Shown here: positions 1 through 64,000 of the stretch, piece by piece
Layout of the letters: each line of letters starts with the position of its first letter
How positions within the stretch are numbered: position 1 is the first letter of the stretch
Origin: Trichormus sp. M33_DOE_039
GTDB taxonomy: Bacteria; Cyanobacteriota; Cyanobacteriia; Cyanobacteriales; Nostocaceae
Length of the DNA stretch: 64,000 bases
Assembly: GCA_015296085.1 (NCBI GenBank)
Contig: DVDT01000021.1
Coordinates: 124,001 to 188,000 of the forward strand
Reading direction: 5' to 3'
Notes under the pieces: generated by a model
What the model was told of the DNA's origin: nothing
The model's input: only the letters and a program-made list of their open reading frames with translations
The model's database searches: none
Made by a program: the position numbers and the translations under genes

Positions 1-1642
1 GTTGATCAACTTGCAATCCTGTAACAATCCGGTCTAATTCTATGGACTCGACTCCATCCGTATTACTCGCTTGTAACGGTTCATCGATGGGTAAAGCTGC
101 TAAGGTTAATCGCGCACTCTGCACATAGGCAACAGTCCGCCGGACTCGGAAGTCATATTGATCTAACGGTGTAGAATTATCGGCATTAGCTAACTCCAGA
201 CCTGTTGATTTACCACTGAGTGCGTAATCTACCAAGGATGTTTCTGATGTTGCCTCCACCCGATAAACTCGCTGGACGCGGTTACTAGCTTCTACCACCA
301 GCCAACTGTCACTGACGATTTCAGGAATGCTCCGTTCTAAATATACATCTGCTTCTGTGTAAGCCACCCCTTGGGAATTCTGCCAGATGGTGCGACCCGA
401 ACCAGTATCCCAAGTATTCAGGTAAGGATCTGGGCCACGAGAGACACTAGCAGCAGGTAAAGTTTCATACCTAGGCGCATTATGTCCAAAGAAACTTACC
501 TGTTGTCGAAAAGCAAAAATACCTTGATCCGTTGGTGGTAGTGGGGGAGATGTGGGGGTAGAAGCCTGGAAACCAAACAGAAATTCATTCCAACCATTCA
601 TGACGAAGGTAGCTTGTAAGGCGATTTCGGAAATCGGCTGGCTCAAGACTTGATTAATCTGGGTGATATTGAAAGGAATCGAAGTCCCGACTACTGCAAT
701 CGCCTCTAAAAGACTCGGTAAACGACGCAAAGGCGGAATAGAGCGAACTTCGCTGGTAAAATCAATTCTGCTCCGGCGGCGTTCTGCTTCGATTTGAATG
801 TTTTGAATAGAACGCACCAAGGTAGTAATTGTCCCTGCGGTTGATTTACCCACAAACAAAATGCGATCGCCTTTTTTGAAAGTTGTCGTCCCATCTAGAT
901 AAATTTGCTCAATGGAAATGGCGGTAACAGTGGTCAGGGGTGGATCTGCTAGGGGAATTTCTGCTAAAAAAAATACATTAGCGATGGGTAATAACTCTGC
1001 ACCTGCAATCAGAGGCGCAATATCTGTATCTACAGTCCACAGATAAAGTTGATTGTTGTAAATACACAGGTCTTGGGGTTGAGTCTGTCGCGGTCGCAAT
1101 TCGTTCCAGTCAAGCCTGGCGATGAAGTCGGCTGCTGTCTCGAAGGTCTGGGGTAACTGATTTTGACCAGGAATACTTTGAATTTGCGTTCCCTGCGGCA
1201 CGTGGGAGACTCCCTGAGTTCCCGGTGTAGTTTCCACCGTGAAGGCGAGGTATGTACTAGCAGCTACACCTGGGTTTAATTCATAGCCAATTGCCCGTGC
1301 TAATTCTAATACTGAAAGTCGCTCCGTGGCAGTGCGGAGATAGTTTTCATTGGCAATCTGTTCTTGATAAAAGGTGAGGACATCTGCTACCACTGCCCAA
1401 GCATCCAAAAGTGCGATCGCCGCATCATCTTGACGACGGGTTTTTAATGCCTCCAAACTGACACTATCTGCAAGCACAGGCTTGGCAATGTTGGCTAACA
1501 GTTCAGCCAAAAAGCTGCCATAAGTACCAATGCGGTAGTTTAATTCTGGCAATCCCGGCCGGTTCACCCGGTTGGGTGGCGACGGATCACCTGCACAACA
1601 ACCGCAGGGGTCAAGATTGGGGTCTTGGTTGAAATCACTCAT
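1..1642 (-). CDS. eCIS baseplate protein, Afp12/gp7-like (partial, 3' end outside window)
   Basis: Likely baseplate wedge component of the contractile injection system. The frame opens at the ATG at 1640-1642, overlapping the stop of the upstream baseplate J gene as ATGA, and stays open to base 1, so at least 547 codons are present and the C-terminus is missing. The N-terminus has a Cys-rich segment (DPCGCC), then YRIGTYGSFLAELLA, then LLDAWAVVADVLTFYQEQIA and LRTATERLSVLELARAIGYE, a combination I associate with the 'putative baseplate assembly protein' family found in actinobacterial and cyanobacterial eCIS loci. A PGQNQLPQTFET stretch follows. Assignment to Afp12 rather than a second Afp11-type protein rests on gene order (after gp25 and baseplate J) and is less certain than the family call. 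Confidence 0.8.
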   Translation of the reverse strand, partial: MSDFNQDPNLDPCGCCAGDPSPPNRVNRPGLPELNYRIGTYGSFLAELLANIAKPVLADSVSLEALKTRRQDDAAIALLDAWAVVADVLTFYQEQIANENYLRTATERLSVLELARAIGYELNPGVAASTYLAFTVETTPGTQGVSHVPQGTQIQSIPGQNQLPQTFETAADFIARLDWNELRPRQTQPQDLCIYNNQLYLWTVDTDIAPLIAGAELLPIANVFFLAEIPLADPPLTTVTAISIEQIYLDGTTTFKKGDRILFVGKSTAGTITTLVRSIQNIQIEAERRRSRIDFTSEVRSIPPLRRLPSLLEAIAVVGTSIPFNITQINQVLSQPISEIALQATFVMNGWNEFLFGFQASTPTSPPLPPTDQGIFAFRQQVSFFGHNAPRYETLPAASVSRGPDPYLNTWDTGSGRTIWQNSQGVAYTEADVYLERSIPEIVSDSWLVVEASNRVQRVYRVEATSETSLVDYALSGKSTGLELANADNSTPLDQYDFRVRRTVAYVQSARLTLAALPIDEPLQASNTDGVESIELDRIVTGLQVDQ

Positions 1643-4107
1643 TGCCCACCCTCCACAAGAAAGTCAATCCGACCGTTTTCGGGGGCGTTGGGGTCGTTGT
1701 CTAGTCGCGCAATTTCCCAACGTCCAAACTGAATTTCGCCAGATGCTAGTTCGCCATTCGCAGTCTGTCCCCAGCGTTGGAAACGGTGACGCTTGGAGGG
1801 TTGATTGCTGACATCTACCCACTGCACACCCGGTATAGCCATCGCTGTGGCAATTACTTGACTGAGATAAACAGGCTGACCGAAGGTAAAGTTATCGGGA
1901 TGGAAGAAACCCCGTTGTCCATTGACTAAATCTTGATTACTAAATGCTTGTAAGAGAACGGCTTTGACATCGTTGGCAAAGTACCCTGGTTTGACACAGA
2001 CACTAAATAGGATGTCTAGGGGGACAAAGCGGGGTGCATCTATTTCTAGGTCGTAGCCTGCCATGCGGTATTTTTCGAGGAATTGCCTTAATTCTTGCTC
2101 GAATTGGGCATCTACAGACTTACCGCCTTTGCGGTCAACGGTAATAAAGATGGTGTACCAACTGCCTGTCCAGCGACGAGTGGCGACTGCTTTTTGTACT
2201 TCTGGATGGCGTTCAGCTACACGGGCGTAATCTTCTGCCGTCACGGCTCGCTGCTGTACCCGAAAGGCTTGGGGGGCATCTAACTTAACTCGCTGCATGG
2301 CTTCTGGGTCACTCCCACCGATGCCAGGGAGACGGTTGGAAACGGTGATGATTCCAGTTAGGGTGGTAACAATATGGGCGATCGCTTCTGCGCCGATATT
2401 ACCGGCCCGACCATTACCAACACGGTAGGTAGCTTGCAACCAAGTGAAGGCGGCGGGGCGTTGACCAAATATATTGTCACCAAAACGCAGATATGCAGTG
2501 CGATCGCTGTTCATTTCTACCACAAAACCGGGGTCGAAGCGATCGCTGTTGAGTAGATCCCTACGAGGTTGCCATACTTCACCGGTATTACTTTGTAGGG
2601 TAACAGCAGGCAGTGCTTGGCGCGGGTCTTGTTGAATTAAGCTACTGGCAGGGCGTTGACTATCAACAAAGGCATTGTAGGGGATGCGATAGGTAATATT
2701 GGGTTCTGCTAAAGAGGGGCGATAACGTCGCCCTTCTGGGACTTGTGCTGGTATGGGTTGCTGCTGTGTCAGGGTTTGTCCGTGGTCTGCCAAGAGGATA
2801 TTCCCCCGTGCCACACTCATACTTTGTTGTAGCTGGCCGTCAATCACTTTGGAGAGACACAAGGTAAAAGGTAAAGCATCCTCCTCACGCCAGCGAATCT
2901 CTACGATGGGAACTTCTGTGAGTGGATCACGCGGTGCTACGGTAGGGATGCGTGTACCATCGGCAGTAATTTCGGCGGCGGGATGAACATCTGTGAGTCT
3001 GACTGCCCAACGGCGGGTAATATCAGCGTCTTCAATTCTGCCAGTCTCCGCCCCCAAGCGTTCTTCTAAAACCAAAACATCACCCGGAACTAAATGTAGG
3101 CGGTGAGTAAAATCATCTTGCAACGTTGCTTGTGTTGCACCTTTGGGTAAGCAGCAATTTTCATCACTCCAGGCATAAAACTGGATTTCGTTATGTCCTA
3201 TGTAAGTGTGGAGGGAGTGCATGGCCTCAAAGATGGCTGGCTGCTGCTGCAAAGTTTCCTGATATACCAAAGCATCGGAAATTTGGCTCGCTTGTCCAGA
3301 TACCCGCGTCAAAAACTGCGTGCTTGGGGGAATCACTAGGTTATCTACCTCTGATTGCACCTGTATCCAAGTCCGGGCATTGCAACCTTCGTGCATGAAG
3401 TAGTTCAACAATCGCCCATGTCGTTTGACAGAAGGGCGTTGTCTTGCTTTGTTGAACATGGCTTCGGTAGCCGCAGCATCTTGATAGTAGCTAAGATGGT
3501 CAGCTGCATAAGCCAGCACTTCAACTATAGCTATACCAACATCGGCAGGGTTTCTCGTTTGCCATTCTGGTAAGGTAATAGCCAGGCGATCAAGCATTAA
3601 GCGGCGGAAACTGGCGTAGTCTTTGGCGAGATAATCAATCTGCGGTGTCGGAAATTGGGCGGGTGGACAGTCGGGTGGTTGGGGACAGTCAAAATCGCTG
3701 GGACAGTTGGCTTTAAAGGAGAAAGGAATTGCTGCTAATTGGGCATCTAGGGGTGGAGTAAAACCACTGGGTAGACCATCATCAACGGGAGACTGTACTA
3801 GTTTCAGGGTATAGGTAGAAAAATCCCCTCGTTGATTGACCGTGATCTGTAAAACTTGAGGAGCATCTGCGATCGCTTCCACCCCAATCACACGGATATT
3901 CCTGACTCGCACACCGCCCACAATGGCAAAGTTATCTCTACCCAAAGGTGGAGCGGAATGGATAAAATGCACCGCCAGAATGGTTTGGTCTGCATTGACC
4001 ACCTCTAGATAATCTAAACCATTGAGTTTAGGCGTGCCATCACTGCGTTGTGTATCCCGAACTACTGCCCGACGGCGGAGATTTTGGCAGAAATACTGGG
4101 TTGTCAT
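1639..4107 (-). CDS. eCIS baseplate J-like protein (Afp11/gp6-like)
   Basis: Baseplate wedge protein of the contractile injection system, 822 residues. An N-terminal beta-rich region of about 130 residues is followed by a Cys/Pro linker (C135, C141, C147) and by the motif IDYLAKDYASFRRLMLDRL (from about 157), then LAYAADHLSYYQD, which mark the large baseplate J-type proteins of eCIS loci. The second half carries the J-like fold, including RFGDNIFGQRP, YRVGNGRAGNIGA and EDYARVAERHPEV. The ATG at 4107 has a GGAG Shine-Dalgarno with an 8-base spacer and sits one base after the gp25 stop; the 3' end overlaps the next gene by 4 bases, so translational coupling is likely. Length is normal for this eCIS family and longer than phage gpJ (about 300). 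Confidence 0.88.
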   Translation of the reverse strand: MTTQYFCQNLRRRAVVRDTQRSDGTPKLNGLDYLEVVNADQTILAVHFIHSAPPLGRDNFAIVGGVRVRNIRVIGVEAIADAPQVLQITVNQRGDFSTYTLKLVQSPVDDGLPSGFTPPLDAQLAAIPFSFKANCPSDFDCPQPPDCPPAQFPTPQIDYLAKDYASFRRLMLDRLAITLPEWQTRNPADVGIAIVEVLAYAADHLSYYQDAAATEAMFNKARQRPSVKRHGRLLNYFMHEGCNARTWIQVQSEVDNLVIPPSTQFLTRVSGQASQISDALVYQETLQQQPAIFEAMHSLHTYIGHNEIQFYAWSDENCCLPKGATQATLQDDFTHRLHLVPGDVLVLEERLGAETGRIEDADITRRWAVRLTDVHPAAEITADGTRIPTVAPRDPLTEVPIVEIRWREEDALPFTLCLSKVIDGQLQQSMSVARGNILLADHGQTLTQQQPIPAQVPEGRRYRPSLAEPNITYRIPYNAFVDSQRPASSLIQQDPRQALPAVTLQSNTGEVWQPRRDLLNSDRFDPGFVVEMNSDRTAYLRFGDNIFGQRPAAFTWLQATYRVGNGRAGNIGAEAIAHIVTTLTGIITVSNRLPGIGGSDPEAMQRVKLDAPQAFRVQQRAVTAEDYARVAERHPEVQKAVATRRWTGSWYTIFITVDRKGGKSVDAQFEQELRQFLEKYRMAGYDLEIDAPRFVPLDILFSVCVKPGYFANDVKAVLLQAFSNQDLVNGQRGFFHPDNFTFGQPVYLSQVIATAMAIPGVQWVDVSNQPSKRHRFQRWGQTANGELASGEIQFGRWEIARLDNDPNAPENGRIDFLVEGGQ

Positions 4108-4108
4108 C

Positions 4109-4465
4109 TCATAAACTCCGAGTAAACTGCTCAGTTCGACGTTCTTGGGTGCGTAATACTAAATACCGCACTGTTACGCGCAGGGTAGCATCTTCACTCA
4201 TAACTGCTACCCCTTCTACTTGAATTAACTCACCTAACCATTGTTGTAACGCTCCCTGCACCATGAATTGGGTAGCGGTTGCGAGTTCATCACTGTTACC
4301 TGCAAATAGCAGTTGCAGCAATCCACTGCCAAAATCGGGGCGATTGACACGTTCGCCAGGAGATGTAAACAAAACCTGCTCAATCAAATCGCAGATATGG
4401 TCGTGAGGATCAGTAGTGGCAGTGCGTCCTTGTAAGCTGATATGGAAGGGGTAGTCAATCGTCAC
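4109..4465 (-). CDS. gp25/GPW-family baseplate protein (Afp9-like)
   Basis: Small baseplate protein that in contractile tails helps initiate sheath assembly. The family signature is clear: ISLQGRTATTDPHDHICDLIEQVLFTSPGERVNRPDFGSGL, given here in part as LLFTSPGERVNRPDFG-type text (EQVLFTSPGERVNRPDFGS) with the conserved GERV.RPDFG core, followed by an amphipathic helix and a C-terminal strand. I start it at the GTG at 4463-4465 (118 residues) because GGAG lies 9 bases upstream; a TTG at 4486 would add MNSERSD, which is encoded by an interspersed repeat and recurs as MNSERSN in front of the hub gene. The next gene begins one base downstream. Confidence 0.9.
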   Translation of the reverse strand: MTIDYPFHISLQGRTATTDPHDHICDLIEQVLFTSPGERVNRPDFGSGLLQLLFAGNSDELATATQFMVQGALQQWLGELIQVEGVAVMSEDATLRVTVRYLVLRTQERRTEQFTRSL

Positions 4466-4500
4466 GTCGCTTCGCTCCGAATTCAAAATTCAAAATTCAT
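4463..4500 (-). repeat. Repeat-derived leader with Shine-Dalgarno, copy 1
   Basis: On the minus strand this reads a heptad-type run (TTTTGAATTTTGAATTC), then GGAGCGAAGCGAC, then GTG. An almost identical block (6747-6782) precedes the hub gene. The GGAG supplies a 9-base-spaced ribosome binding site to the GTG start in both places. Confidence 0.75.
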
Positions 4501-4709
4501 GACCCCATAAGGGACTTCCAACTAAAAAAATATACAATCGCTTTGGTAAGCAGGGGAGGCAGGGGGAGCAGAGGAAGCAGGGGAGGAAGAATACAATGAT
4601 CATCTTTGCTCTGACCCATTGAATAATTTATTTTCTGGAAGTCCCTAAATAAATTGAGGAGCTGGAAACCCTCTTGGCAGAGATTCCCCCTGCCCCCTTG
4701 CTTCATCCA
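4487..4709. repeat. Spacer with G-rich heptad/nonad repeats
   Basis: Between the PAAR-like and gp25 genes. It holds AGCAGGGGAGG-type purine-rich repeats near 4550-4590 and a TTCAAAATTC-type repeat at 4481-4500. The minus-strand frame that crosses it (4497-4706) is low-complexity Leu/Pro text and is not considered a gene. Confidence 0.5.
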
Positions 4710-5045
4710 TCACACCCCTCTTACCCGTGTCTGGGTAGCGACAATATTCGGTGGCCCTTGCGGAATTTGTTCTGCACTCTGACAGATAGCTGTGCTGGTT
4801 TGCAAAATTACAGCTTGACCACTTACCCGCACCCGACTAGCAGGTACTAGCCACTGCACTGTTACACAAGGTTGAGGTTTAGCAACTGGGACAGTAAAAG
4901 CACAGCCAGCGATTAAATAAGTGTCGGTCAGAGTAGCCACGGGCTGACCACTGACTTTCACCCGCGCATTGCTAGATACGGTAGAAACAGTCCCACCGTG
5001 GGGACAAAGGGCGTTTGCACCTACATGAAAGACCAATCCCGACAT
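4710..5045 (-). CDS. PAAR-like spike tip protein (Afp10-like)
   Basis: Probable tip of the injection spike, 111 residues, adjacent to the gpV-like spike gene as in other contractile systems. The N-terminus GLVFHVGANALCPHGGTV and the two repeated elements RVKVSGQPVATL and RVRVSGQAVILQ are typical of PAAR-like/DUF4280-type tip proteins, with Cys and His (CPHGG, AGC, QPC, AICQ) positioned to bind a metal. The ATG at 5043-5045 overlaps the spike gene stop by one base (TGATG), and GAGGTGA lies just upstream, so this start is preferred to the TTG one codon earlier. Function is inferred from family and neighbours. Confidence 0.8.
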   Translation of the reverse strand: MSGLVFHVGANALCPHGGTVSTVSSNARVKVSGQPVATLTDTYLIAGCAFTVPVAKPQPCVTVQWLVPASRVRVSGQAVILQTSTAICQSAEQIPQGPPNIVATQTRVRGV

Positions 5046-5527
5046 CAAATCACCTCTAGTGCGCCGTTGTTAACTGAAACTTGGGGGCCTGTCAGCTGTA
5101 TCGTACTTTGACCGTTGGTAATCTCAATTCCCGTGGCAGAGATAGCAATCTTCATCCCCGCAGGAGTTTCAATGGTGATTCCGCCTGCCCCCGGCAAGTC
5201 ATTGAAGGTAATTGAGCCAGTATCGGTCTTCAAAACTTTGATTTCATCTTTGATAGGGATGGCGGGTGCTTCTCCTGTTCCCCAAAAACAGCCTGTCCAG
5301 ATGGGATAATCTGGATCACCGCCTTCAAACTCCACCCATAAATTTGCCCCGTTGGGGGGAATCGCAAAAAATCCTACCCCCACCCCAGCATAGGGAACGC
5401 AAGGCATTGCCCAACTATTGCGCCCTTCTCCCAACACCGCCGGCACACTCACCTGTAACCGACCTATTTTTTGGGGGTCGATGTTGTTTTCTACTTTACC
5501 GCGATACTTGCCAAAGAATTGTCTCAT
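5045..5527 (-). CDS. gpV/gp5-like spike protein, OB-fold (Afp8 C-terminal half)
   Basis: Central spike protein of the baseplate, 160 residues. The sequence FGKYRGKVENNIDPQKIGRL, VPYAGVGVGFFAIPPNGANLWVEF and GDPDYPIWTGCFWG is the OB-fold core shared by phage gpV, T4 gp5 and VgrG. After the OB domain come short beta repeats (IAISATGIEITNGQSTIQLTG), consistent with a trimeric beta-helix spike. In Afp8/VgrG this module is fused to a gp27/gpD-like hub; here the hub is a separate gene immediately upstream. No lysozyme or effector extension is present. The stop overlaps the PAAR-like start by one base. Confidence 0.9.
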   Translation of the reverse strand: MRQFFGKYRGKVENNIDPQKIGRLQVSVPAVLGEGRNSWAMPCVPYAGVGVGFFAIPPNGANLWVEFEGGDPDYPIWTGCFWGTGEAPAIPIKDEIKVLKTDTGSITFNDLPGAGGITIETPAGMKIAISATGIEITNGQSTIQLTGPQVSVNNGALEVI

Positions 5528-5609
5528 CAGGAGATGGGGGTTTAAGGACAGTTGACAGTTGACAGTTAACAGTGAGAAGAAATGGAATTAGAGCGATGAC
5601 AAATTATCC

Positions 5610-6749
5610 TCATACACTGACCGTTGGTAAAGCTGCCCCCAAGCCTTCCCGTGTGAGGGTAAATTGTTGCTTGTAGGCATCACCTGTAATTTTATGGGTA
5701 ACTTGTTTGACGTAATAAGTGCCGCTATAACTTAACCCTACACCGCGTAAATCTACGAGCGATCGCGCCCTTAATATGCCTCCATAACGGGCTGCGTTTA
5801 ATTCTCCTTCGGCTGTAATTACGGCATTGGTGGAAGCATCAGCACGGGCTTGGGCTTGAGCAAATGCCTGAATCACGTTCAAACCGTTGGCTCTGAGGAT
5901 TTCTCGTCCCGTTATCAGTAAATTACTCAAATCTGGAGGATTGGCAGATAATGCAGGTAGCAGGCTTGACAGGGAAACCACGGGTAATGTTTGGTTTGTC
6001 AACCGATCCTGCACTTGACCGATGATGCTTGTAGGACTGAGGGCATCGTTTTGAAAATTCAGCGTGTTGACATTACTATTAGCCCCCAAGTTATAGGACA
6101 ATGCCTTTTGCGGTATCCCTTGCCGGATTAATGGCCCCCAATAAGCAAAATTACTCCCTGGTGCAAGACCAGGAGTAACATAAAACACATAATTATGTCT
6201 TCGTGCCAGTTCAAGTAAATACACCAAATCGGTTGCTTGTTGTGTGGGAATCCGTTCGATGGGCGTGGGGATGTCTACCGTCGGCGGCGGAATGACTAGC
6301 GGAATTAGCCCGTATTGGGCATACTGACCAATAATTTTCAGGGCAATGATCGCTTCTGATTGGGCGGGGTGTTCGATGTTGCGTTCTTCTCGATCCATCA
6401 TGATGCTGATGTCTTCACCTGTGATGGTGAGTGTTGAACCGCTCGGTTCGTTACTAGGCGAAAGTTGCTGGTTGGTGATGATACCATCGATTAACACCTG
6501 GGGAACTGTGCCGAAACTCACCATCACTACAACTCGCGCTAAGGTTTTGAATTGAGGATTTTTTAGTAAGGCATAATCTAAAAAGTTGGCTTTGTTTTGT
6601 CCGACTTGAAAGATAATTTGAAAACCCGATCGCCCCTCATCGTTGTGGGTAATTTCTACACTCGCCAACGCTTCCATTACCTCGCGCGGAGGCGGAAATG
6701 GAACAGTAGGCCCTGCAAGTAATGTTAGGCGAATTCCTAGGGCTGTCAC
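5610..6749 (-). CDS. gpD/gp27-like baseplate hub protein
   Basis: Hub that links inner tube to spike, 379 residues from the chosen start. The features TLTITGEDISIMMDREERN, ATDLVYLLELARRHNYVFYV and GVGLSYSGTYYVKQVTHKI are characteristic of the late-control D / gp27 family. I start it at the GTG at 6747-6749: GGAG sits 9 bases upstream, exactly as for gp25, whereas the upstream TTG (6770) would add repeat-derived residues. It ends 82 bases before the spike gene. The separate hub and spike genes together equal the single Afp8/VgrG-type protein of other systems. Confidence 0.87.
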   Translation of the reverse strand: MTALGIRLTLLAGPTVPFPPPREVMEALASVEITHNDEGRSGFQIIFQVGQNKANFLDYALLKNPQFKTLARVVVMVSFGTVPQVLIDGIITNQQLSPSNEPSGSTLTITGEDISIMMDREERNIEHPAQSEAIIALKIIGQYAQYGLIPLVIPPPTVDIPTPIERIPTQQATDLVYLLELARRHNYVFYVTPGLAPGSNFAYWGPLIRQGIPQKALSYNLGANSNVNTLNFQNDALSPTSIIGQVQDRLTNQTLPVVSLSSLLPALSANPPDLSNLLITGREILRANGLNVIQAFAQAQARADASTNAVITAEGELNAARYGGILRARSLVDLRGVGLSYSGTYYVKQVTHKITGDAYKQQFTLTREGLGAALPTVSV

Positions 6750-6782
6750 GTTACTGCGCTCCGAATTCAAAATTCAAAACTC
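6747..6782 (-). repeat. Repeat-derived leader with Shine-Dalgarno, copy 2
   Basis: Nearly the same block as 4463-4500: TTTTGAATTTTGAATTC, GGAGCG, then GTG at the same distance. It provides the ribosome binding site of the hub gene. Confidence 0.75.
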
Positions 6783-7011
6783 GAAATTCACTCGCTATGT
6801 ATGTATTAGGGCAATACATAGCTAGGCTAGATATTTTAAAGATGTTTTTTAGTGGTTTATCTTTCTTAATAGGAATTGAATTTAGGGTGTTACATATTTA
6901 CGGGGCTATTTTGGTGGTTTTTTGGGATGAACAAAACGCCCTTCCCTCGCATTTCTACATGGGCAAGATGCTTACCCGCCAAGAATTATCCCTTCATTAA
7001 GCAACACAAAT

Positions 7012-7305
7012 TTAGAAACTTTGTGGTAAACCAATACGTAACCTGCGACCAATTGGAGTCATTAAATCATGAGGATTCATGACATTGTTGGTGTCGCATA
7101 CTCGCCAATATTCTTCTGAATTTCCCAATGTGCGTGCTGTTACCAAATCCAGGCGATCGCCCGCGGTGACGGTCACTTCTGTTAATGTTGGCATCACATC
7201 CGCATCGGGAAGAAATCGCCGACGGACGTAGGAAATTTGTCGCCCATCTTTGGTATTCTTGTTTACGATTGCGAGAGTATAATAACGGCTGTTTAATTCA
7301 AACAT
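7012..7305 (-). CDS. Small LysM-like tail protein (Afp7 C-terminal half)
   Basis: A 97-residue protein with a LysM-type module: TVTAGDRLDLVTARTLGNSEEYWRV, followed by a turn and MTPIGRRLRIGLP. In contractile systems such a module (phage gpX, gp53, Afp7 C-terminus) joins the tube initiator to the hub rather than binding cell wall. It lies 9 bases after the CIS-tube gene and upstream of the hub, matching that role. The ATG at 7305 is the only sensible start. About 240 bases separate it from the hub gene; I saw no other gene in that spacer. Confidence 0.8.
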   Translation of the reverse strand: MFELNSRYYTLAIVNKNTKDGRQISYVRRRFLPDADVMPTLTEVTVTAGDRLDLVTARTLGNSEEYWRVCDTNNVMNPHDLMTPIGRRLRIGLPQSF

Positions 7306-7314
7306 AGGGTTTGT

Positions 7315-7968
7315 TCACAATAAGTTAAGGTTGCTACCCGTGACGGCATCTAAATTGTTAACTCGTCCTAAGTTTGCCATCGTTTCTTTAATAATTTGAT
7401 GAGATAAAAACAGATGATATCCACGATTGTTAGCAGATAGATCGTTATAACTCAGCACCCTTAGTCCTAACGAAATTTTGGCGCGAATCGGGTTTAAATT
7501 CACATCATGGGCTTCTTCAGTAATGCTAAATTCGTTAATTCGTACAGGCACAACCCTGCGTTCACCCCAAATTAGTAAAGTCAATGGTGCAATTGGTGGC
7601 GTAATCTGAATTGTGCCTAATGACAGCAAACGTTCATTTAAAACGATCAGATTGCTGGGTGGATAAAGTAATATTTCCAGTGCCGACAGTCGAGGATAAA
7701 TCCCCATCTGCACGGCATTAGATTGACCAGTCTCTAAATCATCCGTGGCATCTAATTCAATTTCCAACTTGATAGATTCTACAGGTGCGCCCTTGAGCCG
7801 CAGTGCTTCTGTAGTATCTCCTTCTTCGCCTGCTGCTTGCAGTTCCAATGTGCGATTCACTGTCCCAGGATTGTATTGAAACGGAATCACAATTGGATTA
7901 GGCTGCTCCTCATCTAAGGCAACGATCGCCCCTTTTAATAATCTCGGTGCGCCAGGAAATGTTGTCAT
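7315..7968 (-). CDS. Contractile injection system tube-initiator protein (Afp7 N-terminal half)
   Basis: 217-residue protein resembling the CIS-tube domain at the N-terminus of Afp7-type proteins: VIPFQYNPGTVNRTLEL near residue 26, then VESIKLEIELDATD, a YPPSNL segment and LLIWGERRVVPVRINEFSITE, ending in LGLRVLSYND. Such proteins start the inner tube on the baseplate. The LysM module normally fused to it is encoded by the following separate gene, 9 bases downstream. The ATG at 7968 opens after a 241-base spacer that follows the DUF4157 gene. Confidence 0.82.
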   Translation of the reverse strand: MTTFPGAPRLLKGAIVALDEEQPNPIVIPFQYNPGTVNRTLELQAAGEEGDTTEALRLKGAPVESIKLEIELDATDDLETGQSNAVQMGIYPRLSALEILLYPPSNLIVLNERLLSLGTIQITPPIAPLTLLIWGERRVVPVRINEFSITEEAHDVNLNPIRAKISLGLRVLSYNDLSANNRGYHLFLSHQIIKETMANLGRVNNLDAVTGSNLNLL

Positions 7969-8209
7969 AAATAAATATTACTTAGCTGCACACTTATTTA
8001 GCTAACTTTACTTCAGCTGCAATTACTAGATTTTCTGGAGATTCTTATTTTTTATTTATCAAACATTACAATTAGAATTTTCTTTGACTAATATTAATTT
8101 CAAATAAAAATGTGAGTATGTGCCAATTTCTCAAAATCAAGTACCAGATTCCAATTGTCTCATTTGGATAGGCACACACAACTAATCAATTAGGTTTTGC
8201 AAATATCCG
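7969..8209. other. A/T-rich spacer inside the eCIS operon
   Basis: 241 bases between the candidate effector and the tube-initiator gene. No reading frame, hairpin or repeat of note; in particular no small immunity-type gene follows the nuclease-ended effector here. Confidence 0.6.
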
Positions 8210-11200
8210 CTAACTAAGTGGATTACCGTTTTCATTATCTAGGAAAGGCTTGATTTCTGTTCCATCTCGCATTGAGCGTGCGCCTGGATTTCCTGCTTCT
8301 GCAAGTTCACTGATAAAGCCAGATTCCACAAAGTCTACATACCGATTTTCCTCTCGCGCCCCCTTGGAACGATTGTAGGCGGATGTAACCACATCGTCCT
8401 CATCTACGTCAAAATAAAAGTCTCTCCGGTCATTATCATTAATGTTATTACCTGATCCATTCCAATGCGATACCACGGAAGGGTTATGATCTAGATCATA
8501 GTCAGTTCTGTACACATCTTGTTGCTTAAACTGGATAATTTGAGCGTCATCAGGAATGAGATGATTCGCTTTCAATTGTCGCCAAAGCTCAAAATCGTTT
8601 GTGTTATTTGCTCTTCCAACATCATCTGCTATTTGCCTTTGTTTTCTCTCTACAATTGGGTCTCGGAAGTTTTGCCAAGACCTTCCGCGTTCATAGAGGT
8701 TAGGACGAATCCAACGCCCCTTCCGACAACTTCTAGGTAAAAAGCGTGGGCCATTATAATCGGGAGCAAAAAGTGCATCTAAACCTTTGACTCCAGGTTC
8801 TCTAAAAGCAATTCTCATAATTCGTACTAGTTCATTAATACGAACTTCGACGTATTGCTGAAACGGTTCTGGTTGACCTGCTGCTCTCCATGATTGCAGA
8901 ATAGCTGTTTCAGTAAATTCTGTGCGTGCGTTTCCCAATTGACTTTTTAGGCTACTCCATCGTTGGAGGTTTTGGATACCGCCACCACGTCTTGCTTTAT
9001 TCTCCTCTTGTTCAACTTCTGCGATTGCCGCATCAAGAATATTCAGCAAAGGGCCTCGACGACGGCTATTAATGATAATTTCTACATTTCTTCCCTGCAC
9101 TGATGCACTAATTGTGTGTTGTTCTTGAGACAGAGTAACGGGTTTATCAATTGGCCCAGTTGCAGAAGTATCATCGCTATCAGCGGACTGTTGGGATGGT
9201 GCTGGAGTTGATTGGCCTCCACCTCTAAAGGTTTGCCCAATGCGACGGATGAGATTGACGATCGCATTTTCAATTCGTTCTCGAATATCGCTGATAATTT
9301 GACGGACACGATTAGCAATTCCGCCAATCCCCAGCAAGTTAGCCAAAAACGAAATCGCTACGGGTAAAAGACTGGCCAGGGTTTGTTCCACACGTTGGGC
9401 GGCTGGCTCAATTACGCCGTTGACGATTTGGGCTAAACCTTCGACAATTGTTTGCACGATTTGGATCAGGTTTTGCAAATTATCTCTGAGGAAGGTGTAG
9501 ATATTCCACGCTGTCAGAACTAGCTGGACAATTGCCCCAACAGGATTAAACAAAGATACCAGCTTGGTAATTGCTGCGGTAATAATCTGCGTCAGTAAGA
9601 ATTCTTTAATCTGGTCTAGTACCATGTCGCGCAGGTTGGCGAGATCCTGGGTTATTTGCTCAAATAAAGCTGACCAACCATCTGTAATCAGGGTTTGCAC
9701 ATAGTTCCAGACAAATTCAATCCGTTCTACGTTGCGTTCACCCAAAATTCTCACCGCAATCCGCCGGATGAGATCGCCCGTAAGTCCGAGAATCTGACGC
9801 ACCAAATCAAGTACACCCAGCAAGTTAAATTCCTGGGGAATTTGAATGTCCCCTAAAGCCCCAGTCAGCCAACCAATAATACCTGCTTGCAAGTGAGTCA
9901 GGAAATTATCAGCAAAATTCTGCACGCCCAAGACTACAGCATCGAGCAAGTTACTTACAAAACTGCCAGGATCGTCGATAATCGCTTGAAAGGTGTCGCT
10001 AATCTGACCGATAAAAGCGTAAAATTCTGCGGGGTCAATACCAATAACTTTTAATACAGCTTCTAATACCAACCGCGCCAAAGCACCCCAATCACCGGTG
10101 AGGACAGCCTGCATAATGTTGATGGCAAACTCTAACCCAGCTTGCAGCACGTCTAGCACGGCGTTGAGTCCGGCTCTTAAGCCTTCAACTAAAGCATTAA
10201 TTCCGGCTTTAAGTTCTGCTGCTACTGCGTCTACGGCTTGCTGTGCTAACTCAACTGCTTGGTCAATAAAACGGTTGAGTGCGGCTGCAAGTTCCGGGAA
10301 TATTTCACCTAAAAGATTATCTACTAAAGCTTTGAGAAAATCACCGAAGGCTGCGATCGCTTCTTTAATAAAGTTAGCAGCTGCATCAATTAAAGCTTCC
10401 GCCGCCGCTTTCACTGCATCAAGAATACTATTAATTGCCTCTCGCACAGCATTAAAAATAGCTGTAATCGCACTTGTAAGGGCTGCAAAAGCTTCACGAA
10501 CAAAGCTTACAGCCCGATCCCACCAGCTTTGATTCTCGGCTTCGCGTTCGGCTGCGCGGCGACGCTCTTCAGCACGTTCTTCGCCCGTGTTGACTTCGGC
10601 TTGTGCGTCCCGTTCTGCTTGTTGATAGTCTGTGCGAATTTGCGCTTGGTCATCTTGGACGCGGGTAGCAATATCATCGCGATCGCTGCGGCGTTGGTCT
10701 TCTGATTCCTGCTCAATATCTGCGACGGCTTGAGATTGTTGTTGGAGGGTGTTTTGTCGCTCGCTCTGAATTTGTTCTCGCTGTGCTTGTACGGCCTGTC
10801 TTTGGTCTGTGTCAGCCTGTAGAGTTTGCGCTTGTGCCTCAGATTGGGCTTGGTCTAGTTGCTCCTGTCTGGCTTGGTCTCGTGCATCTGTAACTTGATG
10901 GATTTGGCTTTGAGCTTCACCTAAACTGCTCTGCATCACCTCCTGCTGATTTTGATCAAAGGCGGTTTCCACTTCGGGGGGTAATCCCATTTGGGTGTAA
11001 GCTGCAACATCCTCCACAGGTTGGGGGGATGCTACAGCCAAGGTATTGATTTCTCCTAGGGGTATTTCCTCATTCATCACTAGGGGCTGTACCCGTTCTG
11101 GCCCAGGGCCTGTCAGTACTTCTTGTTGTGCCTGCTGGCGCGAGTGATCAGCTTGTTCAACACCGGCTTGCAATTGGTTATCAATGCGTTCTGGGTCAGT

Positions 11201-12655
11201 TTCCCCCTCTAAAGGTACAGCCGGAGCTTCTCCTGGGGAAGTGTCCACCTCTTCATCTGTGGTGCGTACTTGATTGAGCGTATCGCCGATTTCGGTGGCG
11301 CGGTCAGTATTCGGATCGGGCGAAAGTCTTGATAATGCCTGCAAAATAGCATTATTGGCAGTGTATGCGGTGGGGTCTGGCGTGGGGGGAATATCGGGGT
11401 CTGGGGCGGGGTCTGGTGGTGTCTGTTCGAGGGATACATCTTCCTGCGGCGGTGCGTTCACCTGGAGTTCTGGCAGTTCATCGGTTTCACCAGATAACTC
11501 AGCCGTGAAGGTAGGAACTTCTGCTTGGAAGGTATTGTTTTCTTCGTTGGCAAGACGATCCAAATCCGACCCTAAAGTGTCGTATTGCTTCGCTTTGAGA
11601 GTTGGAGGAGCAGTAGCATAGGCATCCACTAATTCATCGACATCGGCAGCATCAGCTAGAGCCGTTTCTGCTGCGGCTAATTCCGCTTCTCTGGCGGCGA
11701 CATCTTCGGCAGTAATTCCTGGTTCTGGCGGGGCTGGAGGTTCGAGGGCAGGTACTTCTTCCAAATCGCCACCAACTGCTGCTATTTCTGAGCCTTCTAA
11801 GCTAGCTTCTGTTTGCTCTTGGGCTGTGGATTCTGGTGTTTCTGTGGTTGTGGGCGGGGCTGGGGTTTCGGTTTGCTCAACGGTGGCAGCAAAGCGATCG
11901 CTAGGAGGTGCTGTTTCACCAACGGTGGGTGGTGGCACTTCCCGTAGTAAGGCGATCGTCTGGGGTGAAATGGCTGTGTTGACCTGGATAGGTGCAGCGT
12001 CGGCATCCGGTTGCACAACCTTGGCGGTGAGACGGGTTGCTTCTTGTTCTGCGCTGGCTGTTGTAGGTAAAATCACTGCTGCGGATGGTGACGACTCGGC
12101 ACTAGCCTGCATCGCGTGAATGACTTCATGGGCGATGGTTGCTAAGTCAGGGTCGGTATCAGCCAGAATAATCGTCTCATTGTAGGTGGCAGCACTGGCT
12201 TGTAAGGTTTCCAGCGTGGCAGCAATTTCTGGTGTGCCAGCGTAGACGGTGAGGTGATCTAAGGATGTACCCAAACGGCTCTCTAGTATGGGGCTGTAGG
12301 GTAGGGGTATGGGTGTGGTTTCCTGGGTGGCGTTTTGGATTAGCGATCGCGGATCGTGGAGAGGGGCAGGGGGTAGGCAGGGGGAAGCAGGGGAGGTAGG
12401 GGAGGTAGGGGAGGAATAGCGATCAGATATTTCTAAGGCAGGCTGGGCGACTGTGTTTTGGTCGTCTGCGGGTAGTGACTGTGGTGGTGTTAATTCTGCA
12501 TCAGTGTGGGGTTCTCTATGTGTAACTACTTTTTCTAAAAGAGATGAGGGTGTTTTTAATAACTGGGATTTCTGAGTTTGTGGTGGCTGGGGCGATCGCT
12601 TGTGGGGTTCTGTTTTAGTTTTGGCTGGTGATTTTCTAGCAACGGCGATTTTCAT
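8210..12655 (-). CDS. Giant DUF4157 (eCIS core) protein with C-terminal HNH/EndoVII-like nuclease motif; candidate effector
   Basis: 1481 residues from the ATG at 12653-12655, which overlaps the upstream stop as ATGA (a TTG three codons earlier is less likely). Parts: disordered Pro/Ser-rich N-terminus (1-115); DUF4157 domain ending in HEVIHAMQ at 176-183, the HExxH zinc-protease-like motif; acidic Pro/Glu-rich linker (about 190-540); Gln/Arg coiled coil (about 565-710); long Ala/Leu/Ile amphipathic helices (about 712-1140), which include a segment often shared among DUF4157 proteins (FNPVGAIVQ, PVAISFLANLLGIGG); linker; C-terminal domain (about 1290-1481). The C-terminus has YDLDH (D1389, H1390), HW (1397), RR (1410) and YNRSKG (N1428, K1431), the spacing of HNH/EndoVII-type toxin nucleases. 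DUF4157 is known to mark eCIS-linked cargo; cargo role and nuclease activity here are inferred. The helical core could also act as tape measure. Confidence 0.82.
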   Translation of the reverse strand: MKIAVARKSPAKTKTEPHKRSPQPPQTQKSQLLKTPSSLLEKVVTHREPHTDAELTPPQSLPADDQNTVAQPALEISDRYSSPTSPTSPASPCLPPAPLHDPRSLIQNATQETTPIPLPYSPILESRLGTSLDHLTVYAGTPEIAATLETLQASAATYNETIILADTDPDLATIAHEVIHAMQASAESSPSAAVILPTTASAEQEATRLTAKVVQPDADAAPIQVNTAISPQTIALLREVPPPTVGETAPPSDRFAATVEQTETPAPPTTTETPESTAQEQTEASLEGSEIAAVGGDLEEVPALEPPAPPEPGITAEDVAAREAELAAAETALADAADVDELVDAYATAPPTLKAKQYDTLGSDLDRLANEENNTFQAEVPTFTAELSGETDELPELQVNAPPQEDVSLEQTPPDPAPDPDIPPTPDPTAYTANNAILQALSRLSPDPNTDRATEIGDTLNQVRTTDEEVDTSPGEAPAVPLEGETDPERIDNQLQAGVEQADHSRQQAQQEVLTGPGPERVQPLVMNEEIPLGEINTLAVASPQPVEDVAAYTQMGLPPEVETAFDQNQQEVMQSSLGEAQSQIHQVTDARDQARQEQLDQAQSEAQAQTLQADTDQRQAVQAQREQIQSERQNTLQQQSQAVADIEQESEDQRRSDRDDIATRVQDDQAQIRTDYQQAERDAQAEVNTGEERAEERRRAAEREAENQSWWDRAVSFVREAFAALTSAITAIFNAVREAINSILDAVKAAAEALIDAAANFIKEAIAAFGDFLKALVDNLLGEIFPELAAALNRFIDQAVELAQQAVDAVAAELKAGINALVEGLRAGLNAVLDVLQAGLEFAINIMQAVLTGDWGALARLVLEAVLKVIGIDPAEFYAFIGQISDTFQAIIDDPGSFVSNLLDAVVLGVQNFADNFLTHLQAGIIGWLTGALGDIQIPQEFNLLGVLDLVRQILGLTGDLIRRIAVRILGERNVERIEFVWNYVQTLITDGWSALFEQITQDLANLRDMVLDQIKEFLLTQIITAAITKLVSLFNPVGAIVQLVLTAWNIYTFLRDNLQNLIQIVQTIVEGLAQIVNGVIEPAAQRVEQTLASLLPVAISFLANLLGIGGIANRVRQIISDIRERIENAIVNLIRRIGQTFRGGGQSTPAPSQQSADSDDTSATGPIDKPVTLSQEQHTISASVQGRNVEIIINSRRRGPLLNILDAAIAEVEQEENKARRGGGIQNLQRWSSLKSQLGNARTEFTETAILQSWRAAGQPEPFQQYVEVRINELVRIMRIAFREPGVKGLDALFAPDYNGPRFLPRSCRKGRWIRPNLYERGRSWQNFRDPIVERKQRQIADDVGRANNTNDFELWRQLKANHLIPDDAQIIQFKQQDVYRTDYDLDHNPSVVSHWNGSGNNINDNDRRDFYFDVDEDDVVTSAYNRSKGAREENRYVDFVESGFISELAEAGNPGARSMRDGTEIKPFLDNENGNPLS
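12362..12414 (-). repeat. Purine-rich repeat inside the effector reading frame
   Basis: GGGGAGGTA units repeat here; read on the minus strand they encode SPTSPTSPASP-type text in the disordered N-terminus. The same repeat family occurs in non-coding DNA at 4550-4590, so this looks like a repeat tolerated within a linker. Confidence 0.6.
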
Positions 12656-12918
12656 ATTTGCCAAGCTCCATACATCGCTTGAGCAATGTGCATACCCATT
12701 GCTTCGGGACTCATGCTGCGTGTAACTTCAAAGCTGCCGCCGTCAAGGTGCTGTTGATGGGATGATTGCACGATGGCGGGGGGAATACCGACCTCGGTGA
12801 ATAGACGAGTTAATTCGGTAGTCAAGGCTATTTGCAGGCGATCGCTATCTTGTGGTGCAATGCCTGTCACAATCAGTTCCGTAATCTCTAATTCCAAGTT
12901 GACTGAGTTTAGATCCAT
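12652..12918 (-). CDS. Small conserved-type eCIS protein, function unknown
   Basis: 88 residues, acidic, no motif that I recognise as catalytic. It overlaps the ATPase gene by 10 bases at its start and the DUF4157 gene by 3 bases (ATGA) at its end, so it is almost certainly translated with them. The text VNLELEITELIVTGIAPQD followed by an alpha-helical LQIALTTELTRLF and a C-terminal helix SPEAMGMHIAQAMYGAW suggests a small alpha/beta protein. Short genes of this type between the AAA+ ATPase and the DUF4157 protein occur in other eCIS loci; a chaperone or adaptor for the DUF4157 protein is possible but unproven. Confidence 0.72.
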   Translation of the reverse strand: MDLNSVNLELEITELIVTGIAPQDSDRLQIALTTELTRLFTEVGIPPAIVQSSHQQHLDGGSFEVTRSMSPEAMGMHIAQAMYGAWQI

Positions 12919-14831
12919 CCCCGCACCTCTGCATCTGCTAAGGGTTTTTCTAGCTTGGCATATTCACTTTGGGTTGCCCGCAGAATGTGTCGCATCTGTA
13001 CGGGTTGCTGCTCGGCTGCTGCCAAAAATGCGGCGTTGAGGGCGATATTACGAATATTACCACCTGCTACATTCAGCCGTGCTAGTTTAGCAAAATCTAA
13101 ATCTGCAACTGGAGTTTGAGGGGGAAACATTCGCTGCCAAATTTCCATCCGTTGCAATACATCAGGAAAGGGAAAGGGAATCACAAAGCGGATGCGGCGC
13201 AGAAATGCGACATCAATGGCGTTTTTGAAATTAGTCGTCAGAATTGCGAGTCCACCGTAGGATTCCATCCGTTGCAGCAGGTAGCTGACTTCAATATTGG
13301 CATGGCGATCGTGAGAGTCTTTAACTTCGCTGCGTTTGCCGAACAAAGCGTCAGCTTCATCGAACAGTAAAATTACGCCTCCCGCTTCTGCGGCATCAAA
13401 AATCCGCCGCAGATTTTTCTCAGTTTCGCCAATATATTTACTGACAACTGAACTCAGGTCAATCCGGTAGAGGTCAAGCTGTAACTCCTGGGCGAGAATT
13501 TCCGCCGCCATTGTTTTCCCTGTACCACTACCACCAGCAAACAGAGTAGTAATACCCAATCCGCGTTGGCTATTATTGCCAAATCCCCAGGTTTGGTAAA
13601 CCTGCGATCGCTGTTGTACACTGACAACAATTTCCCGGAGTGTCTGCTTTTGCGGTTCGGGTAGGATTAAATCCATCCACGTTGCTACAGCTTCAATGCG
13701 TTGGGCGAGGTCATCTAATTGGGTACGGGCTTGTTGACGGCAAGTTTGCCATAACTGATAGCTAAAAGATGCCGATGCTGTATTTTTCTGTAATATCAAT
13801 TCGCTAGCTTGCTGAATCCCTTCCGGCTCTAGGTTAAATTGGCTGACGATTTGTGCCAATTGCCCGTTGAGGGATTGTGCGGCTGCTCCCAAGGCTAATT
13901 GCCAGAGTGCTTCCTGTTCATTGGCATTGGGGCGATGAACATCAAACCGTACTACTGTTCGTCGCCGTAAGCGCAGGGGTTCTATAGATGCTACAAATCC
14001 CATACCAGACAGGGATTGCAGAAAACTGATTAAAGTTCGCTGCTGGTGATGATCGCCTGCATCACTAGCATCGATCAATAAAGCACTGCCACTGAGAATC
14101 GCTTCCCGCTCCCAAAGAATTCGTAGGGTTTCTCGCTCATGCACAACTGTGGGAATATCTGCGGCGTTGAGGCTATACATCCGGATGCCCAAACTTTGAC
14201 AGGTGGTGGCAGCAATAGCTTCATGGCTACTCATATTTGCACCACACAAATTAATTAGCGGATAGGCAGGCGATCGCTTCTGTTTCCACAACTGCTGAAT
14301 CTGGTCTACAGTCGCTTGATGGGAGGGCGGTAAGTTGACCTGGGTGAAAATGGGGGTGACAAGTCCGTACAGTTTTTGATCGAGGTAAGCCACACCCATG
14401 AGGTAATGTAAAATGCGCTCATCAATCCGCAGTGGGCTAGTAACTAGGGTTTCTGCTGCTTCTATGTGGATTAACCGCCAATGACGTAAGGGAGCAGTAG
14501 GAGTGAGAGCATCCCAATGAGGTTGGGGTAAAGCAGCCAATGCTAGTTGAAAAGTTGGGGCGGAACGGTTGATTAAAGTTGCCACTAAACTGGCCAATTC
14601 CGGCTCTAGTTCTATACCAGCACAGAGTAATAAAAGTTGTCGTTCAAATGCGGAAAGTTTGAAGACGCGGCACAGAATTTCTAAGGCGGGTAGAGGTTCA
14701 GGTAAATCGGGAGGTGGTGCAGCCGTTGATTCCTGCTGGGCGTAAATTTTCAGACAATGATGCACCTCCGCTAGAGCTGCTTGCAGGTAGCGATGATTGA
14801 TGATAGACCAGGGAGGAGCATTAGGTTTCAT
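12909..14831 (-). CDS. AAA+ ATPase (Afp15-like)
   Basis: 640 residues. The C-terminal AAA+ module has Walker A GGSGTGKT (433-440), Walker B ILLFDEAD (487-494), a sensor region AILTTNFKNAID and arginine finger candidates in FLRRIRFVIPFP. The N-terminal 390 residues contain a second, degenerate ATPase-like half (LLIDASDAGD near 251) without a Walker A, so this is a two-lobed protein with one active site. Every eCIS locus carries such an ATPase; Afp15 is thought to act in particle assembly or cargo handling. It starts at the ATG at 14831, 71 bases after the cap gene. Confidence 0.9.
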   Translation of the reverse strand: MKPNAPPWSIINHRYLQAALAEVHHCLKIYAQQESTAAPPPDLPEPLPALEILCRVFKLSAFERQLLLLCAGIELEPELASLVATLINRSAPTFQLALAALPQPHWDALTPTAPLRHWRLIHIEAAETLVTSPLRIDERILHYLMGVAYLDQKLYGLVTPIFTQVNLPPSHQATVDQIQQLWKQKRSPAYPLINLCGANMSSHEAIAATTCQSLGIRMYSLNAADIPTVVHERETLRILWEREAILSGSALLIDASDAGDHHQQRTLISFLQSLSGMGFVASIEPLRLRRRTVVRFDVHRPNANEQEALWQLALGAAAQSLNGQLAQIVSQFNLEPEGIQQASELILQKNTASASFSYQLWQTCRQQARTQLDDLAQRIEAVATWMDLILPEPQKQTLREIVVSVQQRSQVYQTWGFGNNSQRGLGITTLFAGGSGTGKTMAAEILAQELQLDLYRIDLSSVVSKYIGETEKNLRRIFDAAEAGGVILLFDEADALFGKRSEVKDSHDRHANIEVSYLLQRMESYGGLAILTTNFKNAIDVAFLRRIRFVIPFPFPDVLQRMEIWQRMFPPQTPVADLDFAKLARLNVAGGNIRNIALNAAFLAAAEQQPVQMRHILRATQSEYAKLEKPLADAEVRGWI

Positions 14832-14902
14832 GAGTTAGGATGAGGCAGAAGGCAGAAGTTAAGGGCAAAATTTATTCAATTTTGAATTTTTAATTTGAAT
14901 TT

Positions 14903-16285
14903 TTAAATTGTGATTTGGGGATGCGGGGGATTTATAGATAGGGCCAGGGGACTTTCTGCGCCATCGACTCGCACCCGTACTAGATAATTGCTATTCACGA
15001 CATCGGCAACGGCAAAGACTAAGGTTTGGCTGCGTTGTGCGGATTTTGGGGTGTTGGTGGGAGTTTGGCCTGCTGGCAGGAGTAAAGCAGCATCAGGGAA
15101 ATTGTAAGCGATCGTCGGTTCGATTCCGGGATTAACTTGATTTAGTAGGAGTGATGTTCGCTGTGTACCTGCGATCGCTAGGTTGAGTTGGAGGCGAATT
15201 GCTGGGGGCGTAATTGTTCTAGTTAAACGATTGGCTTCATCTGGGGGAATGATGGCATCGAAAGCGGCTTGATCTGGAAGATACTGTATTTGGTAAGTGG
15301 GAGGCGTACCCCCGTCATTGAGAATTTCTGGGCGCAAGATGAAGGCAGCAAGATTGGACTCAAAGCCACGATGTGGTTCTTGGGGTGTACCTAAATCCAG
15401 GGGATGAATAATCTGAATGGTATTCACGCCTGCTAACAAACCACTGGGTAAAGGTAGGCGAATTTCTCGCTCTGAGAAAGTATTTGTGCCGACGGGTAAA
15501 TCTACGGCATCTACACTAGAATTACTAAAACTTGCCTGGGTGGGATTACGTCGCAGATTTGTGCCACGAATGGTGATTGTGTTCCCGGCTGTAATGACTT
15601 GTGGTAAAACCTCCTCAATCACTGGAGGCTGAAAAGGGGTGACGTAAATGTTGCTGGTTTGTACAGGTAAGGCAGAACGAGTGGATTGTTGTCCTTCTAT
15701 CAATACAACAGAAATGTGATAAGCCGTACTGGTGCGATAATTTGCTTGCAGTGCTGACCAGATGTGGGACATCTCCTCCATATCTAGGTATTTAGGGACA
15801 ATTTTGATTTGCTCTACTTGGTCGGCTAGGTTAGCAGCAGAGAGGGAGTGAAAACTACTAGGCAATATATTACCTGTGACGACAGAGGATGTAGAAAAGG
15901 TACGCTGAATTGCTAATCGATTGAGAATAGCATTTTCGTGCAGCAGTAGCATGGCATAGCCCAGCAAAATCTCCGCTTCCAATTCCTGGCTACCGTAAGC
16001 GGTGAGTAAGTAATGTAAATCTAGTGCCAGAGGTGTATTGCAGACACGATCGCCGCGCGCATTGTAACTGGGTAAGCCTTCGTTGCGCCAAGCGGGATTG
16101 GCTGTAATTTGATAGAGAAATAGGTTTAATTGGGTAGTATTTTGCCCATTTTGGTTGACTGGGATGCGATCAGGAGGCAGGGCGGTAACGGTAACATCAT
16201 TACTGAGTTGGGCATCAATCAATCCATTGTTAAGGAGGTCTTTCAGAACAGCTGTAACTGCGGCGATCACTAGGGCATTTGCCAT
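14903..16285 (-). CDS. Pvc16/DUF4255-type cap or terminator protein with IPT/TIG domain
   Basis: 460 residues. The N-terminal about 195 residues match the Pvc16 N-terminal (DUF4255) type: VIAAVTAVLKDLLNNGL, TQLNLFLYQITANPAWRN and LALDLHYLLTAYG. These proteins close the sheath/tube at the end away from the baseplate (Afp16/gp15-like). After that comes an Ig-like IPT/TIG domain (PPVIEEVLPQVITAGNTITI, about 219-300) and a further beta domain. The ATG at 16283-16285 is preferred over the GTG one codon earlier because GGAGG lies 5 bases upstream; it forms a TGATG junction with the proline-rich gene. Confidence 0.83.
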   Translation of the reverse strand: MANALVIAAVTAVLKDLLNNGLIDAQLSNDVTVTALPPDRIPVNQNGQNTTQLNLFLYQITANPAWRNEGLPSYNARGDRVCNTPLALDLHYLLTAYGSQELEAEILLGYAMLLLHENAILNRLAIQRTFSTSSVVTGNILPSSFHSLSAANLADQVEQIKIVPKYLDMEEMSHIWSALQANYRTSTAYHISVVLIEGQQSTRSALPVQTSNIYVTPFQPPVIEEVLPQVITAGNTITIRGTNLRRNPTQASFSNSSVDAVDLPVGTNTFSEREIRLPLPSGLLAGVNTIQIIHPLDLGTPQEPHRGFESNLAAFILRPEILNDGGTPPTYQIQYLPDQAAFDAIIPPDEANRLTRTITPPAIRLQLNLAIAGTQRTSLLLNQVNPGIEPTIAYNFPDAALLLPAGQTPTNTPKSAQRSQTLVFAVADVVNSNYLVRVRVDGAESPLALSINPPHPQITI

Positions 16286-17016
16286 CACATCCTCCCGTTA
16301 CGTCTTTGTAAGTAGGTGTTGAGAGAGAGGTTCGGCGGCTGGGCGGTTCTGGCTTTTGTCACTGGTTTGGGTGCGGGTGTCGGTGTAACGGCTCGGACTT
16401 CAATCCGACCAATGTTAATGCGGACTGTAGGTGTTGGGGGTTGTGGTTCTGGGGGTAATGGCTGAGGCTCAATGCGGGGATACGGCAACGGTTCGACTGT
16501 TGGCTGGATTTGAGGCTGTGTGGACTGGAAAGGCTGGACTGTCTTGGCAGTAGGATTGATTGGCGGTGGTGGCAATGGCTGTATTTTCACAATTGTCTCT
16601 GGCTCGACAATTTCTAGTGATGGTAACTGACTCGATGGGTTAACATCTGGTGGTGCGATCGCCTCGATGATGGGTGAGTTAGTTGTAGGCTGGGGTGGCT
16701 GGGGTCGCGACGATTCTGATTGAGTTGTCCCAGATGTTGCAACCGTAGGTAGTTGAGTTACACGGGGTAAAGTGGGAATCGGTGGTGAAGGTTGTGGCGT
16801 AGATTGCGCTGGCATTTGGGGTAGTGACTGCAACGATGGCGCATTGCTCGGCGATCGCTTTTCGGTTGTCGCTATTGCTGCTCCAGTTTCTACGTCTGCC
16901 ATAACTGCGGGTAGAACTTGTAAATTACTCTGGGCAAACCGGGGTGCAATTAAAGGCTGCACTGATGTGATGTTCCCCATGCTGCGATCCACTAGGCGAG
17001 TCAGAAAGTCTGTCAT
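16285..17016 (-). CDS. Proline-rich eCIS protein, function unknown
   Basis: 243 residues from the ATG at 17014-17016, which overlaps the upstream stop as ATGA; a longer frame starting inside the upstream gene is an artefact. The N-terminus FLTRLVDRSMGNITSVQP..APRFA is a short conserved-looking helix, residues 50-200 are Pro/Gln/Thr-rich and probably disordered, and the C-terminus has VRINIGRIEVRAVTPTP, which resembles the conserved end of eCIS proteins of this position in other phyla. Two ordered ends joined by a long flexible linker suggest a tether or adaptor. No enzymatic motif is visible. Confidence 0.7.
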   Translation of the reverse strand: MTDFLTRLVDRSMGNITSVQPLIAPRFAQSNLQVLPAVMADVETGAAIATTEKRSPSNAPSLQSLPQMPAQSTPQPSPPIPTLPRVTQLPTVATSGTTQSESSRPQPPQPTTNSPIIEAIAPPDVNPSSQLPSLEIVEPETIVKIQPLPPPPINPTAKTVQPFQSTQPQIQPTVEPLPYPRIEPQPLPPEPQPPTPTVRINIGRIEVRAVTPTPAPKPVTKARTAQPPNLSLNTYLQRRNGRM

Positions 17017-17762
17017 AGCCGAATCATCTCCAGATACGCATTTCGCCTGCGGGAACTGAGAGCTAAGATATCGGCTTCCCGCCAGCCGTAGACAGATGCT
17101 AAAAGATGCACTTCTTGTAGTAAGCGTTGTGCTTGGACGGCAATTTCTGTCCAGAAGAACGCTGCAATGTCGAACAGCAGTGACCATTGGTGACGACAAG
17201 CAGGACAGGTAAGATTGAGAAGAATCTCTGCTTGTGGATCGGCGGCGGCTAATTGCTGAATTAAGTCTGAGATGATGTTGGCTGGGAGCGCAGACGGCGC
17301 AATCATTGCACCATCCAGACTTGCCTCCAATACAAAGCGTTCGACTAATTGCTGTCTATTGTGGTCGAGATTGCCACTTGGTGGTAGAGCTAGTAGATCA
17401 TTAGTGGTAGGTAATCGACACCGCAGAGTATAACCTGCGATCGCCAGTTGAATTGGTTCTGGTGTAGTGAAATGGGGCAAGGTGGTAGCAGCACGAATCT
17501 CACTTACAGTTAACCCAAATTCCAATCGTTCTTGACAAGCAGGACAGGCGGCTGTTCCCTGCAAATGAGAGCCAAAGGTTTGCTCTCTAATTGCCAATAA
17601 ATGAGCATCTCTCCCACCAATAGATAATTCTGCCAGTTGCGTCAATGCCACATCTGGATATACCACCGACAAAATTGCTAATGCGCGGTGCAGTGGTGAC
17701 TGATCTATCCCCCACTCCCAAATTCGCAAGATATCGCTAGCAGTTAATGGGCATGGCTGCAT
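17013..17762 (-). CDS. Zinc-ribbon (CxxC) baseplate-type eCIS protein
   Basis: 249 residues from the ATG at 17760-17762. Two CPAC motifs (AACPACQERLEFG and LTCPACRHQWSLL) are about 100 residues apart and could form one zinc site. The N-terminal LTASDILRIWEWGIDQSPLHRAL and C-terminal EVHLLASVYGWREADILALS helices resemble a family annotated in eCIS loci as T4-type baseplate protein. The CxxC spacing and the tube-proximal position support a structural or assembly role; the exact counterpart in Afp is unclear to me. An upstream TTG (17777) lies in a TTTTGTATTTTGAATTT repeat and is not used here. Confidence 0.72.
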   Translation of the reverse strand: MQPCPLTASDILRIWEWGIDQSPLHRALAILSVVYPDVALTQLAELSIGGRDAHLLAIREQTFGSHLQGTAACPACQERLEFGLTVSEIRAATTLPHFTTPEPIQLAIAGYTLRCRLPTTNDLLALPPSGNLDHNRQQLVERFVLEASLDGAMIAPSALPANIISDLIQQLAAADPQAEILLNLTCPACRHQWSLLFDIAAFFWTEIAVQAQRLLQEVHLLASVYGWREADILALSSRRRNAYLEMIRL

Positions 17763-17846
17763 AAATTCAAAATACAAAATTCACAGTTTTAGAGATGGGG
17801 CATTGGAGAAGTTATCACTCAAAAGTTAACAGCCAACAGCCAAAAC

Positions 17847-18371
17847 CTACTCAGGAATATTAAACGATAGCTCTTGCGGTTCTGTGACATCCACATCACG
17901 TTCCCAACCTTCATTTTGCAAGGTGAGCATTTGAATTGCGATCGCATTGGCGTTGGCATCCAGTTCAGGCAGGGATTGGTATTCAGATACCCAACAACGA
18001 TAGACTTTATAGGCGATCGCTAATTGTCCGGCTTCGTTGTAGACTTCGATGATGATGTCTTTACGGAAATCTCGCAGAGATACTTCTGCGCCCAATCCAG
18101 CCCCATAACTCCAGATTTTATTTGCCCATCGTTCAAACTCTAAATCGTGGGTCACTCCTCTCTCCAAGGCGATCGGTTCATACTTGGTTTGTCCAGGAGA
18201 TTTCAGTACAGTGCTAGGCAAACCGCCTTCTCGATGTTCAATCACCTCAGTTGTGCGCTTGAGCATCCCTACTTTACTCACTCCAGCAACATAGCGACCA
18301 TCCCACTTCACTCGAAACTTGAAATTCTTATAAGGGTCAAGACGACCAGCATTGACACTAAATTGAGCCAT
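17847..18371 (-). CDS. Inner tube protein (gp19/Afp1-like)
   Basis: 174 residues, the hexameric inner tube through which cargo passes. Recognised by DPYKNFKFRVKWDGRYVAGV, the TEVIEHREGG element, SPGQTKYEPIALERGVTHD and a C-terminal MLTLQNEGWERD strand, the pattern of phage tail tube / Hcp-like proteins in eCIS. The ATG at 18371 has GGAAG six to seven bases upstream. Only one tube gene is present here, whereas Afp and PVC loci have two or more. It follows the sheath gene by 94 bases, so both are probably on one transcript. Confidence 0.92.
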   Translation of the reverse strand: MAQFSVNAGRLDPYKNFKFRVKWDGRYVAGVSKVGMLKRTTEVIEHREGGLPSTVLKSPGQTKYEPIALERGVTHDLEFERWANKIWSYGAGLGAEVSLRDFRKDIIIEVYNEAGQLAIAYKVYRCWVSEYQSLPELDANANAIAIQMLTLQNEGWERDVDVTEPQELSFNIPE

Positions 18372-18465
18372 AATGATCTTCCGAAAAACTTATGTGATGT
18401 ATTGCAACCTATTTGAAAGAGGGCGTAGGGGTGTAGCCTATTTGTCCGTAAAACTTGCCTCTCTA

Positions 18466-21036
18466 TCAAACTTGAATCTGACCAGCCAGTTGTTGAAGTT
18501 TGATAATCACAAATTCAGCCGGCTTGAGCGGTGCAAAACCCACGACAATGTTGACGATACCGAGATTAATATCGTTTTGGGTGGTGGTTTCTCTGTCACA
18601 CTTCACTAAGTAGGCTTCTCGCGGTGATTTACCCTGGAATGCACCCTGACGAAACAGGTTTTGCATAAATGCTCCTACATTCAGGCGAATTTGTGACCAT
18701 AGGGGTTCGTCATTCGGTTCAAAGACTACCCATTTCAGCCCCCGGTATAAGGTTTCTTCTATGAATAGTGCCACTCTCACCACAGGAATGTACTTCCATT
18801 CCGAGGTTTGCTGGTCAGCACCGTTGAGTGTCCGCGCGCCCCAACAAATACTGCCATAAACGGGAAATGTGCGTAAGCAATTAATTCCCAGGGGATTCAG
18901 TACACCATTTTGTTGGTCGGTCAAGGTGACTTCTAGCTTGGCGACGTTGCGGAGTGTGGCATCCGTACCGGCTGGGGCTTTCCACACGCCGCGAGTGCTG
19001 TCTGTACGGGCAAATAATCCAGCGATCGTACCACTTGCCCCTATGGAGCGCAGTTTGAAGTTGTTGAGGGGGTCAGGGATATGTACACGGGGAAAGTAGA
19101 GGGCAGCGTTCTTGCTTCGCAATGTCGCATTGCGATCCAGCCAGTTACTAATTTCTTCTACTTCATCAATATTTGGGGGAGCATCAATATTTGGGGGAGT
19201 ATCCATGATGAAGAAGGCGCGTCTTTGTTGGCAGTAGTTGTTGGCAACAGTCATGACTGCTACCCCTTCGGTCTCTGTAGCACTGTCACCAGCTAGAACT
19301 GCTGCACGCGGTATACAGAGGATATTGAACAAATCGACATCTTCCAGGGCATAAATTCCGGCTTTGGCATTGGGATCACCACCACCCATCAAGGCATTGC
19401 CATCAGCAGGATTACCATCTTCTCCCCCTTGTAGTTTGTAACTCTGCACATTTACTTGGGCATTGGTGGCACCAAGTAACAATTGTGTGACAGTTGTGTT
19501 GTCCACTGTCCCAGCCGTGAAGGTGATGGTATCACTTGTATCCCCTGGGATGATGAGCAAGCGATTTTCGCCTGCTTCATAGCTGGCAACTCTCGCCCCT
19601 GTAAAGGCAGAACTACTGCCAGGATCAGCATTGCGGATGGCTGTTTGCAGTTGGGTGGCGATCGCATTTAAGTCGTTGGCAACGGCCGTTGTCGTTGCGG
19701 TATGAGGCCCTATGCCGCCAATGCTCACATCTACAGTTGCACCGATTGCTACTGTGGAAATCGGTGCTATATCATCCGAAACGAAAGCCGTGATGTTAGT
19801 TGCATTACCAGCATCTAATCTTAAATTGTCAATTATGGTATCTGTGCCTTCTTGGCTGAAGCTAACATCAATTCCTGGCAGACCTGACAAGACAATTAGA
19901 TGTTGACTACCTGCATCAGTATAGGCAACTACACGGGCATTAGCAAAGGCATCACCGGCGGCTGCTCGAATTTGATTTTCTAGCAAGTCTCTAGCCGTTG
20001 CTAAGTCTGCCATTTCGCCTAGGGTCAGAGTTACTGTACTGCTGCCTATGGTCAGTTGCAGTTGTCCAGCACTGATCATAAATGCCCCACTCAAATCTCC
20101 AGATAGCACTCCTCGTAAACTAGTGCCATTGGCTAGACCTAAACTGGTGAGGGTAGTTGCATCTGTAGCTGCACTAAAAGTAACTTGTGAATTTGCTGCT
20201 ACAGGCCCTGCTAAGATACGTAACCGATTGTCTACTACTGAAACTGTGGCTTGAGCAAATGCTTTCAGTTCTGGTCTAGCACTTCTAATGGCAGATTCTA
20301 GTAATTGACGCGCTTGTGATAGCGATGTTGGGGCAGAGGCTAATCTAGCAATACCTTGTCCTGCTGTCCCGATAGTGACGGAGATTTCTGGATTAGGGTT
20401 GGAAATGGGCGGAAATGGATTCAATACTCCAGATAGTGTACCCGTGGGGAGCGGACGCTGATTGCCGCTTGCCGTCACACGAACTAGTTTTGAGCCTGCG
20501 AATTCATCATTAACAAGCGTCTCCACAAAATCGGTATCATCTGAAGTCATTGACAGATTGCGGAAGGTTTCTGACTGCTGAATGACTTCTTCACCATTTC
20601 TGAGTTCGACCAAAGCCACTGTCATATTGAAGCGATCGCCGGAACTAGGGGCGGGATAATCGATATTGACCCTCAGACGATTGCCCCAACGACCGGGGTT
20701 ACTGAAATTGAAACGACCTGCTTCAACAGTAAGTGCTGTTTGAATTGTTGTACTTGCTGCTAATGCACCAGCACCTGCCACACGCACCACCCAAGCTTCA
20801 GTCCCTCCATTGAGGAAAAATTGCTGGATGGCATAACTCGCTTCACTTCTACTATCTAAACCACCAAATTCTCGTGCAAAATCTCCAAAGTTAAACACCC
20901 GAACCGGACGGTTTAATAAACCTCTCTCGAAAGAATCTACAAAAGCGGCGATCGATGTGGCAACCCCTGCTATTGTGCGAACACCACTAGGAATTTCTTC
21001 AATATAAATTCCTGGATAAGTGGGTGTGACTGCCAT
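18466..21036 (-). CDS. Tail sheath protein with large triplicated insertion
   Basis: 856 residues, the contractile sheath. The N-terminus (TPTYPGIYIEEIPSGVRTIAG, VATSIAAFVDSFERG) and C-terminus (RTLNGADQQTSEWKYIPVVR, ETLYRGLKWVVFEPND, PREAYLVKCDRETT, NIVVGFAPLKPAEFVI) are textbook phage/eCIS sheath. Between them, about residues 217-535 hold three related repeats of roughly 100 residues, each with a beta strand, an amphipathic helix (QARQLLESAIRSA, TARDLLENQIRAA, IATQLQTAIRNA) and a strand (NRLRILAG, QHLIVLSG, NRLLIIPG). This makes it about twice Afp sheath length. First gene of the operon; ATG at 21036, GGGAG nine bases upstream. Only one sheath gene is seen. Confidence 0.93.
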   Translation of the reverse strand: MAVTPTYPGIYIEEIPSGVRTIAGVATSIAAFVDSFERGLLNRPVRVFNFGDFAREFGGLDSRSEASYAIQQFFLNGGTEAWVVRVAGAGALAASTTIQTALTVEAGRFNFSNPGRWGNRLRVNIDYPAPSSGDRFNMTVALVELRNGEEVIQQSETFRNLSMTSDDTDFVETLVNDEFAGSKLVRVTASGNQRPLPTGTLSGVLNPFPPISNPNPEISVTIGTAGQGIARLASAPTSLSQARQLLESAIRSARPELKAFAQATVSVVDNRLRILAGPVAANSQVTFSAATDATTLTSLGLANGTSLRGVLSGDLSGAFMISAGQLQLTIGSSTVTLTLGEMADLATARDLLENQIRAAAGDAFANARVVAYTDAGSQHLIVLSGLPGIDVSFSQEGTDTIIDNLRLDAGNATNITAFVSDDIAPISTVAIGATVDVSIGGIGPHTATTTAVANDLNAIATQLQTAIRNADPGSSSAFTGARVASYEAGENRLLIIPGDTSDTITFTAGTVDNTTVTQLLLGATNAQVNVQSYKLQGGEDGNPADGNALMGGGDPNAKAGIYALEDVDLFNILCIPRAAVLAGDSATETEGVAVMTVANNYCQQRRAFFIMDTPPNIDAPPNIDEVEEISNWLDRNATLRSKNAALYFPRVHIPDPLNNFKLRSIGASGTIAGLFARTDSTRGVWKAPAGTDATLRNVAKLEVTLTDQQNGVLNPLGINCLRTFPVYGSICWGARTLNGADQQTSEWKYIPVVRVALFIEETLYRGLKWVVFEPNDEPLWSQIRLNVGAFMQNLFRQGAFQGKSPREAYLVKCDRETTTQNDINLGIVNIVVGFAPLKPAEFVIIKLQQLAGQIQV
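19432..20388 (-). repeat. Three diverged repeats of about 100 residues within the sheath gene
   Basis: Protein-level repeats at residues about 217-315, 325-425 and 432-535 of the sheath. Each shows a xVTIG-like strand, a helix ending AIR/QIR, and a strand ending in LxG followed by VTF/VSF/ITF. Likely surface-exposed decoration of the sheath. Boundaries are approximate. Confidence 0.65.
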
Positions 21037-21598
21037 GATAAATATCTCCCAAAAATTGTGGAGTTTAAGTCAAAGCACTGCCAATTTTAAAGCTTTATAA
21101 TCTAACGATTTCTTTACTTGGTATATCTCTACACTGTAGCCTTAGATACTATATACAGGTTTAGTAATTAGTTTTGATTAGATTTAAAAAAATTTGATTT
21201 TTTTTACACATCGTTACCATCTGTACGTATCAGAGTTTAGATACTGAAAATATTATATTTATTTACGCCCACGCAATTAAACCATTGCATCTCAAGAATA
21301 AATCAGGATTGGGAAAAATATCTAGACAGGGATAAATTAATGTTAATAGTAATAGCCGTTAGATAATTAGACAAAGACGATTTAAAATATTCTTCCTTTC
21401 GCCTTCATGATGCCATTGTTGATGATTCAAAAAATTAACAAAAATATTTTCTTTGATCTCAAGCAAAGCCGGGAATTGAAATTTCTTCTCTCATCACAAT
21501 GGATTAACAGCCGTACACTCTTATTTCTAGATAATTGAGCTTTTGTCCATGCCACCATATTAGAATTATGGCTGATCGATAAACTACTAAATTTCACA
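21037..21598. promoter_or_regulatory. Divergent intergenic region between the eCIS operon and truB
   Basis: 562 A/T-rich bases between two divergent start codons. It must hold the promoter of the eCIS operon (leftward) and probably of truB (rightward). I see the Shine-Dalgarno GGGAG of the sheath gene near 21046 but no convincing sigma-70 pair, operator palindrome or terminator. Confidence 0.4.
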
Positions 21599-22474
21599 GT
21601 GCAAGGTTTTATCAATTTAAACAAGCCATTTGGCTGGACTTCTCATGATTGCGTGGCAAAGGTGCGAAAACTATTAAAGCTCAAACGTGTAGGACACGCA
21701 GGAACTTTAGATCCTGCTGCTACTGGTGTGCTACCAATTGCAGTTGGTAAAGCTACAAGATTATTACAATATCTTCCTAGTGACAAAGCTTATAAAGCTA
21801 CTATCCGCTTTGGAGTGCGGACTACAACTGATGATTTACAAGGTGAAATCATCACTTCCCAACCCTGTGCAGAGCTAGATTTAGCACAGATTAAAACCGC
21901 ATTGACACAGTTTACAGGCAAAATTGAGCAAATACCACCAATTTACAGCGCGATTCAAGTAGAGGGGAAACGCCTGTATGATTTAGCGCGTCAAGGTGAA
22001 ACAGTGGAAGTTCCCTCACGCACAGTAGAAATTTATAGTATGGAAATTTTGGATTGGCGAGATGGAGATTTTCCCGAATTGGATGTGGAAATAGCCTGTG
22101 GTGGTGGCACATATATTCGGGCGATCGCGCGTGATTTAGGTACAGTGTTAAATACGGGTGGAACTCTCGCTGCTTTAGTACGTACCCAAAGCAGTGGCTT
22201 CAATTTAACAGATAGTCTCACCTTAGATGAGTTAGAAACCCAACTCCCAACCGGGAGATTTCAACCCACCCCACCAGATACAGCCTTACAACATCTACCT
22301 TCTGTAACTTTACCCAGCACTTCTGCTCAAAAATGGTGTCAGGGACAGCGTATTTCCCTAACTCCTGAAATTTCTGGTAAGGTACGAGTTTATGAAACAA
22401 CCCGTTTTTTGGGAGTTGGGGAATTACAAGCGGGTGTCTTAATTCCGCAAATGGTATTTGAACCTATTGCTTAA
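21599..22474 (+). CDS. truB: tRNA pseudouridine(55) synthase TruB
   Basis: Makes pseudouridine 55 in the T-loop of tRNAs. 291 residues, normal for the family. The start is GTG followed by [16 protein letters not shown], the family N-terminus. The catalytic motif [19 protein letters not shown] holds the active Asp; [28 protein letters not shown] and [15 protein letters not shown] are further TruB signatures, and a short PUA-like C-terminal domain follows. It is a single housekeeping gene, divergent from the eCIS operon and convergent with the nuclease gene 36 bases away. Confidence 0.97.
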
Positions 22475-22510
22475 AGTTGATAACTGTCATACAAGAACAC
22501 AAATCAAGCC

Positions 22511-23356
22511 TTACAAAGCATCAACTCTAGATTCAATTACACTTTGAACAGATGAAGAGACTTGAGAAAGCAAGTTGTAACCTGTGGCTGATTCAATGGA
22601 GTCAACAGAGACTCTGTAGTTTCTCCAATTTGAGTTTACGTTTTGTGCATTAGGTATATTCACAGTAATTACTCTTGTGTTGTTGGTGACACTGCTAGCA
22701 CCAGAATTTGGTCTATCTAAGACTACAATCACCTTCCAAGTTCTGTTAGGGACTGTAACATTACCATTATCAATTGTGGTTCTATATCCATTAGAACCCG
22801 TGCCACCAGTACCATAAGAACCCGCAATAATATAGAGTTCTTTATTTTGGTTTCTCACCAAATCTCGACAATAATTTTCTAGATTTGCCCAAACAACCTG
22901 GTTGTTATTAGGTGCTTGGGGTATCATATTGGTCATCAAGAATGTAGCTGAATTATTGGTAGTAGTATTTGTTCTGTCTGCTGAGGGAGCCATGTGTCCC
23001 CTATCAAAGCCACTACCACTATAAGAACTACCACTAACTCGATAGCAGCCTGAAGGTAATGTTGTATCTGCACGGAAATCATCTTGGCGATCTGTGCTTC
23101 CTAACCATGATGTGTTCAATTGCCAACTTACCCAGTTTGGTGTCCCTCTATAGCAGTTATGCGAGGTTGCGTACTGGGGTTTAACTAATAAAAGATTGCT
23201 GTAGCTAGTGTTAGCACCACTAGGATTTCCCATTGTTAAATGAACACTAACCGAACTTTGAGCTGTGAGTGGTTTTTGTAGGTAATTAAACAGAGTGAAA
23301 AACACTGCTACGCCAGTAATAGGTATAGCAACCCTGAAAATTTGAGATTTCTTCAT
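22511..23356 (-). CDS. nucA: Secreted DNA/RNA non-specific endonuclease (NucA family)
   Basis: Extracellular beta-beta-alpha-metal (ββα-Me) nuclease that degrades DNA and RNA. 281 residues from the ATG at 23354-23356, giving a signal peptide: MKKSQIFRV, hydrophobic AIPITGVAVFFTLF, then a probable cleavage region around LTAQSSV. The catalytic motif SGFDRGHMAPSADR (general-base His in DRGH) is followed by ATFLMTNMIPQAPNNN and WANLENYCRDLV, the metal-binding Asn helix. The whole length parallels the Anabaena NucA that I know. Its cognate inhibitor type, NuiA, is encoded at 28370-28771. A longer TTG-started frame would bury the signal peptide. Confidence 0.95.
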   Translation of the reverse strand: MKKSQIFRVAIPITGVAVFFTLFNYLQKPLTAQSSVSVHLTMGNPSGANTSYSNLLLVKPQYATSHNCYRGTPNWVSWQLNTSWLGSTDRQDDFRADTTLPSGCYRVSGSSYSGSGFDRGHMAPSADRTNTTTNNSATFLMTNMIPQAPNNNQVVWANLENYCRDLVRNQNKELYIIAGSYGTGGTGSNGYRTTIDNGNVTVPNRTWKVIVVLDRPNSGASSVTNNTRVITVNIPNAQNVNSNWRNYRVSVDSIESATGYNLLSQVSSSVQSVIESRVDAL

Positions 23357-23695
23357 GTTGGGATACTTGTAAATACGGGATAAATTGATTTCTGCGGTGA
23401 TTACAGAAATAACTTCAAATGCAGCGATCAAGTTTTAGCTCTGTTTTGATAAAATTAAGTAAAGGTTGTATCAAGGAAATATTAAAAATAGTATTTTTCT
23501 TAGTATTTTTGCAGTCTTAATTATTAAATAAATTTCTCTTAATAGGAAATTGTCAATTCTTTAACCTGGAATTATGTCCAATGACGATTGCACTGTGCAG
23601 CATGGTAGGCGATCGCATCATCACTACCTACCCTCAAATTGAGCCGATAGTTCAACAGCTATCTGCAAATTTTATTTATGCAGCAATAGATAATA
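23357..23695. other. Spacer between nuclease and TIR-TPR genes
   Basis: About 340 A/T-rich bases upstream of the nuclease gene, so it should carry that promoter, though no clear one was identified. The right part holds a possible 41-codon plus-strand frame (listed separately). Confidence 0.4.
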
Positions 23696-23706
23696 TTAAG
23701 TACTAA
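23581..23706 (+). CDS. Possible small ORF, 41 residues
   Basis: A plus-strand ATG at 23581 opens 41 codons with ordinary composition (starts MTIALCSMVGDRIITTYPQ, ends in FIYAAIDNIKY) and a HIP1-like GGCGATCGC inside. It runs convergently into the last bases of the TIR-TPR gene. No Shine-Dalgarno is evident and I do not recognise the product; it may be a gene remnant or chance. Confidence 0.2.
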   Translation: MTIALCSMVGDRIITTYPQIEPIVQQLSANFIYAAIDNIKY

Positions 23707-24799
23707 ATAAACGTCCCCAAAAACCCTTTTTCTTATTCTTAAATATCTCTAAATTTCTACGAAAGAGATTGCTAGTAGGATCAAGACTAACAGCTATTTC
23801 CATTACAGCGATCGCTTCTTCTGGTTTCCCTTGTGCTTCCAGAGCAATTCCTAAATTACAGTAAGCCCCTGCAAAATTGGGGTCGATTTTTAAAGCCTGG
23901 CGGTAGGATGCGATCGCTTCCTCTAATCTACCCTGTGTTTTTAACGCAGTTCCTAAATTACAGTAAGCCCCTGCAAAATTGGGGTCGATTTTTAAAGCCT
24001 GGCGGTAGGATGCGATCGCTTCTTCTAGCCTACCCTGTTCGTTTAATGCAATCCCTAGGTTGTAGTGAAGATATGCAAGACTGGGGTTAATTTTTAAGGC
24101 TTTGTAGTAGGATGCGATCGCAGCTTCGAGTTTACCCAGTTTTCTCAGCGCAATTCCCAATCCATTGTGAGCATACACAGAGTTTGGATCGAGGCTGATA
24201 GCTGCTTGGTGTTTAAGAATTGCTGCCTCAAAGTTTTTACCCTGACTCAAACGATTAGCTGCGTTTAGCAAGCTAGTGACTTGATATTGGCGGTCTTCCT
24301 GTTTTGTTGTATTTTCTTGATGCGGTAAGCCATTTGAGCTATTAACTAACTGTACGATTAATGGCGCGATCACCTCTTGAATCCCCTTGACAACGTCTAC
24401 AAATGCTTCATCTGTGTCAGCCCAGCTTTTGATCGGTTTGCGATTTTTCGGTAGTGGCGATAGTTCATTAATAGGGGGATTTTCCCAATCTGCATAACGC
24501 AGCAGCACAGGTATTACACAAGCTTTTTTTGCTGCATTCTGCTCTAAGGCTCGCGTGACTTCCACTGTCCAATGATAGTCAGAATCTAGAAATTCAGGAC
24601 TAATTAACAGCAGAATTAAGCCAGCTTGGTTGAGATGCTGATCAATTTCTCCCTGAATATCTTGCCCTGGAATAATTTTGCGGTCATGCCAACTAGAAAT
24701 CACCTCTTGCCGACGTAAAGATGCTAAATGTGTCTCTAACTGTTGGCGAAATTCTTCATCTTTCTCATGATAAGAGATAAAAACTTTAATAGGCTTCAT
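23696..24799 (-). CDS. TIR domain protein with C-terminal TPR repeats
   Basis: 367 residues. The TIR domain (1-145) begins KVFISYHEKDEEFRQQLETH, has SSWHDRKIIPG, ILLLISPEFLDSDYHWTVEVTRALEQ with E80 at the place of the TIR NADase glutamate, and ends in PIKSWADTDEAFVDVVKGIQ. From about 190 to 350 there are five TPR units of 34 residues with alternating ALKIDPNFAGAYCNLG elements. Two TPR units are almost identical at the DNA level. It lies 38 bases after another TIR gene on the same strand, so the two are probably co-transcribed. TIR proteins with repeat domains in bacteria often act in stress or anti-phage NAD signalling; nothing here proves that. Confidence 0.88.
   Translation of the reverse strand: MKPIKVFISYHEKDEEFRQQLETHLASLRRQEVISSWHDRKIIPGQDIQGEIDQHLNQAGLILLLISPEFLDSDYHWTVEVTRALEQNAAKKACVIPVLLRYADWENPPINELSPLPKNRKPIKSWADTDEAFVDVVKGIQEVIAPLIVQLVNSSNGLPHQENTTKQEDRQYQVTSLLNAANRLSQGKNFEAAILKHQAAISLDPNSVYAHNGLGIALRKLGKLEAAIASYYKALKINPSLAYLHYNLGIALNEQGRLEEAIASYRQALKIDPNFAGAYCNLGTALKTQGRLEEAIASYRQALKIDPNFAGAYCNLGIALEAQGKPEEAIAVMEIAVSLDPTSNLFRRNLEIFKNKKKGFWGRLFST
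23849..24057 (-). repeat. 102-bp tandem duplication inside the TPR region
   Basis: A stretch starting CTAAATTACAGTAAGCCCCT at 23851 recurs exactly 102 bases later at 23953, with about 70 identical bases running to GCGATCGCTTC. This corresponds to one 34-residue TPR and points to a recent in-frame duplication. A third, diverged unit follows. Confidence 0.85.
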
Positions 24800-24837
24800 A
24801 GAGAATAGGGCAAGATTCGGGCTGATTTAAAAGTGAA

Positions 24838-25566
24838 CTACACAAGCTTCTGCTCGATTTCTTCAAGCTCCTGATCCAATCTATTCTGTTCTGTTCGAGC
24901 TTCCTGAATTTGCGATTCCAACTTAAACTTTGTAGAAACATCTGTTTCAATAGAATATGCTTGGCGCAGCATATCCAGTTTTTTGCTGACGGTGTCATAA
25001 TTTTGCTGTAATGAATCCCGTTCTTGCTCTAATCTCCGACGTTGGCGATCGGTTAGTCCAGCTTGACTAGTAGCTACAGGTGTAGTTTTTCCGGTAGGAT
25101 TGGCAGAAGTTTTTGATAGGGAAATTTCCTCAACTACTCTGCGAATCCCTTGAGCAATATTTAAAAAAGCCTCATCTTGATCTGCCCAAGTTGTCACAGG
25201 TTTAGCATTTTTGGGCAGTGCTTGCAGTTTACTAAACGGTGCACCACTCCAATCTGACGGTTTCAAAATGATGGGAATAACACGGGCTTCGCGTTTTGCA
25301 TGACGTTCCATTGCTCGCATCATTTCTGTGTCATAGCAGTAATCTGAAGCCAAAAAGTTAGCACTCACTAACAGCAGAATAATATCTGCAATGTCAAGAT
25401 TGTCATCAATGGCATTTGCCCATTCGCTACCAGCACTAATTTCTCTGTCATGCCAAGCTTCAATCAGTCCTTGACGTTGCATCAGTTTCAGATGAGTAGC
25501 TAATTCATCACGCAAGGCTTCATCTTTATGGGAGTAGGAAAAAAATACTTTGATTGCTTTAGACAT
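24838..25566 (-). CDS. TIR domain protein with C-terminal coiled coil
   Basis: 242 residues. TIR domain (1-150): IKVFFSYSHKDEALRDELA, IEAWHDREISAG, IILLLVSANFLASDYCYDTEMMRAMER with E81 in the NADase glutamate position, and KPVTTWADQDEAFLNIAQGI. It is followed by a Thr/Pro linker and, from about 175, a strongly charged coiled coil (RQRRRLEQERDSLQQNYD, then QIQEARTEQNRLDQELEE). Such a coiled coil could drive oligomerisation, which activates many TIR enzymes. It is the upstream gene of the TIR pair; the paralogous downstream gene carries TPRs instead. Enzyme activity is inferred. Confidence 0.88.
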   Translation of the reverse strand: MSKAIKVFFSYSHKDEALRDELATHLKLMQRQGLIEAWHDREISAGSEWANAIDDNLDIADIILLLVSANFLASDYCYDTEMMRAMERHAKREARVIPIILKPSDWSGAPFSKLQALPKNAKPVTTWADQDEAFLNIAQGIRRVVEEISLSKTSANPTGKTTPVATSQAGLTDRQRRRLEQERDSLQQNYDTVSKKLDMLRQAYSIETDVSTKFKLESQIQEARTEQNRLDQELEEIEQKLV

Positions 25567-26075
25567 AAATTTAGTAATAAAAAAAATTGAAATTACTGTA
25601 TATGAATATACATTTTCTCAGATAAAAATTAAAATCACAACCAAAAACATCTTAGTATTCAATGTTACGGTTAAATTTATTAATCTGCAATTTGCAGGGT
25701 TCAGATATCCGACTGATTCGAGAAGTCAGAGGTCTTGTTTCTCATGTATGATGAAAGATTGCAATATTTTAAACAAGTATTTCTTGTAATAGATGCGATC
25801 GCAACGTACCTTACTGATACTATATACAAAAGTATAATTTAACAATTTGGAGATTAAGAAAAAGTTGCCACCCTAAATAATAAATATCTAGCAATGGTAT
25901 TTATTTGCAAATGACAAATTATTGGTGAATATCTAGATTTGCAATAGTTTAAATCTTAGGCAAAGTATAAAGTAGTTCCATTTTTATGGATGTCTCATAA
26001 TTAATTAACAACAGACATTCAATTCAAAAAGCCTAAACATAGCACTAAATAGACTCAACTAGAGAGGAAGACAAA
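25567..26075. other. A/T-rich spacer with interspersed repeat
   Basis: 509 bases between the divergent TIR and sucrose-phosphate synthase genes; both promoters should lie here. Near 25697-25740 is a GGTTCAGATATCCGACTGATTC...GAAGTCAGAGG inverted repeat resembling a Nostoc intergenic repeat. A 79-codon plus-strand frame across it is A/T-rich and not convincing as a gene. AGAGAGGAAG just before 26076 is the SPS ribosome binding site. Confidence 0.45.
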
Positions 26076-28277
26076 ATGTCAAATAGCTCAGGGTTGTATA
26101 TCATACTAGTCAGTGTTCACGGCTTAATTAGAGGTCATAATCTAGAGTTAGGAAGAGATGCTGACACCGGCGGACAAACAAAATATGTAGTCGAACTCGC
26201 CTGCACATTAGCCAAACATCCCGAAGTAGAAAGAGTAGACTTAGTAACTCGTTTGGTACAAGACCCGAAAGTTAGTTCTGACTATGCTCAACCAGTAGAA
26301 ATTCTCTCCGATAAGGCCCAAATCATTCGCCTAGCTTGTGGCCCTCGGCGTTACCTCCGCAAAGAAGTTCTCTGGCCTTACTTGGATAGCTTTGCAGATG
26401 AACTACTTAGACACATTCGCAAGGTCGGTAAAGTACCAAACGTCATTCATACACACTATGCTGATGCTGGCTATGTAGGTAGTCGAGTCGCTGGTTGGTT
26501 AGGTACACCTCTAGTCCATACAGGTCACTCCCTAGGACGTGTGAAACTGCAACGATTATTAGAACAGGGAACTAAGCAAGAAACTATTGAAGAAAACTTT
26601 CACATCAGCACCCGCATTGAAGCCGAGGAAATTACGCTAGGTGGAGCAGCTTTAGTCATCGCCAGCACCCATCAAGAAGTTGAAGAACAATACAGCGTTT
26701 ATGATCGCTACCAACCAGAAAGAATGGTAGTAATTCCTCCTGGTGTAGCTTTAGAAAGTTTTTACCCAGCCCCCGATAATTGGACAAATCCCCCCATTTA
26801 TCAACAATTACAACGATTTCTGCAAGCTCCACAAAAGCCGATGATCACGGCAATTTCCCGCCCAGCTATTCGTAAAAATGTCGGTACTCTAGTCAAAGCC
26901 TATGGTGAAGATCCTGAACTGCGTCACTTGGCTAATTTGGTGATTGTGCTAGGAAATCGGGACGATATCACCACGATGGAATCAGGGCCACGCCAAGTTT
27001 TGACGGAAATCTTGCAGTTAATTGATCGCTATAACCTTTATGGTCATGTCGCCTATCCCAAGCATCATACTTCTGATGATGTTCCCGACTTATATCGGCT
27101 GACAGCCCAAACACGCGGCGTTTTTATCAATCCCGCCCTCACCGAACCCTTTGGACTCACTCTCATTGAAGCCACAGCTTGCGGTGTACCCATTATCGCC
27201 ACTTCTGACGGCGGCCCAAGAGATATCATCGGTGCTTGTGATAATGGACTACTAGTAGACCCCCTCAATATTTCAGATATCCAAAATGCACTGCGAACAA
27301 CCTTGAGTGATAGTCAGCAATGGCAAAAGTGGTCTAGCAATGGTTTAATTAACGTCCGTAAACATTTCTCTTGGGAAAGTCACGTCGAACAGTATCTAGA
27401 AAAAGTAAAACGCTTCCCCCAACAAAAAGTACAGTCTTTACTCAGTCCCTTGGTTGCATTTCCAGCCACCGAACATCCAGGTTGGAATATACCTGATACC
27501 AACCACCTACCCACAGCCGATCGCTTCTTAGTGACAGAAATAGATAATACACTGTTGGGTGATCAAGAAGCATTAGAAACTTTGATTAAGCGCATTCATG
27601 AACAAGGACAGACGACAGGTGTCGGTATTGCTACCGGCCGCAGTCTCAAAAGTACCTTGAGTATGCTGGAAGAATGGCAATTTCCTATGCCCGATTTGTT
27701 AATCACTTCCACAGGTAGCGAAATCTACTATGGGCCGAGGATTGTTACAGACACCAGTTGGCAAAAACACATTAGTCAAAATTGGCAACCAGAAGCAATT
27801 CGAGAAGCTATGAAAAATATTCCTGGAGTAGAATTGCAATCAGCAGATGCTCAAGGCAAGTTTAAAATTAGCTACTTTGTTGATCCGAGTGTATCGCCCA
27901 GCTACCGCGAAATTATCCGCCATTTGCGTCGCCAACAACTCCCAGTCAAAGGTGTTTATAGTCATGATATGTATCTTGACTTGTTGCCCATCCGCGCTTC
28001 TAAAGGAGATGCCATACGTTATATTGCTTTAAAATGGGGCTTGCCTATAAAACGGTTCTTAGTGGCAGGTGCATCAGGCAATGATGAAACAATGTTAGCA
28101 GGTAATACCCTGGCAGTTGTGGTGGGTAATTACAGCAAAGAACTCCAAAAGTTACGGGGATATGCCCAGATTTACTTTGCTCAGGGACAATATGCTTGGG
28201 GTATTTTGGAAGCACTAGATTACTACGACTTTTTCGGAAATCTCTCTCAAACCCAGCCTGAAATGGCATTAGTCTAA
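26076..28277 (+). CDS. spsA: Sucrose-phosphate synthase with degenerate SPP-like domain
   Basis: Makes sucrose-6-phosphate from a nucleotide-activated glucose and fructose-6-phosphate; sucrose is an osmolyte and carbon carrier in these organisms. 733 residues. The GT-B glycosyltransferase (1-445) has LVSVHGLIRG, GRDADTGGQTKYVVEL, IHTHYADAGYVG, HSLGRVKLQRLL, SRPAIRKN and TEPFGLTLIEA. A HAD-type sucrose phosphatase-like domain fills about 482-715. In it the nucleophile motif reads VTEIDNTLLGD (E488, D490), with Glu in place of the catalytic first Asp, so phosphatase activity is unlikely; the rest of the domain is intact (SGNDETML). SD GAGGAAG upstream. Stand-alone gene with a terminator after it. 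Confidence 0.95.
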   Translation: MSNSSGLYIILVSVHGLIRGHNLELGRDADTGGQTKYVVELACTLAKHPEVERVDLVTRLVQDPKVSSDYAQPVEILSDKAQIIRLACGPRRYLRKEVLWPYLDSFADELLRHIRKVGKVPNVIHTHYADAGYVGSRVAGWLGTPLVHTGHSLGRVKLQRLLEQGTKQETIEENFHISTRIEAEEITLGGAALVIASTHQEVEEQYSVYDRYQPERMVVIPPGVALESFYPAPDNWTNPPIYQQLQRFLQAPQKPMITAISRPAIRKNVGTLVKAYGEDPELRHLANLVIVLGNRDDITTMESGPRQVLTEILQLIDRYNLYGHVAYPKHHTSDDVPDLYRLTAQTRGVFINPALTEPFGLTLIEATACGVPIIATSDGGPRDIIGACDNGLLVDPLNISDIQNALRTTLSDSQQWQKWSSNGLINVRKHFSWESHVEQYLEKVKRFPQQKVQSLLSPLVAFPATEHPGWNIPDTNHLPTADRFLVTEIDNTLLGDQEALETLIKRIHEQGQTTGVGIATGRSLKSTLSMLEEWQFPMPDLLITSTGSEIYYGPRIVTDTSWQKHISQNWQPEAIREAMKNIPGVELQSADAQGKFKISYFVDPSVSPSYREIIRHLRRQQLPVKGVYSHDMYLDLLPIRASKGDAIRYIALKWGLPIKRFLVAGASGNDETMLAGNTLAVVVGNYSKELQKLRGYAQIYFAQGQYAWGILEALDYYDFFGNLSQTQPEMALV

Positions 28278-28298
28278 TCTAATCGGGAATGGGAAATT

Positions 28299-28345
28299 GG
28301 GAATAGGAAAGAAACCATTTTTCTTTCCATTATCCCCATTTTTTT
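28299..28345 (+). terminator. Probable rho-independent terminator after sucrose-phosphate synthase
   Basis: GGGAATAGGAAAGAAA and TTTCTTTCCATTATCCC form an imperfect hairpin, followed by a T-run (from 28338). It lies between the convergent SPS and nuiA genes and could serve both. Confidence 0.6.
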
Positions 28346-28369
28346 AAAGAAAATGTAATGGTTTTTAGA

Positions 28370-28771
28370 TTATGTTTCCACGACTTTCGTCGAAACTCCA
28401 GCCAAATCACCAGAGGAAGTTTTACCACAAATGTAAACATCAATATTTACTGTACCTATCCGATAAACATTGATGTCACTAAGATTATCTTTTAAAGTTT
28501 GGATGAGTGCTTGAAATTTATGCACATCTTGTCGCTGTGCTTCATCATGCCATTCTTTTTCTACAGCACAGTTACGAAAAAAATAATCAATATCTACTGT
28601 TTCAATGAATGTGTCTTGAGAATGCCCTGTTAATTCCAGAATCTTTTGATTGGTTAAAGTCTCGGAAGTTTTATCTGTCCAGACAAAAACTTCAAAAGGA
28701 TAATCTGATTCACTAAGCATTAACAAACCCTCAGAGCTTTGGTGAAGCTTTTCAGTAATTGGGTTGTTCAT
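28370..28771 (-). CDS. nuiA: Nuclease A inhibitor (NuiA family)
   Basis: Intracellular protein inhibitor of NucA-type nucleases. 133 residues from the ATG at 28769-28771 (Anabaena NuiA has about 135); a TTG six codons earlier is less likely. Recognised from SEGLLMLSESDYPFEVFVW, ELTGHSQDTFIETVDIDYFF and the C-terminus VYRIGTVNIDVYICGKTSSG followed by LAGVSTKVVET, which matches NuiA closely, including the final acidic/Thr stretch that contacts the nuclease active site. No signal peptide, consistent with a cytoplasmic guard. The nuclease gene is about 5 kb away on the same strand, separated by the TIR pair and SPS. Confidence 0.95.
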   Translation of the reverse strand: MNNPITEKLHQSSEGLLMLSESDYPFEVFVWTDKTSETLTNQKILELTGHSQDTFIETVDIDYFFRNCAVEKEWHDEAQRQDVHKFQALIQTLKDNLSDINVYRIGTVNIDVYICGKTSSGDLAGVSTKVVET

Positions 28772-28886
28772 AACTTTATTTATAGACAATTTTTGTTGTG
28801 TAATATTCTGAATAAATCTTATTGGTTATATTAATATTAAATCTAGGATAATTAATCATCTTTTAGTCTTATTCATCTAAACGTTG

Positions 28887-28920
28887 TGCGATTGGCTACG
28901 CCACGCCCTTGGCGATCGCC
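28887..28920. repeat. Short interspersed palindromic repeat (HIP1-edged)
   Basis: GTGCGATTGGCTACGCCACG followed by CCCTTGGCGATCGCC. Same family as 38645-38678 and, in decayed form, 39716-39752. Confidence 0.6.
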
Positions 28921-29015
28921 TGCAATAATTCCAAAAATTCTGACTCGCTTTGAATGTCAGCAATGAACACATTCATATTCGAGTTGCTGCTTAGATATGC
29001 AGCATAGAAATTGGG
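28896..29015 (-). pseudogene. Possible gene remnant, about 40 codons
   Basis: Between an in-frame TAG (29016-29018) and a TAG (28896-28898) lies a coding-like frame containing NMNVFIADIQSESEFLELLQ. The terminal stop lies in the interspersed repeat at 28887-28920, as if the repeat had cut a reading frame. I do not recognise the parent protein, so this is tentative. Confidence 0.2.
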
Positions 29016-29057
29016 CTAATTAATCGTGTACTTTGGATTACTTAAACCCCTACTACC

Positions 29058-29930
29058 TTACAATGAACCGACAATCATTCCCGCTAGCAAAATAAACCCA
29101 ATCCAGACATTCTGTCTGAACATTTGCCCATACACAGGGTTAGGTAATTCCGGTTTTCTCAATTGAATAAATTGCCAAAACCAGCCAATAGTACCAACGA
29201 TTAAACTAAGCCAAAAAGCCAACTTCAGGTGAATAGCCAAACCTAGCCAACCCAGTAACACGATCGCACCTCCAAAGAAAATCCCAATGGCTACAGGTGC
29301 GTAATCTCCGAAAAACAAGGCACTGGAATTTACACCAATGCGGCGATCATCTTCGCGATCGCTCATGGCGTAAACTGTATCAAATCCCAATGTCCACAAC
29401 AAAGTTGCCCCCCACAATAACCAAGTGGGTTGAGAAATGTTCTGCGTGACTGCACTCCAGCTAATTAACACCGCAAATCCCCAAGCAATTGACAACACCA
29501 ACTGCGGTACAGGGAAGACTCGCTTCGCACCTGGATACAATAAAATTACCGGGACAGCTGCCACAGATAACCAAAAACTCAAAGGATTGAGATAAAACGC
29601 CAACACAGCCGCACAAGCTAAGGCCACAATCCCCACGACAATCCCCACTTTTACAGATAACGCACGAGAAGCAAGGGGGCGATCGCGGGTTCTTTCCACT
29701 TCTGGATCAATATCCCGATCCCACAAATCATTGACCACACACCCAGCGGCACTAGTGGCGAGAGTACCCAATATAATCACACCCACCAAAGGCACAGGTG
29801 GTTTCCCCGCAGCAGCTAAAAACACTGCCCACAGTGCAGGAATCATCAAAATCAAACGTCCTTCGGGTTTATGCCACCGCAAAAGCCGGATAATTGTCAG
29901 CCAAACTGGTTTTTGGTTAGTTTCTAACAT
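29058..29930 (-). CDS. ubiA: UbiA-type 4-hydroxybenzoate polyprenyltransferase (plastoquinone pathway)
   Basis: Integral membrane prenyltransferase that in cyanobacteria attaches a solanesyl chain to 4-hydroxybenzoate on the way to plastoquinone. 290 residues from the ATG at 29928-29930. The first Asp-rich motif NDLWDRDID is at 67-75 with RTRDRPLASR next; the second motif is YAMSDREDD around 190. About eight hydrophobic segments are visible (for example LILMIPALWAVFLAAAG). A longer TTG-started frame would include 32 residues from a repeat-rich spacer and is rejected. Divergent from ppx. Confidence 0.9.
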   Translation of the reverse strand: MLETNQKPVWLTIIRLLRWHKPEGRLILMIPALWAVFLAAAGKPPVPLVGVIILGTLATSAAGCVVNDLWDRDIDPEVERTRDRPLASRALSVKVGIVVGIVALACAAVLAFYLNPLSFWLSVAAVPVILLYPGAKRVFPVPQLVLSIAWGFAVLISWSAVTQNISQPTWLLWGATLLWTLGFDTVYAMSDREDDRRIGVNSSALFFGDYAPVAIGIFFGGAIVLLGWLGLAIHLKLAFWLSLIVGTIGWFWQFIQLRKPELPNPVYGQMFRQNVWIGFILLAGMIVGSL

Positions 29931-30359
29931 AGGGACTGGGGACTTGGGAAAAGGAATTATTTTTTTACGCTGTGTGCAACTTTCTTTTAGACCTAACCCC
30001 CAACCCCTAACAGGGAAGAGGAGCAAGAATCAAAGCCTCTCCCCGACGCGGGGAGATGTTTGGGGAGGGGTTGCCAGAACACGCTCATCGCGTCTTGCCT
30101 TTTGCTTTTAGCCTTTACTTCACACATCTTCACATCTATAGAATATCTTTTTTTGATATTTGTAAAAACACAATCTTTAGTCGCAACTTTCAAGACGTTG
30201 AAATTGTCACTAAAATAGTAATCAGCAGGGTGAATATACTTAAATTGGGTGGACTCGATATGGTCAATCTCAGTGTAAGTATGTTGCGACCAGTATCAGT
30301 GCCAACTACCCCGACACGCCACTTTTTACCATCCTTCCTAAATAGAGAGAGAAACTTAA
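29931..30359. promoter_or_regulatory. Repeat-bearing divergent region between ubiA and ppx
   Basis: 429 bases. At 29996-30073 an interspersed repeat forms nested hairpins: CTCCCC (30039-30044) with GGGGAG (30050-30055), and outer CCCCAACCCCT with GGGGAGGGGTTG. The ppx Shine-Dalgarno GAGAGAG lies about 30344-30350. No gene is supported in it. Confidence 0.5.
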
Positions 30360-32012
30360 ATGCTGAATTTAGTTTCAGCTGACTATTTGAGTGTTAATAC
30401 GCAAGTAGTTAAGCAACACCGGATTATTGCTGCCATTGATATGGGGACAAATTCCCTGCACATGGTCATAGTCAGGATCGACCCGACTTTACCAGCTTTT
30501 AGCATTATTGCGAAAGCAAAAGAAACTGTAAGATTGGGCGATCGCGATATTTCGACTGGGGAGTTAAAACCAGAAATCATGGCGAAAGCGATCGCGGCTT
30601 TGGGACGTTTCCAAGAGGTGGCTAAAACTGCTAATGCAGAAACCATCATTGCTGTCGCCACTAGTGCGATGCGGGAAGCTCCTAATGGTAAAGATTTTTT
30701 ACACAAGGTAGAGGCAGAGTTGGGTTTAAGCGTTGACTTGATTTCTGGTCAAGAAGAAGCGCGGCGTATCTACCTGGGTGTACTGTCGGGGATGGAATTC
30801 CATAACCAGCCACACATCATTATTGATATTGGTGGGGGTTCTACAGAAATTATTTTGGGCGATAGTCACGAACCGCGTACCCTCACCAGCACAAAAGTCG
30901 GTGCAGTGCGTCTGACTACTGAGTTAATTAGCTCTGACCCCATCCTAGATATTGAGTTTCAATACCTACAAGCCTACGCGCGAGGAATGTTGGAACGTTC
31001 TGTAGATGAAGTCTTAGCTAACCTTAAATTTGGTGAATTTCCGCGTTTGATTGGCACTTCCGGCACAATTGAAACCATTGCCATGATTCAAGCGCGGGAA
31101 AAGTTGGGCAATATCCCTTCTACCCTGAACGGCTATCAATTCAGTCTGCGAGACTTGCAAGATTGGGTAAATCGCCTGCGGAAAATGACTAATGCTGAGA
31201 GAGCTGCCATCCCCGGTATGCCAGAAAAACGCTCGGAAGTGATTCTAGCCGGAGCAGTGGTTTTACAGGAAGCGATGATGCTTTTAGGTGTAGACTCCAT
31301 TACCACCTGTGGACGTGCTTTGCGGGAAGGTGTGATTGTTGACTGGATGTTAAGCCACGGCTTAATTGAAGATAAACTGCGCTTTCAAAGTTCTGTGCGC
31401 GAGCGTAGCGTCTTGAAGCAGGCGAGTAAGTATCAAGTCAACTTAGCATATAGCGATCGCGTCGCCGCCTTTGCCTTAAGTTTATTTGACCAAACCCAAG
31501 GACAACTCCACCACTGGGGAACAAATGAACGACAATTACTTTGGGCTGCTGCTATCTTACACAACTGCGGTCATCATATCAGCCATTCATCGCACCATAA
31601 ACACTCTTACTATCTCATTCGGAATAGTGAGTTACTTGGCTACAACGAAACCGAGATTGAAATTATTGCGAATTTAGCCCGTTATCATCGCAAATCGCCA
31701 CCCAAAAAGCGACACGAAAATTACCGTAACTTGTTGAATAAGCAGCACCGTCAAATCGTGAGCCAATTGAGTGCGCTGTTAAGATTAGCAGTGGCATTAG
31801 ACAGGCGACAAATTGGGGCGATCGCTCAGATTAAATGTGATTACTATCCCCAATTCCAGCAGTTCAATTTGTTAATTTATCCAGCTAATCCCGGTGATGA
31901 ATGTGCCTTAGAACTCTGGAGTTTAGACTTCAAAAAAGGAGTATTTGAAGCAGAATTTGGCGTGAAATTAGTGACCCATTTAGAAAAAACCCTGCTCCCA
32001 AATTTCTCTTAA
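30360..32012 (+). CDS. ppx: Exopolyphosphatase / GppA-family phosphatase
   Basis: Removes terminal phosphates from polyphosphate or from pppGpp. 550 residues. ASKHA-type phosphate motifs: AAIDMGTNSLHMVIV (DMGTNS 27-32), the Glu region DLISGQEEARRIY and IIDIGGGSTEII. The second half has an HD-like domain with ILHNCGHHISHSSHHKHSYY and LARYHRKSPP, as in the longer Ppx proteins. The ATG at 30360 has GAGAGAG upstream. It is next to ubiA in divergent orientation. Ppx versus GppA cannot be settled from sequence alone. Confidence 0.92.
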   Translation: MLNLVSADYLSVNTQVVKQHRIIAAIDMGTNSLHMVIVRIDPTLPAFSIIAKAKETVRLGDRDISTGELKPEIMAKAIAALGRFQEVAKTANAETIIAVATSAMREAPNGKDFLHKVEAELGLSVDLISGQEEARRIYLGVLSGMEFHNQPHIIIDIGGGSTEIILGDSHEPRTLTSTKVGAVRLTTELISSDPILDIEFQYLQAYARGMLERSVDEVLANLKFGEFPRLIGTSGTIETIAMIQAREKLGNIPSTLNGYQFSLRDLQDWVNRLRKMTNAERAAIPGMPEKRSEVILAGAVVLQEAMMLLGVDSITTCGRALREGVIVDWMLSHGLIEDKLRFQSSVRERSVLKQASKYQVNLAYSDRVAAFALSLFDQTQGQLHHWGTNERQLLWAAAILHNCGHHISHSSHHKHSYYLIRNSELLGYNETEIEIIANLARYHRKSPPKKRHENYRNLLNKQHRQIVSQLSALLRLAVALDRRQIGAIAQIKCDYYPQFQQFNLLIYPANPGDECALELWSLDFKKGVFEAEFGVKLVTHLEKTLLPNFS

Positions 32013-32019
32013 ATCGTAG

Positions 32020-32043
32020 GGTGCGTTACTTTGTGAACGCACC
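32020..32043 (+). terminator. Hairpin between convergent ppx and ankyrin genes
   Basis: GGTGCGTT (32020-32027) pairs perfectly with AACGCACC (32036-32043). No T-run follows, and the GTAGGGTGCGTTA motif is also a common Nostoc repeat, so terminator function is tentative. Confidence 0.4.
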
Positions 32044-32085
32044 TATTCATCTCTGGATCGGGTTAAGAATCGCGATCATCATCTC

Positions 32086-34125
32086 TCAACTCTCGAATCC
32101 GAAAGATTTAGTTGCTCCAGCTTGCTCTAAAATTTGCATAATTTCAGCGTGTCCTTTCCCTTGGTGATGCCCTTCATACAAACCTAATTCAGCATATTCG
32201 AGAGCATTATAGGAATCACCATCATGGCATCTAGCATGAATATCCGCCCCAGCCTCTATCAGAATTCGCACAATTTCTGTATTTCCTCGATAAGCAGCTT
32301 CAGCTAGTGGAGTAAAACCAGTTCTCACGCCTAAATTCACATCAGCACCAGCTTTAATTAAAAGTTCTACAATTTCCTGATTATCTGCGTATATTGCTCT
32401 ATTTAAAGCTAAACCATCATGATGATTAACATTGACACCAGATGCAATTAATGATTTAGCTTGTTCTACATCGCTATTACTAGCAGCTTTAATTAAAGCT
32501 ATTTCTGCTATTCCTTGCTCAGATGCTCCAGCCTTTCTCAGAATATCAGCTATTTTCTTATGTCCTGATAACTCAACCTGCATTAATCCAGTATTGCCAT
32601 CATCATCTCCAATATCTAAATCTGCACCTAAATCAACCAAAGTTTTCACGGATTCTATATAGCCAGAACCATTATTAGCCGCATACATTAAAGCAGTTTT
32701 ACCACCCAACCCTCGCAAATTCATATCAGCCCCAGCTTGCACAAGCAACTTCACAACTTCATGGCGATTGCCTGCAAAAAAGCTACCTGCTACTTGCATT
32801 AAGGCTGTCATTCCTTCACCTAGTCCATCATCACTGTCACTGAGAATATTAGGGTCTGCACCTGCATTTAATAATGCTTGAATGACTTGAATATGACCAT
32901 AATTGGCAGCGTACATGAGTGCAGTTTGACCATTAGAACCAATAGCATTCACATCAATACCATTACTAATGGCTTGCTGTACTTCTGCTAATGTGCCGTA
33001 CATTGCAGCATCAATAAAATCTTCAACAGCCTGATTTGCTTCTCGCGCTTTTCTCTTCAGTGCTGCTTGAATATCTTTCTCTCCATCTCTGTCAGCACGT
33101 CTGCGAATTTCGTCATTAACTAATGGGTACAAAAAATTATAAACTTCTCGTTCTCCATTCCTTGCGGCACTCAGCAAAGCCGTTGCCCCTTGACTCCAGG
33201 CATTGACATCTGCTCCCCTTTCAACAAGCATTTTCACCATTTCTAAACGACCAAGGTGAGATGCTTGCATAATTACTCTGTAATCATCTTCCATTCCCGC
33301 ATTGACATCAGCACCAGCATCAAGCAACATCTGGAAGATTTCCATATTGCCTTGTTCAACGGCTAAAGCTAAAGCTGTGTTTGACATATCCCCACCTTCA
33401 GGAGACGCGCCAGCATCTAGAAGCAACCGAACTAAATCAACTCGTCCTTGCTGAATTGCCGCCCCCAAAGGACTGGCATCAATTTCACAATCTATTCTGT
33501 TAACGTTTGCACCAGCAGCTATCAGTGCTTGTATGGTCTCTGAATTTCCCTTCTGCACCGCCACAACCAAGGGAACTGATTCATTCCAATTTTGAGGATT
33601 AATTTCAGCACCAGCCGCAATTAAAGTTGTTATCGCTGCTAAATTGCCTTCCTGTATAGCTGCTATCAGTGGTGTTGTTACTTGTTCCTCAAAATCTTCC
33701 GCTTCTTCATCTTCCTGCTCATCCTCAATGTTAACTGAGACATCCTGACTAACATCACTAGGCTGAGGAGAAAGCCCATCCACAATTCCCATAAAGTCAG
33801 AATAAAAAGCTTTGGTTTGCTCGTCTGCGTTTTCCGTGGCTTGGGCGATAAGTTCTCCTAAACTCCAACCGCCAGGTATTTGTGTGGAGTGAATGCGCGG
33901 ACGCAACACAGGGGGTTCTGGTTCGGGATTAATTTCCGTCCCCGCATTGACTAAAACCTCAATCATTTCGCTGTTTCCCCGACTAGAAGCAACAACCAGC
34001 GCAGTTTGCCCAAGAGCATTTTTACTGTTGGCAGAAACTCCCGATGCTAAAAGTTCTTTTACCCCTTCAATATCACCCGTTTCAATAGCTGTGAATAGAC
34101 TTTGCACTTTGTCTTCTGGACTCAT
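32086..34125 (-). CDS. Ankyrin-repeat protein
   Basis: 679 residues made almost entirely of ankyrin repeats of about 33 residues with the pattern GxTALxxAxxxGxxEIVxxLLxAGADxN, at least fourteen units, for example TALVVASSRGNSEMIEVLVN and TALMYAANYGHIQVIQALLN. Two non-repeat insertions stand out: residues about 78-145, including an acidic EDEQEDEEAEDFEEQ stretch, and a charged helix around 330-365 (RRRADRDGEKDIQAALKRK). No signal peptide, membrane span or catalytic domain. Probably a cytoplasmic protein-binding scaffold; partner unknown. Convergent with ppx. Confidence 0.9.
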   Translation of the reverse strand: MSPEDKVQSLFTAIETGDIEGVKELLASGVSANSKNALGQTALVVASSRGNSEMIEVLVNAGTEINPEPEPPVLRPRIHSTQIPGGWSLGELIAQATENADEQTKAFYSDFMGIVDGLSPQPSDVSQDVSVNIEDEQEDEEAEDFEEQVTTPLIAAIQEGNLAAITTLIAAGAEINPQNWNESVPLVVAVQKGNSETIQALIAAGANVNRIDCEIDASPLGAAIQQGRVDLVRLLLDAGASPEGGDMSNTALALAVEQGNMEIFQMLLDAGADVNAGMEDDYRVIMQASHLGRLEMVKMLVERGADVNAWSQGATALLSAARNGEREVYNFLYPLVNDEIRRRADRDGEKDIQAALKRKAREANQAVEDFIDAAMYGTLAEVQQAISNGIDVNAIGSNGQTALMYAANYGHIQVIQALLNAGADPNILSDSDDGLGEGMTALMQVAGSFFAGNRHEVVKLLVQAGADMNLRGLGGKTALMYAANNGSGYIESVKTLVDLGADLDIGDDDGNTGLMQVELSGHKKIADILRKAGASEQGIAEIALIKAASNSDVEQAKSLIASGVNVNHHDGLALNRAIYADNQEIVELLIKAGADVNLGVRTGFTPLAEAAYRGNTEIVRILIEAGADIHARCHDGDSYNALEYAELGLYEGHHQGKGHAEIMQILEQAGATKSFGFES

Positions 34126-34623
34126 AGTTGCTAACTCTTGTGAATTGAGAATCTAGCTATCTAACTCAGATAATTCCCGCAAAGTGATCAAAGATAAGTG
34201 TTTCAGCCAAACATTTTCACCAATTTCAGAATTTTCTTCCATGCCTCACAGGTTTAGGGTGCAGGGGTGTAAGGGTATAAGGGTGTAGGGGTTTGAAATT
34301 CTGATGATTTCCTTGGCTTGATAATTATTATTCATTAATGAATGCGCCATTCCCAGTCCCCAATCCCCAATCCCCAATCCCCATTCCTGACAGGTATAGG
34401 TTTTTAATAGAGCAGTGAGTGATGACTATCAAACCAACGACAGAATCATATTTTCATCCACCCCTACACCCCAAAACAGTGTCTTATAGGGAAAGTGTAA
34501 AAAACCTACACCTGTGAGAATCCCCATTCTCCCTAAGTATTATTTCCTTCACAAAAAGACACAATTGGGTAGAATTGGTTAAAGCAATCTCTGCACCTGT
34601 CAACTAAAGGTATCAGCAAACTC
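34126..34623. other. Spacer with C-rich short tandem repeats
   Basis: 498 bases between divergent genes. It contains GGGTGTAAGGGT-type repeats near 34256-34290 and about four CCCCAAT heptads at 34350-34385. Apart from a 29-codon minus-strand frame (34153-34242) nothing coding is seen. Confidence 0.5.
34153..34242 (-). CDS. Possible micro-ORF upstream of the ankyrin gene, 29 residues
   Basis: ATG at 34240-34242 opens MEENSEIGENVWLKHLSLIT and ends at a TAG 27 bases before the ankyrin start. Composition looks coding, but there is no recognisable family; it could be a leader peptide or a remnant. Confidence 0.2.
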   Translation of the reverse strand: MEENSEIGENVWLKHLSLITLRELSELDS

Positions 34624-35700
34624 ATGCAACTGAAACTCAGTGCATCTAAACTACCCTTCGCGCCTCTACTACTAATTGCGCCTTTTTTCCTCTGGGGAAC
34701 GGCGATGGTAGCAATGAAAGGAGTCATTCCCCACACCACACCGTTATTTATGGGGGGGTTGCGGTTGCTACCGGCAGGAGTGTTAATTTTAATTGTCGCC
34801 GCAATTATGGGTAGACCCCAGCCCACAGGTTGGAAGGCCTGGCTGTGGATTGGTCTATTTGGTTTAATAGATGGCACATTATTTCAAGGGTTTTTAGCGG
34901 AAGGATTAGTAAGAACTAGTGCCGGCTTAGGTTCAGTGATGATAGATTCTCAACCTCTGGCTGTAGCTTTGCTATCTTTGTGGCTATTTCAAGAACGCAT
35001 TGGTTTGTGGGGGTGGCTAGGGTTAAGTTTGGGAGTCACTGGGATTAGTTTAATTGGCTTACCAGATGAGTGGATTTTCGGCTTACTGGGTAATGGTAAT
35101 GGTGCAGATGTCGCCATCGGTGACTGGCACAACTTCTTTGCTAGGGGTGAATGGTTGATGCTGTTGGCGGCTTTGTCGATGGCTGTAGGAACTGTGTTAA
35201 TTAGGTTTGTGACTCGATATGCTGACCCAGTGACGGCTACAGGATGGCACATGATTGTAGGTGGTTTGCCATTATGGGGCTTATCAGCGGTTGTAGAATC
35301 TCAACAGTGGCAGCATCTTGGCAATTCTGATTGGTTGGCTTTAGGTTATGCTACGGTGTTTGGTAGTGCGATCGCCTACGCTTTATTTTTCTACTTTGCC
35401 TCTAGTGGTAATCTCACCAGTCTGAGTTCTCTTACTTTTCTCACACCAGTTTTTGCCCTCTTATTTGGTCATCTCTTACTCTCAGAAGTTCTCAGTACAT
35501 TGCAATGGGTAGGAGTATTTCTGACTTTAATCAGCATCTACTTAATCAATCAGCGTGATAATTTAGCCGGGCAGAATCAAAATATAGCTGTAGAAGAAAC
35601 AGCTAATACACAGCAAGCACAATTAACAGAAGCATCTACTAAACAACTTAATCCTGTAATTGTATCTTTACGAAAATCTGAATCAGAAACCCTACCTTAA
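34624..35700 (+). CDS. EamA/DMT-family transporter
   Basis: 358 residues with ten predicted hydrophobic segments arranged as two EamA units: the first begins LLLIAPFFLWGTAMVAMKGV and includes FGLIDGTLFQGFLAEGLVRT and SQPLAVALLSLWLFQERIG; the second begins WLMLLAALSMAVGTVLIRFV and includes GSAIAYALFFYFASSG and LLFGHLLLSEVLSTLQW. Both copies of the conserved pattern (L.ER/L.SE with neighbouring Gly/Pro) are present. A polar tail of about 50 residues follows. Substrate cannot be told from sequence; metabolite or amino-acid export is usual for the family. Confidence 0.9.
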   Translation: MQLKLSASKLPFAPLLLIAPFFLWGTAMVAMKGVIPHTTPLFMGGLRLLPAGVLILIVAAIMGRPQPTGWKAWLWIGLFGLIDGTLFQGFLAEGLVRTSAGLGSVMIDSQPLAVALLSLWLFQERIGLWGWLGLSLGVTGISLIGLPDEWIFGLLGNGNGADVAIGDWHNFFARGEWLMLLAALSMAVGTVLIRFVTRYADPVTATGWHMIVGGLPLWGLSAVVESQQWQHLGNSDWLALGYATVFGSAIAYALFFYFASSGNLTSLSSLTFLTPVFALLFGHLLLSEVLSTLQWVGVFLTLISIYLINQRDNLAGQNQNIAVEETANTQQAQLTEASTKQLNPVIVSLRKSESETLP

Positions 35701-35979
35701 TTTCATTAAGGGTGATTTCCTCCAACTTACCGAATCTTTACAGATGGTATATATATATAAACCCATCTGAGCTTGATTTGGTAGCTGCATCTGAACATGA
35801 TTGTGGTATAAACGATTTAGACTAAATCCAAAAAAAGGATAGATATAAATAATACGAGCGAGTGATGAAATTTAAGGTGTTTTACCAAAAATCAAATTTT
35901 GTTCGTCAATATAGAAGTTAATATTTAGAAAGATTCTGTCACTTCTCTAGCACGTTCAGGCTACAACTTTGAACTTAAT

Positions 35980-37164
35980 ATGAGGCTATATCGCTCCTCA
36001 ATTTTAATCATCACCTATTTTTCTTGCCTGGGTTTTTACTTAAATCGAGCCAGCGCAATTACACCCGACTTAGCACCCAAAGTCTGGTATCTGGCACAAG
36101 TCAGTACCACCAGACCAACTGAGCAGGTTGTTCTTACTCCAGGTAGTCAAGGGTCAAATGTACGAACACTGCAAACTCAATTACAGGAGTTAGGGTACTA
36201 TGATGACCAGATCGATGGAAAATATGGTGAAAGTACAAAACGTGCTGTCGCTAAGTTCCAAACAATCAAAGGTTTAAGAAGATTAGATGGTTTTGCAGAC
36301 CTGACCACCCAAAAAGTTCTGCAAACAACGCATGCAACTAAAAAAAGTCAACTGGCCGTCTCTCCTGTTAGTGAAACTGCAAATTTAGTCCAGCCAACTA
36401 CTACCAAACCCCAGTCCAACCAGAAAGAATTGATTTGGTGGTTAATATTGGCTTTAGGAAGTTTAGGAAGTCTTGGGGCTATCCTGTTCTTATTGAGGTG
36501 GTATGAGCAGAGCAAAGAAGAAAATTTACCACCAACTACAGAAATAAAAGCTCTCAACCCTGCAAAAGAAGACAGAGTTCCACTAGCTTTACAAGAAGCA
36601 GAAAGAACATCGGTTAATCAGGAAAATACGGCTCAATTTCCAAATTCAACCACAGCATCTGCATCAATTTCTACAACAGTAATGCCTGTAGAAACAACTT
36701 CTCGCATCACTAAAGTTAGCATTGTTGACGAATTAATTAAAGATTTACGTAGTAACGACCCCAGCAAGCGACACAAAGCTATCTGGGATTTAGGTCAACA
36801 AGGGGATTCACGAGCAATTCAACCATTAGTAAATCTGTTGATTGATGCGGATTCTCAACAACGGAGTTTAATTTTAGCTGCTTTGTCAGAAATTAATATC
36901 CGCGCACTCAAACCCATTAATCGGGCTTTAGCCGTCTCTATGCAAGATGAAAGCCCAAAAGTCAGGCAAAATGCCATCCGTGATTTGACGCGTGTTTATG
37001 ATTTGATGGGTCAAATGAGTCAAATGTTAACTCACGCCTTAGACGATCCTGATGCTGAAGTTCAGGCTACAGCAAGGTACGCTCTCACGCAAATGAATAG
37101 AATGCGGAATGTCTCAACTAGCCAGATTTTACCCAAGGATAGTAAAAAAGATTCAGTGGAATAG
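35980..37164 (+). CDS. Peptidoglycan-binding and HEAT-repeat membrane protein
   Basis: 394 residues. A signal-anchor (SSILIITYFSCLGFYLN) is followed by a PG_binding_1 domain at about 48-110 (LTPGSQGSNVRTLQTQLQEL, GYYDDQIDGKYG, TKRAVAKFQ), a Thr/Gln linker, a transmembrane helix at about 150-172 (LIWWLILALGSLGSLGAILFL in shortened form LIWWLILALGSLGSLG), and a cytoplasmic part ending in three to four HEAT-type repeats (DLRSNDPSKRHKAIWDLGQQ, DSRAIQPLVNLLIDAD, ALDDPDAEVQATARYALTQM). It would connect the cell wall outside with a protein-binding solenoid inside. Stand-alone gene. Function unknown. Confidence 0.83.
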   Translation: MRLYRSSILIITYFSCLGFYLNRASAITPDLAPKVWYLAQVSTTRPTEQVVLTPGSQGSNVRTLQTQLQELGYYDDQIDGKYGESTKRAVAKFQTIKGLRRLDGFADLTTQKVLQTTHATKKSQLAVSPVSETANLVQPTTTKPQSNQKELIWWLILALGSLGSLGAILFLLRWYEQSKEENLPPTTEIKALNPAKEDRVPLALQEAERTSVNQENTAQFPNSTTASASISTTVMPVETTSRITKVSIVDELIKDLRSNDPSKRHKAIWDLGQQGDSRAIQPLVNLLIDADSQQRSLILAALSEINIRALKPINRALAVSMQDESPKVRQNAIRDLTRVYDLMGQMSQMLTHALDDPDAEVQATARYALTQMNRMRNVSTSQILPKDSKKDSVE

Positions 37165-37224
37165 GGATTGGGGCTGGGGACTAGGTGAGAACAATACAAT
37201 GCCCAATACCCCATGCCCAATTAT

Positions 37225-38595
37225 CTAGAGATTAGTTGTAATCAATTGACGATACTCGCTTTTTTGCTTAACACCTTTGACTTCCTTCAAGAGTTCTTTA
37301 TTCTTGAAGAACTGAATTGTTGGTGTTCCTGTTACTCCGGCGTTTTCGGCAATCTCTCGGTCTTTGTCGATGTCAATTTCGACAAAGTGAACTTTACCGT
37401 CAAATTCATCGACTACTTTATTGAGTATAGGCTTGAGGGTATGGCAAGGGCCACAACCAGGGGCGACGTATTTGACAATCAGTAGGCGATCGCTTTCGTG
37501 GAATAATTTCCGTAAAGCATAACCACCCTCATGGCGAGTTGCAGCCAAATCAAATTCAGCGGCTTGTTCAGCTTCAGTTTTCTGAGCAGCTGGCTGAGAT
37601 TCTAACTCATTATTAATAGTTGGCTGTTGATGGAACTCCTGAATTAAGCCATTACTAGACAGCCAACGTTCCGCCAACAACGCTGCTGCACAGCCACTAC
37701 CGGCCGCCGTAATTGCTTGACGATATTCATGGTCTTGTACATCACCAGCAGCAAATACACCCTCTACACTAGTTTCTGGTGAACCGTGTTTAGTGACGAT
37801 GTAACCTATTTCATCTAGTTCCAATTGTCCCTTGAATAAGGAAGTATTGGGTGTGTGTCCAATGGCGTAGAATAAGCCCTTAGCTGTCAGCTGAGTTTCT
37901 TCCCCAGTTTTGCTATTGCGGACTACTATCCCTTCCATATGACCATTACCGAAGATATCTATGGCTTCGGTGTTCCAATGGACTCGGATTTTGGGATTAC
38001 TCAATACTCTATCCTGCATGGCTTTAGAAGCCCGCATCTTATCAGAACGCACTAACAAATTCACTTTCGAGCCATATTTGGTGAGATAAATCGACTCTTC
38101 AGCCGCCGAGTCACCAGCACCAACCACCGCTAATTCTGCACCGTGGAAAATTGGTGTTGCACCATCGCAGATTGCACAAGCAGAAATTCCCCGACTCCAA
38201 AATTGATGTTCACTGGGTAAACCCAAACGCTTGGCTGTTGCACCGGTGGCAATAATTATAGTGTTTGCCTTGACTTCCCTCTCTTCAGAACGGATAGTAA
38301 AAGGACGTTGACTCAAATCAACTGAAATCACGTCTTCAGTATATAACTCAGCCCCCCAACGCTCCGCCTGCGCTTTCATCCTATCCATTAATTCCGGCCC
38401 GGTTATCCCTTGAGGAAACCCAGGAAAATTCTCTACTTCCGTTGTCGTCATCAGCTGACCACCAGGTAATCCCCCTGCTTGGAAACCTTCAAATACCACA
38501 GGTTTTAAGTTAGCTCGCCCAGCATAAATAGCCGCAGTGTAACCTGCTGGCCCAGAACCGATAATTACTAAGTTTTCTACAGTCGGGTTAGTCAT
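37225..38595 (-). CDS. ntrC: NADPH-thioredoxin reductase fused to thioredoxin (NTRC type)
   Basis: 456 residues. The reductase half has FAD motif [23 protein letters not shown] motif [11 protein letters not shown] and redox pair CAIC (C140, C143), and ends with [15 protein letters not shown] linker of about 30 residues leads to a thioredoxin domain with CGPC (C381, C384) and [17 protein letters not shown] uses NADPH to reduce 2-Cys peroxiredoxin and other targets in chloroplasts and many filamentous cyanobacteria. The gene symbol follows plant NTRC usage and is unrelated to the nitrogen regulator of the same name. Stand-alone, convergent with the HEAT gene. Confidence 0.95.
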
Positions 38596-38644
38596 AATAA
38601 TTATCCGAACTCATAACGACTACGCTTAATATAGCATAGCTTAC

Positions 38645-38678
38645 TGCGATTGGCAAAGCCGTGCCGTAGGCGATCGCA
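38645..38678. repeat. Short interspersed palindromic repeat (HIP1-edged)
   Basis: TGCGATTGGCAAAGCCGTGC followed by CGTAGGCGATCGCA; inverted GCGAT...ATCGC ends. Same family as 28887-28920. Confidence 0.6.
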
Positions 38679-38741
38679 AATGGCAAAAGTCGGGAATAAA
38701 ATCACCAACTCACCTAAAAATGTAGGTTTGATTAAATTGAT

Positions 38742-39542
38742 TTACTCAGACTGCTCTTGCAGATATTTCCTGATAGTTTCAACATCTAGTTCTAGGAATT
38801 CTGCTATTTCTTGAATACTCATACCTTTCTGAATACATTTTGGAACTAATTTCAATTTTGTTTCTAGTTCTGTTTCCGGTCTTGTCTTTGCTAGGATACT
38901 TTTGTACAATCGAGTATTTTTGAATTCATCTAAATCAAGCATGGCTTCAATTTCTTCTAAGCTAAGAGTGGGGAACTTGTAAAATACAATTGCTTGAATA
39001 AATGCTAGCACTTTCTTTTGTAGATTCTCATCATGTAAGTTTTCTTGTGCTTGATTGATTAGCTGCTGGGCTAAGGAAGTACATTTTTTAGGCGTTTCTA
39101 TAAATAATTTGGCAATTCCTATACTTAATGAATATTCTTTACTAACAGATAGTTCATTCAGATAAATACAGCGCAGATGTTGTTCTATTAGAAAGCGATA
39201 ACGAGGATGCACTGGTGTTTCATTGCTGCGTCTGTCATAAACAACTATCACATACCAATCTGAGTTGGCTGGTTGATATTGACGAAAATAAACAAAAATC
39301 TCACCAAACAGTCGTTCGTAAAATTCTTCATCTTTATATGTTTGTAATTCTACAAAGTATAAGGGTTCATTTTCAAATCCATCAATAGTAGAAAATAAAC
39401 CGTCTAAACGAAAGGATTGTTGTTTTATTTCCGGTGCTGTAAATGTGTAGATATTAGGATTAGTATCGGGTTTCCCAATCAGTTCAAAAAATATTTGTGG
39501 TAATTCCTTAATCAATTCGTAAAAGATTACATCTGTTTTCAT
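38742..39542 (-). CDS. Rpn/DUF2887-type PD-(D/E)XK nuclease-like protein
   Basis: 266 residues from the ATG at 39540-39542; upstream codons in frame do not look family-like. The N-terminus MKTDVIFYELIKELPQIFFE, then FRLDGLFSTIDG, LYFVELQTYKDEEFYERLFG and SDWYVIVVYDRRSNE, fits the cyanobacterial DUF2887/Rpn family, whose D...ExQ core (D in RLDGLF, E and Q in VELQ) is a PD-(D/E)XK-type nuclease site. The C-terminal helix IAEFLELDVETIRKYLQEQ is the usual tail. Such genes are multicopy in Nostocales and are sometimes mislabelled transposases. No inverted repeats flank it. Confidence 0.85.
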   Translation of the reverse strand: MKTDVIFYELIKELPQIFFELIGKPDTNPNIYTFTAPEIKQQSFRLDGLFSTIDGFENEPLYFVELQTYKDEEFYERLFGEIFVYFRQYQPANSDWYVIVVYDRRSNETPVHPRYRFLIEQHLRCIYLNELSVSKEYSLSIGIAKLFIETPKKCTSLAQQLINQAQENLHDENLQKKVLAFIQAIVFYKFPTLSLEEIEAMLDLDEFKNTRLYKSILAKTRPETELETKLKLVPKCIQKGMSIQEIAEFLELDVETIRKYLQEQSE

Positions 39543-39982
39543 TGATTCTAATAAGAGCGAACTATATAGCCGATTTTCTTGAGATGCAATACATTGTAGC
39601 TTTTCAAAGGTACAGTACGTTTTGAATCTGTGGGTGATGTAACGCCAGCCACCTTGAGTTACTGGTTCTAGTACAGGCTGCACATACACATATATCAAAG
39701 ACCTAGAAAGGGGTCGTGCGATGGCATAACCGCGCAGCGTAACTGATCGCCTGATGTGTCTTTTTTACACACCGATATATCTCAAAAAATCGTCAGTAGA
39801 AAACCGGAAATTAGCCTGATTTCTCCATCCACAAATAGCAGTTTAATTAGTATATATACGTAAATTTGGCTTGAGCTAGATTTTTTTTTACTTGAGTGAT
39901 AGATCGCAGATCGCAACTGGGTAAGTTCCTTTTAGAACAGAGCGATCGCAATCTACTTACCCCAAAACTTCAGGAGAAACCC
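39543..39982. promoter_or_regulatory. Divergent region upstream of the pilin-like gene
   Basis: 440 bases with a decayed copy of the HIP1-edged repeat at 39716-39752 and a T-run near 39882. The strong Shine-Dalgarno AGGAGA (39971-39976) just before 39983 sets the pilin start. No further gene supported. Confidence 0.45.
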
Positions 39983-40519
39983 ATGCTCAAGCCAGAATTG
40001 CAAGCCAAATTCCTCAGCCACCTCAACAACCGTAAGAACGGAGAAGACGAAGGTTTTACCTTAATTGAATTGCTAGTTGTAGTAATTATTATCGGTGTAC
40101 TTGCTGCGATCGCGTTACCTTCGCTACTTGGTCAGGTAAACAAGGCTAAACAATCCGAAGCGAGAAACTATGTAGGTACAGTCAACCGTTCTCAACAAGC
40201 CTTTTTCTTGGAATACCAGAGATTTGCCACTAACCTATCTGAATTGCAAGTGGGGATTAAAACAGCGTCTGAGAATTACCTTTATACTATCGAAGCTACT
40301 GGTACTAATGCTAATGCTGCTCAATTTAAAGGCGTAGCTAGTAAGGATGCACTTAAATCCTACTATGGATTGGTGGGTACACAATTAGGAGATAGTGCTA
40401 CCTCTGAAGCACTAACAATAGCAATAGCGTGTGAGTCAACGGCTCCTTCTAAGGCAGTAGATACAATAGTTGTATTTAACTCATCATGTGCCACTAATTA
40501 CGTTTCTTTATCTAGGTAA
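39983..40519 (+). CDS. pilA: Type IV pilin-like protein (PilA family)
   Basis: 178 residues. The ATG at 39983 is chosen because AGGAGA lies 6-8 bases upstream; a GTG at 39896 in frame is weaker. Prepilin leader of 24 residues ends EDEG, then F+1 T L I E+5 LLVVVIIIGVLAAIALP, the class III signal cleaved and methylated by PilD. The mature region has an alpha-spine followed by a globular beta part (GLVGTQLGDSATSEALTIAI) and a C-terminal Cys pair (C at ACEST and SSCATN) that could form the D-loop disulfide. Ser/Thr is plentiful in the globular part. A perfect hairpin terminator follows the stop. Confidence 0.93.
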   Translation: MLKPELQAKFLSHLNNRKNGEDEGFTLIELLVVVIIIGVLAAIALPSLLGQVNKAKQSEARNYVGTVNRSQQAFFLEYQRFATNLSELQVGIKTASENYLYTIEATGTNANAAQFKGVASKDALKSYYGLVGTQLGDSATSEALTIAIACESTAPSKAVDTIVVFNSSCATNYVSLSR

Positions 40520-40564
40520 AAGAAAACAAAAGTTTTTTGTTTAATTCTTACTTCAAAGTTTTGC

Positions 40565-40596
40565 TTGGGTAATGTTTTACACATTACCCAATTTTT
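40565..40596 (+). terminator. Rho-independent terminator after the pilin gene
   Basis: TTGGGTAATGT (40565-40575) pairs perfectly over 11 bases with ACATTACCCAA (40581-40591), loop TTTAC, then TTTTT. Separates pilin transcription from the OGT-like gene. Confidence 0.88.
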
Positions 40597-40666
40597 GCAA
40601 TTTCCCGAAATTGAGATTGCTAATCTAAATAGATTTTCTTATGTACTTTAAGTTTGCAATTTAATT

Positions 40667-42886
40667 ATGGTTTCTTTAGCTTCCCCAACCCAATGGCAAC
40701 AGCGTGCTGAAAAATATTTACTAGCAGGCAATTATATTCAGGCAGCTAGTCTCTATGAAGAAGCGATTACTAGAGAACCTGAGATTAAATCTTATTATTG
40801 GTATTTGGGTTTAATATTGCTACTACAAGGACAAGAAGTAGAAGCACAAACGACTTGGTTCATGGCAATAATGTCCGGAGAATCAGAAGAAGTTGAAGCT
40901 TGGAATATTGAATTAGTTCAAATTTTACAAACAGAAGCAGAACGTCGAGAAGGACTCGAAGAATACGCAATTGCGGAGAAAATCCGTCAAAATATTAAGG
41001 AATTTTTTCCTCAAGATATTCACAATTTATTACGTCTACTACAGCTAGCTATCAAACTAGAAATATACACAGGTGAAAATTTACAGCAACTGGGAATAAT
41101 TAAAATCCTGCAATCTGAACCAATAGTAGAAGTTAATTTAGAACTGTTATTGGAATCACTAAAAATCGTTGTTAATTATGCACCTGCCCATCCGTCAACC
41201 ATACAATTTGTTGAAGCATGTTTACCATATTGTAAAGATAATACCCAAGCTTTACTTACTACTTTATTACCAGTATCCTTAGAAATTGGTTACTCTCAGA
41301 AGCAATTTAGTGTAGCAGTACAATTGTGTGAACTTTATTTAACAATAAATCCTAACAATACAGAAGTTATAGGTCATTTAGCTAGTTTTTATCAAAATTA
41401 TGGTCAATATGAAAAAGGTATAGAAATTGCTAAAACATTCTTTTCTTTAGTACAAGATTTATCAGATAAAGTTTTTGCAAGTCGTCAAATTCTGCGAGGA
41501 CTTATGACCGCAGGTGGTCATTGGGAAGAATCTTGTTCTGTTCATCACAGTCATGGTTTTTTAGTGAAAATGCTTATAGAGGAAAACCCTCAAGAACTTG
41601 ATGTTGCTAAGATAGCTAGACTTTTTAATGCTAACTTTTTTACTCCATATATTGAAGATAATCCAATAAATAGTAGGAATATCCAGAACTTGTTAATGCA
41701 GTTCTGCCAAGCAAGTATAGCTAAATGCGAACAAGAATCAGTAAATCGGTATTTTCAAGGCAATTTAGCAAGAAAAAAGCATATTAAAAATACTAAAAAA
41801 TTAAATATAGGATACTTATCACATTGCCTAAGAAGTCATTCAGTAGGTTGGTTGGCAAGATGGTTATTTCAGTATCATGATCGTGAGAAATTTCAAATTA
41901 ATGGTTATTTTATTAATACTAATCCGGTTTGCGATCCCTTGCATGAATGGTATCTTACCAAAGTTGATAAAATTTATAAATCAAATGAGTATTTGCAACT
42001 TGCTGAAGAAATTTACCAGGACGAAATTGACATTTTAATTGATTTAGATAGTATTACTTTGGATACTACCTGTTGCATCATAGCCTTAAAGCCAGCACCT
42101 ATTCAAGTAACTTGGTTGGGTTGGGATGCTTCAGGAATTCCAGCAGTAGACTATTTTATTGCTGACCCCTACGTTTTACCAGATTCAGCGCAGGAATATT
42201 ACCGAGAAAAAATTTGGCGTTTACCCCAAACCTATATAGGTGTAGATGGTTTTGAAGTTAGTGTACCTACAGTCCGTCGTGATCAATTAAATATTCCTGA
42301 TGATGCAATAGTCTATTTCTGTGGACAAAGAGGTTTTAAGCGACACCCAGAAATTACTAGATTGCAATTAAGAATTATCAAAGAAGTTCCTAATAGCTAC
42401 CTCTTAATTAAAGGCATATCTGATGAAGAATCTCTGAAAATCTTTTTTGAAGAATTAGCAGAAGCTGAAAGTGTAGATCCTGCAAGATTCCGATTTATGC
42501 CAATAGTTTTTTCTGAATCAATTCACCGAGCTAATTTAAGTATTGCAGATGTAGTTTTAGATACTTATCCTTACAATGGTGCTACAACAACCTTAGAAAC
42601 CCTATGGATGTGTATTCCTATGGTTACAAAGGTAGGTGAACAATTTGCAGCTCGCAATAGCTATACCATGATGGTAAATGCTGGTATTACAGAAGGTATC
42701 GCCTGGAGTGATGAAGAATATGTTGAGTGGGGTATACGTTTAGGCAAAGATGAAACCTTAAGACAACAAATAGCTTGGAAGTTAAAACAATCCAGAAAAA
42801 CTTCACCTTTATGGAACGGTAAGCAGTTTACTCGTGAAATGGAAAATGCTTACACCCAAATGTGGCAAAAGTATATTCAAGATTAA
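40667..42886 (+). CDS. O-GlcNAc-transferase-like (GT41) TPR glycosyltransferase
   Basis: 739 residues. The first about 350 residues are helical with TPR-like units (AEKYLLAGNYIQAASLYEEA). The C-terminal catalytic part matches SPINDLY/OGT family GT41: LNIGYLSHCLRSHSVGWLAR, QVTWLGWDASGIPAVDYFIA, DQLNIPDDAIVYFCGQRGFK, ADVVLDTYPYNGATTTLETL and GEQFAARNSYTMM. These enzymes attach a sugar to Ser/Thr of proteins. Position between a pilin-like gene and a nonulosonate operon suggests a protein-glycosylation role, possibly on that pilin; this is inference. It has its own start 147 bases after the pilin terminator, so separate transcription is likely. Confidence 0.88.
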   Translation: MVSLASPTQWQQRAEKYLLAGNYIQAASLYEEAITREPEIKSYYWYLGLILLLQGQEVEAQTTWFMAIMSGESEEVEAWNIELVQILQTEAERREGLEEYAIAEKIRQNIKEFFPQDIHNLLRLLQLAIKLEIYTGENLQQLGIIKILQSEPIVEVNLELLLESLKIVVNYAPAHPSTIQFVEACLPYCKDNTQALLTTLLPVSLEIGYSQKQFSVAVQLCELYLTINPNNTEVIGHLASFYQNYGQYEKGIEIAKTFFSLVQDLSDKVFASRQILRGLMTAGGHWEESCSVHHSHGFLVKMLIEENPQELDVAKIARLFNANFFTPYIEDNPINSRNIQNLLMQFCQASIAKCEQESVNRYFQGNLARKKHIKNTKKLNIGYLSHCLRSHSVGWLARWLFQYHDREKFQINGYFINTNPVCDPLHEWYLTKVDKIYKSNEYLQLAEEIYQDEIDILIDLDSITLDTTCCIIALKPAPIQVTWLGWDASGIPAVDYFIADPYVLPDSAQEYYREKIWRLPQTYIGVDGFEVSVPTVRRDQLNIPDDAIVYFCGQRGFKRHPEITRLQLRIIKEVPNSYLLIKGISDEESLKIFFEELAEAESVDPARFRFMPIVFSESIHRANLSIADVVLDTYPYNGATTTLETLWMCIPMVTKVGEQFAARNSYTMMVNAGITEGIAWSDEEYVEWGIRLGKDETLRQQIAWKLKQSRKTSPLWNGKQFTREMENAYTQMWQKYIQD

Positions 42887-42909
42887 TAGATTTATATCTT
42901 AATAAAATT

Positions 42910-42933
42910 AGAGGCGCGATAAATCGCGTCTCT
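42910..42933 (+). terminator. Bidirectional hairpin between convergent genes
   Basis: AGAGGCGCGAT and ATCGCGTCTCT form an 11-bp stem (one G-T pair) with a 2-base loop. The GAGACGCGATTTATCGCGTCTC family is also a widespread Nostoc repeat, so it may be both repeat and terminator. Confidence 0.55.
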
Positions 42934-43050
42934 AAATAAAATATATAGCTGTAGTAGCATTAGTGAGAATGCTATTTAGCACTAAAAGTCTTGCAACAAC
43001 CGGGTTGATACTTAGCACTTTGCTATATCAAGCAAGCCTGTTGAAGTAAG

Positions 43051-45720
43051 TCACGCAACTTGTAAGACTGTAATATTTTTCATTAGCAGTTGTGTTAAAG
43101 CTTGTTGATCTTCGTGTTGTAAAGTAATCTTACCAGAGATGTGAGGTATCAAAGCCTCCCACTCAATTTCAAATCTATTGCTTAAGAGAGAAATTTCTAA
43201 TCCTTCACTAATATCTAAATCTTCTTCCATTAAAAGATTCATCGCTACACCAGATAACAATAACTCTGCATCTTCACTAGGAAGATTATTAGCATTTATC
43301 AGTAAGGTAATTTTCTCGTTGTCAGGATGAGTAGCTATTGCTTTAATAACTTTTTCTAAATCATCAGTGATTAACTCTTCGGGTTGATTCCAATCTGGAA
43401 AAATAATTAAATTCGTCTCTTTTAAATTTAGAGACTTTTGGAGTTCGAGTGATTTTTCTTGTTGCCAAAGTTTTTTAATTTCTAATGGAATGCTGTGTAT
43501 GAACAGCATTGATTTTTCTATTTTCTCAAGTTCAATACCCTTAAGAAGGATAAATAAGGCTTCTGCTGCCTGCTCTCGGTTGGGTAGATACCTTAAAATA
43601 TCAAGTATTGTGATTAATACTGATTTGCGGATGAGGCAAAATGCTAATAAACTGAGTGGATATCCCAGGCATGGTAAATTAGTAACAGCCTGTTCGTAAG
43701 TATAATTAGGGTCGCGTTTGGTGAAAATACTTTGAGGTAAAAATACTCCTTTTTCCATTAACTTTTGCTGAATAGGCAACCATCCGCCAAACCAGACTCC
43801 TGAAATTTTATCATGGGCATCAGCTAGTAATATTTCCATTGATGATAAAATTGCAGTCGCACAATATTGAATATTACTATGACTTAACAGGATATATTCA
43901 TCGGGAATTTTTCTCAATAAAGCTAAAATAGACTCTAGACTTTTAGAGTCATTGGTTAAATCAAAATTTGTAGAATATTGATTAATTTGCTGATATATAG
44001 AATTTTTTAGGCTTTGAGACAAAAAATCTTGATTTTCTGGCTCTTTACCATAATTTACCTTGACAACAGCGACAGATGGGTAGGCAAATTGTATTTGGCT
44101 CTTAATTAAGGATTCATATCTAATTTTTTGACGAAATTCACTGATCTCTACTAAATATTTTTCTAAAAATTCATTTTCTTCCGCAAGAGAACGCTGGTTT
44201 TGCTCAATATTAGGTAAATTATACAATGAATCACCATATAAAATGTTGTTGCAGACTTTATCTAATGTTGGATCAATTCCTGCTTCTAATTGCCCGAAAT
44301 CTTCGTATAATAATCCTCTAGAATTAAAAGAATTAAACTTATTACAAAACTTAAAAAAGAAAGTATTTGTAAAGCGATATAATCTCCTAAATTCTTCTAG
44401 AGTTGGCTTTGCTGACTCAGACAACAGGCTATTTACTAAAGTTATTAAGGATGGTATGTCAGACTGATGAATTATATGGGGCAAGGCAGAGTGATACAAA
44501 GATTGTTCTGAAACTGCTGTAGGTATTCCTTTTGCCGCACATTCAATCGCCATTGTACTGAAGAAAGCGATCGCAGCGTCAGTATGCCATAACAAAGCAT
44601 AGGATGTTAACTGCTCTGATGGCATGATAATTCGCACGTTTTTGGGAATAGATAAAGCTTGTTTATGCGCCCTTACAATAAAATCCATCTCGGCAGGTAC
44701 ATATTTTTCGCCTGCTATATAAGGATGATGGCGAATTACTAAATATTCATCTCTATCTGCGAATATTTCTATCAATCTATCAATAATCTCAAGCTGAGAT
44801 GTAATACCAGCAAAGTCTTCCGCCATTGCCAATTCATCTTCACTAGAAGTAAATACTGCAAGAATTTTGGCATCTTCGGGAATATTTAGCTGACGACGAA
44901 CAGAACTATAATCTGTCTGATAATCATAGAATGAAGAGAAATTTAAATTTCGTCCTGCTTCTCGTTCTAACCAGTATTGCTTGACCTGCGTTAACTCAGA
45001 AGTTGTCAGAGGAGTATTTTCCCAGGCTTTAATTAAATTTAAAGCAGGTGTAGAATGATAGCAAGTATGATTACTGACTAAAGTATAGGTGTCATCGATA
45101 TATCCTCTTTCTTGGACAATAACATCTATATTACGTTGACGTGCTACCTCAAAAGCAATTCTAGAAGGAGCTAATCTAGCACCTAATAAAAATAGATGAG
45201 TTGGTTGATAAAGGTCTATTAATCTAGATACTGCTTGATAAGTTATGAAACCATCAACCAAATAATTTTTATGAACTTTTCTCACATCTGGATTAGACAG
45301 TCCTGTTGATGTAATTCGGAAGTATGTATATATAGATGACGTAACCCATGCACCTATCGGTAAATTTTGATAGTAAGCCTCAGCATATTTTTCAGGGTCA
45401 AGAGTTTCTATCCACGCTTGTGCTAAATGCTCATCTTCCTGAAACACAAAATCTCTTAGTTGTTTATGGGGAAGTTCAAATAAATCATGAAAATATTCTT
45501 GACTTGTCCGAGAGCAATAATTACATAGTTCCTCTTTTCTTTCTCCTACTCCTCTGAGAATATAACAGGATTTAAAAAGCCCATTACATCCAATTGCTAA
45601 AACTTCACAACCACGCATTGTTAATGCAGTGGCGACAGTTGCATCAACTTGATGATGAAATAACCAAGCTGGAGGAATAGAATAGAGGGAGAAAAATAAA
45701 ACTTTTTTTGCTTGAGTCAT
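43051..45720 (-). CDS. Capsule-synthesis-like GT-B glycosyltransferase, two-part
   Basis: 889 residues. The first about 440 residues resemble capsule polysaccharide/nonulosonate transferases of GT-B type: VLFFSLYSIPPAWLFHH, PTHLFLLGARLAPSRIAFE, IDVIVQERGYIDD, DEYLVIRHHPYIAGEKYVP and AIAFFSTMAIECAAKGIP with PTAVSE. The remaining half is unlike any family I know; it contains a Cys/Leu-rich stretch (LPCLGYPLSLLAFCLIRKS). Last gene of the nonulosonate operon, 28 bases after pseI, so it is the best candidate for transferring the finished sugar. Acceptor unknown. Confidence 0.72.
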   Translation of the reverse strand: MTQAKKVLFFSLYSIPPAWLFHHQVDATVATALTMRGCEVLAIGCNGLFKSCYILRGVGERKEELCNYCSRTSQEYFHDLFELPHKQLRDFVFQEDEHLAQAWIETLDPEKYAEAYYQNLPIGAWVTSSIYTYFRITSTGLSNPDVRKVHKNYLVDGFITYQAVSRLIDLYQPTHLFLLGARLAPSRIAFEVARQRNIDVIVQERGYIDDTYTLVSNHTCYHSTPALNLIKAWENTPLTTSELTQVKQYWLEREAGRNLNFSSFYDYQTDYSSVRRQLNIPEDAKILAVFTSSEDELAMAEDFAGITSQLEIIDRLIEIFADRDEYLVIRHHPYIAGEKYVPAEMDFIVRAHKQALSIPKNVRIIMPSEQLTSYALLWHTDAAIAFFSTMAIECAAKGIPTAVSEQSLYHSALPHIIHQSDIPSLITLVNSLLSESAKPTLEEFRRLYRFTNTFFFKFCNKFNSFNSRGLLYEDFGQLEAGIDPTLDKVCNNILYGDSLYNLPNIEQNQRSLAEENEFLEKYLVEISEFRQKIRYESLIKSQIQFAYPSVAVVKVNYGKEPENQDFLSQSLKNSIYQQINQYSTNFDLTNDSKSLESILALLRKIPDEYILLSHSNIQYCATAILSSMEILLADAHDKISGVWFGGWLPIQQKLMEKGVFLPQSIFTKRDPNYTYEQAVTNLPCLGYPLSLLAFCLIRKSVLITILDILRYLPNREQAAEALFILLKGIELEKIEKSMLFIHSIPLEIKKLWQQEKSLELQKSLNLKETNLIIFPDWNQPEELITDDLEKVIKAIATHPDNEKITLLINANNLPSEDAELLLSGVAMNLLMEEDLDISEGLEISLLSNRFEIEWEALIPHISGKITLQHEDQQALTQLLMKNITVLQVA

Positions 45721-45748
45721 AATAAAAAAAATGCAGTAAATTTGTAAT

Positions 45749-46801
45749 CTAATCGAGTAAATTCCAAGTTACACGTGTTCCCTTTTTAACATTTTGCTTG
45801 ATTTGTTTCCCAAGCAAAACATCATAATATTTCGGTGCTAAACCATAACCTGGACGTATAACTTTGAGATTATTTTGTGTGAATATCTCCCCTGCTTTCA
45901 TGTCCTGAAAAATATAAAGCGATCGCCTAAAAGCCAATGAGTCTTTTTCAGCTTGAGTCGCCCCGTAGTGTATGGTGCCCATTGCTTGCCAGGATCTCTC
46001 ACTTTCTATGACCAACTGACGCATTTCTTCAGGTTCCATCGAAAAAGCTGCATCAACGCCACCATCAGCACGGCTGAGAGTAAAGTGTTTCTCGATCACT
46101 CTTGCGCCCAAAGCTACACTGGCTACAGCAACACCAATCCCCAAGGTGTGATCTGACAACCCCACTTCCACATTAAACAAGTCGCGCAAATGAGGGATTG
46201 TCAACAAATTACTATTTTCTGGAGATGCGGGATATGTACTAGTACATTTGAGCAATATTAAATCTTGACAACCATTTTCTCTGGCGGTGCGTACTGTTTC
46301 ATCTAATTCTGCTACTGTCGCCATTCCCGTAGAAATAATCATGGGTTTACCAGTGCTTGCGACTTTGCGAATGAGGGGTAAATCTGTATTTTCAAATGAA
46401 GCTATCTTATAACAAGGAACATTTAATGATTCAAGAAAATCTACAGCCGTAGCATCAAAGGGTGTACTAAAACCAATAATTCCTAATTCTCGACAACGTT
46501 GAAAAATGGGTTGATGCCATTCCCAAGGCGTGTAAGCTTGCTGGTATAAGTTATATAAAGATTTACCATGCCATAAACTTTGAGGATGATCAATGTAAAA
46601 TTCACCTGCATTGATATCCAATGTCATAGTGTCAGCTGTATAAGTCTGGATTTTGAGTGCGTGAACTCCAGATTCAGCAGCAGCTTCTACAATTTTTAAA
46701 GCTGTTTCTAACGATTGGTTATGATTGCCAGACATTTCGGCAATTATGAATGGCGGATAATTAACGCCTATTTTTTTATCAACAATACAAATCCCTTGCA
46801 T
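45749..46801 (-). CDS. pseI: Pseudaminic/nonulosonic acid synthase (NeuB family)
   Basis: Condenses a 6-carbon hexosamine with phosphoenolpyruvate to the nine-carbon acid. 350 residues. NeuB core: PPFIIAEMSGNHNQSLETAL, ALKIQTYTADTMTL, GFSTPFDATAVDFLESLNVP, CYKIASFENTDLPLI, STGMATVAELDETV and VGLSDHTLG, then an SAF-type antifreeze domain (AGEIFTQNNLKVIRPGYGL). The DTMTLDIN and TPFD pattern is closer to PseI than to NeuB or LegI, which fits the PseB/PseG neighbours. The ATG at 46801 overlaps the preceding gene by 23 bases. Confidence 0.93.
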   Translation of the reverse strand: MQGICIVDKKIGVNYPPFIIAEMSGNHNQSLETALKIVEAAAESGVHALKIQTYTADTMTLDINAGEFYIDHPQSLWHGKSLYNLYQQAYTPWEWHQPIFQRCRELGIIGFSTPFDATAVDFLESLNVPCYKIASFENTDLPLIRKVASTGKPMIISTGMATVAELDETVRTARENGCQDLILLKCTSTYPASPENSNLLTIPHLRDLFNVEVGLSDHTLGIGVAVASVALGARVIEKHFTLSRADGGVDAAFSMEPEEMRQLVIESERSWQAMGTIHYGATQAEKDSLAFRRSLYIFQDMKAGEIFTQNNLKVIRPGYGLAPKYYDVLLGKQIKQNVKKGTRVTWNLLD

Positions 46802-48308
46802 ATATTTTTTTTGGTAAATTGTTAGCGGTATCGACTAAATGAATTGCCTGTTGTCCCTGTTTGATTACTGTATCTCTTATGTGAAATCCAGCCAGTCTAA
46901 AGGCTTTAATTGATGCTTGATTAGATGGTTTGATATAGGCGTGAACTATATGAATATTCAGATTTTGAAAAATTTGTCTCTGGGCTATTTCAATTAAATA
47001 AGTGCCGTAGCCTTGTTGACGATATTCCTGAGCAATACTAATAGAGATAACAGCTTCTTTTCCTTCTATGTCATAACGAATTTGCCCAATAGGTATGTTA
47101 TCTTGGTTTACAGCTATATAGAAAATACAGTTAGTATTGAGTTTAGAGTTAAACCATTTTTGATGTTCTTCCCAAGCAATAGGTTTTGAGGAGAAAGAAA
47201 CAGCACGCACTTCTGTCTCATTTGCCCATTGCCATAATAATTGGCAGTCTTCTATGGATACTGGACGTAATTTTAAGGAATAGTTTTTTATACATCTAAC
47301 TACACGTTGACTACCCCAGCCATCTACTAATTCTTGACTAGATTTAGTCATGGTTAATCTTGTATTAATTACCAGTGATAATTCCTCAACTGCGGTAGCT
47401 ATTTCACTAGGAGAAATATGGCTATGCCAACCTAAATTAATGAATGTTTGTAGGGAGTGTAATTTTTGAGTGATCGCCTGTTGGTTTTTAGCCAAAATTA
47501 TGCTCAAACTGGGTAAACCCATAAAGGCTAATTCCCAACAAGTGCTACCACCAGCAGTAACAGCTATATCAGCCCAAGCCATTAACTCAGGCATACTGTT
47601 GACATTTCGTTCTATCCGAATTGTTAACCCAGATGTTTGTGCTACAAGCTTTATTTCCTCATAATATGGGTTACTTCCTCCAATCACAACTACTATTTCT
47701 AAAGCATGACCGGATAATAACTGTAAAGCTTGAATCACTTTTAAAGTAACGTTATCATAGTCAGCACCACCCATTGTTACAAGTATTTTTTTGGCTATAG
47801 GTGGGTTAACTCTCTGCCATCCTCGCCATTGCCAAAACTCACGCCGTAAAAGTGTATAGAATGTCCCAAGTAATAATTGCGTGTCAGGTTCTTTGTGAGT
47901 ATATAAAGCTGGATCAGCAGAAAGATTTTGATTTAATACTAAGTCAGCACAGTAATAACCTGCGTGTCCATAATCATCAAGAAAGAGAACTTTTAACCCT
48001 GCATTCTTGATGTTTGTTTGATATATATCTCCAAAATTATACCCATCTATAACTAACCAATTACTATTTAATTGATGCGCTAACATCGCGGTTGCTTGTG
48101 CATCTTCTGGACTTCCTAATTTTGGCGAAATCTTAATAACTTCTATGTTTTCCGTTCTTAGCTTCTCCTCAAATATAAATGCTGTTTCAGCCATAATGAA
48201 AACTGCCTTACCTCCAGCCTGTTGCCAAGCTTGAGCTAATGCTAAACAACGCATCAAATGCCCAGTACCTATTTGAGGAGATACATCTACACGAAACAGC
48301 AAATTCAT
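46779..48308 (-). CDS. pseG: PseG hydrolase fused to PseH-like GNAT acetyltransferase
   Basis: 509 residues. Residues 1-330 are PseG, the UDP-2,4-diacetamido-2,4,6-trideoxy-altropyranose hydrolase: FRVDVSPQIGTGHLMRCLAL, WLVIDGYNFG, ILVTMGGADYDN, ITAGGSTCWELAFMGLPSL (in part AGGSTCWELAFMGLPS). Residues about 345-500 are a GNAT acetyltransferase (LRPVSIEDCQLLWQWANETE, AQEYRQQGYGTYLIEIAQ, IKPSNQASIKAFRLAGF). The two steps flank each other in the pathway (PseH then PseG), so fusion makes sense. The ATG overlaps the class III aminotransferase stop as ATGA. Confidence 0.9.
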   Translation of the reverse strand: MNLLFRVDVSPQIGTGHLMRCLALAQAWQQAGGKAVFIMAETAFIFEEKLRTENIEVIKISPKLGSPEDAQATAMLAHQLNSNWLVIDGYNFGDIYQTNIKNAGLKVLFLDDYGHAGYYCADLVLNQNLSADPALYTHKEPDTQLLLGTFYTLLRREFWQWRGWQRVNPPIAKKILVTMGGADYDNVTLKVIQALQLLSGHALEIVVVIGGSNPYYEEIKLVAQTSGLTIRIERNVNSMPELMAWADIAVTAGGSTCWELAFMGLPSLSIILAKNQQAITQKLHSLQTFINLGWHSHISPSEIATAVEELSLVINTRLTMTKSSQELVDGWGSQRVVRCIKNYSLKLRPVSIEDCQLLWQWANETEVRAVSFSSKPIAWEEHQKWFNSKLNTNCIFYIAVNQDNIPIGQIRYDIEGKEAVISISIAQEYRQQGYGTYLIEIAQRQIFQNLNIHIVHAYIKPSNQASIKAFRLAGFHIRDTVIKQGQQAIHLVDTANNLPKKIYARDLYC

Positions 48309-49594
48309 CTGATTTTAAATAATGGCTCTAATGGTTGACATTTGAGATATTTATCTAGACTTTGACCTGTAACTACTTCTCGCAATAGAGAGAATACTTC
48401 ACTATAAACTGATAATAATTTTTCCACATCAATATCACTATGAGAATAACTGATATTATGTGTTCCCAGAGTCAAAATACCCTTAGCAAACATTTCTTGT
48501 AAAAATAAAGTCTTAATCTGCCATTGGCTATAAGGATGAACATCTTTAAATAATACGAATGACCAGCAAGGATAACCAGCAAGAGATACAATATCGCTCA
48601 TTGATAGCTGCTCAATTAGTTGCTGTAACCCGGTGATAATCTTTTGACCTTGTTGCCTTAAAGTATCGATAACTGGCAACTTCTCTAACTTAGTCATAGT
48701 TGCCAATGCAGCCACTAATGAGAGGGTTTCTCCACCAAAGGTAAAAGAGAAAAATATCTCCTCCATCATCTGCATAATATCCGCTCTACCTACTACAGCA
48801 GAGAGAGGAAAACCGTTTGCTAATCCTTTACCAAAGGTAGCTAAATCTGGGGTGACACCAAAATACTCTTGAGCGCCACCATTAGCAAAACGAAATCCTG
48901 TAATTGTTTCATCAAAAATTAGCAATGCTCCATTTTGATGCGCTAATTCTTTAACACTTTCTAAAAAGCCTGCTTCTGGTGCAGCAACATTTACTGGTTC
49001 CATGATCACTGCTGCTATTTCAACTGGATATTTTTGAAATATTTGATGTAAAGAATCTAATTTATTGTAGATACAAGTATGAGTTAATGCCTGTACAGAT
49101 TTGGGTACGCCTAAATTCCGAGTGGTTGAACCTATATACCAATCATGCCAGCCATGATAACCACAAACAGCAATATGATCTCGTCCAGTATAAGCTCTCG
49201 CTAAACGTATAGCCCCTGTTGTAGCATCAGAACCGTTTTTACCAAAGCGCGCCATTTCTGCACAGGGAACCATCTCGATTAATTTCTCCGCAACTTGAAT
49301 TTCTAGCGGATGAGGTAGAGAAAAAATTACCCCAGCTTCTAACTGTGAATGTACTGCGGCTGTAACGTCAGGGTCGTTATATCCCAAAGTGATTGCTGCT
49401 AACCCATTAATAAAATCTATGTATTCATTTCCGTCTACATCCCAAACATGGCTGCCAAATCCTTTAGTTAAAAAGTAAGGAGAAACACCAAAAGGATATT
49501 GAGTTTTACTCTTACTGAAAGTTTGAGTACCTAAAGGAATAGATTGCAGCGCCCTTGCTAACAATTTTTCTGATTCTAAATAAGGTTGTGACAT
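48305..49594 (-). CDS. Class III aminotransferase, glutamate-1-semialdehyde-mutase-like
   Basis: 429 residues. PLP enzyme of the class III fold: VWDVDGNEYIDFINGLAAIT, CGYHGWHDWYIGS, LIFDETITGFR and FGKGLANGFPLSAVVGR with the Schiff-base Lys in GKG. It resembles HemL but lies in a sugar operon between spsF and pseG with ATGA-type coupling, so it probably aminates or isomerises a sugar intermediate or nonulosonate rather than making 5-aminolevulinate. This enzyme is not part of the standard pseudaminic acid pathway. Its substrate is unknown. Confidence 0.83.
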   Translation of the reverse strand: MSQPYLESEKLLARALQSIPLGTQTFSKSKTQYPFGVSPYFLTKGFGSHVWDVDGNEYIDFINGLAAITLGYNDPDVTAAVHSQLEAGVIFSLPHPLEIQVAEKLIEMVPCAEMARFGKNGSDATTGAIRLARAYTGRDHIAVCGYHGWHDWYIGSTTRNLGVPKSVQALTHTCIYNKLDSLHQIFQKYPVEIAAVIMEPVNVAAPEAGFLESVKELAHQNGALLIFDETITGFRFANGGAQEYFGVTPDLATFGKGLANGFPLSAVVGRADIMQMMEEIFFSFTFGGETLSLVAALATMTKLEKLPVIDTLRQQGQKIITGLQQLIEQLSMSDIVSLAGYPCWSFVLFKDVHPYSQWQIKTLFLQEMFAKGILTLGTHNISYSHSDIDVEKLLSVYSEVFSLLREVVTGQSLDKYLKCQPLEPLFKIR

Positions 49595-49596
49595 AA

Positions 49597-50373
49597 TTAA
49601 GCACCTGCATTTTGACTTATGAATATTTCATCAGATATTAAAGATTTTTGCCAGCCTTCGTTTCTTGGATAGCAAGTATTAAAAGTTTTTAAATCTGGAT
49701 TTTGTTCTAAAAGATTTAAAATATTTTGAGTTGAAAACCTGGGATTAGATGGGTATAAAGCTGTGTATATCTTGGCAACTAAATCAAAATCTAATGGTTC
49801 GTCTACAGTCCAACGTAGATATGATAAATCTGTATTCTGTTTATAAATACCTAGCCGAAATCGATTTGGTTGTGAATGAATAAATGGTGTAACGTGTTCC
49901 CTTTGGGAAGGAAGTTTTGCTTCTTGCCAAGCCTGTTTTAAACAACTAAAACGAAATACTTCAGTATCTAACCCATCAGGAAAAGTTGGTGTAATTGTGT
50001 TGCTGGTGTAATCAAAATCCCCTGATAGATGATGAATAATAATTTTATCTATTAACTCTGGGTCGCACAAAGGACAGTCACCAGTCAGGCGGACTATATG
50101 TTCTGGAGAAATTGAATTAGCGGCTTGATAGAAGCGGTCGAGAACATCATCTAATTTGCCCCGAAAGCATTCAACATCTCTTTGTTGGCAGTATTTTTCA
50201 ATGAGGTCATCTGTTGGATCGGTGCTTGTGGCTACTAACAACCGATCAATCATTTTTGACCGCTTGATACGTTCAATTTGATGAAATAACATCGGTACGC
50301 CAAGAATGGGTTTTAACACCTTTCCTGGTAAACGTGAAGAACTAACCCTAGCCTGAAGAATTGCAATAATCAT
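49597..50373 (-). CDS. spsF: SpsF/PseF-like cytidylyltransferase
   Basis: 258 residues. Nucleotidyltransferase fold: MIIAILQARVSSSRLPGKVL, GVPMLFHQIERIK, LLVATSTDPTDD, HIVRLTGDCPLCDPELID and LDTEVFRFSCLKQAWQEA. The family member in Bacillus (SpsF) and PseF in Campylobacter activate nonulosonic acids with CTP. Here it should make the CMP-sugar used by the downstream glycosyltransferase. It overlaps the GNAT gene by 4 bases and ends 2 bases before the class III aminotransferase. Confidence 0.88.
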   Translation of the reverse strand: MIIAILQARVSSSRLPGKVLKPILGVPMLFHQIERIKRSKMIDRLLVATSTDPTDDLIEKYCQQRDVECFRGKLDDVLDRFYQAANSISPEHIVRLTGDCPLCDPELIDKIIIHHLSGDFDYTSNTITPTFPDGLDTEVFRFSCLKQAWQEAKLPSQREHVTPFIHSQPNRFRLGIYKQNTDLSYLRWTVDEPLDFDLVAKIYTALYPSNPRFSTQNILNLLEQNPDLKTFNTCYPRNEGWQKSLISDEIFISQNAGA

Positions 50374-50939
50374 ATCTGTTTACTATGCCAATAATCTACT
50401 GCTCTCATGCCTAATAAAATTACGTCCATATCTTGACCGTCAAATATGACTTGCCCTCGCAATAAACCTTCTTGCTGATAGCCACATTTGAGAAAAGCTT
50501 TGGCACTTCCCAGATTCGCAGCATAACAACCAGCTTTTAGTTTGTTGAGATGCAGCTTGCGGAAAGCAAATTCAGTTATTAAGGCGATCGCTTCCGTAGC
50601 GTAACCCTTTCCCCACAGTTCTTTTTTGCCAATAAATAAACTGACATCCGCATTGCGATGATGCCAGTTTATTGGCCCCAGCTTAATATTGCCAATATGC
50701 TCTTGATTATCATTTAAACAAATAGCAAAAAACGGTTCATTTTCTTTAGAGTCCATTTTTTTCACATATTCCGCAATATTATCCATAGACCTGCAAATAA
50801 ACCTAGTTTCTAAATAACTATTAATCTCTGGGTCATTGAGCCATTGATAATATGTTTCATTCACGTCACTCTGTCTAACTTCTCGTAAATAAATTCTTTT
50901 ACTTTGAATAAATGGATAAAGGTTATAAGTTTTGTCCAA
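50370..50939 (-). CDS. GNAT acetyltransferase (PseH/RimJ-like)
   Basis: 189 residues. GNAT of the RimJ/RimL type: IQSKRIYLREVRQSDVNETY, DPEINSYLETRF, LFIGKKELWGKGYATEAIAL with the acetyl-CoA loop (GKGYAT), and LNKLKAGCYAANLGSAKAFL. PseH acetylates the 4-amino group of the UDP-hexosamine intermediate. A second GNAT is fused to PseG, so either could be the PseH; the other may acetylate the extra amino group made by the class III aminotransferase. Gene lies between hisF and spsF, overlapping spsF by 4 bases. Confidence 0.85.
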   Translation of the reverse strand: MDKTYNLYPFIQSKRIYLREVRQSDVNETYYQWLNDPEINSYLETRFICRSMDNIAEYVKKMDSKENEPFFAICLNDNQEHIGNIKLGPINWHHRNADVSLFIGKKELWGKGYATEAIALITEFAFRKLHLNKLKAGCYAANLGSAKAFLKCGYQQEGLLRGQVIFDGQDMDVILLGMRAVDYWHSKQI

Positions 50940-50950
50940 TTTTGTCTGCT

Positions 50951-51736
50951 CTAATTATTTAAACGAATGGGAATACCTGCATTTTTAATTTGCGCTCTAG
51001 TTTGCATAGGGTTTTCATCTTTAAAACAGAAATAAGTACCTGCGGCAACTGCTGCTGCTTTCCCAGCAAGAAAACCTTCGACAAAGTGAGCCGCTAACCC
51101 ACAACCACCAGAAGTAATTACAGGAATTGATAGACTATCCACAACCTGACGAGTTAGTTCTACATCCAAACCGCGACGGCTACCATCACGCTCGATAGAT
51201 GTTAAAAGAATTTCTCCTGCTCCTCTTCTTTGAGCTTCTATCGCCCATGCCAAAGGTTGCCAGTTTGTTTTCACTCTACCGCTTTTTTTATATACAATAT
51301 AGTTCCCATTTTCTTGACGATAATCAATACTGACGACGACACACTGAGAACCGAACATCTCAGCAGCTTGATTAATCAAATCGGGGTTTTCCAGGGCAGA
51401 GGTATTGATACTGACTTTATCTGCACCATTGGAGAGGAGTTTACGAACATCTTCTAGGGAACGAACCCCACCACCAACACAAAACGGCATAAATATTTGT
51501 TCGGCGGCTTTTTTCACTACATCTAAAATAATGCTGCGATTGTCAGTAGAAGCATCTAAATCAAGAAAAATTAGTTCATCTGCTGCTTGTGCTTCGTAAA
51601 TTTTGGCTTGCGATACAGGATCGCCAATTTCAATAACTTCTCCAAAGTCCTTAGTAGTAACTAAAACCATTCTGGCGGTAGCACCAAAACGGCTAGGTTT
51701 CATCTGTAGTTTGGGAATAAGACGATTCTTGAGCAT
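50951..51736 (-). CDS. hisF: HisF-like cyclase subunit of amidotransferase module
   Basis: 261 residues of TIM-barrel HisF type: DEIIFLDLDAS-like (ELIFLDLDASTD), VGGGVRSLEDVRKLLSNGAD, KVSINTSALENPDLI, GEILLTSIERDGSRRGLDVE and VITSGGCG. It pairs with the HisH homologue 4 bases upstream. In nonulosonate operons of Pseudomonas and Legionella type, HisH/HisF supply ammonia for amidino-group formation by a PseA/WbpG protein. It is therefore unlikely to be the main histidine-pathway HisF, although that cannot be fully excluded without seeing the genome. Confidence 0.9.
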   Translation of the reverse strand: MLKNRLIPKLQMKPSRFGATARMVLVTTKDFGEVIEIGDPVSQAKIYEAQAADELIFLDLDASTDNRSIILDVVKKAAEQIFMPFCVGGGVRSLEDVRKLLSNGADKVSINTSALENPDLINQAAEMFGSQCVVVSIDYRQENGNYIVYKKSGRVKTNWQPLAWAIEAQRRGAGEILLTSIERDGSRRGLDVELTRQVVDSLSIPVITSGGCGLAAHFVEGFLAGKAAAVAAGTYFCFKDENPMQTRAQIKNAGIPIRLNN

Positions 51737-51740
51737 AGGT

Positions 51741-52355
51741 TTAGGGTTTCCATCTCAAGAAGTTTTGTAAAACTTGCAAACCGTAATTTTGACTTTTTTC
51801 AGGATGAAACTGAGTCGCAAAAATATTATTTTTACGAACAGCTACAGTAACAACACCTCCGTAGTCACAAGTTGCATCAATATCAGCTTGGCCGCAACTC
51901 ATATGGTAAGAGTGAACAAAGTAAAAATCCGGTGCAGGCGGTAAATCTACAAACAGGGGGCTATCTTGGCTATACTGCACATCATTCCAGCCTACCTGCG
52001 GTACACGTAAAGAAGAATCTTGTGGATTGAGTCTGACAACCTCAGCATCTAGCCAACCTAATCCCTCATATTCTCCACCTTCAAAACTTCGCCTGGCGAT
52101 CGCCTGCATACCGAGACAAATACCCAAAAATGGCTGATATTTATCCAAAACCATTTCTTCCAATACTTCTATAAAACCTCTATTTTTGAGGTTTAATATA
52201 CAATCTCGAAATGCGCCTACACCTGGTAAAATAATTCGTTCTACATCTTTGAGTTCTGAAGCTTGCTGACAGATTTTTACATCTGCACCAACCATTTCTA
52301 AGGCATTGTAAACAGACAGAAGATTGCCCATGCCATAATCTACGATGCCAATCAT
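51741..52355 (-). CDS. hisH: HisH-like glutamine amidotransferase subunit
   Basis: 204 residues, class I glutamine amidotransferase. Nucleophile elbow FLGICLGMQAIARRS with the active Cys, and C-terminal FHPEKSQNYG with His and Glu of the triad; the start IGIVDYGMGNLLSVYNALEM is the HisH signature. It releases ammonia from glutamine for the HisF/PseA pair. Gene order pseA-hisH-hisF with gaps of 17 and 4 bases supports one complex. Confidence 0.9.
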   Translation of the reverse strand: MIGIVDYGMGNLLSVYNALEMVGADVKICQQASELKDVERIILPGVGAFRDCILNLKNRGFIEVLEEMVLDKYQPFLGICLGMQAIARRSFEGGEYEGLGWLDAEVVRLNPQDSSLRVPQVGWNDVQYSQDSPLFVDLPPAPDFYFVHSYHMSCGQADIDATCDYGGVVTVAVRKNNIFATQFHPEKSQNYGLQVLQNFLRWKP

Positions 52356-52372
52356 AATTACCTCAAAGATAG

Positions 52373-53587
52373 CTAAAATAAATAATTGTATTGACTACGA
52401 CCTTGCCAACGTTTTAGTTGAATTTCTGTTTGTTCTCTCGGCATTTCCCCATCTCTTAACCATTGATCAAAGTCATGAACTTTATCTCCTGGAGTCACTT
52501 TGGCAGGTTCATGTTGATAAGGGGAAACTCCATGACTCATAGCAATTTCTAAAAATTCTGTTTCCGTTAAACCCGTATATTCTAAAAATAAATCTAAACT
52601 GGGGGGACGCTTCCCTTCATATTTAGTAATTAATTCCAAAGCCTCTTCAGTTGTTAAGCGATTATTTCTAATATCCAGTGCTGCCAAATGTGAAGGACGA
52701 GTATAACCACGCTTAATATACTTAATGTAATCGCGTACACCCTGCATATAGCATTCGATTTTTTCATACTCATACCCAGGCGGCACATTCTCGACGCGAT
52801 CGCCTTGCCATCCTAGTTCTTCCTCAATGATTTTATACTGCTGCTTCACATCCCAAGGTATATAAGAACCCAAACAAACTGAACGATAATTAATTTTTCT
52901 GAGTTCTTTTAATGGCGGATATGTGAAAGGTTTCACATCTCTTTCATCAACAGTACCTTGTAAGCGTACCAGCATATCTTCTGCACTAATCCCTAAATTT
53001 ACATAGCGATTAAAGCGCTTTTCATCTACTTCTTCTGGCTGGTCATAACTATAGTAAGCAGTGTATTCAGCAGAAGGTTCGCCCCACATAATCAGAGGAG
53101 TTTGATAACGAATTGCTACCCACATGGGATAAGAAAATATACCTGTGTGACAGTGCCAACAAAAATCTCCCTTTTCTAAAAAACTCTGAAGCATGAGTTT
53201 TTGAACAACCTTCCAGTTAGGAGTAAATGTGTGAAAATCTACTCCTAATTTGCGGAGGACACGGGTTGTATTTTCTAGCAAATTGGGACGCAAAAAACCA
53301 TGATCAAACCTGACAACTAGAGGTTTAATACCATATGTTTCCACAAGATAATACAGCGTCCATGTACTATCTTTGCCACCACTAAAAGGAATGATACAAT
53401 CATATTCATATTTGCCGCGATAAGTTTCTATGAGTGCGTCTAGTTCCTTCTTCTTAGCATCCCAATCTATTTTGCCTTGTTTAACTTCATGTTGACGGCA
53501 AATATTACAAACCCCTTGTTCATCAAACATGATAGTTTCATGAGTTTCAGGGAGTAAACATCTAGCACAACGTTTTAGCTTAGACAT
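52373..53587 (-). CDS. pseA: N-acetyl sugar amidotransferase (PseA/WbpG/LegA-like)
   Basis: 404 residues. Converts an N-acetyl group into an acetamidino group, using ammonia from HisH/HisF. PP-loop ATP pyrophosphatase motif IIPFSGGKDSTWTLYY; zinc-type Cys pairs at the N-terminus (CARCLLP, CNIC) and CWHC further on; TPLIMWGEPSAEYTAYYSYD and DIRNNRLTTEEALELITKYE are family signatures. It sits directly upstream of hisH and hisF. In Campylobacter, PseA makes Pse5Ac7Am; the same kind of modification is inferred here. Confidence 0.9.
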   Translation of the reverse strand: MSKLKRCARCLLPETHETIMFDEQGVCNICRQHEVKQGKIDWDAKKKELDALIETYRGKYEYDCIIPFSGGKDSTWTLYYLVETYGIKPLVVRFDHGFLRPNLLENTTRVLRKLGVDFHTFTPNWKVVQKLMLQSFLEKGDFCWHCHTGIFSYPMWVAIRYQTPLIMWGEPSAEYTAYYSYDQPEEVDEKRFNRYVNLGISAEDMLVRLQGTVDERDVKPFTYPPLKELRKINYRSVCLGSYIPWDVKQQYKIIEEELGWQGDRVENVPPGYEYEKIECYMQGVRDYIKYIKRGYTRPSHLAALDIRNNRLTTEEALELITKYEGKRPPSLDLFLEYTGLTETEFLEIAMSHGVSPYQHEPAKVTPGDKVHDFDQWLRDGEMPREQTEIQLKRWQGRSQYNYLF

Positions 53588-53630
53588 AGTAAATTAATTC
53601 TCCAATTAATATTAAATAAGTAAACCCGGA

Positions 53631-54515
53631 TTAAATTTTCCATTTTGCCGGATTTAGTATGTCTGGGTCGGTAATTGCAAACCGATAAAAATCTTGAGTA
53701 GTCAATAAAGTTGGCTTTTTTATTGCCTCAATGATTTCTTGTAAGTGTTGATAATTATTTAAGCCAACCAAAATTTTATCAATTTCTGGTAAGTGATTGA
53801 TAAAGGCGATCACCGCCTGAACAATAGACATTCCCTGTGAAATAATCAAATCATGAAGACATATTATATGTTCTTTAATGCTATGAAAATAAGAGGGCAT
53901 TTCTTCAGGACTCATCAGTAATAAACCCTGAAGAAATATTGAACGAGCATGAATCTCTACACCTTGGTCTTTCAGCTTAGATAAATGACCACTGTTAATC
54001 AAACGCTGGTCTAATATATTTATAGGTAATTGAATTAAATCAATTTTATATCTTTCTAAAATCTTATCTATCTCTTCTCCTGTATAGACAGAAACACCAA
54101 TTTTACTTACAAGCCCTTGGTCTTGCAAGTCCATCATCTTGTTTACTAATAAATAACCATCTTCTATAAGTACATCATGAGCATTATGTATTAACAATCC
54201 ATAAATAGATTGCTGTTTCAATGTGCGAAGTGACTTATAGAAGCTGTTTTCTAAAGCTTGAACATCATCATGAGTCATACAAGATTTAGAGAAGTGAGGT
54301 GTCTTGGTAACAATTGCAAATTCATGTTGTAATGGCAGAGTTTTTCCTAATACCTCTTCACTAGTTCCGTAAGCTGGTGCTGTATCTAAAACTCGAATGC
54401 CATTTTCTACAGCTAAATTTAAAATTCTGCCTACCTCTGCTTCCGGTATTTTTCCTTCTTGGTTAGAAATGCCATAATCTAAACCAAATTGTGCAGTACC
54501 AATAGCTAGTTTCAT
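53631..54515 (-). CDS. Aldo/keto reductase
   Basis: 294 residues. NAD(P)H-dependent reductase of the AKR barrel: MKLAIGTAQFGLDYGI, RVLDTAPAYGTSEEVLGKTL (catalytic Asp and Tyr), TKTPHF (Lys) and LLIHNAHDVL (His). It lies between the 66-residue ORF and pseA in the nonulosonate operon. Such a reductase is not needed for standard pseudaminic acid; it could act with the class III aminotransferase to alter a hydroxyl or amino position. Substrate unknown. Confidence 0.85.
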   Translation of the reverse strand: MKLAIGTAQFGLDYGISNQEGKIPEAEVGRILNLAVENGIRVLDTAPAYGTSEEVLGKTLPLQHEFAIVTKTPHFSKSCMTHDDVQALENSFYKSLRTLKQQSIYGLLIHNAHDVLIEDGYLLVNKMMDLQDQGLVSKIGVSVYTGEEIDKILERYKIDLIQLPINILDQRLINSGHLSKLKDQGVEIHARSIFLQGLLLMSPEEMPSYFHSIKEHIICLHDLIISQGMSIVQAVIAFINHLPEIDKILVGLNNYQHLQEIIEAIKKPTLLTTQDFYRFAITDPDILNPAKWKI

Positions 54516-54535
54516 GGTAAATTACTCCTAGATAC

Positions 54536-54736
54536 CTAACTACTTTTTTGAAGTACAGCAGAATTAGCTTGCTTCTCAAAAGTTTTACTCCACCACATTG
54601 CTACTAAATCTTGAATTGGGTTGCATTCAAGATATGATTGAGCTTTCCCTAATATAGAAATATCTGTTAGTAAGTTTTGGATGTCAGGATTGTTAATTAA
54701 CTCTAATTCATCAAATTGATAAGTAGGTACTAACAT
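54536..54736 (-). CDS. Unrecognised small protein in the nonulosonate operon
   Basis: 66 residues from ATG, 20 bases before the aldo/keto reductase and 76 bases after pseC, so it fits the operon. Composition is normal and helical (IQNLLTDISILGKAQSYLE, QDLVAMWWSKTFEK), with no motif I recognise. It may be a fragment of a larger enzyme or a true small protein. Confidence 0.5.
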   Translation of the reverse strand: MLVPTYQFDELELINNPDIQNLLTDISILGKAQSYLECNPIQDLVAMWWSKTFEKQANSAVLQKSS

Positions 54737-54812
54737 ATTTTGGCGATTATAAACTGTTTTTTGATGGGGAATGGTGGATTATATGGTAGGCTTAGTGTTG
54801 TTGATGCAAAAT

Positions 54813-56980
<2,168 letters not shown>

Positions 56981-57039
56981 CTAGATAAAAATCTGAAAGT
57001 AGGATTTGAAATATTTATTTTGATTCTTTTTGAAAAACA

Positions 57040-57468
57040 CTACTTAGATTTTGGTTGATGATTAACTTGTAGATTACTATTGTCGTTTTTCTTTTTAATC
57101 TGATCCAAAACAATTTTATAATCCTGTCTATCAGGATGCTGTTTTACTAGCTTCTCCAAGATTTCAGTAGCACCCTTAAAATCTTTTAACTGTACACGCA
57201 CCAAAGAAAGCTTCTCTAATGCTGCTTGGTTATTTGGTTCTCGCTGTAAAACTAACTCGTAACCTTTAGCTTGTTCTTGCAAGGGAGACTCAACAGAGGT
57301 AGCTTGAGTTATTGATACTGGATTCTGCACAGCACGTTGGATGGTTGAAATAGCCCCAAATGCTATAGAACCAAAGAAAGAAATAATTGAAACTATTGTT
57401 AAAAGTCTTTTTTTTCTTTCAATCTTTTTCTGACGGATGGTTATGTAGTCTTCTCCTGACTTAGCCAT
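57040..57468 (-). CDS. Small membrane-anchored TPR protein
   Basis: 142 residues. A charged N-terminus (IRQKKIERKKR) precedes one membrane helix (LLTIVSIISFFGSIAFGAIS), then two TPR units (AKGYELVLQREPNNQAALEK, ATEILEKLVKQHPDRQDYKI). The form is that of the small cyanobacterial TPR lipidless anchors often placed near unrelated genes. It lies 68 bases upstream of pseB on the same strand and could be the first gene of that transcript, though its function is unknown. Confidence 0.75.
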   Translation of the reverse strand: MAKSGEDYITIRQKKIERKKRLLTIVSIISFFGSIAFGAISTIQRAVQNPVSITQATSVESPLQEQAKGYELVLQREPNNQAALEKLSLVRVQLKDFKGATEILEKLVKQHPDRQDYKIVLDQIKKKNDNSNLQVNHQPKSK

Positions 57469-58226
57469 GTTGGAATCGGGATTAGGGTAAATAATTTAGT
57501 TACAGCAAACTTCTAGATATGAGATTACCCATTACTTCACAGAAACTAACATCTGAACTAGAAAATTTTAATGCAGGTATGAAGAAGAATATGAATTTAT
57601 GTTAATTATTTCAATGCAAAAATTCCCTAGTCACTACTGATAAATTATAAACAACTAAATTATAAACAACCAGAAATAACTACTAACTTGAGTATATAAG
57701 TATTATCGTTGCCTATATAATCGAACAAGAAATTTTTGACAGCTTAAATTTATATAGAGAAAAATTAAATATATATTAAGATTTGCAATAATCTGATTTA
57801 ACTCTAGATGTTTGCGTTATTGTATATATCCGTTTGAATCTACAAGTACAATCTCCTATCAGCTTTGTTTCAGCATCTTCAATCAGCCAATATTTTATGG
57901 GCTTTATAAAAATTGCACAGATTTTGGTGGATACAACAAATAAGTGTTCACAAGGAGTCTTTCTTGGTATGCTCACTGCAACCTTGAAAACACCTGGTTA
58001 TTTAGTTTTGCCTTGAATATCCGTTCCTTGCCGGGATTTAGGCTTTGTGGAGTAATTACCGTACAAAACCGAATTTAAAGCAAATGAGCAGAGTTTGTTA
58101 TGGTATAGTAAAAAAGTTAAGACTTGCTTTGCCAAATACACACTCTACGCATTGTTGACAGTTGCAAGACGGAAAGCAGTTTTGATTAAGCATTTACCCA
58201 ATAAAATTTTGAATTGAATCGAGGTT
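57469..58226. other. Long A/T-rich spacer
   Basis: 758 bases without a convincing gene. Two short frames overlapping on opposite strands near 57776-58016 have no recognisable text. A perfect 15-base direct repeat (TAAATTATAAACAAC) occurs at 57641-57655 and 57656-57670. The region must include the promoters of the TPR/pse operon and of the DUF4327 gene. Confidence 0.5.
57641..57670. repeat. Perfect 15-base tandem repeat
   Basis: TAAATTATAAACAAC twice in a row, upstream of the TPR/pse operon. Could be slippage or a factor-binding site; no evidence for either. Confidence 0.7.
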
Positions 58227-58445
58227 ATGACTCAGCAAGTAATTCACCCAATGGTGAAATTGCAGCGTAACGTGCAATCACTCGTTGAATCCAATATTAT
58301 CAAGCCAAACGATAGCATTTGGAAAATTGCGCTGCTTTATGGTAACGATTGGCAGCATTGGAAACAAGAACTCTTAGACTTTGGTTTCAGTATGCAAGAC
58401 CCAATAGGCGATTTGCTCGCTGTTGAAGCGTGGGATGAAGAATAG
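58227..58445 (+). CDS. DUF4327 family protein
   Basis: 72 residues, acidic. The text VIHPMVKLQRNVQSLVESNI, DSIWKIALLYGNDWQHWKQE and DPIGDLLAVEAWDEE is that of a cyanobacterial-specific family of unknown function (DUF4327). The ATG at 58227 has GAGG (58220-58223) as ribosome binding site. Stand-alone gene; no hint of partner. Confidence 0.85.
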   Translation: MTQQVIHPMVKLQRNVQSLVESNIIKPNDSIWKIALLYGNDWQHWKQELLDFGFSMQDPIGDLLAVEAWDEE

Positions 58446-58601
58446 GGATTAGGGATTGGGGACTGGGGACTGGGGACTAGAAAACTTTTGATTAGTATTT
58501 ATTAATTGCTACTCAATTCTCAATTTTGGATATCTAAATACTCAATGGCTGATATCCAATACATAATACCCAATAACTAATACCCAGTCCCCAATACCCA
58601 C
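58446..58601. repeat. G-rich/C-rich heptad repeats between convergent genes
   Basis: GGGGACT units at 58456-58480 and CCCCAAT/CCCAGTC units at 58580-58612 face each other and could fold into a long stem. The same heptad family recurs at 29931-29950, 34350-34385, 37165-37190, 59058-59075 and 60385-60460. Confidence 0.6.
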
Positions 58602-59005
58602 TCACCAATCCCCTAATTTATTGCCATACTCTTCCTTGCCTTGTTGTTGGGAACGAATAAAGCGACAGTAGCCATTAAGGCCTTTTTCGATTTTGTCTTT
58701 GATTTCTGTCACCCAGTTTAACTGCTCGTTATTGCAGTAACCTAAACTCTCAGCAATAACGAAGGCACTTTTAGTCTCAGCTAATGAGCCACGAGCGATA
58801 TACATAAAGCGCAATCTATCTAGATAGTGATACCGTCCGTAGCCCTCAGCTATGTTCAACAAAATACTAGAAGCTGCTCTGCGTAACTGATCGCTCAGGT
58901 TGTAACTTCACAATCTGGTAATCTTTCTGCAAGCCGATAAGCAGCTTTCAATAATTTAAGACTATCTTGATAGAAGTCCAAAGACTCAAAACCCCTATCT
59001 CCCAT
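58602..59005 (-). pseudogene. Four-helix-bundle (23S rRNA intervening-type) protein gene, frameshifted
   Basis: Two overlapping frames make one family member. The first part starts at ATG 59003-59005 and reads DRGFESLDFYQDSLKLLKAA, YRLAERLPDCEVTT and a TGA at 58895-58897. The second frame carries LSDQLRRAASSILLNIAEGY, then FMYIARGSLAETKSAFVIAE, the core of the S23/four-helix-bundle family. One extra base near 58898-58908 would join them. So this is a broken gene or a sequencing error. Such small proteins are common in cyanobacteria and their function is mostly unknown. Confidence 0.8.
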
Positions 59006-59079
59006 ATCACCCCAACCAAAAATTCCTTCAATTTTATGAAGGATTTTGCTAGAATGCCCAGTCCCCAGTCCCTAATCTC

Positions 59080-60360
59080 TCAATGACACTTAGCCAATGC
59101 TTGGGCTAGTTCCTTTGCTGTTTGATAGCGATCGCGTGGTAAAGGTTCTGTGACGCGCTCAATAATTTCTCTTAATTGGGGTGTTACAGTGGGAATTTTG
59201 CTGACATCGAAGCGGAAGCTGCGGCCTTTTTGGCGATAAAACTTGAAAGGGTTTTCGCCTGTCAGTAGAAAAATCAATGTCGGGCCGATCGCATATAAAT
59301 CAGATTGTGTTAGAGGTTGTCCCCGTTCTTGTTCAGGCGCACAGTAACCCTCTGCACCTATGCGAGTACCTGGGGTTGTCCCAATCTCTTTCACTGCGCC
59401 AAAATCCAGCACAACTATTTGATTATTAGCATTCCGCACCATCAGGTTAGCGGGTTTAATATCGCGGTGAATTAATGGGGGTTCTTGGCTGTGGAGATAG
59501 TCAAGGATGTCGCAGGTTTGGATCATCCAAGCGATCGCTTGCTGGGGTATCACTGGGCCAGCAGTATAGATGCGTTTTTCCAAGTCCTGTCCGTGAACTA
59601 ATTCCATTGCCAAATATTTTTTACCACCGTCTACAAAAAAGTCATAATATTTGGGAATTCCCGGATGATTCAGGGATTTCAGAGTATGTGCTTCCCGATC
59701 AAATAATTCCTGAGCTTTGGCAATTTTCGCCATATCAGCGTTCATTTGTTTCAACACCAATAATTGCGGGTGTCTAGCAATTAAACCTGCTGCATCCCAA
59801 GCCAAATAAGTAGTCCCCATACCTCCCTGTCCCAAAGTTCGCAAAACTTGGTAATAGCGGATAGTCTGCTGTACGGAAAGCGGTTGTCCACAGTGGACAC
59901 AAAACAGATTTCCTGGGGAATTACCTTCATGGGTGCAACTGGGGGATGAACTAGCCGATTTTCTTTGTGAGGTAACTGGAAGAGGAAGATTTTCCTGCAA
60001 ACCCCCTATGGCTGGCAATGGCAAATTAGGATTCGGTGCTGTCTCCTCCTGAACTTGAAACTGTAAGATTGGCCCTCCCTGCGCCAGCTGTAGCAGAGAA
60101 TTATTCGGTAAAGAACTCTGAATTACTAGCACCCCATCTAAAAAAGTGCCATTTGTGCCTTTACTAATAACTTGCCATGAGACACCATTCTTAGCAGAAC
60201 TGACTTGCCGAATTTCTAAATGATGCCTAGACACTAAACTATCAGTTAAAACAACATGATTATCCGTCGCTCGACCAATCCGAATTACGGCGGAATTTTC
60301 AAAGCACCACTGTTTTAGGGGTGTTTTTTGTTGCGGTTCTAGCAAAGTCAGAGTAACCAC
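59080..60360 (-). CDS. Ser/Thr protein kinase with N-terminal FHA domain and zinc ribbon
   Basis: 426 residues from GTG. An FHA domain fills 1-105 (VIRIGRATDNHVVLTDSLVS with RHHLEI, phosphothreonine-binding Arg30 and Ser45); a small zinc ribbon follows (C142, C154, C157); the kinase domain runs from about 169 with GQGGMG (177-182), Lys204, IHRDIKPANL (Asp300) and LDFGAVKE (319-321) and ends in ITERVTEPLPRDRYQTAKEL-type text (RVTEPLPRDRYQTAKELAQA). All key residues are present, so it should be active. Same strand and 146 bases downstream of the PP2C gene. Confidence 0.92.
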   Translation of the reverse strand: MVTLTLLEPQQKTPLKQWCFENSAVIRIGRATDNHVVLTDSLVSRHHLEIRQVSSAKNGVSWQVISKGTNGTFLDGVLVIQSSLPNNSLLQLAQGGPILQFQVQEETAPNPNLPLPAIGGLQENLPLPVTSQRKSASSSPSCTHEGNSPGNLFCVHCGQPLSVQQTIRYYQVLRTLGQGGMGTTYLAWDAAGLIARHPQLLVLKQMNADMAKIAKAQELFDREAHTLKSLNHPGIPKYYDFFVDGGKKYLAMELVHGQDLEKRIYTAGPVIPQQAIAWMIQTCDILDYLHSQEPPLIHRDIKPANLMVRNANNQIVVLDFGAVKEIGTTPGTRIGAEGYCAPEQERGQPLTQSDLYAIGPTLIFLLTGENPFKFYRQKGRSFRFDVSKIPTVTPQLREIIERVTEPLPRDRYQTAKELAQALAKCH

Positions 60361-60506
60361 AATACAACCTGGATAATAAGTTAGGGAATTGGGAATTGGG
60401 AATTGGGCTTCCGTCGTGAACGTCAGCCGAACGGAATTGGGTGGAGGGAATTGGGAATTGGATTAATCATAAATTCTTTCTTGTCTCCCTTGTCTCCCCT
60501 GTCTCT

Positions 60507-62696
60507 CTACTCTCTACTCCCCATATTTGGCCGGACTTTTGCCCGGATAAGTATAGCAGTAATGTTGTCATGACCGTTGTATTGGTTAGCCAAGTCGATT
60601 AATGCTGTCACGCCTTGTTCTAAGTTATTGGCAAAACTTAATAAAGGCAAAAGGTGATTCTGCCAGTGGGTTTCTAATAAGTCATTATCTGATAGACCGT
60701 CTGAAGCCAGGAGAAAAAGACTATCCTCACTAATATCCAAAAACTCGACATCGGGATTAATTGCACTTTCGTCACGAGGCCCTAAAGCCTGAGTAAGTTG
60801 ATAAGCATCTGGGCGGGCATAGGCGATACTAGCTTCCACTCCTCTGCTGATTTCCCGTTGTCCGACTTCGTGATCTAACGTCAATTGTTCTAAACCCCGC
60901 TTACGCGTTAGACGGTAGAGGCGACTGTCTCCCACATGAGCAACGGCGGCTTGATTACCTTGAATGAGTAGCATGACCAAAGTAGTACCCATCCGTCCTA
61001 CTCCAGAACGGGCATCTTGTTGATTTTTCTCGTAAATTGCCTCATTCGCTAAGTATACGGCTTCCCGAATGCTGTCTTCTGTGGGTAATTGATTATTATG
61101 CCAGTGTTCTTGAAAATATTGCCGTAGGGTTTGGACTGCTAACTGACTGGCTACCTCACCGCCAGCGTGTCCACCCATACCATCACAGAGGATATATAAA
61201 CCTTGCGCTTGGAGAACTCGGTTTTTAGGCAGGTCTACTTTTTCAATTTTAGTAACAATACCAAAACAATCCTCGTTATGCTGTCTTTGACGGCCAACAT
61301 CAGTACATCCAGCATCTTCTAGACTGCTTAACTGTACCGATAGCACAACCGTTGGTAAGTCATCCCCTTTGCTCAGAATATCTTCTGGCTCATCTACTTG
61401 TAACAACGTGGGTGAAGTGGCTGGTGCTGCTGGCATTGACTGGAATTTGGGGGATGAGCCGACTTCCAATTCTGTGGCTACTTCTTGTAAGCGCGATCGC
61501 AACTGTGCGATCGTTTGAATATTATCTTGGCTTAGATCATCCAAAACTTGGATTAATAAACCAAACTGAGTGCGTTGTGAACTTCTAAACAGATCTTGCC
61601 AAACACGCCCCAAAGCTTTGAGTGTAAAAGCTTCTCCTAAAACTCCTTGAGATTCTTCTCCCTCTTTTGGTAATATCACCTCTATTGGTTGTATGTACAA
61701 TCTTTGTAGCCCCAAAGTCTGGTCTTCATCCAACCGCAGATTCGACAAATGTAACAAACTGTAATGACATTTCAGCGGCTCTAGTAAAACCCAGAGTTGG
61801 GTCATCTGATAACACCAGTGCAGAATTTGTAAAGAACTAGTTGTTTCCTGTTTCCACGCATCTAGTAGGTACTGCCAATCAGAACGGTCTTCAATGAGTA
61901 CAACTTGCTCTTCACCATCTTGCCAAGCGTCATGAATCTTAGGTATCTCCGGGTGATGGGGAGATTGTAAAGCAATGTAAGCCTCAGCGATTTTAGGAAT
62001 CCCACTGACTTCAGCTATTGATGTCATCAACCCTTGTCGCTGATTGGCTAATATAGCCTCAATTGGTGAGATTTGATACGGTTGACAGTCCAAAACCTTG
62101 GCGCAAAATTCAGCATTTTGGACTGATGGCGATTCTAAAAACTGATAGCGTTGTTCTTTGTCTAAATAAGAGCCAACAGCGAATTGTGGCGGCAAAGTTG
62201 GGGCATCATCGGGTATGGGATATTGGGCATCGGGGAAAGAGTGCGCTGAGGCAGTCCTGTCTTCTATAGGAGATGCTTCGCCTTCGCGTAGCGTCTCGCA
62301 GGGAAACTCGCTTCCCTCATGAGGCACTGCCGTTAGTGCAGCGTTAGCGACGTTAGGAGCGTCACCACTTGTGGGTCTTGGGGTTTCCTCAAGTGGAGCA
62401 ACTGCCGTCATGGGGTATGGAACATAGGAGATTTCCTCTCCTGTACTGTCCTCCGCCTCTGCTCCTGTTTGTTCCTGTTCCCCAGTTCCTAGTCTCCAGT
62501 TCGCAACCCCTTGTTTTCCCACAATAGCCCACCAAACTGTTCCACATTCTGCACCACAGTTATGGCACTGTAGAGCATCGATAGGAACATCGGTACTACA
62601 TTGAGGGCATACCTTGTGGGAAAGGGAAGCACCACATTTTTGACAGAATTTGTTAGCGTTAGGGTTTTCAAATTGACACTGAGGACAAATCAGCAT
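60507..62696 (-). CDS. PP2C phosphatase with zinc ribbons and kinase-like middle region
   Basis: 729 residues. The N-terminus holds two zinc ribbons (C4/C7/C18/C21 and C30/C33/C44/C47). Residues about 170-410 look like a degenerate kinase C-lobe (LLHLSNLRLDEDQ at the HRD place, no Lys/Asp motifs). The PP2C domain starts near 455: CTDVGRQRQHNEDCFG, LYILCDGMGGHAGGEVASQL, MGTTLVMLLIQGN, AHVGDSRLYRL and LASDGLSDND, with the metal-binding Asp residues intact. It dephosphorylates Ser/Thr; paired with the kinase gene downstream. The linker at 62248-62365 carries an inserted repeat. Confidence 0.93.
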   Translation of the reverse strand: MLICPQCQFENPNANKFCQKCGASLSHKVCPQCSTDVPIDALQCHNCGAECGTVWWAIVGKQGVANWRLGTGEQEQTGAEAEDSTGEEISYVPYPMTAVAPLEETPRPTSGDAPNVANAALTAVPHEGSEFPCETLREGEASPIEDRTASAHSFPDAQYPIPDDAPTLPPQFAVGSYLDKEQRYQFLESPSVQNAEFCAKVLDCQPYQISPIEAILANQRQGLMTSIAEVSGIPKIAEAYIALQSPHHPEIPKIHDAWQDGEEQVVLIEDRSDWQYLLDAWKQETTSSLQILHWCYQMTQLWVLLEPLKCHYSLLHLSNLRLDEDQTLGLQRLYIQPIEVILPKEGEESQGVLGEAFTLKALGRVWQDLFRSSQRTQFGLLIQVLDDLSQDNIQTIAQLRSRLQEVATELEVGSSPKFQSMPAAPATSPTLLQVDEPEDILSKGDDLPTVVLSVQLSSLEDAGCTDVGRQRQHNEDCFGIVTKIEKVDLPKNRVLQAQGLYILCDGMGGHAGGEVASQLAVQTLRQYFQEHWHNNQLPTEDSIREAVYLANEAIYEKNQQDARSGVGRMGTTLVMLLIQGNQAAVAHVGDSRLYRLTRKRGLEQLTLDHEVGQREISRGVEASIAYARPDAYQLTQALGPRDESAINPDVEFLDISEDSLFLLASDGLSDNDLLETHWQNHLLPLLSFANNLEQGVTALIDLANQYNGHDNITAILIRAKVRPNMGSRE
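62248..62365 (-). repeat. Repeat inserted in frame in the PP2C linker
   Basis: GCTTCGCCTTCGCGTAGCGT and CTCGCAGGGAAACTCGCTTC are typical of Nostoc interspersed repeats, with GTTAGCGACGTTAGGAGCGT next. In the PP2C frame it encodes a low-complexity linker (SEFPCETLREGEASPIEDRT) between zinc ribbon and kinase-like part, so the frame survives. Confidence 0.65.
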
Positions 62697-62920
62697 AGTG
62701 GAAGTTCCTTAATTCCCGTTCCAAGGTGCTTCTAGCCACTAATATCCAAAGTGCCACAATCGGCCGCCCCTGCCTACAGTAGACCTACAAGAAATTGTGG
62801 TTTCACCAGTGAATTTTGGTGGCAGTATTAATTGTGACGCATATTAGCTAAATATTTCAGACATCGGCAAGGGAATTTATTAAAATTGGGAATTGGGCAT
62901 GGAGAGAAAAGAGCTAATGA

Positions 62921-64000
62921 CTATTGATGATCGACTACTAAAGTAAAACAGGTACGATTTGACCTACTCTCAACTGTTATTGTTCCGCCCAATTGCTTGG
63001 TTAATTTCTGTACTAAGGCTAATCCTAAGCCTGTGCCGCCTTGTTTGGCAGGATCATTACTGGGAATGCGATAAAATTTATCAAAAATGCGTGGCAATTC
63101 CGTGCTAGGAATTTCTACACCAGAATTAGTCACCTGTAGGAAAACTTGGTTGGCTTTGAGTTCGGCGGAAATGATAATGGCTGCATCTGGTGGGCTGAAT
63201 TTACAAGCATTTGTGAGTAATTCCATGAATATACGTTCTAAGTTCAAGGAATTGCACCTCAAAGGTGGAAGAGAGGGAGAGATATTAAGGCTGAGATTTT
63301 GTTGACAAAGTTGAAAATGATGCTGTTTAAATTTCCCCACTACTTGCCACAGCCATTCCTCGATGTGAATTGTTTCCAGTACCAACGGTTGAGAGTTGGT
63401 TTCTAAACGCTTTAAATCAAGAAAATTATTAATAAGATTTATTTCGCGATCGCACTCATTATTTAAAATTTCAAGATAGCGGGCCATTTTAGAACTGTCG
63501 GCATCCCCTAAAAATTTCTTTTCCTTACTCAGTGCGATTCCCAACATCTGAATCGCCATTTTCATATTAGTTAAGGGTGTACGTAATTCATGAGAAACCG
63601 CACCAATAAATTCTTCATGCAACTGAATCAGACTTTTTGTTGTCTTCGGCTGCTTCGCTATTAATACTGGATTTTCTAAACTTTCTTCTGTCATCGACAC
63701 AAATTTATAGCCACCTGCTGATTTAGTGGCGGATAGATGTCTTGGTAACTCTTCTTCATGCTCAATGTCGGCAGTTGCTACAAGTCGGGAAACCCGACGA
63801 CACGTGCTACAAGTCGGCAAAGCCGCCCCACGTGTCTCCCCAACACACTGCCTCCCCAATGACGGCAGTTGCTCCAATTGGAGAGAATTCCTGAACTTTG
63901 GGGGTTTCCCCTTCTCTAAATTAGCCGTCAAATCTTCGCAAACCATCAAAATCAAAGGCTCTGGGAAATCATCAACTATGAGCCTCAGGGTTACTTTTAC
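62921..64000 (-). CDS. Sensor histidine kinase (partial, 5' end outside window)
   Basis: At least 360 codons; the frame is open to base 64000 with no stop, so the true start lies outside and the TTG at 63955 is only internal. The visible part ends in a transmitter module: HisKA motif FIGAVSHELRTPLTNMKMAI with the phospho-His, then N-box LLTNACKFSPPDAAIIIS, LPRIFDKFYRIPSND, G-box GGTGLGLALVQKLTKQLGG and C-terminal strand. A sensory region upstream is visible only as VTLRLIVDDFPEPLILMVCE. No response regulator is seen nearby. A repeat block interrupts the text at 63774-63875. Confidence 0.88.
   Translation of the reverse strand, partial: VKVTLRLIVDDFPEPLILMVCEDLTANLEKGKPPKFRNSLQLEQLPSLGRQCVGETRGAALPTCSTCRRVSRLVATADIEHEEELPRHLSATKSAGGYKFVSMTEESLENPVLIAKQPKTTKSLIQLHEEFIGAVSHELRTPLTNMKMAIQMLGIALSKEKKFLGDADSSKMARYLEILNNECDREINLINNFLDLKRLETNSQPLVLETIHIEEWLWQVVGKFKQHHFQLCQQNLSLNISPSLPPLRCNSLNLERIFMELLTNACKFSPPDAAIIISAELKANQVFLQVTNSGVEIPSTELPRIFDKFYRIPSNDPAKQGGTGLGLALVQKLTKQLGGTITVESRSNRTCFTLVVDHQ
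63774..63875 (-). repeat. Repeat inserted in frame in the histidine kinase
   Basis: Contains GTCGGGAAACCCGAC (63784-63798, perfect 6-bp stem), GGCAAAGCC, and flanking CGGCAGTTGCTACAAG / CGGCAGTTGCTCCAAT direct repeats. In the kinase frame it gives Cys/Arg-rich text (TCSTCRRVSRLVATADI) in the linker before HisKA. Confidence 0.65.

What the first reader, a model, noticed from the sequence alone, without database searches (positions are those of the whole stretch)
8210..12655. Giant eCIS-linked DUF4157 protein ends in an HNH/EndoVII-like nuclease site
Directly seen: HEVIHAMQ zinc-protease-like motif in DUF4157, long coiled coil, about 430 residues of amphipathic helices, and a C-terminus with DH (1389-1390), HW (1397-1398), RR (1410-1411) and N...KG (1428-1432). 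DUF4157 is known to mark eCIS cargo. The inference is that this is a cargo protein that cuts nucleic acid after delivery, or that the peptidase-like domain releases the nuclease. No immunity gene follows within 240 bases, which would fit an intracellular particle that acts on the producing filament itself (as proposed for thylakoid-anchored systems in Anabaena) rather than on rivals.
Basis: partly seen in the sequence, partly recalled or inferred. Interest (0 to 1): 0.85.

Follow-up and report, generated by a model that had tools for sequence, protein, structure and literature searches.

The report
Injection-machine cargo with nuclease-like tip
A cyanobacterium carries, inside a gene cluster for a phage-tail-like injection machine, a giant cargo protein whose exchangeable end looks like a known kind of nucleic-acid-cutting toxin, and whose long middle part holds a helical domain shared with toxins of several bacterial phyla.

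Summary
The C-terminal ~110 aa align with nine relatives (cyanobacterial CIS effectors, a Bacteroidales DUF6531 protein, a PAAR protein); His1390, Trp1398, Gly1402 and Asn1428 are invariant. A profile of eight other cores finds the window core at 58.9 bits (best of 500 shuffles 10.0). Some relatives reach or approach Pfam GH-E or GmrSD_C, both HNH-type; the window protein matches neither. Structure prediction failed (pLDDT 35 for the window tip, 39 for a relative). HNH/EndoVII is thus well supported by sequence, not by fold; activity is untested. The N-terminal eCIS_core domain is very divergent. The trunk holds a ~277-aa core found before different tips in five phyla. Its likeness to phage tape measures is largely helix periodicity (the reversed trunk scores too), and clusters of the same lineage without this core argue against an obligatory ruler. 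Best reading: Tme-like CIS cargo with an HNH-type tip. Release by the peptidase is untested; the thylakoid-anchored comparison is not supported; self against neighbour targeting is open.

The parts
8210..12655 (-). Giant CIS cargo protein, 1481 aa from ATG 12655 (in-frame TTG at 12664)
12098..12340 (-). Divergent eCIS_core/DUF4157 domain (residues 106-186 from ATG)
   Evidence: no Pfam hit; local profile 9.6 bits, E 0.024, below HMMER's inclusion threshold but above 400 shuffles (best 5.7), aligned 1-86 of 88; hhalign probability 83.6, E 8e-6
12116..12130 (-). HEVIH, zinc-peptidase-like motif
10520..10969 (-). Coiled-coil-like charged stretch (about residues 563-712)
   Evidence: weak SMC-type NCBIfam hits; composition
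9215..10519 (-). Amphipathic helical trunk (residues 713-1147)
   Evidence: mean helical moment 0.37-0.47, best Kyte-Doolittle window 1.99; tape-measure PHROG hits that the reversed sequence also gives
9215..10039 (-). Conserved trunk core (residues 873-1147)
   Evidence: 275-284 aa in 24 of 24 aligned proteins; tblastn to 35 plasmid records; profile hits 7 of 7 plasmid loci fetched from those hits, none of 392 reversed sequences at E 1
8210..8881 (-). C-terminal tip (about residues 1259-1481)
   Evidence: homologues in L031 and L056 over most of the tip
8360..8503 (-). HNH/EndoVII-like core: DH 8486-8491, HW 8462-8467, RR 8423-8428, N..KG 8360-8374
   Evidence: alignment A6; leave-one-out profiles and hhalign to a GH-E set
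12652..12918 (-). 88-aa protein p88 overlapping the effector ATG by 4 nt (ATGA); possible loading adaptor
   Evidence: homologues in 8 of 31 other loci, 6 of the 8 overlapping the next ORF by 4 nt; only a chance-level Pfam match
12909..14831 (-). AAA ATPase of the CIS cluster (Pvc15-like name from gene order)
   Evidence: Pfam AAA
14903..16288 (-). Pvc16-like terminator
   Evidence: Pfam Pvc16_N
17847..18371 (-). Inner tube protein
   Evidence: Pfam Phage_T4_gp19; nearest solved chain Anabaena All3324
18466..21036 (-). Sheath
   Evidence: Pfam Phage_sheath_1; nearest solved chain 8bky
7315..7968 (-). Structural gene next downstream of the effector (217 aa; tube-initiator role inferred from gene order)
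   Evidence: 34 of 388 class genomes, own included, carry a homologue at E 1e-20
7012..7305 (-). 97-aa baseplate-region gene (LysM-type name recalled from gene order)
   Evidence: no Pfam hit
5610..6770 (-). VgrG-like spike protein
   Evidence: NCBIfam VgrG_rel, 26 bits, far below its cut-off; no Pfam hit
5045..5527 (-). Phage_base_V protein
4710..5048 (-). PAAR-like tip protein
   Evidence: DUF4280 and PAAR matches below cut-off
4109..4486 (-). gp25-like baseplate wedge
1639..4107 (-). Baseplate J protein
   Evidence: nearest solved chain 9gtp, S. coelicolor CIS

Best explanation
This is cargo of a contractile injection system, built like the tape-measure-related effector Tme of Streptomyces davawensis but with an HNH/EndoVII-type nuclease in place of Tme's EndA-like one. 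Shown by sequence: place inside the CIS cluster, 4-nt overlap with p88, a divergent eCIS_core domain, a trunk core shared across phyla, and an HNH-family tip. Inferred: p88 and eCIS_core help load the protein at the spike/tube-initiator end; the coiled coil lies in the tube lumen; on contraction the protein is ejected, the amphipathic core inserts into or crosses a membrane, and the tip cuts nucleic acid with His1390 as general base and Asp1389 and Asn1428 at the metal site. Whether the victim is the producing filament or a neighbour is undecided.
For: Tip: leave-one-out profiles recover 9 of 9 cores far above 500 shuffles each (window 58.9 bits against 10.0); hhalign of the family to five GH-E candidates gives probability 95.9, E 5e-9, and hmmsearch finds 3 of those 5 above all shuffles. 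Of nine tips given to Pfam, four match an HNH-type family at E 0.01: GH-E 23.4 and 21.9 bits (cut-off 25), GmrSD_C 24.3 (cut-off 23) and 16.9; a tenth, L090, was found by GH-E at 25.5 bits. The domain also ends a Bacteroidales DUF6531 protein and a PAAR protein, both of toxin-carrier type. Related tips in L034, L063 and L059 are followed after 9 nt by homologous genes, a likely immunity family. Cargo: the gene lies between p88 and baseplate genes, where related clusters hold other DUF4157 proteins. Tip exchange: 24 proteins share the trunk core, but their last 150 aa fall into 15 clusters; 8 of 21 other tips match Endonuclea_NS_2 (that this is the EndA/DRGH type is recalled). Literature: Tme's C-terminal domain degraded DNA and was toxic, its His mutant was not (passages).
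Against: The window tip alone matches no HNH family in Pfam and no NCBIfam family and no PDB sequence beyond chance. Five of nine tips match no HNH family in Pfam (window, L031, L056, L034, L063), and the tip profile misses the two strongest GH-E candidates, L061 and L088. Both AlphaFold2 runs failed. The central Asn of many HNH sites is not obvious (the window reads DEDDVV where L031 has NNLRVV). The HW histidine is Arg in L031 and Tyr in L090. There are no expression or delivery data.
Confidence: 0.7

Rival explanations
1. The protein is the tape measure of this particle: the trunk sets tube length and the tip is a passenger.
For: The window trunk hits tape-measure PHROGs (best 4.3e-16); tblastn of the core against 50,697 phage records gives two hits, both annotated tape measures (E 4e-3 and 9e-3); a sub-threshold Tape_meas_lam_C match (18.8 bits, cut-off 23) lies in the core of L057; by eye no other long helical ORF in the cluster.
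Against: The reversed trunk hits the same PHROG at 3.8e-11. Three relatives (L031, L057, L034) hit no tape-measure PHROG. The core profile misses both phage tape measures at E 1. Of 31 other loci five have an ORF with the core at E 1e-3, three strongly, one of these (L150, same protein as L040) a member of the profile (several loci are contig ends, and each is a stretch of 18 kb or less). Slot genes of 327-497 aa occur in several clusters. A paper says S. coelicolor particles are identical in length although the cluster has no tape-measure gene (passage).
Confidence: 0.12
2. It is a self-directed executioner: the particle is intracellular, fires in the producer under stress, and the nuclease degrades the producer's own DNA, so no immunity gene is needed.
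For: No adjacent immunity gene; the partner family of related tips was not found in the genome; sheath and baseplate J nearest the cytoplasmic cell-death CIS of S. coelicolor; in S. davawensis the Tme nuclease accounts for CIS effects on the producer's colony.
Against: Many CIS toxins lack immunity genes. The tube is nearest Anabaena. The S. davawensis CIS is placed in a clade distant from that of S. coelicolor, so the nearest solved structure is a coarse guide. A DUF6519/beta-helix protein follows the baseplate genes and could be a fibre. Five of eight HNH-tipped genes have partner genes.
Confidence: 0.33
3. The tip is a degenerate or non-catalytic HNH relative.
For: No clear central Asn; no curated model is matched.
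Against: His1390, Trp1398, Gly1402 and Asn1428 are kept in 10 of 10 sequences that are 20-32% identical to it.
Confidence: 0.13
4. The HExxH domain is an active peptidase that frees the tip after delivery.
For: HEVIH is kept in a very divergent domain; a passage of Zhang 2012 calls most versions of a HExxH domain with PVC export releasing peptidases (PMC3482391).
Against: Growth inhibition by Cgo1 was independent of the motif (passage); no third zinc ligand or cleavage site was tested here.
Confidence: 0.2

Closest known systems
Tme, tape-measure-related effector of Streptomyces davawensis (PMC11126660; passages and the first part of the Results seen)
   Same: Large DUF4157 protein with coiled coil, hydrophobic helices and C-terminal nuclease, encoded just upstream of baseplate genes
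   Different: Tip is HNH-type, not EndA-type; eCIS_core far more divergent; 1481 aa against about 2247; no direct alignment to Tme was made here
Sle1/Sle2 of Streptomyces lividans (PMC13277306; abstract and three sections seen)
   Same: Tape-measure-like carrier with varied C-terminus, tied to a DUF4157 protein
   Different: There DUF4157 is in a separate protein; here it is fused. A split arrangement was seen here in Paraburkholderia (L175). No direct alignment to Sle1 was made
Tox-GH-E and other HNH/EndoVII toxins of polymorphic toxin systems (PMC3482391, passages; Pfam PF14410)
   Same: HNH/EndoVII-type core at the C-terminus; Zhang 2012 lists GH-E with PVC export and PVC-metallopeptidase
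   Different: Window has DH where the family has GH and does not match the Pfam model; it has an extra part of about 110 residues before the core, aligned with L031 and L056 and only weakly elsewhere
Anabaena thylakoid-anchored CIS with Alr3312/Alr3311 (PMC8894136, passages)
   Same: Cyanobacterial CIS with DUF4157 proteins as putative effectors
   Different: Effector genes lie beside that cluster by locus number; sheath here is nearer S. coelicolor, tube nearer Anabaena

Membership tests
eCIS_core / DUF4157 (PF13699) | Match above the Pfam gathering score (22 bits) | tested here: not met
   0 families at E 1; five of five relatives scanned score 87-116 bits
eCIS_core / DUF4157 (PF13699) | Collinear domain ending in HExxH near the N-terminus | tested here: met
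   local profile aligned 1-86 of 88 but weak (9.6 bits, E 0.024); hhalign 83.6%
Tme-like effectors | N-terminal DUF4157, relatively long ORF, synteny upstream of baseplate genes (as defined in PMC11126660) | tested here: met
   second longest ORF of the cluster, after the 1665-aa ORF in L032
Tme-like effectors | Homology to phage tape-measure proteins | tested here: inconclusive
   PHROG hits, but the reversed control also hits; core profile misses two phage tape measures; weak tblastn
Tme-like effectors | EndA-like nuclease tip (Tme itself) | tested here: not met
   window tip is HNH-type; Endonuclea_NS_2 tips occur in 8 of 21 other tips
HNH/EndoVII superfamily | [D/E/G]H ... N motif with family-level profile similarity | tested here: met
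   3 of 5 GH-E candidates found by hmmsearch, 2 missed
HNH/EndoVII superfamily | beta-beta-alpha metal finger fold | tested here: inconclusive
   AlphaFold2 pLDDT 35 (window tip) and 39 (L063 tip)
HNH/EndoVII superfamily | Metal-dependent nucleic acid cleavage | not testable with these tools
   needs an enzyme assay
GH-E (PF14410) | Gathering score 25 bits | tested here: not met
   window no hit; relatives 23.4, 21.9 and 17 bits; L090 25.5 bits
Polymorphic toxin system | Constant carrier with varied C-terminal toxins | tested here: met
   24 proteins, one trunk core, 15 tip clusters
Polymorphic toxin system | Adjacent immunity gene | tested here: not met
   none in the window; candidate partner genes beside 5 of 8 HNH-tipped genes, window included
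Thylakoid-anchored CIS | Structural proteins closest to Anabaena's | tested here: inconclusive
   sheath and baseplate J nearest S. coelicolor, tube nearest Anabaena
Thylakoid-anchored CIS | Cis19 crown and Cis11 extension; membrane anchoring | not tested
   no Anabaena sequence was compared apart from the PDB searches

The most novel reading that the evidence does not exclude
The trunk core is a delivery domain of about 277 residues, not described in what I searched, common to CIS-type toxins of Cyanobacteria, Actinomycetota, Deinococcota, Bacteroidota and Pseudomonadota, that carries exchangeable toxins through a membrane; in this cyanobacterium it carries an HNH nuclease with no immunity gene, used by a Streptomyces-type cytoplasmic particle to kill its own cells.
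Probability: 0.23. Interest if true: 0.75.

Novelty: new variant of a known kind. Interest (0 to 1): 0.52.

Why it matters
Geller 2021 remarks on very long linkers between DUF4157 and CIS toxin domains, and leaves the role of DUF4157 open (passage). The data here show that part of such a linker is a definable, conserved domain that stays while toxins change, with and without DUF4157 in the same protein. That gives a sequence handle to find CIS toxins that DUF4157-based screens can miss, and a testable candidate for the membrane-crossing step. The HNH tip adds a nuclease class to Tme-like carriers.

Tried and rejected
Structure prediction: A5 (window tip first) gave pLDDT 35, A7 (L063 tip first) 39, three sequences each, so no fold search was run. 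Scans for the tip in viral contigs: A1 gave 0 relatives of 36 pattern matches, L063 tip 0 of 5, L084 tip 1 of 17, the same contig as L084. DNA patterns in viral contigs: 21 stretches, one relative, L084; 3 stretches, of which L086 and L087 were not examined; 19 stretches, 18 new, none alike by eye. Genome contigs: A1 0 of 76, A4 1 of 24, L063. The tip profile in 388 class genomes gave 4: own, G174, G269 and a weak one in G489 (E 0.008), in an ORF that by eye looks like a GmrSD/DUF262-type protein. tblastn of the tip in phages found nothing. Tape-measure identity was considered first and downgraded after the reversed control and the slot survey. PDB search of tip and tip profile gave only chance hits. 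Tip clustering on the whole region after the trunk gave 5 clusters, merged through linker sequence, and was replaced by the last 150 aa (15 clusters) and 200 aa (13). The 24 proteins were chosen by me: window, 17 from loci (which lists 34 places; partial or weakly aligned ones were dropped), two of L031, and L056, L057, L059, L063. Five of the seven in the HNH cluster came from tip searches or the plasmid that one of them led to, so its size says nothing about frequency. The eCIS_core profile was built from the 21 of 23 relatives that hold HELTH, so that motif is a selection, not a result.
Full report
What is there. The stated interval holds one long ORF on the minus strand. The ATG overlaps the stop of an 88-aa ORF (p88) as ATGA. 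p88 homologues occur in 8 of 31 other loci, and in 6 of these 8 the next ORF overlaps by 4 nt. The gene lies in a contractile injection system cluster: sheath, tube, Pvc16-like terminator, AAA ATPase, p88, this gene, then baseplate-side genes. Beyond the window the cluster goes on with a second baseplate J protein, a Tail_P2_I protein and a 1665-aa DUF6519/beta-helix protein. At E 0.001 the held genome has one match to this protein, itself.

The tip. hmmscan of the window protein or its tip finds no HNH family. tblastn found a plasmid homologue in Oscillatoria nigro-viridis over 94% of the tip (28.8%, E 2e-14). Further homologues came from unnamed cyanobacterial genomes (G085, G174, G269, G231), Limnofasciculus baicalensis, a second gene on the Oscillatoria plasmid, a Parabacteroides plasmid gene annotated DUF6531, and a PAAR protein on an IMG/VR contig. 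In ten aligned cores His1390, Trp1398, Gly1402 and Asn1428 are invariant; Asp1389 is D or E in 9, His1397 is kept in 8, and Asn1399, Arg1410, Gly1432 and Tyr1439 in 9 each. Leave-one-out profiles recovered nine of nine cores, the window at 58.9 bits against 10.0 for the best of 500 shuffles. Of nine tips scanned with Pfam, four match HNH-type families at E 0.01: G269 (GH-E 23.4 bits, cut-off 25), the PAAR protein (GH-E 21.9), Parabacteroides (GmrSD_C 24.3, cut-off 23; GH-E 17) and the second Oscillatoria gene (GmrSD_C 16.9); window, L031, L056, L034 and L063 match none. L090 (G231) was found by GH-E at 25.5 bits. hhalign of the nine-core family to five GH-E candidates gave probability 95.9; hmmsearch found three of the five above all shuffles and missed L061 and L088, the two best GH-E members. 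This is good sequence evidence for the HNH/EndoVII superfamily and weaker evidence for GH-E itself. Against it: the central Asn is unclear, and two structure predictions failed (window tip 35, L063 tip 39). Window, L031 and L056 align over an extra part of about 110 residues before the core; L031 and G269 also align weakly there.

Partner genes. Counting the window, eight cyanobacterial genes carry this tip after the trunk. Five have a same-strand ORF starting 9-21 nt after the stop: both Oscillatoria genes, G085 and L063, G231. The partners of G085 and L063 are 70% identical and related to that of the second Oscillatoria gene (E about 1e-12 to 1e-14), which points to an immunity family. Three have no such gene: the window (no frame open beyond 37 codons), G174 (only a 49-aa ORF 58 nt on) and G269 (only a 62-aa frame that overlaps the effector's end). 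The G085 partner has no match in the window's genome; the tool notes that an empty answer alone shows nothing.

The N-terminus. The window has HEVIH and no Pfam hit; five relatives scanned have eCIS_core at 87-116 bits. A profile of 21 relatives, selected by their HELTH motif, places the domain at residues 106-186 with 9.6 bits (E 0.024, under HMMER's inclusion threshold, but above 400 shuffles, best 5.7), and hhalign gives 83.6%. With the same profile 36 ORFs of the 32 loci score at E 1e-3; the window protein is not among them. I call it a divergent eCIS_core domain. Zinc binding and peptidase activity are untested.

The trunk. A whole-protein search in 149 related genomes found matches in 28, own included, mostly through the trunk. 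In 24 chosen proteins the stretch matching residues 873-1147 is 275-284 aa long although its start ranges from residue 190 to 1145; the last 150 residues fall into 15 clusters. tblastn of this core hit 35 plasmid records from Streptomyces, Deinococcus, Aureibacter, rhizobia, Paraburkholderia and Oscillatoria (20 of the 35 are Streptomyces, many of one species). A profile from the 24 hit all 7 plasmid loci that I fetched from those hits, at 243-385 bits over nearly its full length, and none of 392 reversed sequences at E 1. Annotated products of these genes include a DddA-like deaminase toxin, a polymorphic toxin type 15 and a DNA/RNA non-specific endonuclease. The eCIS_core profile was found in the same protein in two of the seven, in an adjacent ORF in one, and not in ORFs of the fetched stretches in the other four. 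Pfam on six trunk-bearing proteins gave nothing above cut-off on the core; sub-threshold matches were Tape_meas_lam_C inside the core of L057 (18.8 bits, cut-off 23) and an Apolipoprotein match overlapping the core of L034. NCBIfam was run on the window trunk only.

Tape measure or not. The window trunk hits tape-measure PHROGs (best 4.3e-16), but the reversed trunk hits the same family at 3.8e-11; of three class-preserving shuffles one gave a weak tape-measure hit (0.001), and a plain shuffle none. Three relatives hit no tape-measure PHROG. So much of the signal is helix periodicity. Against 50,697 phage records two weak matches appear, both annotated tape measures, and the core profile does not find them at E 1. 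In clusters with a homologue of the next downstream gene (34 of 388 genomes) the slot before that gene holds DUF4157 proteins of very different length, several under 500 aa (16 loci printed); in 31 other loci the core is found in five, strongly in three, one of which is a member of the profile. Several of these loci are contig ends, so absence is not proven for each. A ruler role that every such particle needs is unlikely; a fixed cargo module is the better reading. That agrees in architecture with Tme and Sle1, whose authors infer descent from tape-measure proteins (passages and sections read).

Which particle. The sheath is closest among solved chains to 8bky (256.8 bits), baseplate J to 9gtp (59.6 bits); papers name both as S. 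coelicolor CIS structures. The tube is closest to Anabaena All3324 (59.5 bits); spike, terminator and the 217-aa protein match no solved chain at E 0.01 or 0.001. The S. davawensis CIS itself is placed in a clade distant from that of S. coelicolor (section read). The window's system is thus not clearly of the thylakoid-anchored type; a cytoplasmic, cell-death type is a fair alternative, undecided here.

Verdict. The finding is real and the nuclease reading is probably right. It is a variant of Tme-like polymorphic CIS effectors. The part of most general interest is the trunk core. Searches of the open-access library (listings) and the passages read from eight papers did not show a description of that domain or of an HNH tip on a cyanobacterial Tme-like protein. 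Subscription papers and supplements were not seen, and Zhang 2012 lists GH-E toxins with PVC-metallopeptidases.

Noticed in passing
L041:7667-12493 (G005): A trunk-bearing DUF4157 protein whose tip matches a BMT5-like rRNA methyltransferase (E 1e-37), an unusual tip for a CIS effector.
   Followed up: partly
L034:6313-9290 (G085): Downstream of an HNH-tipped effector and its partner gene lies a 501-aa ORF that starts inside the trunk core and ends in a different tip, followed by another small ORF: it looks like a displaced tip cassette.
   Followed up: partly
window 12652-12918: p88, a small protein found just upstream of CIS effectors in several clusters, with only a chance-level Pfam match; possible loading adaptor.
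   Followed up: partly
L175:6277-10971 (Paraburkholderia plasmid): eCIS_core in one ORF and trunk core plus tip in the next, a split like Sle2/Sle1.
   Followed up: partly
L084:1-1617 (IMG/VR contig): A PAAR protein with the same HNH-type tip on a contig filed as viral.
   Followed up: partly
window 22511-23431: A predicted nuclease with a DRGH motif lies about 1.5 kb from the sheath gene, with a truB-like ORF between; seen by eye, not tested.
   Followed up: no
window 23696-25566: Two neighbouring ORFs whose N-termini look like TIR domains (by eye), one with TPR-like repeats.
   Followed up: no
L173:11509-17564 (Aureibacter plasmid): Three genes of equal length (1386 bp) alternate with shorter ORFs after a trunk-bearing endonuclease gene, perhaps a partner-gene array.
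   Followed up: no
L032:9031-14028: 1665-aa DUF6519/beta-helix protein after the baseplate genes; possible fibre.
   Followed up: no
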